A stretch of DNA of 23,902 nucleotides, taken from IMG/VR virus record IMGVR_UViG_3300037322_000262, positions 1 through 23,902 of that record, one strand, 5' to 3'. Under the pieces are notes generated by a model. It was not told where the DNA came from. It made no database searches and saw only the letters and a program-made list of their open reading frames with translations. The position numbers and the translations under genes are program-made. Origin of the DNA: a virus. Shown one piece after another: positions 1 to 23,902 of the stretch; positions within the stretch are counted from its first letter, which is position 1; every line of letters starts with the position of its first letter.

Positions 1-351
1 CGGAACCGACTTGCGAACGGTATCGACATCAACGAGGATGACATACTGACCGGTCGAGGTCAGGGTGAGGGTGCCGACCACGGTCGAGGTTGCGAAGCCG
101 ACAGGGCCAGCAACGAGTTCGAGCGTGTAGTCTTCGTCACCAGTGCCGGCATCAAGGGTGCCAGCGTTCACGACAACAGCGAAGGTGCTGTCAGCGAGTT
201 CGTTGCTGTCGTTCCAGTAACCGTCGAGGGTATCAAGGACGATAGCAGCAGTGTTGCCGCTTGCGGTGAGTGGAGCAGCGGCGGCGTCACGGAAAGTGAT
301 CGACGGAGCAGCGTCAAACATATACTTGAATTTTGACTTGAGAATTGCCAT
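1..351 (-). CDS. Capsid cement/decoration-like protein, 3' end cut by window
   Basis: The 117 visible codons start at an ATG at 351 behind AGGAG (360-364); the gene runs off the window. The N-terminus MAILKSKFKYMFDAAPSITF is followed by a Ser/Thr/Ala/Asp-rich beta-type sequence. It lies directly downstream of the major capsid gene, where tailed phages commonly keep the small protein that stabilises the capsid shell, and it resembles the Bbp16-type cement family in length and composition. Position and style support the call; no motif proves it. It could also be a head fibre or another minor head protein. Confidence 0.6.
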   Translation of the reverse strand, partial: MAILKSKFKYMFDAAPSITFRDAAAAPLTASGNTAAIVLDTLDGYWNDSNELADSTFAVVVNAGTLDAGTGDEDYTLELVAGPVGFATSTVVGTLTLTSTGQYVILVDVDTVRKSVP

Positions 352-392
352 TTGAATGACTCCTGAGGTAGGTTTGGTGGAGGAGGGTCAGT

Positions 393-412
393 GGGGAGGC
401 CGAAGCCTCCCC
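393..412 (-). terminator. GC-rich hairpin between capsid and cement genes
   Basis: GGGGAGGC/GCCTCCCC stem with a TTCG-type loop, 13 nt after the capsid stop. It has no U-run, so it may act as an mRNA-stabilising or partial-termination hairpin that lowers cement relative to capsid, rather than a full terminator. Confidence 0.5.
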
Positions 413-424
413 CACCTAACCAAC

Positions 425-1351
425 TTAGCGAACGATCGCTGCGTTGGTGATGCCCCAGATGCGGGCCACTGCCTTGCCGTGCATGACAGCCATGGCGATC
501 AACCACTCGACGCGGGTCCGGTAAACCGGCATTGCATCGATTTCACCCAGATCACGAACATCCATGATGCCGTTCTGGAGGCCAACGATCTTGCCGTCGC
601 CCATGCTCACGACATAGACGGACTGGCTGGCCACGCCACCGGCTGGGCCGGTTTCGTTGAAGTCGATGATCTTCTCGCCCTTGTCGTCGTCCTCAGTGAT
701 GAGGATCGGCAAGTCGTTGTAGAAGCCGACGCGACGACCGAAGTCATCCTTCGACCACTGGAGGTCACCGCCAACATCCCTGTCCTTTGCGGCCTGCGAG
801 AGCAGGTTGCGCATACGCTTGGACATGATGATGTGGGTCGGATTGTCCACACGGTCGATGGCTTCATCGAGCGTTGCAAGGCTCAGCGCGCCGTTTGCAG
901 CCGGGGCGTTGTCGTCGGCAGCCAGAAGCTGGTAGCCATTGACGCGGGCACGCAGACCATCGAACGAAACACCATCGCTGGAGTCGCCGTTGATGAAGGC
1001 TGCGGTGATCTTGGCACCCATTGCCTTGACCTGCATCGCTTCCTGACGGCTGCGAACACCGATGCCGTGCGTCTTGATGAGCGCGGTATCGACATCCAGT
1101 TCACCACCAGCGATGCGGAGGGTTTCGGACTGCGGGTTGATCACGCCGATCGACGCGTCATAGCCTTGGTTGTAACCACGGAACCCGACGCTCGGCAGCT
1201 TCGCTTCCTGAGCGTAGCTATACGAGTTACCCGGAATATCCATGAGGGGCATAGCGGCCATGAGATCGGTCGAGCCAGCGAACATCTCGATGATCGCCTG
1301 ACGCTTGAGATCACCATCGACGAGCTTGGATGCCTCGTGCAGAGTGAGCAT
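425..1351 (-). CDS. Major capsid protein
   Basis: 308 aa, ATG at 1351 behind AGGAG (1361-1365). The product forms the icosahedral head shell. It opens with MLTLHEASKLVDGDLKRQAI and contains the stretch PLMDIPGNSYSYAQEAKLP, then a central region ending in NPTHIIMSKRMRNLL and the C-terminal block VYRTRVEWLIAMAVMHGKAV. This layout is typical of HK97-fold capsid proteins of about 300 aa that lack a cleaved N-terminal delta domain. The upstream neighbour is a scaffold-like gene and the downstream one a cement-like gene, the usual head order. No head protease gene is visible between portal and capsid, which fits an uncleaved shell. Confidence 0.88.
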   Translation of the reverse strand: MLTLHEASKLVDGDLKRQAIIEMFAGSTDLMAAMPLMDIPGNSYSYAQEAKLPSVGFRGYNQGYDASIGVINPQSETLRIAGGELDVDTALIKTHGIGVRSRQEAMQVKAMGAKITAAFINGDSSDGVSFDGLRARVNGYQLLAADDNAPAANGALSLATLDEAIDRVDNPTHIIMSKRMRNLLSQAAKDRDVGGDLQWSKDDFGRRVGFYNDLPILITEDDDKGEKIIDFNETGPAGGVASQSVYVVSMGDGKIVGLQNGIMDVRDLGEIDAMPVYRTRVEWLIAMAVMHGKAVARIWGITNAAIVR

Positions 1352-1386
1352 ATTGAAAAACTCCTAGAGAGTGTTGGTTGGTCGTC

Positions 1387-1489
1387 GGTAGCCTAAGGGG
1401 TTGATTGACTAACCCCGACAGGCTACCAAAGCCGGGGTGATCTCTTTGGAACTGACGACCGACCGAAGTCGTTAACCTTAACGGGTTAC
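1387..1489 (-). promoter_or_regulatory. Structured scaffold-capsid junction with GTTAAC element
   Basis: A nested hairpin lies ahead of the capsid gene: GGTAGCCT 1387-1394 with 1420-1427, GGGGTT 1397-1402 with 1411-1416, and an outer GGTCGTC 1380-1386 with 1454-1460. The end of the scaffold gene carries GTTAACCTTAAC (1471-1482) plus GGTTAC (1484-1489), the same motif pair found in the small-gene promoters. I see no good -35/-10 pair between it and the capsid gene, so the site may be a stray copy or may act on the transcript or DNA in another way. Confidence 0.5.
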
Positions 1490-2266
1490 TTTCCCGTTGG
1501 TCTTGTTCGCCAGTTCAAGGCGTTGCATGGGCGAAAGCTGGGAAATCTGGGTCTGCGTCATTCCGCCGACCTTCTCGTCCTTGCCTCCGGTGGCACCACC
1601 ACCGTTGTTGCCCTTGAAATAGTGAGGCGCTTCGTCGCGGAGTTTGATGAGCCATTCAGAAACGCTCATCGGGCTCGCGCCGTCGTTGCCGTAGATCACG
1701 CTTTCGCCGCGCTTCGGAACCAGTTGCCCATCCTCGATCTTGAAAAGACCGTAAGCACGCTGGAGAATGTCCGGCAGAGCCTGAGGTTGGACGCCGCTTT
1801 CCGGCACGATAACGGCCGCTGTGACTTCCTTGTCGATGTGTGTCCGGTTCAGTCGCTCACCGAGCGTCGTCGCCTTTGTCTGTGTTTCGGTCAGTTCCTT
1901 GCGGAGCGCCTTGGAGTTCTCTTCGTAGCCATCCCGGATGACCTTGATACGGTCCTGAACGGCTGATTCGATCTGGTCGTCGGTCTTGAGTTCCCCGTCC
2001 TTCACCCGTTGGGCGATGTCGCGGAGACCGTTGAGGTCATTGACGAAGGCATCAAGGTCTTCGCCGGCGATTTCCTGAACACGGGCGAGTGTCGGAGTGA
2101 CAGCTTCGAGCCGCTTGCTCAGGTCGATGTTCTTTTCACGAAACTCGACGAGCTTCTGATTGGGGACCACGTTGACGCCGAACTTGCCGGTGTCTTCATC
2201 GGCCTTTGCATACTCGCGGAGTTCCGCCGGAACTTCTTCGAGGGAGTTGAAATTGATAACAGGCAT
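1478..2266 (-). CDS. Head scaffolding-like protein
   Basis: 262 aa, ATG at 2266 with GAGGA upstream. It is highly charged and mostly helical: residues about 35-150 are Glu/Lys/Arg/Gln-rich with heptad-like spacing (for example LSKRLEAVTPTLARVQEIAG), then a Gly-rich linker and a C-terminal block MTQTQISQLSPMQRLELANK. A coiled-coil protein of this size just upstream of the major capsid gene is the standard signature of a phage scaffold, which guides shell assembly and then leaves. The function is inferred from position and composition. The last codons overlap a GTTAACCTTAAC motif. Confidence 0.68.
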   Translation of the reverse strand: MPVINFNSLEEVPAELREYAKADEDTGKFGVNVVPNQKLVEFREKNIDLSKRLEAVTPTLARVQEIAGEDLDAFVNDLNGLRDIAQRVKDGELKTDDQIESAVQDRIKVIRDGYEENSKALRKELTETQTKATTLGERLNRTHIDKEVTAAVIVPESGVQPQALPDILQRAYGLFKIEDGQLVPKRGESVIYGNDGASPMSVSEWLIKLRDEAPHYFKGNNGGGATGGKDEKVGGMTQTQISQLSPMQRLELANKTNGKVTR

Positions 2267-2286
2267 TTAGAAATCCTCACCGAGGG

Positions 2287-2427
2287 CTCTGGAGATAAAC
2301 GCGTCTCACGTCGCGACCTCCGGACCCTCCAGAGGATTTCCAGAACAAGAAGGCTGACTGCCGGCGCACCGACGCGTTACTTCTTGTTCCGAACCTAGGG
2401 GGATTGGGTGAAGGCTCCCCCGGAGCC
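2287..2427 (-). promoter_or_regulatory. Structured 5' leader of the scaffold-capsid transcript
   Basis: The roughly 225-nt leader between the promoter at 2498-2526 and the scaffold start can form three hairpins: CTCTGGAG 2287-2294 with 2327-2334, GAACAAGAAG 2343-2352 with 2380-2389, and GGCTCC/GGAGCC at 2413-2427. No convincing ORF lies in it. It may set RNA stability or regulate translation of the head genes. Confidence 0.5.
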
Positions 2428-2497
2428 AATTTGTTGGGAAGTGGAAGAAGCGGTTGATCCGGACCCCGGAGGCGCTTTCAATTCCAATGTGCCGACA

Positions 2498-2526
2498 AGG
2501 ATACGAGATTTTCCATGCACTGTCAA
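2498..2526 (-). promoter_or_regulatory. Sigma70-type promoter for scaffold-capsid genes
   Basis: TTGACA (2521-2526), exact 17-bp spacer, TATCCT (2498-2503). It lacks the GAATC, GTTAAC and GGAAAAAGTGC parts of the small-gene promoters, so the head genes appear to belong to a different control class. Confidence 0.8.
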
Positions 2527-2555
2527 GCTAAAATAGCGGTGGTGGAAGAAAAAAG

Positions 2556-2732
2556 CTACTTTTTAGGCTTCTTACGCTTCTTACGAGGTTTTGGAGTTCC
2601 TAATTCCTCAGTAATTGCACGTTCTATGTCGTCCAAATCTTCCCCGTAAGGGAACCCGGACTCCCCATCGTCCTCCAATAAAGAATTGAACTGAACTCGA
2701 TCCAAGTGGATGTCGTAGTCCGGGCTACTCAT
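2556..2732 (-). CDS. 58-aa acidic protein with lysine-rich tail, coupled to portal
   Basis: ATG at 2732, three bases after the portal stop, so translation is probably coupled. The body is acidic (LLEDDGESGFPYGEDLDDIE) and the C-terminus is strongly basic (PRKKRKKPKK). I do not recognise a family. Its place between portal and scaffold suggests a minor head or assembly factor; the basic tail could contact DNA or the acidic scaffold. The codon pattern, coupling and clear stop support a real gene. Confidence 0.7.
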   Translation of the reverse strand: MSSPDYDIHLDRVQFNSLLEDDGESGFPYGEDLDDIERAITEELGTPKPRKKRKKPKK

Positions 2733-2735
2733 TGA

Positions 2736-4511
2736 TTACGCCTTTGGCTTCGGATTTGGTGCCGGTGCCGGTGCGGCTGGGGCGTCTTTTTGCATTGCTT
2801 GTCGTCCAGTAATCGGGACGGCTGGTAGCTTTGGTTCTTCCTTTGCTACCTTCTCGGCTGACTTCCGAGCTTTATCGGCCAGTGTCTCATCGGTTTCCAA
2901 CTCACTATCCAGACGATCGGTTTCATTATCATCAAGATCGCGAGCCAACTCATCGGACCGCTGGCTGCGAGCATCCGCGAAGCCTTGCTGGCGGCTTTCG
3001 AAGTCAGGGTTATTCGGGAACTGCGCTTGGTCTTCCAGCATGTTGGTGAAGACTTCCAGAGTCACATACTCCGGAATGACATCTGCCTTGAGGAAGTATT
3101 CGTAGATGATCTCGATACCGATGAGACCAGCCTGATACATCATCGTGATGGCGCGGAACTCACGTGCGGCTGCCTGTTCGATAAGGAAGTCTTGGTTGAC
3201 CCGGAACTCCAGACCTTCTGATCGCTCGTTCATCCAGTTACCAAGGATGATCAGGAGTTCCGTGAAGTTCTCATTGAGGACTGTGGTGACGTTGAGCAGC
3301 AAGGAAGCTTCGTTGCGATCCTTGAGCTTGACCTGATTGTCCGACTGCCCGGCGGTCGAAGAGTCACCCAGCAAACGCCCGCCCAGCGAAGCGACTTGCG
3401 TCTCCTTTTGCTGCAAGGCGTTCTCAAGGCTCTTCATACCCGAGCCGTTGAACTCGATGATACCAGCCTTCTCTCCGTTGCCGATTTCCCAGACAACCGA
3501 GGGGCCGATGTGGTATTCGTCGTCTTCCTGACTGCCCGACACATAGTAGACCGGGTTCGCCACGTAGAAGCGGCCATGCTCAAGCTGAGCATAGCTCTTG
3601 TAGTGGGAGAGGTTGAGCGTGAGGATGTCGAGGATCGGCGGCTTTTCAATATCGCCGAGATTGGTCGTGGCATTGAAGAAGCGAAACGGGATGCGCTTCA
3701 TCGGGACGCCGAATACCATGGGGGTCGTGATGATGGGTTCTTCGGAGAGATCGGCATCGGCCGACCCACGAGCGTAAAGCTCCTGCCGGTATTCCCAGCG
3801 GTTGTCCATGTCGTTGTAGACCAGACGCAGGACACGGTAGGCGGTAAACAATTGCCCGTAGGTGGCATTCGGGACCACCTGATCAGCGATCATTTCGAAG
3901 AAGCGGCGATCGATGCTAAACTCACGCAGCAAGATGTAATCAAACTCGTCGCGACCATCGATCTCGGTCGTGGTCCAGTCCAGAATGTTCTCGCAGGTGT
4001 AGCCGGCGAAATATGGTGTGGCTGTCAGGCTGCTAGCATCATCGGTCTTGTCAACGAGAACACCGTAGCGTCCGGTCGAAAGCATTTCTTGCGTGATGAC
4101 CTTGGCGAACAGTTTGAGAGACAGGCCGTCCTTCGAGATGCGATTCGAAAGCTGACGCACCTTCGGCCCGGCTTTCATCAGGCGTGGATCACGTCGATAG
4201 ATCGCACCGGTAAGCCCGGTAACGGTGCGGTAGACCATGTTGTAGAAAACAGCGCGATCGAGGTAGGCCGAATACTGCGCTTCGTCCATGCCTTCCGGCT
4301 GGGGCAGATATTCGTTGCCATGCTTCTTGATCTCGACTTCACCGATCATTGCGTGGCGAATCGCCAGCCAGATCAAGCGCCAGTTTGCGTAGTCCCAGTT
4401 CGCGAAGAGCGGGACATTCTCCATCATCTGCTGCTTTGACTGACGCGTAGCATAGAGCGCCTGTCGCTGTGCGAAGGTGCGGGATTGCCGCTTTGTGATT
4501 TTATCAGCCAA
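2736..4511 (-). CDS. Portal protein (DUF4055-like)
   Basis: 591 aa from the proposed TTG at 4511 (MADKITKRQSRTFAQRQ), which has GGAAG (4521-4525) eight bases upstream. A longer in-frame reading from a TTG at 4616 has no ribosome site and would translate a terminator-like hairpin, so I reject it. The portal forms the dodecameric vertex for DNA entry and tail attachment. Portal-like features are the long mixed alpha/beta body, the segment MVYRTVTGLTGAIYRRDP, the block FRFFNATTNLGDIEKPPILD, and a disordered Ala/Pro/Lys-rich C-terminus. The scaffold and capsid genes follow. No terminase gene is present in the window. Confidence 0.85.
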   Translation of the reverse strand: MADKITKRQSRTFAQRQALYATRQSKQQMMENVPLFANWDYANWRLIWLAIRHAMIGEVEIKKHGNEYLPQPEGMDEAQYSAYLDRAVFYNMVYRTVTGLTGAIYRRDPRLMKAGPKVRQLSNRISKDGLSLKLFAKVITQEMLSTGRYGVLVDKTDDASSLTATPYFAGYTCENILDWTTTEIDGRDEFDYILLREFSIDRRFFEMIADQVVPNATYGQLFTAYRVLRLVYNDMDNRWEYRQELYARGSADADLSEEPIITTPMVFGVPMKRIPFRFFNATTNLGDIEKPPILDILTLNLSHYKSYAQLEHGRFYVANPVYYVSGSQEDDEYHIGPSVVWEIGNGEKAGIIEFNGSGMKSLENALQQKETQVASLGGRLLGDSSTAGQSDNQVKLKDRNEASLLLNVTTVLNENFTELLIILGNWMNERSEGLEFRVNQDFLIEQAAAREFRAITMMYQAGLIGIEIIYEYFLKADVIPEYVTLEVFTNMLEDQAQFPNNPDFESRQQGFADARSQRSDELARDLDDNETDRLDSELETDETLADKARKSAEKVAKEEPKLPAVPITGRQAMQKDAPAAPAPAPNPKPKA

Positions 4512-4533
4512 GGAGAAAACTTCCGGGAAAAGA

Positions 4534-4556
4534 GCCCCCGGCGAGAAGTCGGGGGC
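4534..4556 (-). terminator. Hairpin with U-rich tail just before portal start
   Basis: GCCCCCG/CGGGGGC stem followed on the minus strand by TCTTTTCCC, ending 23 bases before the portal TTG. As it lies inside the leader of the 4902-4930 promoter, it could act as an attenuator for portal expression. Confidence 0.55.
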
Positions 4557-4617
4557 CCGTCTGGGAGGAGACAAGGCTGCTTTCGGGAGCCTACCCGCTG
4601 ATCCAAAACTACCCAAA

Positions 4618-4725
4618 ATGGGTAAACGAATTGGACCAGTTGCTTGAAAACAGTCCCCGCGCTTCGAGCGGTCTAAGACCTACCACGCGTGAGAAAGGGT
4701 TTACCCATCTGGCCCCTCTGGGGCC
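4618..4725 (-). promoter_or_regulatory. Structured portal leader
   Basis: A long-range 10-bp complement, ATGGGTAAAC (4618-4627) with GTTTACCCAT (4699-4708), and a GGCCCC/GGGGCC hairpin (4711-4725) lie in the roughly 380-nt leader. The two structures and the hairpin at 4534-4556 could be alternative folds. No ORF with a ribosome site was found. Confidence 0.45.
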
Positions 4726-4901
4726 GGGCTCGCCTACCACATCACCCACTGACGATTACGACCGGTCGCTTACTAAGCTGCACGGCAATTTGACTAGGGG
4801 TTCGTCGGGACCAACCGCTTACTAACGTCGTCGCCTATTCGTGTGGTCCAGCGGTTGTGCTAGGGTCACGAAAACGAGTGATGCTACATTGATTTGTCGG
4901 A

Positions 4902-4930
4902 ACACTATCAGAATGTTCCACCACTGTCAA
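4902..4930 (-). promoter_or_regulatory. Sigma70-type promoter for portal
   Basis: TTGACA (4925-4930), 17-bp spacer, TAGTGT (4902-4907). Like the scaffold promoter it has no GAATC or GTTAAC element. Confidence 0.75.
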
Positions 4931-4947
4931 GTTAGAATGTCAGTGAT

Positions 4948-5112
4948 TTACGAAACCCAAGGTTCCTTGCCGAAGATAACCCACCGCAGGCCGATTGGGA
5001 TTTCCTTGATTGTATCCCTACCTGCCCTATCCCAGCCGATCCACAGCATCCCCGGAACAAACCAAATTGGCAGTGTCAGATAAAGTAAGGCAGATTGCCA
5101 GCGAGGGCGCAT
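4948..5112 (-). CDS. 54-aa small membrane protein
   Basis: ATG at 5112 with AAGGA upstream; stop TAA at 4948. It has one hydrophobic segment, about residues 5-27 (LLYLTLPIWFVPGMLWIGW), after a short basic start MRPRW, then a short polar tail with a second mildly hydrophobic patch. The likely location is the inner membrane. A lysis (holin-like) or membrane-modifying role is possible, but no family was recognised. It lies downstream of phoH and just ahead of the portal promoter. Confidence 0.65.
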   Translation of the reverse strand: MRPRWQSALLYLTLPIWFVPGMLWIGWDRAGRDTIKEIPIGLRWVIFGKEPWVS

Positions 5113-5165
5113 GAGTTTTTCCTTGGAGCGGATGCCGGCGGCATCGTTAATGTTTGAAAAAGTTC

Positions 5166-5194
5166 TTGACGAATTGGTATCGGTGGAATAATCA
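5166..5194 (+). promoter_or_regulatory. Plus-strand cassette-type promoter
   Basis: TTGACG (5166-5171), 17-bp spacer, TAATCA (5189-5194). The upstream part GAAAAAGTTCTTGACG matches the box of the minus-strand small-gene promoters (GAAAAAGTGCTTGACC), and GTTAAT sits at 5146. It lacks the GAATC that follows the -35 in those promoters. It points away from them, into a short gene-free interval. Confidence 0.7.
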
Positions 5195-5200
5195 ACTTCC

Positions 5201-5295
5201 GATCGGTTCCCGATCTCCGATCATCAAAAGCCCGCCCTTCCCCCCGGCTGGCTTTATTGTGGGTGCGGCGTATCTGCCGCACCCACTTTTTTTTT
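5201..5295 (+). ncRNA. Candidate ~95-nt small RNA on the plus strand
   Basis: The predicted start, 7 nt after the -10, falls at about 5201. The RNA would begin with a perfect GATCGG-TTC-CCGATC hairpin (5201-5215), continue through a C-rich single-stranded stretch (5216-5258) and end in an intrinsic terminator with nine U. There is no ATG in the interval. The 3' end is antisense to the last codon and downstream flank of phoH. Promoter, 5' hairpin, linker and terminator make it look like a trans-acting or antisense regulatory RNA. Target unknown. Confidence 0.65.
5259..5295 (+). terminator. Strong plus-strand intrinsic terminator
   Basis: Perfect 11-bp stem GTGGGTGCGGC/GCCGCACCCAC (5259-5269, 5276-5286) followed by nine T. 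On the minus strand the hairpin follows the phoH stop but lacks a U-run on its 3' side, so it is oriented for the plus strand. Confidence 0.85.
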
Positions 5296-6115
5296 ACTCG
5301 TCGTAGAGGTTGAGGACATCATCGATCACTTCGTGGCGCACCACGTCCTTGCGACCGAGCTTGACGACGCCGATGCGGCTGTGACGCAGCCGGGGCTCAT
5401 CATCTACCTCATCACTCACAACGATCGAGCCGGGAATTGCCGACTCGAAACGGATGCGTGCTTCCCGCTCTTCGATGCGGCGGATCACGTCGGCAAGACC
5501 AGACTGGCCGTGTGGCCGGTCGTGCTGTTCGATGTCGCCTGTGATGACCATCCGTGAGCCCGATCCGATACGCGTCATCAGCATCTTCATCTGCTCGATC
5601 GTGCAGTTCTGGGCTTCGTCGGCAATCACGATAGCGTTCTTGAGTGTTCGCCCACGCATGATGGCAAGGGGAGCGATCTCGATCTCCTCACGGTCCAGCA
5701 TCTGCTCGACCTCATACTTGGTGTAGAACTCCTTGAAGATGTCGAGGAGCGGGATGCACCACGGTGCCACCTTCTCCATCACACCGCCCGGCAAGATGCC
5801 AAGCTCTTCACCACCAGCACCAACCATGGGGCGCGTGATGATGATCTTGGTGCAGTCACCGCTCCGGAACTTGATGATAGCATCGAGAACGGCAGCATAG
5901 GTCTTACCGGTGCCGGCCGGACCGACGGCGAAGAGAATATCGTGGTGGTTTTGGGTAAGCTTGCGGATGTAACCCTTCTGGCCGGGGGTCTGAGCTTTCA
6001 GGACAGGCACTGGTTTGGCTGGTTGCCGGCTGGCTGCAATCTTCTCAGCAATTTGGGTGGGATCAGTGGGAAAGAAAATTTGCTTCTTCTTGTGGGCCAC
6101 GAGTTTAAGGTCCAA
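5294..6115 (-). CDS. phoH: PhoH-like P-loop ATPase
   Basis: Up to 273 aa. Walker A GPAGTGKT (residues 65-72), Walker B region AIVIADEAQN (161-170) and the sensor-like ITGDIEQHD (191-199) are intact. The PhoH family comprises cytoplasmic NTPases with RNA-helicase or RNase-associated roles; it is very common in phages, where its benefit is not settled. The start is uncertain: TTG at 6115 gives MDLKLVAHKKKQ and GTG at 6100 is in frame, and neither has a strong ribosome site. The gene has its own promoter (6605-6633) and an unusually long leader. Confidence 0.9.
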   Translation of the reverse strand: MDLKLVAHKKKQIFFPTDPTQIAEKIAASRQPAKPVPVLKAQTPGQKGYIRKLTQNHHDILFAVGPAGTGKTYAAVLDAIIKFRSGDCTKIIITRPMVGAGGEELGILPGGVMEKVAPWCIPLLDIFKEFYTKYEVEQMLDREEIEIAPLAIMRGRTLKNAIVIADEAQNCTIEQMKMLMTRIGSGSRMVITGDIEQHDRPHGQSGLADVIRRIEEREARIRFESAIPGSIVVSDEVDDEPRLRHSRIGVVKLGRKDVVRHEVIDDVLNLYDE

Positions 6116-6328
6116 TCGTTTGGGTAAAAGGGAAGGACATCCGACGGGCGATGCCCGTTATCAGCAAGAATGCATCACGCGTTATCGTAAGAATGGCGGT
6201 GGGTTGCCATCACATCCCCCGGCGATGGGTCCCCCCTCCTTTGGGTCCCCCGGTGGGTCGTATAATATCTGAGCCATCACATTGCCGCTTGCCTCTCATT
6301 CGAGAAGCGTATCGCCGGGGCGACTACA

Positions 6329-6369
6329 GCTTTATTGGGCGTGATGGAAAAAATATATAATATATGGGG
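6329..6369. repeat. AT-rich repeat module, copy 1
   Basis: GCTTTATTGGGCGTGATG followed by an A-tract and ATATATAATATAT. The second copy at 6482-6520 is nearly identical. The AT-rich half could be easily melted DNA, a bent binding site, or a plus-strand -10-like sequence. Confidence 0.7.
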
Positions 6370-6481
6370 TCATCATTCCCAAAAAGCCGAAATGCCGAAA
6401 TGGCAAAAAGCCGGTTCGCCGAAAAGACAAGGACTTTGTTGGGCGTGATGTGAAGCACCTCACCCGATCGTTGCTGGTATA

Positions 6482-6520
6482 GCTTTAGTGGGCGTGATGA
6501 AAAAATATATAATATACGAG
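6482..6520. repeat. AT-rich repeat module, copy 2
   Basis: GCTTTAGTGGGCGTGATG followed by an A-tract and ATATATAATATAC, matching copy 1 at 6329-6369. Shorter relatives with only the GGGCGTGATG half lie at about 6433-6450 and 6533-6548. Confidence 0.7.
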
Positions 6521-6604
6521 GTGGTTGTTGTGGGTTGGGCGTGATGGGAGGGTCGTTGGGTCCCCCTCCACTTGCTGCATGATCTTAGTTGACCATGGAC
6601 AGAG

Positions 6605-6633
6605 ATACTAGCACAGCTATATGAGAATGTCTA
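6605..6633 (-). promoter_or_regulatory. Sigma70-type promoter for phoH
   Basis: TAGACA (6628-6633), 17-bp spacer, TAGTAT (6605-6610). No GANTC or GTTAAC element is attached. Confidence 0.65.
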
Positions 6634-6671
6634 CCTTTTTTGATTCATGTGGGAGCCAAGAGGGCCGGATT

Positions 6672-6760
6672 TTTGACCTGAGGGGATACCCTTTTGGGTC
6701 CCCTAGGGTGGTCAAATTTTTTCGCAAAGGAACGAATCGAATCGATTCGCGACGCGAATC
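6672..6760. other. Stacked inverted repeats between cassette array and phoH promoter
   Basis: TTTGACC (6672-6678) pairs with GGTCAAA (6710-6716) around an inner GGGGATACCC/GGGTCCCC hairpin, and GATTCGC-GAC-GCGAATC (6744-6760) forms a second palindrome that contains two GANTC sites. This probably isolates phoH from the upstream small-gene array, as a terminator cluster or protein site. Confidence 0.5.
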
Positions 6761-6766
6761 AAAAGG

Positions 6767-6788
6767 GCGAGTCGATTGCTCGACTCGC
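6767..6788 (-). terminator. Bidirectional terminator
   Basis: Perfect GCGAGTCGA/TCGACTCGC stem with a 4-nt loop, with T-rich sequence on both sides (CCCTTTT on minus, TCTTTTG on plus). It closes the small-gene array. Confidence 0.75.
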
Positions 6789-6822
6789 TCTTTTGTTTAG
6801 GTTAACGTTTGTTAAGGTTGGC

Positions 6823-7095
6823 TTATTCGCCCGCTTTCCAGCGGGCGATTTCTGCGGAGCGACGCGCTTCAAAGTCGCCGACAGGGTAGGGGCTACGGCC
6901 ATGGGTGAAGCTGCTGTCAGCACGCTCCACACGTCCGCTAGTGCTAAGGCGACGCTCCATGTCCGCTTTCATAACTTCGCAGCGACCATACTTGCCAAAT
7001 GCGCGGGCATGAGCCTGCTGTTCAGTAGTGGCCGATACGGTTCCGACAAGGACTTTATTCTTGTAAACGCGGAAGGTGGGGATCAGGTTTGTCAT
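6823..7095 (-). CDS. 90-aa hypothetical phage protein
   Basis: ATG at 7095 with CGGAGA upstream. The N-terminal half (FRVYKNKVLVGTVSATTEQQAHARAFGKYG) has the look of a small alpha/beta domain; the second half is Arg/Ser-rich and probably flexible. It is the last gene of the small-gene array and is followed by a strong terminator. No family recognised; its promoter departs from the array consensus. Confidence 0.7.
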   Translation of the reverse strand: MTNLIPTFRVYKNKVLVGTVSATTEQQAHARAFGKYGRCEVMKADMERRLSTSGRVERADSSFTHGRSPYPVGDFEARRSAEIARWKAGE

Positions 7096-7124
7096 GTTGT
7101 TTCTCCGTTCGCTTTCGATGTCCC

Positions 7125-7153
7125 TTTATCGCATCAATAAGTTACCAAATCAA
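7125..7153 (-). promoter_or_regulatory. Divergent promoter for the 6823-7095 gene
   Basis: TTGATT (7148-7153), 17 bp, GATAAA (7125-7130). A GTGGAAAAAC box remains upstream near 7180-7190, but the TTGACC-GAATC core is missing. Confidence 0.45.
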
Positions 7154-7196
7154 TAACAAAATGAATTAGTTTGTGACTTTGTTTTTCCACCTGCTA

Positions 7197-7222
7197 GGGC
7201 AGGGGAAGGGTAGTCCCTGCCC
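7197..7222 (-). other. GGGCAGGG/CCCTGCCC hairpin
   Basis: Eight-bp perfect stem (7197-7204 with 7215-7222) upstream of the 7125-7153 promoter, next to the alternating repeat tract. It lacks a U-run. Confidence 0.45.
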
Positions 7223-7267
7223 TACAGGGTGGGATGGTCACACAGGCGAGCCGACGCGTGCGGGCAG

Positions 7268-7330
7268 GCGCGCACGCACACGCACGCGCACGCACGCACA
7301 TGCGCGCACGCACGCACGCACACATACGTA
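7268..7330. repeat. 63-bp alternating purine-pyrimidine tract (Z-DNA candidate)
   Basis: Unbroken purine-pyrimidine alternation built from GCAC and GC units, ending in ACATACGTA. No gene uses it. Such tracts adopt left-handed DNA under negative supercoiling. Confidence 0.85.
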
Positions 7331-7380
7331 AAATGGCTATGATCCATAGCAGCCGAGCGCAGCGTTCACACCCATAGGCA

Positions 7381-7416
7381 GGGCAGGGTGGGGTGGCTAG
7401 GGCAGGGTGGCTAGGG
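7381..7416 (+). repeat. G-run repeat, G-quadruplex candidate
   Basis: Six runs of three or more G on the plus strand, arranged as a repeated GGGCAGGGTGG-type unit. It overlaps the last codons of the 7397-7552 gene, whose mRNA carries the C-rich strand. Confidence 0.6.
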
Positions 7417-7552
7417 TAGCTGATGCCCCCGCTAGGGTGCTGCTGATAAGGTCGCTTGCAGACAGGCCTACATAGAGCGCCAGTCCAGCTCCATAGAGGC
7501 GCACAGCCAGCCCTGAAATAAGCCCTCCGATAATCGCTTCCATGGTGATCAT
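7397..7552 (-). CDS. 51-aa small membrane protein
   Basis: ATG at 7552 (MITMEA) with CGGAGA upstream; the in-frame TTG of the -35 box must not be taken as the start. Nearly the whole protein is hydrophobic with small residues (IIGGLISGLAV, GLALYVGL, then a Ser/Ala/Thr/Leu-rich end), so one or two membrane spans are likely. No family recognised. It could be a membrane disruptor or a superinfection factor. The 3' end runs into the G-run repeat and no standard terminator follows. Confidence 0.65.
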   Translation of the reverse strand: MITMEAIIGGLISGLAVRLYGAGLALYVGLSASDLISSTLAGASATLATLP

Positions 7553-7577
7553 GCTCAATCTCCGTTTGTGTGATTCG

Positions 7578-7670
7578 GTTTTTCCAGAAAAGACCGATTC
7601 GGTCAAGCACTTTTTCCAGAAAAAGACGATTTTTAGGGTTAACGAATTTCGCCTTTTTATTAAGGTTAAC
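7578..7670 (-). promoter_or_regulatory. Cassette promoter/operator for the 7397-7552 gene
   Basis: -35 TTGACC (7601-7606), 17 bp, weak -10 AAAAAC; GAATC after both. GTTAAC at 7638-7643 and ATTAAGGTTAAC at 7659-7670. Confidence 0.7.
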
Positions 7671-7688
7671 CGGGAATTACCTACAAAG

Positions 7689-7719
7689 AAAAAGCCCGAT
7701 TTTCCAGATCGGGCTTTTT
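7689..7719 (-). terminator. Intrinsic terminator, bidirectional
   Basis: AAAAAGCCCGAT/ATCGGGCTTTTT hairpin directly after the 7725-8000 gene. Confidence 0.85.
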
Positions 7720-7724
7720 CGGGA

Positions 7725-8000
7725 TCAGGCTTTCGGGGTTTTTACCGGATAAGCCCGAATCATCGGACATAAACAGCCCTCGGCGTTTATGGGGAAAAAT
7801 TCGGTTCGCACCAGATCGGCCACTTTATCGGCGGCTTCCCAGCTTTCGGCGCTGAAACGAATCGTTTTCGGCTGATTCGACCAGCCGAGGTGATAGGCAA
7901 GCCGAGGATTTTTCAGGCCGCACTTTTTCGCAGCGGCAAGCAGTTTTTCCGGATTCTGCCCATCGCTGATGCCCGAGCCCGTTAGTTCAAATCTTTCCAT
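7725..8000 (-). CDS. 91-aa hypothetical protein
   Basis: ATG at 8000 with CGGAGA. The body GISDGQNPEKLLAAAKKCGL, then a Trp-containing region (YHLGWSNQPKTIRFSAESWE) and a Cys-containing end (EGCLCPMIRAYPVKTPKA), look like a compact soluble domain. Single-gene unit with its own promoter and terminator. Function unknown. Confidence 0.72.
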   Translation of the reverse strand: MERFELTGSGISDGQNPEKLLAAAKKCGLKNPRLAYHLGWSNQPKTIRFSAESWEAADKVADLVRTEFFPINAEGCLCPMIRAYPVKTPKA

Positions 8001-8024
8001 GGTCAATCTCCGTTTCGATGATTC

Positions 8025-8106
8025 GTTTTCGCATAACCAACCGATTCGGTCAAGCACTTTTTTCATTTTAATAGTTAACGAATTTCGCCGATCGGTTAAG
8101 GTTAAC
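8025..8106 (-). promoter_or_regulatory. Cassette promoter/operator for the 7725-8000 gene
   Basis: -35 TTGACC (8048-8053), -10 GAAAAC (8025-8030), GAATC after both; GTTAAC 8074-8079 and GTTAAGGTTAAC 8095-8106, 21 bp apart. Confidence 0.75.
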
Positions 8107-8153
8107 CCGAATTTACGATTTTGGCACCCGGCCCCTATTCTCAGCGAATCGGC

Positions 8154-8177
8154 CCGGCCCCATTTCTCAGGGGCCGG
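8154..8177 (-). terminator. GC-rich hairpin after the 8184-8381 gene
   Basis: CCGGCCCC/GGGGCCGG stem with loop ATTTCTCA; no U-run. A partial copy of the arm lies just before it near 8129-8140. Confidence 0.6.
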
Positions 8178-8183
8178 AGCCTG

Positions 8184-8381
8184 TCAGGCATTCAAGGCGG
8201 CGAACAATTCATCATCGCTCAATTTGTCGAATCCATCCGCAGCATTCAGCCGCTTGATCTCAGCAAAGCAAGCCTTGCGGTGGGAGCGGGCCTTGCGCTT
8301 CGCAGCGCGCGTCCCGAAGGCAAGGATCATGTCGCAAAGGTCGAGGTCGGTGGCGATTGCTTGTTCAGTGGGGTTGCTCAT
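8184..8381 (-). CDS. 65-aa hypothetical helical protein
   Basis: ATG at 8381 with CGGAGA. It has a basic middle (RAAKRKARSHRKACFAEIKR) and an acidic C-terminus (DKLSDDELFAALNA). Probably all-helical; the basic patch would allow nucleic-acid contact. No family recognised. Confidence 0.7.
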   Translation of the reverse strand: MSNPTEQAIATDLDLCDMILAFGTRAAKRKARSHRKACFAEIKRLNAADGFDKLSDDELFAALNA

Positions 8382-8406
8382 GGTCTGTCTCCGTTTCCGA
8401 TGATTC

Positions 8407-8488
8407 GTTTTCACACGATTCGCTGATTAGGTCAAGCACTTTCTCCACTTTGATGGTTAAGGAATTTGCCCGATCTGTTAACCTTAAC
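8407..8488 (-). promoter_or_regulatory. Cassette promoter/operator for the 8184-8381 gene
   Basis: -35 TTGACC (8430-8435), -10 GAAAAC. The GAATC normally next to the -35 is TAATC here, with a GAATC deeper in the spacer. Proximal operator CTTAACCATC (contains TTAACCAT), distal GTTAACCTTAAC 8477-8488, GGTTAC 8493-8498. Confidence 0.72.
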
Positions 8489-8511
8489 ACCCGGTTACCA
8501 GCAAAGAAAAA

Positions 8512-8531
8512 GGGCGGGATTTCTCCCGCCC
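8512..8531 (-). terminator. Intrinsic terminator
   Basis: GGGCGGG/CCCGCCC stem followed on the minus strand by TTTTTCTTT. Confidence 0.85.
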
Positions 8532-8538
8532 CTCTTTT

Positions 8539-8733
8539 TCAGATGATCCGGCGTCCTGTCTGCTGAATTTCCCGCCCGTGGGCGGTGAAGCGCGGGCCGG
8601 AGTATTCGGTTGGGTTGGGGATACGCTTTGCAGCCTGTTCGGCAGTGTGGGCGGCGATTTCAGCGCGGGCCTTGAGGACTGCGATTGCAGCGAAGATCAG
8701 GGCGGCGGCGGCGAGGATCAGAAAAGTGGTCAT
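8539..8733 (-). CDS. 64-aa membrane-anchored protein, copy 1
   Basis: ATG at 8733 with GGAGA. The N-terminal segment, about residues 4-22 (FLILAAAALIFAAIAVL), is a clear membrane anchor; the tail is soluble (ARAEIAAHTAEQAAKRIPNP, ending GREIQQTGRRII). Likely a single-pass inner-membrane protein with a short cytoplasmic or periplasmic tail. A near-identical paralogue lies directly upstream at 8891-9085. Function unknown. Confidence 0.75.
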   Translation of the reverse strand: MTTFLILAAAALIFAAIAVLKARAEIAAHTAEQAAKRIPNPTEYSGPRFTAHGREIQQTGRRII

Positions 8734-8758
8734 TTGCTTGTCTCCGTTTCGATGATTC

Positions 8759-8840
8759 GTTTTCGCATAACCAACCGATTCGGTCAAGCACTTTTTCCAC
8801 TTTGATGGTTAACAAATTTGCCCGATCTGTTAACCTTAAC
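8759..8840 (-). promoter_or_regulatory. Cassette promoter/operator for membrane protein copy 1
   Basis: -35 TTGACC (8782-8787), -10 GAAAAC, GAATC after both; GTTAACCATC at 8804-8813, GTTAACCTTAAC 8829-8840, spacing 21 bp. Confidence 0.78.
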
Positions 8841-8863
8841 ACCCGGTTACCAGCAAAGAAAAA

Positions 8864-8883
8864 GGGCGGGATTTCTCCCGCCC
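8864..8883 (-). terminator. Intrinsic terminator (duplicate)
   Basis: Same GGGCGGG/CCCGCCC hairpin and U-run as at 8512-8531. Confidence 0.85.
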
Positions 8884-8890
8884 CTCTTTT

Positions 8891-9085
8891 TCAGATGATC
8901 CGGCGTCCGGTCTGCTGGATTTCCCGTCCGTGGGCGGTGAAGCGCGGGCCGGTGTATTCGGTTGGGTTGGGGATACGCTTTGCAGCCTGTTCGGTAGTGT
9001 GGGCGGCGATTTCAGCGCGGGCCTTGAGAACTGCCATTGCAGCGAAGATCAGGGCGGCGGCGGCGAGGATGATGGCGGTGGTCAT
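8891..9085 (-). CDS. 64-aa membrane-anchored protein, copy 2
   Basis: ATG at 9085. It differs from copy 1 by F4A, L5I, I17M, A31T and S45T, mostly conservative, which suggests both copies are functional. The membrane anchor and basic tail are conserved. It is read from a promoter that lacks the GTTAAC operator. Confidence 0.75.
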   Translation of the reverse strand: MTTAIILAAAALIFAAMAVLKARAEIAAHTTEQAAKRIPNPTEYTGPRFTAHGREIQQTGRRII

Positions 9086-9110
9086 TGGTTATCTCCGGTT
9101 TCGATGATTC

Positions 9111-9139
9111 GTTTTGCCACGATCAATTGATTCGGTCAA
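9111..9139 (-). promoter_or_regulatory. Operator-less cassette promoter for membrane protein copy 2
   Basis: -35 TTGACC (9134-9139), -10 CAAAAC, GAATC after both. No GTTAAC upstream, because the coding region of the 9144-9350 gene reaches to within five bases of the -35. Confidence 0.72.
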
Positions 9140-9143
9140 GCAC

Positions 9144-9350
9144 TTAATCCATAAACTCAAACAATCCAGCGTGGTCGGCTTCCGCACAGATTTCAGTGAC
9201 GCATTGCGTGAGTCGCGGAGCTTCCCGCGTGCCAAACCGTTCGGTGATATATCCCGGCTCGTTACCGTCTTTCAGGTAGCTTTCAACGGCACGTTCCCAG
9301 ACCAAATTAGGGTAGGGGATTCCGATTCGAATCGTTACGCTATTGTTCAT
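9144..9350 (-). CDS. 68-aa hypothetical protein ending at a promoter box
   Basis: ATG at 9350 behind GGAGA. It opens MNNSVTIRIGIPYPNLVWER and ends CAEADHAGLFEFMD. The TAA lies inside the box of the next promoter (ATTAAGTGCTTGACC instead of AAAAAGTGCTTGACC), so there is neither a terminator nor an operator between it and the downstream gene, and readthrough is expected. Function unknown. Confidence 0.7.
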   Translation of the reverse strand: MNNSVTIRIGIPYPNLVWERAVESYLKDGNEPGYITERFGTREAPRLTQCVTEICAEADHAGLFEFMD

Positions 9351-9375
9351 TGCCGATCTCCATTGATGATGATTT

Positions 9376-9467
9376 GGTCTAGGATGATTCACTGATTCGA
9401 TCAAGCACTTTTTCCACTTAATTGCATTTTGATGGTTAACAACTTTCACCAATCTGTTAACCTTAAC
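9376..9467 (-). promoter_or_regulatory. Cassette promoter/operator for the 9144-9350 gene
   Basis: -35 TTGATC (9399-9404), -10 TAGACC (9376-9381); GAATC after the -35, AAATC after the -10. GTTAACCATC 9431-9440, GTTAACCTTAAC 9456-9467. Confidence 0.75.
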
Positions 9468-9491
9468 AGATGGTAACAGACAAAAAGAAAG

Positions 9492-9507
9492 AGGGGCCGA
9501 AGCCCCT
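9492..9507 (-). terminator. Intrinsic terminator
   Basis: AGGGGC/GCCCCT stem with a TTCG tetraloop on the minus strand, followed by TCTTTCTTTTTG. Confidence 0.88.
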
Positions 9508-9511
9508 CCCC

Positions 9512-9658
9512 TTAAACCTTGATCTTGCTGGACAAGAACCCGATCACGTCAACCGGCCCGCGATGCTTGGCCTTAGCGCGCTTGAGAGCCTGCCGGTGCG
9601 ACACTGCCGAGACGATGCCTGAGGGAGTGTTGTTAATGAGGACGGTGTAGGTGTTCAC
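9512..9658 (-). CDS. 48-aa hypothetical protein, GTG start, copy 1
   Basis: GTG at 9658 behind TGGAGA. The product starts MNTYTVLINNTPSGIVSAVS and has a basic centre (HRQALKRAKAKHRG) and a hydrophobic end. The coding region is identical at the nucleotide level to 12750-12896. Small basic protein of unknown function; the conservation may simply reflect recent copying. Confidence 0.72.
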   Translation of the reverse strand: MNTYTVLINNTPSGIVSAVSHRQALKRAKAKHRGPVDVIGFLSSKIKV

Positions 9659-9693
9659 GGTCTTGTCTCCAGCCGGTTGCTTCCGGTGATTCG

Positions 9694-9722
9694 TTTCTAG
9701 GACAGTGAACCGATTCGGTCAA
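9694..9722 (-). promoter_or_regulatory. Operator-less cassette promoter
   Basis: -35 TTGACC (9717-9722), 17 bp, -10 TAGAAA (9694-9699), GAATC after both. The stop codon of the upstream gene (9735) sits next to its GGAAAAAG box; no GTTAAC. Confidence 0.8.
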
Positions 9723-9734
9723 GCACTTTTTCCA

Positions 9735-9935
9735 TCAATAGACGTATTCCTGTTGCAGGTCGCCGTTTTCATCCGTCCAGTCTTGGCGAATATCGACGTG
9801 CAATTCCTCCACTTCCTCCGGCTCATAGTGGCCACGCTGATAGGCAAAAGCTTCCCGCAAGGTGGGAAAGTGGGTAATGTCCCGTTCGCCTTCATATCCG
9901 GCTTTTTCAACAATTACGAATCGACGCTCTGTCAT
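9735..9935 (-). CDS. 66-aa acidic hypothetical protein
   Basis: ATG at 9935, overlapping the stop of the upstream 54-aa gene (ATGA); GAGAGG upstream. It reads MTERRFVIVEKAGYEGERDI, then a Glu/Asp-rich second half (HYEPEEVEELHVDIRQDW). Third gene of a three-gene unit. It ends directly at the next promoter box with no terminator. No family recognised. Confidence 0.7.
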   Translation of the reverse strand: MTERRFVIVEKAGYEGERDITHFPTLREAFAYQRGHYEPEEVEELHVDIRQDWTDENGDLQQEYVY

Positions 9936-10096
9936 TGGTCTTCCTCTCGGCGGGTGGTCTGGCGGCGCTCTTCCATCTTGCCTTGCGCAATGATGGCAGC
10001 CACACATTCGTTGACGTGTTTCCGGCGCTCTTCCCCAAGCCGACGCTGTAGAATTGCCCTGTCACGCTTGTGACGATGTTCTGAAACGCTTGCCAT
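9932..10096 (-). CDS. 54-aa Arg/Glu-rich helical protein
   Basis: The ATG at 10096 shares one base with the stop of the upstream membrane gene (TAATG), and its TGA overlaps the next ATG, so it is coupled on both sides. Highly charged (HRHKRDRAILQRRLGEERRK, then MEERRQTTRREEDQ), probably one or two long helices or a coiled coil. Function unknown. Confidence 0.68.
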   Translation of the reverse strand: MASVSEHRHKRDRAILQRRLGEERRKHVNECVAAIIAQGKMEERRQTTRREEDQ

Positions 10097-10338
10097 TAGC
10101 GGCGAGCCTTACGGTAGCGGTGGGGATACTTGCGGCGCAAGTCTGCATCATCAATCAAAGCCAGCAGTGAAAGGGCGGGCAATGCCAGTCCGCAAAGGGC
10201 GAGGGCATTAAAGAGCATATGAGCGGCTGTCCGAGCCTCAGATGCGAGCGGCACTAGGTCAACACTGGTGACCATAACAAAGGCACCATAACCAGTTAGA
10301 AGGCCAAGGATCATGAGGGTTGCAGAAAGGAAGCGCAT
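10096..10338 (-). CDS. 80-aa two-span membrane protein
   Basis: ATG at 10338 with CGGAGA. Hydrophobic segments lie at about residues 5-24 (SATLMILGLLTGYGAFVMVT) and 41-62 (MLFNALALCGLALPALSLLA); the C-terminus is strongly basic (RRKYPHRYRKARR) and so probably cytoplasmic. First gene of a coupled three-gene unit. Could be a small holin-like or membrane-modifying protein; no family is certain. Confidence 0.72.
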   Translation of the reverse strand: MRFLSATLMILGLLTGYGAFVMVTSVDLVPLASEARTAAHMLFNALALCGLALPALSLLALIDDADLRRKYPHRYRKARR

Positions 10339-10364
10339 GGTTTGTCTCCGTTGTTGTTGATTCG

Positions 10365-10458
10365 GGTCTAAAGCGATTTACTGATTCGGTCAAGCACTTT
10401 TTCCAGTTAGTTTGTTAGTCACATAGTTAACTAATTCGCCCAAACTGTTAACCTTAAC
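10365..10458 (-). promoter_or_regulatory. Cassette promoter/operator for the three-gene unit
   Basis: -35 TTGACC (10388-10393), -10 TAGACC (10365-10370), GAATC after both; GTTAAC 10426-10431, GTTAACCTTAAC 10447-10458. Confidence 0.78.
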
Positions 10459-10480
10459 GCCGGGTTAAAGACAAAAGAAA

Positions 10481-10494
10481 GGGGCCGAAGCCCC
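10481..10494 (-). terminator. Intrinsic terminator of the SciP-like gene
   Basis: GGGGC/GCCCC, TTCG loop, TTTCTTTTG tail. Confidence 0.85.
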
Positions 10495-10499
10495 TTCCC

Positions 10500-10712
10500 T
10501 TATGCTGTCCGATAGTGTTGCAGCCGAGTGATCCGAAGCCCCTGCTGACCCGAGCGATCCAGTGACTTGCACCAGCCTTCGAACTCTTCGCTTGTGATGT
10601 TGTGCCGCTCGCAAACCTCTTCGAGGGTGATTTCTCCGTTGGCCACCTTGGCGATGATGGCGGCCTTGCGCTTGGCAGTGTAGCGGGCGGTGGTCTTGAT
10701 CTTGATCTTCAT
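10500..10712 (-). CDS. sciP: SciP-like DUF1153 cell-cycle regulator homologue
   Basis: 70 aa, ATG at 10712 behind GGAGA. The sequence follows the DUF1153/SciP core: KRKAAIIAKVANG (14-26), TLEEVCERHNIT (29-40), EEFEGW (42-47), GLRITRLQHYR (58-68). In Caulobacter, SciP is a small helix-turn-helix protein that binds CtrA and blocks CtrA-driven transcription; it is restricted to alphaproteobacteria. Cellular SciP is about 90 aa, and the phage form lacks the N-terminal VKYVIGPDG-type extension. Single-gene unit with a terminator. Its promoter carries the GTTAACCATC operator between -35 and -10, which suggests self-repression. Homology is read by eye; the action on CtrA is inferred. Confidence 0.82.
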   Translation of the reverse strand: MKIKIKTTARYTAKRKAAIIAKVANGEITLEEVCERHNITSEEFEGWCKSLDRSGQQGLRITRLQHYRTA

Positions 10713-10737
10713 GGTGTGTCTCCGTTGCTGTTGATTC

Positions 10738-10807
10738 GTTCTAGGATGGTTAACTGATTCGGTCAAGCACTTTTTCCACTTTATTCTTAATTCTGGTTAA
10801 CCTTAAC
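10738..10807 (-). promoter_or_regulatory. SciP-like gene promoter with operator inside the spacer
   Basis: -35 TTGACC (10761-10766), 17 bp, -10 TAGAAC (10738-10743), GAATC after both. Unlike the others, GTTAACCATC lies at 10745-10754, inside the spacer, where a bound protein would block RNA polymerase. GTTAACCTTAAC is at 10796-10807. Confidence 0.8.
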
Positions 10808-10831
10808 AAATCTATTGATTCCGTTAAGGAA

Positions 10832-11050
10832 TTAGCCCTTGCGCGCCAATACCCTCGCGGTCAGGGCTGCTGCCAGCCGAGTCCAGTCGTCAGTGGTGTT
10901 GTGCCAAGGGCCTAGGTTGAGAGCCCGAATCATATTGTTAAAAGGGACGCTGCCTGCTTGCCGGACGTAATTTGAGGCTTGGCGGTCAATCTCTTCCTGA
11001 GAACCGCCAGCGGCGATTGCCTTAGCGATTGCGTCTTTCTTGCTGATCAT
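10832..11050 (-). CDS. 72-aa hypothetical protein
   Basis: The ATG at 11050 overlaps the stop of the upstream gene (ATGA), so the two are co-translated. It reads MISKKDAIAKAIAAGGSQEE, a helical N-terminus, then FNNMIRALNLGPWHNTTDDW and a basic end. Alternating helices with a conserved-looking WHNTTDDW loop. No family recognised. No standard terminator follows. Confidence 0.7.
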   Translation of the reverse strand: MISKKDAIAKAIAAGGSQEEIDRQASNYVRQAGSVPFNNMIRALNLGPWHNTTDDWTRLAAALTARVLARKG

Positions 11051-11208
11051 GCTTCGACCTCCACGATGATGAAAGTAGCGGGGCCATCATGTGCCACGCT
11101 AAGGATGGTTTCGCCTTCCACCAGAAAAGCGTTGGCCATACCAGTGGCCAAGTTGAAGTGATCGGCGTGGAGGTAGAAGGTGCGCTCGGTGGTCTTTACT
11201 TGGAACAT
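11047..11208 (-). CDS. 53-aa hypothetical protein
   Basis: ATG at 11208 behind AGGAGA. MFQVKTTERTFYLHADHFNL and ILSVAHDGPATFIIVEVEA suggest a small beta-rich fold. First gene of a two-gene unit. Function unknown. Confidence 0.7.
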   Translation of the reverse strand: MFQVKTTERTFYLHADHFNLATGMANAFLVEGETILSVAHDGPATFIIVEVEA

Positions 11209-11284
11209 GATCTTTCTCCTAAGTGAATTACCGGCTGAGCCTTGCTGCTGCTCTGCCAGACAGTAGGTGCCAGCCGGTGATTCG

Positions 11285-11366
11285 GGTCTAGGCCGATTCG
11301 CTGATTCGTGCAAGCACTTTTTCCACTTTAATGGTTAACAACTTCCGACAATTTGTTAACCTTAAC
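11285..11366 (-). promoter_or_regulatory. Cassette promoter/operator (TTGCAC class)
   Basis: -35 TTGCAC (11308-11313), -10 TAGACC, GAATC after both; GTTAACCATT at 11330-11339, GTTAACCTTAAC 11355-11366. Confidence 0.76.
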
Positions 11367-11390
11367 ACCCGGTTACCAGCCGAAATATGG

Positions 11391-11414
11391 TTAACGGGGA
11401 GGACTCCCCGTTAA
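11391..11414 (-). terminator. Palindromic hairpin containing GTTAAC
   Basis: TTAACGGGGAG-GA-CTCCCCGTTAA, an 11-bp arm; the upstream side reads GGTTAACGG, so the hairpin merges a terminator stem with a GTTAAC site. No clear U-run. Confidence 0.6.
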
Positions 11415-11425
11415 TCACTTTCCTT

Positions 11426-11716
11426 TCAGGTGCGTTGAGCGATGATCGGCATGGATGCCTTAGCGGCTTCGATCCAAGCGGTCAGGTCGGTGATGGCTAC
11501 GTCGTGTTGCCCACGCTTGTATTTCTTGCCGGTGATCTGCTCCGCGCTGCCCAACATCTTCGTGATGGTCATGCCGCGAGTCGGGATCATGCCGCAAGCC
11601 TTATGCAGCTTGATGGCGCTTTTGAGGGTCACGGCGCGGTAGAGGTGGATGGCGTCGCCGGTGAAGGTGGTGCCGCCATTGTGGTGGGTGACGGCGCTGG
11701 AGTCGTTGGTCTGCAT
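11426..11716 (-). CDS. 96-aa hypothetical protein
   Basis: ATG at 11716 behind CGGAGA. After a polar start it shows AIHLYRAVTLKSAIKLHKAC, TKMLGSAEQITGKKYKRGQH and a helical end TAWIEAAKASM. Small soluble alpha/beta protein. Single-gene unit. No family recognised. Confidence 0.72.
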   Translation of the reverse strand: MQTNDSSAVTHHNGGTTFTGDAIHLYRAVTLKSAIKLHKACGMIPTRGMTITKMLGSAEQITGKKYKRGQHDVAITDLTAWIEAAKASMPIIAQRT

Positions 11717-11742
11717 GGTTTGTCTCCGTTGTTGTTGATTCG

Positions 11743-11835
11743 TTTCTGAACCGATTCTCTGATTCGTGCAAGCACTTTTTCCACTGAGTTTCCACTTTGA
11801 TGGTTAACAACTTTCGCCGATCGGTTAACCTTAAC
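11743..11835 (-). promoter_or_regulatory. Cassette promoter/operator (TTGCAC class)
   Basis: -35 TTGCAC (11766-11771), -10 CAGAAA, GAATC after both; GTTAACCATC 11799-11808, GTTAACCTTAAC 11824-11835. The box-to-operator distance is one helical turn longer than in the short class. Confidence 0.75.
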
Positions 11836-11856
11836 GTGGGGTTAAGGGCAAAAAGA

Positions 11857-11876
11857 GAGGGGGCCGAAGCCCCCTC
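11857..11876 (-). terminator. Intrinsic terminator
   Basis: GAGGGGGC/GCCCCCTC with a TTCG loop and a TCTTTTTG tail; overlaps the stop codon at 11875. Confidence 0.85.
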
Positions 11877-12048
11877 AGATGAATGCGCCCGGCTCGTGCA
11901 AGGCAAGGTGTTCCCGAATGCGCCGGGTTTCCTTGATGAAAGCCTCTTGTTCCCTTCCAGTGAGTTCGTTCCACCGGGTGAAGGGCCGACGTGATGCCGC
12001 TAGGAAAATTGCGTCCCGGCGCACATCGCAAGGGTGTTGCGGTCTCAT
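11875..12048 (-). CDS. 57-aa basic hypothetical protein
   Basis: The ATG at 12048 overlaps the stop of the upstream gene (ATGA). It reads MRPQHPCDVRRDAIFLAASR, then NELTGREQEAFIKETRRIRE. The TGREQEAF stretch suggests a short helix-turn-helix-like or helical hairpin domain. The terminator starts at its stop. Function unknown. Confidence 0.68.
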   Translation of the reverse strand: MRPQHPCDVRRDAIFLAASRRPFTRWNELTGREQEAFIKETRRIREHLALHEPGAFI

Positions 12049-12218
12049 GCCACCACCGCCCAGCGGTCGCGTTCATAAAGCCGGGCGATTTCCTCAGCGC
12101 CCGAGCGGGTGGAGTCGCAGCCCAGCCAATCGCCGCAGAAACGGGCGACCCACTGTTGCGTGGCACGCCCACACCATTCGAGGCGGATGCTATAACGGGC
12201 GTCGCGAATTTTCTTCAT
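12045..12218 (-). CDS. 57-aa hypothetical protein, Trp/Cys-rich
   Basis: ATG at 12218 behind TGGAGA. MKKIRDARYSIRLEWCGRAT, then QQWVARFCGDWLGC and a charged helix. Four Trp and three Cys in 57 aa is unusual; no classic zinc motif. First gene of a two-gene coupled unit. Confidence 0.7.
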   Translation of the reverse strand: MKKIRDARYSIRLEWCGRATQQWVARFCGDWLGCDSTRSGAEEIARLYERDRWAVVA

Positions 12219-12241
12219 GGCTTGTCTCCAGTTGATGATTC

Positions 12242-12334
12242 GTTTTCGCACGAACAACCGATTCGGTCAAGCACTTTTTCCACGTCTTTTTCACTCTGAT
12301 GGTTAACAACTTTGCCCTGTCTGTTAACCTTAAC
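12242..12334 (-). promoter_or_regulatory. Cassette promoter/operator
   Basis: -35 TTGACC (12265-12270), -10 GAAAAC, GAATC after both; GTTAACCATC 12298-12307, GTTAACCTTAAC 12323-12334. Confidence 0.76.
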
Positions 12335-12356
12335 GCTGGGTTAAGGGCAAAAGAAA

Positions 12357-12372
12357 AGGGGCCGAAGCCCCT
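12357..12372 (-). terminator. Intrinsic terminator
   Basis: AGGGGC/GCCCCT, TTCG loop, TTTTCTTTTG tail. Confidence 0.87.
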
Positions 12373-12376
12373 CTCG

Positions 12377-12586
12377 TTAAGATGATCTAGCTTCCGCCCG
12401 CAGTCGGGTCGCATAGCGGGTGTGTCGCTTGTGTGCGCTTTCCAGAAGCGAGAGGTGGGGCCGATAGTTAGGCTCCAAGCGGTCAACCCCCATGATCTTA
12501 TACCAGTAGTGATTCGCGGCGGTCTGGTGATCAGCGGCCCTCCAGCTTGATTCGAGGCCGGTGGGGAGTGGGAAGGGATTGCTCAT
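12377..12586 (-). CDS. 69-aa hypothetical protein
   Basis: ATG at 12586 with CGGAGA. MSNPFPLPTGLESSWRAADH, then aromatic- and His-rich helices (ANHYWYKIMGV, SLLESAHKRHTRYATRLRAE). Probably helical and basic at the C-terminus. No family recognised. Confidence 0.7.
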   Translation of the reverse strand: MSNPFPLPTGLESSWRAADHQTAANHYWYKIMGVDRLEPNYRPHLSLLESAHKRHTRYATRLRAEARSS

Positions 12587-12610
12587 TGGTCTGTCTCCGT
12601 TTGATGATTC

Positions 12611-12705
12611 GGTCTAACTATCTCCGCCGATTCGGTCAAGCACTTTTTCCACTTTAATGGTTAACGCCAAACGTTAATTTGTTAACCATATTCGTTAAGG
12701 TTAAC
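12611..12705 (-). promoter_or_regulatory. Cassette promoter with doubled operator
   Basis: -35 TTGACC (12634-12639), -10 TAGACC, GAATC after both. Sites start at 12660, 12673 (GTTAAT), 12681 and 12694 (GTTAAGGTTAAC): two interleaved 21-bp pairs offset by 13 bp, as in the 15.6-kb cluster. The core 12591-12655 is identical to 22141-22205. Confidence 0.78.
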
Positions 12706-12729
12706 AGATGGTAACAGACAAAAAGAAAG

Positions 12730-12745
12730 AGGGGCCGAAGCCCCT
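12730..12745 (-). terminator. Intrinsic terminator (duplicate)
   Basis: Identical to 9492-9507. Confidence 0.88.
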
Positions 12746-12749
12746 CCCC

Positions 12750-12896
12750 TTAAACCTTGATCTTGCTGGACAAGAACCCGATCACGTCAACCGGCCCGCG
12801 ATGCTTGGCCTTAGCGCGCTTGAGAGCCTGCCGGTGCGACACTGCCGAGACGATGCCTGAGGGAGTGTTGTTAATGAGGACGGTGTAGGTGTTCAC
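12750..12896 (-). CDS. 48-aa hypothetical protein, GTG start, copy 2
   Basis: Nucleotide-identical to 9512-9658: GTG start behind TGGAGA, MNTYTVLINNTPSGIVSAVS, basic centre HRQALKRAKAKHRG. Two identical copies 3.2 kb apart double the dose or reflect a very recent recombination event. Confidence 0.72.
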   Translation of the reverse strand: MNTYTVLINNTPSGIVSAVSHRQALKRAKAKHRGPVDVIGFLSSKIKV

Positions 12897-12931
12897 GGTC
12901 TTGTCTCCAGCCGGTTGCTTCCGGTGATTCG

Positions 12932-12960
12932 TTTCTAGGACAGCTAACCGATTCGGTCAA
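12932..12960 (-). promoter_or_regulatory. Operator-less cassette promoter (duplicate)
   Basis: -35 TTGACC (12955-12960), -10 TAGAAA (12932-12937), GAATC after both. The TGA inside the -35 is the stop codon of the upstream gene. Confidence 0.8.
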
Positions 12961-13292
12961 GCACTTTTTCCACGTGCTAAGAAAAAAGTTTGTTCGCTTT
13001 CGTTCCAATCATATAGCAAAAACTTAGCCACTATCTCCGGCGCTCCCTGATAGGCTTTTTCGAGCCTGATAAGAAAATCAGGGTCGGGCTCTTCTTCACC
13101 TTCCGGCCATCCCGCCATGCCTTCTAACCCGTGAACCTGTCGAGCGGTCAACCCGTGGTCACTTTTGAGCCTTTGCAATAGCTTGTTGATTAGCGGACGC
13201 ATAGCTGTAGCATAGCTAGGGAAGCGCACGAATATCAACGGGCCTTCACTGATAACAAGACAGTAAAGGCAATGCGTGCGCTTCCGTGCCAT
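12957..13292 (-). CDS. 111-aa hypothetical protein, stop codon inside a -35 box
   Basis: ATG at 13292, one base after the stop of the upstream gene. It has a Cys pair (CLYCLV), then MRPLINKLLQRLKSDHGLTA and PDPDFLIRLEKAYQGAPEI, a pattern that loosely recalls Cro/XRE-type helix-turn-helix folds; this is low confidence. Its last residues GKSA and its TGA are encoded by the promoter box of the next cassette, so the natural C-terminus may have been replaced when that cassette was copied in. Confidence 0.68.
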   Translation of the reverse strand: MARKRTHCLYCLVISEGPLIFVRFPSYATAMRPLINKLLQRLKSDHGLTARQVHGLEGMAGWPEGEEEPDPDFLIRLEKAYQGAPEIVAKFLLYDWNESEQTFFLARGKSA

Positions 13293-13293
13293 A

Positions 13294-13560
13294 TCAGTCG
13301 TCTGCCAGCCTCCCGACATAGCAATACGAATTATATTGCTCGGTGTGAATTTCTCCATCCTTGCAAAGCGAATCCGTCCAATCGTTGAAGGCTTGGTCGA
13401 TGCCGACCGTATCAGATTCGCTGTAGGTCTCCAGCACCATCGGCAAGATTTCTTGATCGAAAAGCTTGCTCAGTTCCGATTCGCTGGCAATCTTTCCGTT
13501 GTCCTCTGCGTAGAGTTCCACGAGGTCGATCAGGTCTGCCCGATCCCAAAAGCCAGCCAC
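13294..13560 (-). CDS. 88-aa acidic hypothetical protein
   Basis: The GTG at 13560 overlaps the stop of the upstream 28-aa gene (TAGTG) with GGGGGC just upstream; a GTG eight codons earlier is less likely. Acidic helical protein: DRADLIDLVELYAEDNGKIA, SELSKLFDQEILPMVL, ending YNSYCYVGRLADD. Second of three genes. No family recognised. Confidence 0.68.
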   Translation of the reverse strand: MAGFWDRADLIDLVELYAEDNGKIASESELSKLFDQEILPMVLETYSESDTVGIDQAFNDWTDSLCKDGEIHTEQYNSYCYVGRLADD

Positions 13561-13646
13561 TAGCTGCGCCCCCGTGCGATCCACATGGCAAAGAGGGCGA
13601 TGCGTGCACGCTTGGCGGCATGGCTGCGTTTTTGGTGGCGGGTCAT
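13560..13646 (-). CDS. 28-aa basic peptide
   Basis: ATG at 13646 with TGGAGA at proper spacing. The product, MTRHQKRSHAAKRARIALFA plus eight residues, is extremely basic with a short hydrophobic patch. Its stop overlaps the next start, so it may be a leader peptide that opens translation of the following gene, or a small active peptide. Confidence 0.6.
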   Translation of the reverse strand: MTRHQKRSHAAKRARIALFAMWIARGRS

Positions 13647-13679
13647 ATCTATCTCCATTCGCTTGATTGCGGTGATTCG

Positions 13680-13773
13680 TTGGTAGGCTGATTCGCTGAT
13701 TCGGTCAAGCACTAATTCCATAAATTTTTCCACTAAGATGGTTAACGATTCAGGTGCCGGCGTTAACCTTAAC
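13680..13773 (-). promoter_or_regulatory. Cassette promoter/operator for the 28-aa/88-aa/111-aa unit
   Basis: -35 TTGACC (13703-13708), -10 TACCAA, GAATC after both; GTTAACCATC 13737-13746, GTTAACCTTAAC 13762-13773. Confidence 0.75.
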
Positions 13774-13793
13774 GAATGGTTACCAGCCAAGAG

Positions 13794-13809
13794 GCGGGCC
13801 GAAGCCCGC
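13794..13809 (-). terminator. Terminator hairpin
   Basis: GCGGGC/GCCCGC with a TTCG loop; the tail (CTCTTGG) is poor in U. Confidence 0.65.
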
Positions 13810-13813
13810 ACGC

Positions 13814-14065
13814 TCAGTAGAGATGCGATTCGCATTCAGGCGATTCAGGATCGCCCCAATCGCAATCCAGTTCCTTGATCTGCTTATCAAGGAATCGCCC
13901 TTCCTCGATAGCCTCGCAGGTCTGAAAGTCTCCCAGCCCCTCCCAGCGCTCGACAAACGCAGCACGCAAGTCCTCAGCCTGTTGCGAGGTGCGCGCCATG
14001 TAGGCGGTGGCGTCGCCCGTAGTGACGAGGTGACGGGCGTGGGCGAGGTCGCGAATCAGGGTCAT
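13814..14065 (-). CDS. 83-aa acidic hypothetical protein
   Basis: ATG at 14065 behind CGGAGA. MTLIRDLAHARHLVTTGDAT, a helical centre (TSQQAEDLRAAFVERWEGLG) and a strongly acidic, Cys-containing tail. Single-gene unit. The acidic tail could mimic DNA, which is only a suggestion. Confidence 0.7.
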   Translation of the reverse strand: MTLIRDLAHARHLVTTGDATAYMARTSQQAEDLRAAFVERWEGLGDFQTCEAIEEGRFLDKQIKELDCDWGDPESPECESHLY

Positions 14066-14090
14066 AGAAATCTCCGTGGTGGGTGAAGCC

Positions 14091-14159
14091 GGTCTACCCC
14101 GCTCCACTGATTCGTGCAAGCACTTTTTCCACTAAGTTTCAGGATTGGTTAACCTTAAC
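14091..14159 (-). promoter_or_regulatory. Cassette promoter (TTGCAC class), single distal operator
   Basis: -35 TTGCAC (14114-14119), -10 TAGACC (14091-14096); GAATC after the -35 only. GTTAACCTTAAC 14148-14159; no proximal GTTAAC. Confidence 0.7.
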
Positions 14160-14177
14160 GAATCACTAACAACGGGC

Positions 14178-14357
14178 TTAGCGGTTGTCCGCAAGCCAGT
14201 TCATTAGTTCATCAGGGGTGAAGGTGATTTGATGACAGAAGGAATCAGGATCGTTCGACCACGATACGCTTGCACCCCATATCTCAGCCTTGGCCGCAAT
14301 GACGCAAGCGACCTTGTTGCGGCGGTGCTTATGGCCGCAGGGGCATAGATCAGCCAT
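14178..14357 (-). CDS. 59-aa Cys/His-rich protein
   Basis: ATG at 14357, overlapping the end of the upstream gene by 8 bases, with a perfect AGGAGG six bases upstream. MADLCPCGHKHRRNKVACVI offers C5, C7, H9, H11 and C18 as metal ligands, then a domain ending FTPDELMNWLADNR. Possibly a small zinc-binding adaptor; family not recognised. No terminator is evident downstream. Confidence 0.7.
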   Translation of the reverse strand: MADLCPCGHKHRRNKVACVIAAKAEIWGASVSWSNDPDSFCHQITFTPDELMNWLADNR

Positions 14358-14649
14358 ACATAGCCTCCTTACGCAGGTTGCGTTCATTCTCGGCGTCCAG
14401 AAGGTCACCGAGAGCGGACGCGGTGGTGATACCACGAGCGGCCCACTCAGGAGCGCCCATGAGGGCGAAGGTGGCAGCGTCGCGGTTAATCCACGCGACG
14501 TATTCGGCGAGGCTCCACCCGTCGCCGTCGATCAGGAGAGCGAGGGCGGCGGCGCGCTCGGCGGGCGTCGCGGGGATGCGATCGTAGGCGACGCGCTCAG
14601 CGCGGATGGTGGCGGCGGGACGGGCGGTCTTGAGGGTCAGGGTGGTCAT
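14350..14649 (-). CDS. 99-aa Ala-rich hypothetical protein
   Basis: ATG at 14649 with CCGGAGA. Helical: TARPAATIRAERVAYDRIPA, ERAAALALLIDGDGWSLAEY, ending DAENERNLRKEAMYG. The first gene of a two-gene unit with a Cys/His protein. Function unknown. Confidence 0.7.
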   Translation of the reverse strand: MTTLTLKTARPAATIRAERVAYDRIPATPAERAAALALLIDGDGWSLAEYVAWINRDAATFALMGAPEWAARGITTASALGDLLDAENERNLRKEAMYG

Positions 14650-14682
14650 AGCAAGTCTCCGGCGGCTCCGTGCCGCCTGATT

Positions 14683-14774
14683 CGTTTGCCCTAGTGAAGT
14701 GATTCGTGCAAGCACTTTTTCCACTTAATCGCATTTTGATGGTTAACGATTTGGCCCGATCGGTTAACCTTAAC
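14683..14774 (-). promoter_or_regulatory. Cassette promoter/operator (TTGCAC class)
   Basis: -35 TTGCAC (14706-14711), weak -10 CAAACG, GAATC after both; GTTAACCATC 14738-14747, GTTAACCTTAAC 14763-14774. Confidence 0.7.
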
Positions 14775-14795
14775 ACCGAGTTAAGGGCAAAAGAA

Positions 14796-14813
14796 AAGGG
14801 GCCGAAGCCCCTT
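14796..14813 (-). terminator. Intrinsic terminator
   Basis: AAGGGGC/GCCCCTT, TTCG loop, TTCTTTTG tail. Confidence 0.86.
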
Positions 14814-14816
14814 CCC

Positions 14817-15050
14817 TTAAAATTCGTAGTCTTCATCCATCCCGAAGCCTTCTTCTTCGAGAATCTCGTCTGCAATGTCGCAGGCGTGCTGGACGGTTCC
14901 GTCCCATTCTTCATGCAGGCTGGAATAATCCTGATCTGGCAGGTCAAGGATACCAAGGCCGCAGCGCGATTCGATGCGGGCATTGACCAGCTTCCCGAAT
15001 TGCAGAAAGGTCGGGCGGTCCGGGTCGGTGAAGTATTCTGCGAGGCTCAT
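14817..15050 (-). CDS. 77-aa acidic hypothetical protein
   Basis: ATG at 15050 with GGAGA upstream. MSLAEYFTDPDRPTFLQFGK, then a central HEEWDGTVQHACDIADEILE and a very acidic end (EEEGFGMDEDYEF). Soluble; single-gene unit. Function unknown; acidic tails are frequent in phage inhibitors of host enzymes. Confidence 0.72.
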   Translation of the reverse strand: MSLAEYFTDPDRPTFLQFGKLVNARIESRCGLGILDLPDQDYSSLHEEWDGTVQHACDIADEILEEEGFGMDEDYEF

Positions 15051-15076
15051 GGTGCGTCTCCGTTGTTGGTGATTCG

Positions 15077-15189
15077 TTTCTAGGTGACTCAAGCGATTCG
15101 GTCAAGCACTTAATCCACTATTTTTCACTTTAATGGTTAACGATTTCCACTATTTCGTTAACCTTAACAATCCCACCAGATTCGTTAAC
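15077..15189 (-). promoter_or_regulatory. Cassette promoter with three GTTAAC sites
   Basis: -35 TTGACC (15100-15105), -10 TAGAAA, GAATC after both; GTTAAC at 15136, GTTAACCTTAAC at 15157-15168, another GTTAAC at 15184-15189. The box reads GGATTAAGTGC rather than GGAAAAAGTGC. Confidence 0.76.
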
Positions 15190-15206
15190 CATGGAACGAA
15201 TCAGAA

Positions 15207-15230
15207 ACGGGGAGGGTTCCCCCTCCCCGT
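15207..15230 (-). terminator. Perfect 10-bp terminator hairpin
   Basis: ACGGGGAGGG/CCCTCCCCGT with a 4-nt loop and a short TTTCT tail. Confidence 0.75.
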
Positions 15231-15236
15231 CCTTTG

Positions 15237-15563
15237 TCAAGCCGGGAATGTCCGGCGGTAAAGATAATTCATCGATTCGTTGTCGCTGTGGTCATTAACC
15301 ACTTCATCCCCCGGTGAATCGCCGCCCTGATAAACCAGATACATAGTCCCAAGCTTTTCCCCTTCCGAGTCGCGGAATAGCAGCGTATCTTCTCCGGTGG
15401 TGGCAAGCGCCCCCAGAATCTCGGCACGGTCGCGGGATTTCCTGATCGCCCATGCTTCCCCGTCATTGACGCTGATAGTCCAATCTTGCGCCAGAGCGTT
15501 CCCGACCAAAAGGCGGGCGGCGGCGGCTTCGTTCTTGCCGGTGTGTTGGTCTAGTGAAAGCAT
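15237..15563 (-). CDS. 108-aa hypothetical protein
   Basis: ATG at 15563 behind CGGAGA. It starts MLSLDQHTGKNEAAAARLLV and contains DWTISVNDGEAWAIRKSRDR and LLFRDSEGEKLGTMYLVYQG, beta-strand-like segments in an acidic protein. It lies immediately downstream of the GTTAAC/iteron cluster. Function unknown. Confidence 0.72.
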   Translation of the reverse strand: MLSLDQHTGKNEAAAARLLVGNALAQDWTISVNDGEAWAIRKSRDRAEILGALATTGEDTLLFRDSEGEKLGTMYLVYQGGDSPGDEVVNDHSDNESMNYLYRRTFPA

Positions 15564-15589
15564 GATGTGTCTCCGTTGTCGGTGATTCG

Positions 15590-15705
15590 GGTATGATCCG
15601 ATTCGCCGATTCGGTCAAGCACTTTTTCCACTTTGATGGTTAACAAAAACAGTTATTTTGTTAACCATATTTGTTAACGATTTTTCCGAATCTGTTAACC
15701 TTAAC
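15590..15705 (-). promoter_or_regulatory. Cassette promoter with dense operator cluster
   Basis: -35 TTGACC (15613-15618), weak -10 CATACC, GAATC after both. GTTAAC at 15639, 15660 and 15673, and GTTAACCTTAAC at 15694-15705, spaced 21, 13 and 21 bp. Confidence 0.75.
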
Positions 15706-15922
15706 AAAATCAACCATTTTGTTAACTACTATTTAGTTGCTCGTTTGTTAATCATTTGGTAACCAGACGGACGGACTCCACTCCGAATCAAAATGAGTCA
15801 GTTCATGAAAACTGCCTCGATCCAAAGTGGCCTCGATCCAAAGTGGCCTCGATCCAAAGTGGCCTCGATCCAAAGTGGCCTCGATCCAAAGTGGCCTCGA
15901 TCCAAAGTGGCCTCGATCCAAA
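15639..15922. other. Candidate replication origin or partition-type locus
   Basis: AT-rich DNA from about 15639 to 15765 with GTTAAC at 15639, 15660, 15673, 15694 and 15721, plus GTTAAT at 15747, directly followed by the 16-bp tandem repeat at 15815-15922. AT-rich DNA beside direct repeats, with closely spaced protein sites, is the classic layout of iteron-type origins. No replication initiator gene is in the window. Confidence 0.5.
15815..15922. repeat. 16-bp tandem repeat, 6.75 copies
   Basis: CCTCGATCCAAAGTGG repeated six times without error plus CCTCGATCCAAA. The period of 16 is not a multiple of 3, and no ribosome-site gene uses it. Each unit holds GATC, and CAAAGTGG also occurs in the small-gene promoter box. 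Confidence 0.95.
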
Positions 15923-15926
15923 CCAA

Positions 15927-15946
15927 AGAGGGGCCGAAGCCTCTCT
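15927..15946 (-). terminator. Intrinsic terminator
   Basis: AGAGGGGC/GCCTCTCT (one G-U pair) with a TTCG loop; tail TTTGGTTTGG. Confidence 0.75.
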
Positions 15947-15948
15947 CT

Positions 15949-16212
15949 TTAATCGCCGTCATATTCCTTGGCATTTTCATAGTGAAAATCTTCTTCCGCC
16001 CGCCGGATGATTTCCAGAGGATTCCAACCCTGTTTTACAGCCACGTGCATCAAGCTGCAAATCAGGTCTTGGATGGCTGTATTGGCATCATCCAAATCGG
16101 CCGGGTGTTCTTCCACCATATCCGCAAAATTGCGGCCTCCGTAGGTTTCCACCGTGAAAGTGTCGAGAGCATTAAGCGCCCATTTGGCGCGCTGTTCGTT
16201 AACTGGATGCAT
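15949..16212 (-). CDS. 87-aa hypothetical phage protein
   Basis: ATG at 16212, overlapping the upstream gene by 14 bases, with GAGGA at proper spacing. The stretch DDANTAIQDLICSLMHVAVK plus QGWNPLEIIRRAEEDFHYEN resembles a helical family common in phages (a TAIQDLLxDLMH-type motif) that has no assigned function. Second gene of a two-gene unit. Confidence 0.75.
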   Translation of the reverse strand: MHPVNEQRAKWALNALDTFTVETYGGRNFADMVEEHPADLDDANTAIQDLICSLMHVAVKQGWNPLEIIRRAEEDFHYENAKEYDGD

Positions 16213-16501
16213 CAGACGAGTCCTCGCTATCATAGACCAGTTCAAGAGCGGGTGCGGTCGCCGGGTCGCCCCAGTGGCCATAATAGGTGATAGCCGGGGA
16301 GAGGCTGACATTGCCCCGACCTTCGTCAGGAAAGGTCGCCAAGGTTGCGTAGGAAGTGTCCTGAATAATCCCGCCAGTGATGAGGGAATCATCCATATAG
16401 TGTGCGAAGTTAGCCGCGAAGTGTTCGCGTGCCTCTTCCTCGGTAGCGGCGGCGATGTAGGCAGTCGCGGCTATCTTTACGTCGATGCTGTAAACTTTCA
16501 T
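16199..16501 (-). CDS. 100-aa hypothetical protein
   Basis: ATG at 16501 behind CGGAGA. MKVYSIDVKIAATAYIAAAT followed by EEEAREHFAANF has the beta-strand then helix start seen in many small phage proteins; the C-terminus is acidic (ELVYDSEDSSDASS). First gene of a coupled pair. Confidence 0.74.
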   Translation of the reverse strand: MKVYSIDVKIAATAYIAAATEEEAREHFAANFAHYMDDSLITGGIIQDTSYATLATFPDEGRGNVSLSPAITYYGHWGDPATAPALELVYDSEDSSDASS

Positions 16502-16533
16502 GGTTTGTCTCCGTCGCTTAAGTTCGCCTGATT

Positions 16534-16615
16534 CGTTTGCCCGTTTCTAGTGATTTGGTCAAGAACTTTTTTCACTTTAATAGTTAACAACTTCGGCCAG
16601 TCTGTTAATGTTAAC
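16534..16615 (-). promoter_or_regulatory. Cassette promoter lacking the spacer GANTC
   Basis: -35 TTGACC (16557-16562), weak -10 CAAACG. The spacer starts AAATC, so the usual GAATC is lost there but kept after the -10. GTTAAC 16583-16588, GTTAATGTTAAC 16604-16615. Confidence 0.65.
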
Positions 16616-16636
16616 GATCCGTTACCAAATTGAAAA

Positions 16637-16710
16637 CCCGGCCCTTGTTCTCAGTGGGTAGGGTCCCGCTGGTGTTTGGAAACCCGGCCCCTGTTCTCAG
16701 GGTGCCGGGT
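16637..16710 (-). terminator. Tandem terminator hairpins
   Basis: ACCCGGC/GCCGGGT (16682-16688, 16704-16710) with TTCTCAG in the loop, preceded toward lower coordinates by a decayed copy of the same hairpin at about 16637-16664. Confidence 0.65.
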
Positions 16711-16717
16711 CCCGCCG

Positions 16718-17026
16718 TTAGCTGCGAATGTCGAGGTAGGTGAACGCCCGGTTGAGGTCGCCGTCCCTATCATATTGGCTTACCCTGCTCCGGTAGGCCC
16801 GTTCGGCATCTTCCCGCGTTTCGCAGTAGTCCCCGTAATAATAGCCACCGTCTTGTAGGTTGCCGAAGTGAACCACGAAGGGGTGCCGGGTGTTATCCGG
16901 CAAACTGCGGATCACCACGCATCCCGGTGCGTTGCAGCCACGTCCGGCCATGCCGTAGAACTTGAGGGATTCACCTTGCATCCGATCCACGATCTTGCGT
17001 TCGCCGTAAGTGTAAGGGTTATTCAT
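16718..17026 (-). CDS. 102-aa hypothetical protein, Tyr-rich
   Basis: ATG at 17026 behind AGGAGA. MNNPYTYGERKIVDRMQGES, then CVVIRSLPDNTRHPFVVHFG and a Tyr-rich YYYGDYCETREDAERAYRSR. Likely a compact alpha/beta fold. Single-gene unit. Function unknown. Confidence 0.73.
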   Translation of the reverse strand: MNNPYTYGERKIVDRMQGESLKFYGMAGRGCNAPGCVVIRSLPDNTRHPFVVHFGNLQDGGYYYGDYCETREDAERAYRSRVSQYDRDGDLNRAFTYLDIRS

Positions 17027-17063
17027 GGTCTTTCTCCTGTTTTCCGGTCTTTTCCGGTAACCC

Positions 17064-17133
17064 TGATTCGCATTTTCCAGCGATTCGGTCAAGCACTTTT
17101 TCCACTTATTTGTAAACCGGTGTTAACCTTAAC
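17064..17133 (-). promoter_or_regulatory. Cassette promoter with displaced GANTC
   Basis: -35 TTGACC (17087-17092). The position of the -10 reads GAATCA, so the second GANTC sits in the hexamer itself. GTTAACCTTAAC 17122-17133. Probably weak. Confidence 0.6.
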
Positions 17134-17155
17134 AACCAGTTACCAGAAAAGAGAA

Positions 17156-17185
17156 ACCCGGCGGCGTTTCTCAGCGCCACCGGGT
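17156..17185 (-). terminator. Terminator hairpin
   Basis: ACCCGGCGGCG/CGCCACCGGGT with one mismatch and loop TTTCTCAG; tail TTTCTCTTTTC. Confidence 0.78.
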
Positions 17186-17191
17186 CCCTTG

Positions 17192-17830
17192 TCAGTCTTC
17201 CCGCGTCCCGTCTACGCGAAAGGTGTATTCATTCGCTTCCATCCCGGTGGTAATCGACTCATCGCTGGAAAGATATTCGTCTTCCTCGCGCAGCTTGGAA
17301 TAGAGCCAGCGCGATAACTCCTCGCAGGCTTCCCGAATCGCCGTCTCGGATTCGGTCTCGGCGTCGCTGCCATACATATAGCAGCCATCCTTAAGGACTT
17401 CGACAATCTCATAGCCGCGCCGATCATCAAACCGAATCTTGGCGCTGATTTGCCAGAAGTTGCGCTTCTGCATTTCTTGCAGCGATTCGGCGATTGCGTG
17501 CAAGGTCTGATCCTCAGGGGCGTAAGCCTTGACAGCAGCCGCGCCTCCCTTGGCGTAACTATAGCGTGCCTCGAAGCCTGCGAAGTCGCTTTGACAATAA
17601 CCAAGGCTCCACCAGACGTTGGGCTCTTCACGTGTGTTGCCATTCATCAGCCGCACACTGTGAGTCTTGAGGGTGAAGCCCATCAGCTTGACGATTTCAG
17701 CGAAGTCTTCAATCGTCGCGCTATAATCGCTGGCGTCCCGGCATTCGTTCCACCAGCTTTTTGCGGTCTCCTTGGCGGAGTCACTTAATTCACCATAGGT
17801 GTAGAGCGTGATTGTCTTTTCCGTTGGCAT
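17192..17830 (-). CDS. 212-aa conserved phage hypothetical protein
   Basis: ATG at 17830 with AAGGGA upstream. The start TLYTYGELSDSAKETAKSWW matches a widespread phage family (ELSDxAKExAxxW), sometimes labelled an antitoxin without evidence. It has a Trp/Tyr-rich middle and an acidic C-terminus. It is the longest gene of the small-gene array and is second after the 43-aa basic protein. Function unknown. Confidence 0.8.
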   Translation of the reverse strand: MPTEKTITLYTYGELSDSAKETAKSWWNECRDASDYSATIEDFAEIVKLMGFTLKTHSVRLMNGNTREEPNVWWSLGYCQSDFAGFEARYSYAKGGAAAVKAYAPEDQTLHAIAESLQEMQKRNFWQISAKIRFDDRRGYEIVEVLKDGCYMYGSDAETESETAIREACEELSRWLYSKLREEDEYLSSDESITTGMEANEYTFRVDGTRED

Positions 17831-17841
17831 GGCCGAGTCCC

Positions 17842-17973
17842 TTAGAATGCGTTGACGCGGGTGAAGCTTTGACGCTCAGTCTTTTGACGACGTGCCTTGC
17901 GGCGTTCCAGCTTGTCGGCGCGATCAACGCGCTTGAGGCTTCCGTCGGTCTTTTCCTTGAAAATGATTCGCAC
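17842..17973 (-). CDS. 43-aa basic protein, GTG start
   Basis: GTG at 17973 with GGAG eight bases upstream. MRIIFKEKTDGSLKRVDRAD, then a run of Arg/Lys/Glu (KLERRKARRQKTERQSF). Probably one long basic helix that could bind nucleic acid or a ribosome. It is the first gene of the unit with the 212-aa protein. Confidence 0.66.
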   Translation of the reverse strand: MRIIFKEKTDGSLKRVDRADKLERRKARRQKTERQSFTRVNAF

Positions 17974-18009
17974 TGTCTATCTCCACCGGCGTTCATTCGC
18001 CGTGACTTG

Positions 18010-18096
18010 TGATTCGCATTTTCCAGCGATTCGGTCAAGCACTTTTTCCACTTTTTAACATGGTTAACAAAGGCACCCGATTGCGTTAACCTTAAC
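18010..18096 (-). promoter_or_regulatory. Cassette promoter/operator with 22-bp operator spacing
   Basis: -35 TTGACC (18033-18038), GAATCA at the -10 position. GTTAACCATG at 18059-18068, GTTAACCTTAAC 18085-18096. The only promoter in which the pair is 22 rather than 21 bp apart. Confidence 0.6.
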
Positions 18097-18114
18097 GGCT
18101 GGTTACCGGGGATC

Positions 18115-18135
18115 ACCCCGGCTATTCGCCGGGGT
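18115..18135 (-). terminator. Terminator hairpin
   Basis: ACCCCGGC/GCCGGGGT with a 5-nt loop; no U-run on the minus strand. Confidence 0.6.
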
Positions 18136-18166
18136 TCTCCTCGTTAGGTGGAGAATAGGTCGGTGA

Positions 18167-18502
18167 TCATACCAGCACCCACGAGTCGAACTCAGCCTTC
18201 TTAATCTTGCGATCAATACCAAGATTGCCGGCGCGTGCTTTCAGTATGGATTCAATGTCGCGGGCGATCTCATCCGCACCACGCCCGGTCTCTATGTTAT
18301 AGAGTCCAGAGTATTGCCCGATAGCAACCAAGCGGTGTGTCCAATCCGGATAGGATAGATCGGTAATAAGCAGATAGGTGGTGCCTTGCGGTCCCCGTAA
18401 TCCCCACGATGCACCGTAGTCGGCTTTTTTGGGGTCGAGGGGAAGCCAATGATAGGTGCGGATTTGCCTGTAAAGATCGATGGCAATGTCTTGGGGTTTC
18501 AT
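18167..18502 (-). CDS. 111-aa hypothetical protein
   Basis: ATG at 18502 behind AGGAGA. MKPQDIAIDLYRQIRTYHWL, then GTTYLLITDLSYPDWTHRLV and IETGRGADEIARDIESILKA. Mixed alpha/beta, soluble. Single-gene unit. No family recognised. Confidence 0.74.
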   Translation of the reverse strand: MKPQDIAIDLYRQIRTYHWLPLDPKKADYGASWGLRGPQGTTYLLITDLSYPDWTHRLVAIGQYSGLYNIETGRGADEIARDIESILKARAGNLGIDRKIKKAEFDSWVLV

Positions 18503-18524
18503 GGTCTGTCTCCTTGGATGATTC

Positions 18525-18594
18525 GTTCTAGGTTAGACAACCGATTCGGTCAAGAACTTTTTCCACCTAATGGTAACCACTTGTTAAGGTTAAC
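18525..18594 (-). promoter_or_regulatory. Cassette promoter with single distal operator
   Basis: -35 TTGACC (18548-18553), -10 TAGAAC, GAATC after both; box GGAAAAAGTTC. Proximal GGTAAC at 18572, then GTTAAGGTTAAC 18583-18594, 11 bp apart. Confidence 0.76.
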
Positions 18595-18616
18595 GGCTGG
18601 TTACCGGATAAAAAAA

Positions 18617-18636
18617 AGAGGGGCCGAAGCCCCTCT
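18617..18636 (-). terminator. Intrinsic terminator
   Basis: AGAGGGGC/GCCCCTCT, TTCG loop, followed on the minus strand by TTTTTTTATCC. Confidence 0.9.
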
Positions 18637-18638
18637 AG

Positions 18639-19058
18639 TTATTCGCCGAAGTAGAAGCAGCCTGCGAAAATCTGCAAGGCTTCCTCCTCTTCTTCGCTTG
18701 TCTCGTGGTAGACAGTCCACAGCGTGCCCCAATCCTGCCACTGCAAGCGCGGCGCTGATGGTTGACCATATTCGTCCAGATCACCCACCAGTTGCAGGGC
18801 AGGGCCGCCCGTAGAGAGCAGAATCCGGAACTCGTCAGGCTTGGCCGCTTCCGCGTCGCTCGGTGAATGCCAAGCCCCGCGCACTTCCACCGAAAGAGGC
18901 ATTTCGTGAATCCGCTGCAAAACGTCCTCGGCATCTGTGAAGGTTTCGCCGTCGAACTCAGCCGATTCGTCGCCCTGTTCAAGGGCGTGGGTTGCGGCCA
19001 CAGCGCCCGCGATAGTCGAGAGCCAGCCTCGTGCGTTACTGATTGCGTGTTCGCTCAT
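18639..19058 (-). CDS. 139-aa conserved phage protein ending CFYFGE
   Basis: ATG at 19058 with GGAGA somewhat far upstream. PLSVEVRGAWHSPSDAE, EFRILLSTGGPALQLVG, LQWQDWGTLWTVY and the C-terminal FAGCFYFGE follow a family I know from many phages and mobile elements that has no function assigned. Full length. Single-gene unit. Confidence 0.8.
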   Translation of the reverse strand: MSEHAISNARGWLSTIAGAVAATHALEQGDESAEFDGETFTDAEDVLQRIHEMPLSVEVRGAWHSPSDAEAAKPDEFRILLSTGGPALQLVGDLDEYGQPSAPRLQWQDWGTLWTVYHETSEEEEEALQIFAGCFYFGE

Positions 19059-19087
19059 TTGTTTGTGTCTCCGTTGTTGGTGATTCG

Positions 19088-19172
19088 TTTCTAGGTGAGG
19101 CAAGTGATTCGGTCAAGCACTTTTTCCAGTAGTTGTTTGGTTAACAAATCAAACAATTTTGTTAAGGTTAAC
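19088..19172 (-). promoter_or_regulatory. Cassette promoter/operator
   Basis: -35 TTGACC (19111-19116), -10 TAGAAA, GAATC after both; GTTAAC 19140-19145, GTTAAGGTTAAC 19161-19172. Confidence 0.77.
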
Positions 19173-19281
19173 GGTTCGTTACCCCAAAGAAAAATGCCGG
19201 GGTGCATGAAGCAACCCCGGCGGCAAGTATCAGCAGGAACACACCCAGCAGCAGCCGGGCCACGGCGTCGAGGCAGCCCAT
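19168..19281 (-). CDS. 37-aa small lipoprotein-like peptide
   Basis: ATG at 19281 overlapping the stop of the upstream Cys-rich gene (TAATG). Hydrophobic core VARLLLGVFLLILAAGVASC with a lipobox-like VASC, so it could be a lipid-anchored peptide. The 3' end of the frame runs through the terminator and stops in a GTTAAC motif. A decayed relative at about 22268-22340 shares 14 of 23 residues in this region, which supports a real coding past. Confidence 0.52.
   Translation of the reverse strand: MGCLDAVARLLLGVFLLILAAGVASCTPAFFFGVTNR
19196..19221 (-). terminator. Intrinsic terminator overlapping the lipoprotein frame
   Basis: GCCGGGGT/ACCCCGGC followed by ATTTTTCTTT on the minus strand. Confidence 0.82.
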
Positions 19282-19694
19282 TAGCGGGCCGTCAGTATAT
19301 CGAATCGGTCGTGGGCATTCTCGTCCAGTGGGCCGTAGTTATCCCGTTCGACATTTTCACAGAACTCTGCGAACTCGCACGGATAGCCTTCCCGCCATTT
19401 TGTGAGTGTTTGCAGGCTTCCGCTTCCGGTCGCGATGTAGTGTAACCACGCTTCCTTGACGTAATCGCTTCCGTCCGGCGTCAGGGGATTGTCAAGGAAC
19501 ACCCCGCAGTGATCGCAGTGGCAAGGGCTATCAGCTTCCCCGCCTCCATCGCTGTAAGGGCCTTTAGGCCATTCGTCAGAGTCATAGCTGGACTCGTCGC
19601 TTTCATCGACGTGGGCGGGCCGGTCGGTGCCTTGCTTGTAGAGCGTGCCGCAAGTGTCACAGATCAACGCGGCTTGAAAAACATAAACGTGCAT
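19281..19694 (-). CDS. 137-aa zinc-ribbon-like protein
   Basis: ATG at 19694 behind CGGAGA. C12-x2-C15 near the N-terminus and CHCDHC (58-63) form a likely zinc site, separated by a Ser/Asp/Glu-rich loop. The C-terminal half is acidic. Zinc ribbons often bind RNA polymerase, DNA or proteins; the partner is unknown. First gene, coupled to the 37-aa lipoprotein-like frame. Confidence 0.74.
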   Translation of the reverse strand: MHVYVFQAALICDTCGTLYKQGTDRPAHVDESDESSYDSDEWPKGPYSDGGGEADSPCHCDHCGVFLDNPLTPDGSDYVKEAWLHYIATGSGSLQTLTKWREGYPCEFAEFCENVERDNYGPLDENAHDRFDILTAR

Positions 19695-19720
19695 TGGTCA
19701 TCTCCGTTTCAACTGATTCG

Positions 19721-19790
19721 TTTCTAGGTGAAGCAAGCGATTCGGTCAAGCACTTTTTCCACTTAGTGGTAACGACTTGTTAAGGTTAAC
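19721..19790 (-). promoter_or_regulatory. Cassette promoter with single distal operator
   Basis: -35 TTGACC (19744-19749), -10 TAGAAA, GAATC after both; GGTAAC at 19768, GTTAAGGTTAAC 19779-19790, GGTTAC 19795-19800, steps of 10-11 bp. Confidence 0.77.
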
Positions 19791-19807
19791 ACCCGGTTAC
19801 TAGTCGC

Positions 19808-20050
19808 TCACACTCCCGGATCGGAAGCGTGAACGGTGGTCTTGGTTTCCCGTTTGATGGTGATGCTCAGCTTGGTTATTCTAGCCATACCAAGAGCGGC
19901 GCGCGCATCCCCTTCCGGAGTATTCTCCTGTAATTGCTTCCGGACAGAATCAAACTGGATATAGTCCGCCGGGATTTCAACGCAGACTGATCCCGGCGTC
20001 CATAATTGGACGGTCACCCTTGAGTCGATAGTGGGAGAGCTCTTGTGCAT
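19808..20050 (-). CDS. 80-aa hypothetical protein
   Basis: The ATG at 20050 shares a base with the stop of the upstream zinc-finger gene (TGATG). MHKSSPTIDSRVTVQLWTPG, then VCVEIPADYIQFDSVRKQLQ and a beta-rich TKLSITIKRETKTTV. Co-translated with the DnaJ-type zinc protein, so a shared role is plausible. No terminator follows. Confidence 0.72.
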   Translation of the reverse strand: MHKSSPTIDSRVTVQLWTPGSVCVEIPADYIQFDSVRKQLQENTPEGDARAALGMARITKLSITIKRETKTTVHASDPGV

Positions 20051-20343
20051 CAGAGTTCTCCGCTCCCATCGCAGACAGGGCATTCTTCGTCGCCCCCATC
20101 GCCACCGAGTTCGCCTTCGATTGTTCCGGTGCCTTCACACTGTCCGCAATACTCTTGCTCATCATCTGCAACCCAAAGGTCATCATCATGCAACGCGGCT
20201 GACATTGCTTCCATGGGGGCCACAGCGGCCCCGAGGTGATCAATATCGTTGCCCCACCGCGAGTCGCTATCAGGGCCAAGGAAGCCTTGAACAATCTGAC
20301 CATCTTCGAGGGTGATGGTCATTTCAATGTGACTGATTCTCAT
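20050..20343 (-). CDS. 97-aa protein with two DnaJ-type CxxCxGxG motifs
   Basis: ATG at 20343 behind GGAGA. The N-terminal half is a small acidic domain; the C-terminus has CGQCEGTG (66-73) and CPVCDGSG (88-95), the paired motif of DnaJ-type zinc fingers, joined by a Gly/Asp/Glu linker. It would bind one zinc and may act as a protein-binding or redox module. Coupled to the next gene. Confidence 0.78.
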   Translation of the reverse strand: MRISHIEMTITLEDGQIVQGFLGPDSDSRWGNDIDHLGAAVAPMEAMSAALHDDDLWVADDEQEYCGQCEGTGTIEGELGGDGGDEECPVCDGSGEL

Positions 20344-20370
20344 GGTCTTGTCTCCGTTTCAACTGATTCG

Positions 20371-20452
20371 TTTCTAGGTGATACAAGCGATTCGGTCAAG
20401 CACTTTTTCCACTTTCAAAGTTAATACCCCGGCCCTAATTGTTAAGGTTAAC
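20371..20452 (-). promoter_or_regulatory. Cassette promoter/operator
   Basis: -35 TTGACC (20394-20399), -10 TAGAAA, GAATC after both; degenerate GTTAAT 20420 and GTTAAGGTTAAC 20441-20452. Confidence 0.76.
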
Positions 20453-20471
20453 GGGTCCCTAGTCAAAAGTA

Positions 20472-20501
20472 GAGGGGCAGGGCGACCAAACCCTGCCCCT
20501 C
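20472..20501 (-). terminator. Perfect 11-bp terminator hairpin
   Basis: GAGGGGCAGGG/CCCTGCCCCTC followed by TACTTTTG. Confidence 0.8.
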
Positions 20502-20519
20502 AGCCGAGAGCCCGAAAGC

Positions 20520-20966
20520 TCAATCGGCCAGAGTCAATTCCTTGTTCCGCTCGTTCTCCACGTAGGTGCGAGCGGTGACGAAGCCCATATATTCACGGGC
20601 GGTTTCCTGCCACGCAGCCCCGGTAATGAAAGGCGTTTCGAGCGTTGCCAGATCAGCGTTGGCGACAGCTCGGGCGTATTGATCCAGAGCCTGCATGATG
20701 AAGGCGTGCATCAAAGGGGTCTTGCACCACGTCATGACCACATTCATGAACTCGATGTTGGTCAAGGCCGCTTCCGGGTGCGGGTGCATCTCGCAACCAT
20801 CAACCCGGTGGGTCTTGCCGTTCGCGTCCGTGATCGTCCAGATGTCTTCGTCTTCATCAACACACCGCCCGATCGTGACGGTCTGCTTGGGGATATAAGC
20901 CCCCATGATTGAATCGCCACCGTTGAAGGTCGTTTCCCGGCGCTTGAAAATTGAAGTGTCTTGCAC
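20520..20966 (-). CDS. 148-aa hypothetical protein, GTG start
   Basis: GTG at 20966 directly behind AGGAGAAAGACC; an ATG 20 codons later lacks a ribosome site. MQDTSIFKRRETTFNGGDSI, then a beta-like DEDIWTITDANGKTHRVDGC and a helical half (MNVVMTWCKTPLMHAF). Soluble, mixed fold. Single-gene unit. Function unknown. Confidence 0.72.
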   Translation of the reverse strand: MQDTSIFKRRETTFNGGDSIMGAYIPKQTVTIGRCVDEDEDIWTITDANGKTHRVDGCEMHPHPEAALTNIEFMNVVMTWCKTPLMHAFIMQALDQYARAVANADLATLETPFITGAAWQETAREYMGFVTARTYVENERNKELTLAD

Positions 20967-21000
20967 GGTCTTTCTCCTCCGGCTCCATGCCGGTGATTCG

Positions 21001-21079
21001 GTAATAGGGCAGTGATTCGATTCGCGCAAGCACTTTCTCCATTTATTTTTCCAGTGGTTACCGGGCTGTTAACCTTAAC
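21001..21079 (-). promoter_or_regulatory. Cassette promoter (TTGCGC class)
   Basis: -35 TTGCGC (21024-21029), -10 TATTAC (21001-21006), two GAATC in the spacer and one after the -10; GTTAACCTTAAC 21068-21079. Confidence 0.72.
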
Positions 21080-21099
21080 GAATAGTTACAGCCAAAAAG

Positions 21100-21119
21100 A
21101 AAGGGGCCGAAGCCCCTTT
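21100..21119 (-). terminator. Intrinsic terminator
   Basis: AAAGGGGC/GCCCCTTT, TTCG loop, TCTTTTTGG tail. Confidence 0.88.
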
Positions 21120-21121
21120 TC

Positions 21122-21427
21122 TTAGTAGCCCATTGCCGCGAGGTTGGCGGCGAACCGTGCGCTAGTGCGAACCGAGTCATAGGATCGAATGCGGCTGGCG
21201 TTGTTGCAGTGCCGATCTTTGAAAATCGGGGCAGCGCCAGTCCGTTCCTGATAGCGCTTGGCGAAAATTCCGAGGTCGCAATCCTCTTCGAGGTAGAGGG
21301 CATCCCCATTGCGGTAGGAATAAGGTGAGAAATCGCCTTCCTCCAGCCCGATGGCTTCCACGTCAGCCAGTGTAACCTTGAGCCAGCCGTGGCCGGGATC
21401 ATTAAAAACAGTGAAGGTCTTGGCCAT
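21122..21427 (-). CDS. 101-aa conserved phage protein (FNDPGHGWLKV family)
   Basis: ATG at 21427. FTVFNDPGHGWLKVTLADVE, then SPYSYRNGDALYLEEDCDLG match a family seen across many phages and plasmids, usually about 80-100 aa and of unknown function. The invariant-looking DPGHGW and YLEEDCD motifs are intact. Single-gene unit. Confidence 0.82.
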   Translation of the reverse strand: MAKTFTVFNDPGHGWLKVTLADVEAIGLEEGDFSPYSYRNGDALYLEEDCDLGIFAKRYQERTGAAPIFKDRHCNNASRIRSYDSVRTSARFAANLAAMGY

Positions 21428-21454
21428 TTGTTTGTCTCCGTTGTTGGTGATTCG

Positions 21455-21536
21455 TTTCTAGGTGGTTCAAGCGATTCGGTCAAGCACTTTTTCCACTTTG
21501 GTGGTTAACAACTTAGGCCAATCTGTTAACCTTAAC
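21455..21536 (-). promoter_or_regulatory. Cassette promoter/operator
   Basis: -35 TTGACC (21478-21483), -10 TAGAAA, GAATC after both; GTTAAC 21504-21509, GTTAACCTTAAC 21525-21536. Confidence 0.78.
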
Positions 21537-21560
21537 GCCGGGTTACCAGACAAAAAAGAA

Positions 21561-21576
21561 AGGGGCCGAAGCCCCT
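21561..21576 (-). terminator. Intrinsic terminator
   Basis: AGGGGC/GCCCCT, TTCG loop, TTCTTTTTTG tail. Confidence 0.88.
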
Positions 21577-21589
21577 CCCCTCATTCACG

Positions 21590-22009
21590 TCAAGGCTTTC
21601 CCAAGCCTTTCAATCGCACGCCATTTTCGTAAATGATGCAACCGATTCCCGGATCGGCTCCTTTGTCGGATACTTCGTCTTCATATGCACGAATCGCGCT
21701 CCACAGGTCAGGGACGGGTATTTCCACCCAGCTAGGCCAGTCTCGGTCGGATGTGCCAGCTTCCCCGCAGTAGTTCCAATTATCATAGGGGTTGCTGTGA
21801 TCCGGTTGACGTTTCCGAATCTCGATCTGAGTCGAACCCATCCCACTATGAAACTCAATGCGGCGAGTCGGGAAGCGTTTCGATAGGGCGAACATTTCTG
21901 CTTCTGCGACGGCTCCCAAAGCCTGCTCGATGCTTTCCCGAACGGCTGCCAATTCCTGCACCAGCGAAACGTAACGCTGATGCGAATCGACCAGATAGCC
22001 GCCACTCAC
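21590..22009 (-). CDS. 139-aa hypothetical protein, GTG start
   Basis: The GTG at 22009 overlaps the upstream stop (GTGA). The N-terminal helix QELAAVRESIEQALGAVAEA suggests a coiled coil; the rest is a Trp/Asp-rich domain (NPYDNWNYCGEAGTSDRDWP). Second gene of a pair with the 43-aa basic protein. A strong hairpin (22014-22039) lies just ahead of its start. Confidence 0.73.
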   Translation of the reverse strand: MSGGYLVDSHQRYVSLVQELAAVRESIEQALGAVAEAEMFALSKRFPTRRIEFHSGMGSTQIEIRKRQPDHSNPYDNWNYCGEAGTSDRDWPSWVEIPVPDLWSAIRAYEDEVSDKGADPGIGCIIYENGVRLKGLGKP

Positions 22010-22137
22010 AGCGCCGCACCCCGATGCTTAGGGGTGCGGCGGAAAGAGCCCTTCCCCTTGCGGGCGCGAACCTTGCGAGGGGCAAGGTGCGCGCTGGCGA
22101 GCGAGGCGGCGATAGGGTTTTTGCGAATGTTCTGCAT
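22006..22137 (-). CDS. 43-aa basic phage protein
   Basis: ATG at 22137 behind CGGAGA. MQNIRKNPIAASLASAHLAP, then RKVRARKGKGSFRRTPKHRG. This short NPIA...RKGKG...R pattern recurs in small basic proteins of many phages, function unknown. Its 3' end codes a CCGCACCCC/GGGGTGCGG hairpin that could tune translation of the overlapping next gene. Confidence 0.74.
   Translation of the reverse strand: MQNIRKNPIAASLASAHLAPRKVRARKGKGSFRRTPKHRGAAL
22014..22039 (-). promoter_or_regulatory. Intragenic hairpin at a gene overlap
   Basis: Perfect 9-bp stem 22014-22022 with 22031-22039, ending 5 bases before the GTG of the 139-aa gene; a ribosome finishing the first gene would melt it, giving strict translational coupling. 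Confidence 0.55.
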
Positions 22138-22160
22138 GGTCTGTCTCCGTTTGATGATTC

Positions 22161-22242
22161 GGTCTAACTATCTCCGCCGATTCGGTCAAGCACTTTTTCC
22201 ACTTTGATGGTTAACGATTTCACTCGGCGCGTTAACCTTAAC
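22161..22242 (-). promoter_or_regulatory. Cassette promoter/operator
   Basis: -35 TTGACC (22184-22189), -10 TAGACC, GAATC after both; GTTAACCATC 22206-22215, GTTAACCTTAAC 22231-22242. Core identical to 12591-12655. Confidence 0.78.
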
Positions 22243-22265
22243 GAATAGTTACCAGACAAAAAAAA

Positions 22266-22292
22266 ATGGGACTGGCACGAAGCCAGCCCCAT
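22266..22292 (-). terminator. Intrinsic terminator with nine U
   Basis: GGGCTGGC/GCCAGTCCC-type stem followed on the minus strand by ATTTTTTTTTG. Confidence 0.88.
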
Positions 22293-22340
22293 TGCAAGGA
22301 TCAGAAAGAGAATACCCACGCCAAGGCGGGCGAGCGCGTC
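22268..22340 (-). pseudogene. Decayed paralogue of the 37-aa lipoprotein-like peptide
   Basis: The frame encodes IDALARLGVGILFLILAMGL then ASC, matching LDAVARLLLGVFLLILAAGV then ASC of 19168-19281. It has no ATG at the matching place (ATC instead) and no stop before the promoter, so it is probably non-functional or uses an unusual start. The terminator lies inside it, as in the intact copy. Confidence 0.5.
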
Positions 22341-22342
22341 AA

Positions 22343-22777
22343 TTAGTCCGATGAGTCATCCCCTTCTGCCGCGATGTCCCAGTGGATCAGGAACCACGCT
22401 TGCACGTAATCCCCAGAGAACTCATCTTCGCTGTGGTATTCCAGCGACGAGTCGAAAAGCTTGCCGCGATTGTCGGAATTTTCAGCGATCTCCGCTTCAA
22501 TTGCCTTGAGCCCCGCGCAGTAGTCGAATCCCATACGGTTTTCGCCCATCTCATAGCCGATCTGGCGATATTCATCGAGCAAGTCATCCAGCACGGCCCC
22601 GACAGTGGCGTTCCCGTCCACAAAGACGCCCAGCAGCAATTCGCCATCGCGATTGTGGTGGTCATTCAGGTAACAGGGTAGGCAAGTATCGATGTGGGTC
22701 ACAGCGAACTTGGTTTCCGATTCGTCGCGGCGTGTTTGCAGTTGCTCTTGCACCGACGGAAGGAAAGGTGATGACAT
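22343..22777 (-). CDS. 144-aa acidic hypothetical protein
   Basis: ATG at 22777 behind TGGAGA. A CLPCYL motif near residue 32, then GELLLGVFVDGNATVGAVLD, a helical DEYRQIGYEM and an acidic C-terminus ending EGDDSSD. Overall strongly acidic. Single gene followed by the lipoprotein remnant. Function unknown. Confidence 0.74.
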   Translation of the reverse strand: MSSPFLPSVQEQLQTRRDESETKFAVTHIDTCLPCYLNDHHNRDGELLLGVFVDGNATVGAVLDDLLDEYRQIGYEMGENRMGFDYCAGLKAIEAEIAENSDNRGKLFDSSLEYHSEDEFSGDYVQAWFLIHWDIAAEGDDSSD

Positions 22778-22812
22778 TTGGTCGTCTCCAAGCGCGGAAT
22801 TGCGCTGAACTC

Positions 22813-22895
22813 TTACTAGGCGAGTCGCAGGTGATTCGCAAGCCAATTCGTCCATAAGTTTTTCCACTTAGTGGTAACGACTTGTTAAGGTTAAC
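22813..22895 (-). promoter_or_regulatory. Divergent cassette promoter
   Basis: -35 TTGCGA (22836-22841) overlapping GAATC, 17 bp, -10 TAGTAA (22813-22818); no GAATC after the -10. The box reads GGAAAAACTTATGGACG, so the core has shifted. GTTAAGGTTAAC 22884-22895. Confidence 0.65.
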
Positions 22896-22915
22896 GGCTG
22901 GTTACCCGCCAAAAA

Positions 22916-22937
22916 GAGAGGGGCCGGAGCCCCTCTC
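22916..22937 (-). terminator. Intrinsic terminator
   Basis: GAGAGGGGC/GCCCCTCTC with a TCCG loop and a TTTTTGG tail. Confidence 0.87.
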
Positions 22938-22968
22938 TCCTTCTGCCCGGCCAGTCAATTCAGGTCTC

Positions 22969-23136
22969 TCACGCCGGGCTCGTGTAATAGTGGGCCACTT
23001 CCAGTGCGTAAATGACAGCAAACATGCCGCGATCCTCAGCAGCTATTGCGGCGTCCATAGCTTCACCTTCCGTGACGTAGAGTCCTTCGAAGTCGTTTTC
23101 GTCACCTTCGATTCCGGTAATAACAAGATAATTCAT
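22969..23136 (-). CDS. 55-aa acidic hypothetical protein
   Basis: ATG at 23136 behind CGGAGA. MNYLVITGIEGDENDFEGLY, then VTEGEAMDAAIAAEDRGMFA and VIYALEVAHYYTSPA, a beta-alpha-beta pattern. Acidic and soluble. Single-gene unit with terminator. Function unknown. Confidence 0.72.
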   Translation of the reverse strand: MNYLVITGIEGDENDFEGLYVTEGEAMDAAIAAEDRGMFAVIYALEVAHYYTSPA

Positions 23137-23162
23137 AGGGCCATCTCCGTTGTGGTGATTCG

Positions 23163-23232
23163 TTTCTATAAGACGCTACCGATTCGGTCAAGCACTTTTT
23201 CCACTTAGGTGTAACTGCTCGTTAAGGTTAAT
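23163..23232 (-). promoter_or_regulatory. Cassette promoter with single distal operator
   Basis: -35 TTGACC (23186-23191), -10 TAGAAA (23163-23168), GAATC after both; GTTAAGGTTAAT 23221-23232. Confidence 0.74.
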
Positions 23233-23255
23233 GGTTGGTTACCGGGCAAAAAGAG

Positions 23256-23271
23256 AGGGGCCGGAGCCCCT
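23256..23271 (-). terminator. Intrinsic terminator
   Basis: AGGGGC/GCCCCT with a TCCG loop and a TCTCTTTTTG tail. Confidence 0.87.
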
Positions 23272-23275
23272 CCCA

Positions 23276-23782
23276 TCAATCCAAGTGAATGTAACCGTAG
23301 CCGGTCGGGCTTTCCTCGTTCGGCGCAAAGTGAGCATCAACTTGCCCGTATCCCCCTGCAATATCGCTAAGGGCACGGCCAAGCCCATTCGCTTCCAGTT
23401 CCTTGCGATCCCAGAATCCAACTCCGTGCCCGTTACGGGTGAACCAAAAATCCCGCCCCGCTTGTGCGTGGTCATAACCACGTGCGTAGGCTTGCGCCAA
23501 AAGATCACGGGCTTCCACTTCGAAGTTGAAGCAATCCAGTTGCATCCGCTCTGCTGTTTCGGGGTGAATATCGCCCCAGCCTGAGTCGCCGGGGATGTGC
23601 CCGTCAAGCTTCCCCTCCTCCAAATCTTGTTGCACGCCCTGTTCGGCCCATTCACTCATGTAAACGCCCGAGGCCGTTTCGGTGAATAGCATCGCTTCCA
23701 CGTAACCCTGAAAGATCAGAGACAGATCGGCAAACTCCATGCCGTTAACGACTCCATCTTTATCCATTTGAAATTCAGGCAT
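23276..23782 (-). CDS. 168-aa conserved phage hypothetical protein
   Basis: ATG at 23782 behind CGGAGA. The C-terminal part AGRDFWFTRNGHGVGFWDRK is a hallmark of a widespread phage protein family of about 150-180 aa, with no function assigned. The N-terminal half is helical (DLSLIFQGYVEAMLFTETAS). Full length. Single-gene unit. Confidence 0.83.
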   Translation of the reverse strand: MPEFQMDKDGVVNGMEFADLSLIFQGYVEAMLFTETASGVYMSEWAEQGVQQDLEEGKLDGHIPGDSGWGDIHPETAERMQLDCFNFEVEARDLLAQAYARGYDHAQAGRDFWFTRNGHGVGFWDRKELEANGLGRALSDIAGGYGQVDAHFAPNEESPTGYGYIHLD

Positions 23783-23809
23783 TGGTCTATCTCCGTTTCA
23801 ACTGATTCG

Positions 23810-23879
23810 TTTCTAGGTGAAGCAAGCGATTCGGTCAAGCACTTTTTCCACTTAGTGGTAACGGATTGTTAAGGTTAAC
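23810..23879 (-). promoter_or_regulatory. Cassette promoter with single distal operator
   Basis: -35 TTGACC (23833-23838), -10 TAGAAA (23810-23815), GAATC after both; GTTAAGGTTAAC 23868-23879. The A-run at the window end (23895-23902) is probably the U-tail of the next upstream terminator. Confidence 0.76.
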
Positions 23880-23902
23880 GGCTGGTTATTCGGCAAAAAA
23901 AA

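Follow-up and report, generated by a model that had tools for sequence, protein, structure and literature searches.

SciP is a bacterial protein that restrains CtrA, the master regulator of the cell cycle. In Caulobacter, CtrA recognizes TTAA-N7-TTAA sites and TTAA half-sites resembling TTAACAT, and half-sites near the -10 element repress, as at ctrA P1, where a GANTC site at -29 is combined with a half-site at -14 (PMC4287350). The motif of Caulobacter SciP is GCGAC (PMC4287350). CtrA sites and a GcrA homologue are already known from alphaproteobacterial phages; CtrA binds genes of other phages of this host class and either activates or represses them, and in a Sphingomonas phage TGCGTTAACCAT repeats lie at predicted CtrA sites (PMC9437464). 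Here we describe a phage that carries a shortened SciP (DUF1153) as one cassette of an array of small genes. Carriage by a phage of SciP, which antagonizes CtrA, appears to be unreported, as we found no earlier report of a virus with SciP in the literature searched, which mostly excludes subscription journals.

The window (the whole stretch of DNA analysed, 23,902 nt) is a 23.9-kb virus fragment, the first part of which holds capsid-side genes (portal and scaffolding) and PhoH, with the array that contains sciP beyond them (Table 1). Each minus-strand cassette of this array comprises a terminator, a sigma70-type promoter with a GTTAAC module upstream of it and, as a rule, a single small gene, and the promoters follow the layout AAGTGC-TTGACC-GAATC-N12-TAGAAA-CGAATC. 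The isolates nearest to the window are the Erythrobacter phages XM05 (PV416404) and vB_EliS-L02 (hereafter L02), the latter described as CbK-like (PMC9127768). The virus is a large CbK-like siphophage, probably with a marine host, Erythrobacter or close kin.

Several other features of the array and of its relatives were recorded. A 279-bp cassette occurs twice (9456-9734 and 12694-12972) at 99% identity, a recent duplication, and a second duplicated pair (8395-8694 and 8747-9046) is 93% identical. The 16-bp unit GCCTCGATCCAAAGTG is present in five to six perfect copies, arranged in tandem immediately before a terminator, at 15798-15941. In XM05, eight GTTAAC sites are packed into about 140 bp (97682-97830) at the upstream edge of the array, before the terminase genes. 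Another promoter family with a conserved spacer, TTGACG-AnCCGGAAGA(A/T)T(T/C)GTCC-TATTCG-ATTCG, is found outside the array (XM05 109231-128825; G001 33571-64297).

Table 1. Positions of the features of the sciP locus in the window and of the tail-gene promoter with a spacer site in six phages.
Feature	Position	Strand	Remarks
One-gene cassette array holding sciP (~30 cassettes)	7397..23902	-	Promoter, small ORF and terminator per unit
sciP-like gene, 70 aa, DUF1153	10500..10712	-	Pfam PF06627; NCBIfam NF051866; PDB relatives 2jrt and 2oa4
Upstream element GTTAAGGTTAAC	10796..10807	-	In the sciP cassette
-35 element TTGACC	10761..10766	-	Place and sequence shared by the majority of the 146 array promoters
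GAATC (GANTC) right after -35	10756..10760	-	136/146 array promoters
Candidate operator GTTAACCATC in spacer, containing TTAACCAT	10745..10754	-	Among array promoters, TTAA in spacer at sciP only
-10 element TAGAAC	10738..10743	-	17-bp spacing; array consensus TAGAAA/TAGACC
GAATC (GANTC) right after -10	10733..10737	-	135/146 array promoters
Terminator hairpin GGGGCTTCGGCCCC, then T-rich run	10470..10494	-	Read from the sequence; recurs in other cassettes
Tail promoter with spacer site, G001	111027		
Tail promoter with spacer site, L02	11369		
Tail promoter with spacer site, XM05	67288		
Tail promoter with spacer site, G002 (L231)	6699		
Tail promoter with spacer site, G004 (L235)	15494		
Tail promoter with spacer site, G392 (L237)	9989		

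A preliminary description of this DNA had assigned the 70-aa product to the DUF1153/SciP core, and an HMM search against Pfam DUF1153 bore this out (PF06627; E 6.1e-21, 74.8 bits, gathering cut-off 23.5). Against the NCBIfam equivalog for the CtrA inhibitor SciP (NF051866) the protein scored 72.8 bits, below the cut-off of 100, and matched model positions 28-90 only; the N-terminal segment before the HTH is missing from all phage copies of the window clade and from that of XM05. An AlphaFold2 model of the protein was of moderate confidence (mean pLDDT 71), and its best PDB match was the DUF1153 structure 2jrt, with a probability of 0.99 but an E value of 0.06 and an rmsd of 8.4. It was the sole product with a Pfam family above cut-off among the array proteins scanned, none of the 20 further array proteins submitted to the Pfam scan exceeding it. 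For one array protein of 97 aa (20050-20343), the match to an Anti-TRAP-like zinc motif is weak (E 1.5e-4, under the Pfam cut-off). In a tree built on a short alignment and with unsure rooting, the phage proteins formed one group apart from bacterial SciP (support 96/92). Over the core, identity to the nearest bacterial copies is about 52-54%, and the genomes that hold these copies also encode GcrA. A search of 50,697 phage records yielded no SciP gene besides that of XM05; the XM05 protein (XM05_97) as query recovered no further viral contigs, and the phage SciP P0001, as query alone, recovered no bacterial genomes. A third phage DUF1153 subfamily, of 79 aa, is present at L192 1477-1716 (G394) and in L193 (G392), with the ordinary spacer GAATCGGTGGAATAATA.

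The sciP promoter was compared with the other array promoters. Along the minus strand it runs TTGACC, GAATC, A, GTTAACCATC, C, TAGAAC and GAATC, followed by GGAG and the ATG at 10712. The N12 of sciP is AGTTAACCATCC, so that an operator repeated elsewhere in the array falls inside the spacer, and this anatomy confirms the placement between -35 and -10 given in the preliminary description. The cassette lacks GTTAACCAT, which is present in many others 26 nt upstream of -35. With at most one mismatch allowed, the window contains 21 copies of GTTAACCATC, compared with an expectation of 0.9, and no shuffle attained that count. Eight exact copies sit upstream of array promoters, and with near copies included about 14 of 31 promoters have the upstream site; the earlier statement that the other promoters carry it upstream is therefore a simplification. 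TTAA was found in the spacer of 4 of the 146 array promoters of five phages, all four belonging to sciP, and in none of 37 further array promoters from two more records (G392 and G396). The claim that sciP has the only promoter with a spacer site thus holds within the array (approximately 183 promoters in seven related phage records), although not outside it, as a tail-gene promoter described below shares the feature. Both GANTC sites are present in 126 of the 146 promoters, and the N of the second is A in 134 of 135, which is tighter than GANTC recognition by CcrM/GcrA demands. GcrA is encoded in all five host-like genomes, and a search of six of the related phage records for a phage-encoded GcrA gave none.

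Seven IMG/VR contigs contain the pattern TTGACCGAATCRGTTAACCATCCTAG, which describes the sciP promoter core, in one copy each. They are exactly the seven that encode a SciP homologue of 86-89% identity, although, with L013-L017 identical to one another, they add no more than three distinct versions to that of the window. All four distinct promoter versions have the spacer TTAA, and their spacers differ at zero or one position, with no difference within the 10-mer, whereas in other cassettes, at comparable protein identity, the spacers of orthologues usually show differences at several of the 12 positions. It might be argued that the match arose by neutral drift of a variable N12 and has no regulatory role. 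The nearest cassette promoter (9404), with the spacer AGTGAATCATCC, is only two substitutions away, the sciP copies all go back to one event, and the adjoining UTR is likewise well conserved. However, the sciP spacer reproduces exactly the operator that the array itself repeats, and column-shuffled spacers yield GTTAACCATC at a frequency of 1.4e-4; together with the near invariance of the sciP spacer, this makes drift an improbable explanation. Since the UTR is also conserved and the distinct versions are few, the case rests on the identity and uniqueness of the motif more than on conservation alone. The spacer site is real and tied to sciP, and it is kept in all relatives of the window clade. 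A candidate second case, GTTAACCATC in the spacer before XM05_205 (XM05 126877), was rejected because it is absent from the G001 orthologue.

Scanning for TTAAC shortly downstream of TTGAC revealed a conserved tail-gene promoter with TTAACC between -35 and -10 in six phages (Table 1), five of which have TTAACCAT. It takes the form TTGACA-NNTTAACCAT-N-TTC-N-GTT-ACCAT, the XM05 version being TTAACCTT. The portal and scaffolding promoters of the window have no such spacer site. A site in the spacer is therefore a mark of sciP and of at least one late promoter; in the array the site stands upstream.

Which protein reads the site is a matter of weighing candidates. Host CtrA, as CtrA~P, is a more likely reader than phage SciP. 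TTAACC fits the known CtrA half-site, and it is denser in the array than outside it (4.0/kb vs. 0.23/kb in XM05; 3.1 vs. 0.36 in G001); TTAA sites are clustered in one genome region in XM05, and the clustering in L02 is alike. Upstream modules of the form [TG]TAA-N7-TTA[AC] were found at 92 of 146 promoters, compared with 2-5 at spacings of N5, N6 and N8, and the strict TTAA-N7-TTAA 12 times among the 146; these counts are non-independent, since the cassettes are duplicates of each other. Of 31 bacterial sciP genes, 9 are preceded by TTAACC, compared with 1.6 expected.

The preliminary description had raised a feedback loop, in which one factor could activate the array and repress the regulator gene, or the reverse. 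As an alternative reader, phage SciP itself would bind GTTAACCATC, repress its own gene and act on the rest of the array from the upstream sites, giving a loop through the phage protein. The appeal of this alternative is that the product is an HTH protein, that its gene is the sole one of the array with a spacer operator, and that gene and operator co-occur one-to-one. However, L02 has no DUF1153 gene and yet retains a similar array, 25 copies of GTTAAGGTTAAC and the spacer site at the tail gene. In XM05 and G392, whose sciP genes are more distant, the sciP spacers are ordinary even though the arrays carry the motif. Moreover, the GCGAC/GTCGC motif expected from Caulobacter SciP is not enriched at array promoters, where it is rare and unplaced. 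On these three grounds we disfavor the loop through phage SciP, and autoregulation seems quite unlikely.

A further result weakens the CtrA reading: neither GTTAACCAT nor TTAAC-N6-TTAA was enriched in four host-like genomes, which were picked by SciP similarity alone, and the site may therefore belong to a phage factor. Another phage regulator, such as the XRE/CI-like protein of XM05 and L02, could read dispersed GTTAAC sites in the manner of the mycobacteriophage L5 stoperators, with sciP as one of its repressed genes. Both isolates encode an XRE-type regulator and a tyrosine recombinase, and the exact GTTAACCAT 9-mer is a feature of the phages that is not enriched in the host-like genomes. 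However, GTTAAC is missing from the xre promoters of both isolates, the portion of G001 examined yielded no homologue of the XRE protein of XM05, and the fit of TTAACC to the CtrA half-site speaks for the host protein instead. We consider such a regulator an unlikely reader.

Tentatively, and with a likelihood that falls a little short of even, we propose that the reader of the CtrA-like site represses phage sciP and that SciP then damps CtrA-dependent transcription. The reader of TTAACCAT, most likely host CtrA~P, would block RNA polymerase at the sciP and tail promoters; at the other cassettes the same reader would sit upstream, where it may activate transcription or leave it alone. Phage sciP would then be expressed at low CtrA or after its withdrawal. 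Host sciP, which has its TTAACC sites far upstream, behaves in the opposite way. If phage SciP damps CtrA-dependent transcription as host SciP does, the CtrA-off state would reinforce itself, as in a mutual-inhibition switch. Repression through the spacer site, CtrA as the reader and the action of SciP on CtrA are the parts of this model that we infer. Two observations count against it: the N-terminal segment of host SciP is missing from the phage protein, and the spacer site is missing from the more distant phage sciP genes. A more specific and rather doubtful version is a toggle, in which CtrA~P, bound at the spacer half-sites, would silence both sciP and the late promoter of the tail gene while the array is expressed; as CtrA falls, SciP would be made, residual CtrA disabled and the late program locked in. 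The suggestion in the preliminary description that the phage may seize the host cell-cycle circuit is plausible, although the shortened protein makes it tentative.

If CtrA does read the spacer site, the link from CtrA to sciP has the opposite sign in the phage and in the host, and the locus would provide a compact, testable case of a virus whose late genes are timed by the cell cycle of its host. The isolates XM05, with a homologue that lacks the spacer site, and L02, which has no SciP, provide natural contrasts.

Compared with described systems, the phage protein resembles SciP of Caulobacter and other Alphaproteobacteria in its DUF1153 core with an HTH and in its C-terminal GLR.TR.Q.YR motif. 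It differs from bacterial SciP in that it lacks the N-terminal P.GEPLT..LP.P.T segment, scores under the equivalog cut-off and is phage-borne, and its promoter has TTAACC in the spacer rather than upstream. As in the phages with clustered CtrA sites (LPEG) CbK, Delta and Cp1R7A-A1 (PMC9437464), TTAA-type sites are concentrated in a single region of small genes of unknown function, where in the LPEG phages CtrA is known to activate or repress. Here the sites lie in about 30 repeated one-gene cassettes and are accompanied by SciP, and Erythrobacter phages are absent from that report. A phage homologue of a host cell-cycle regulator has a parallel in the GcrA homologue of phiCbK (Gill 2012, cited in PMC9437464), although the regulator here is SciP and not GcrA. 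Finally, the promoter has nearly the same layout as Caulobacter ctrA P1, with GANTC near -29 relative to an inferred start and, between that start and -35, a CtrA-type half-site, but it drives a phage homologue of the CtrA antagonist rather than ctrA.
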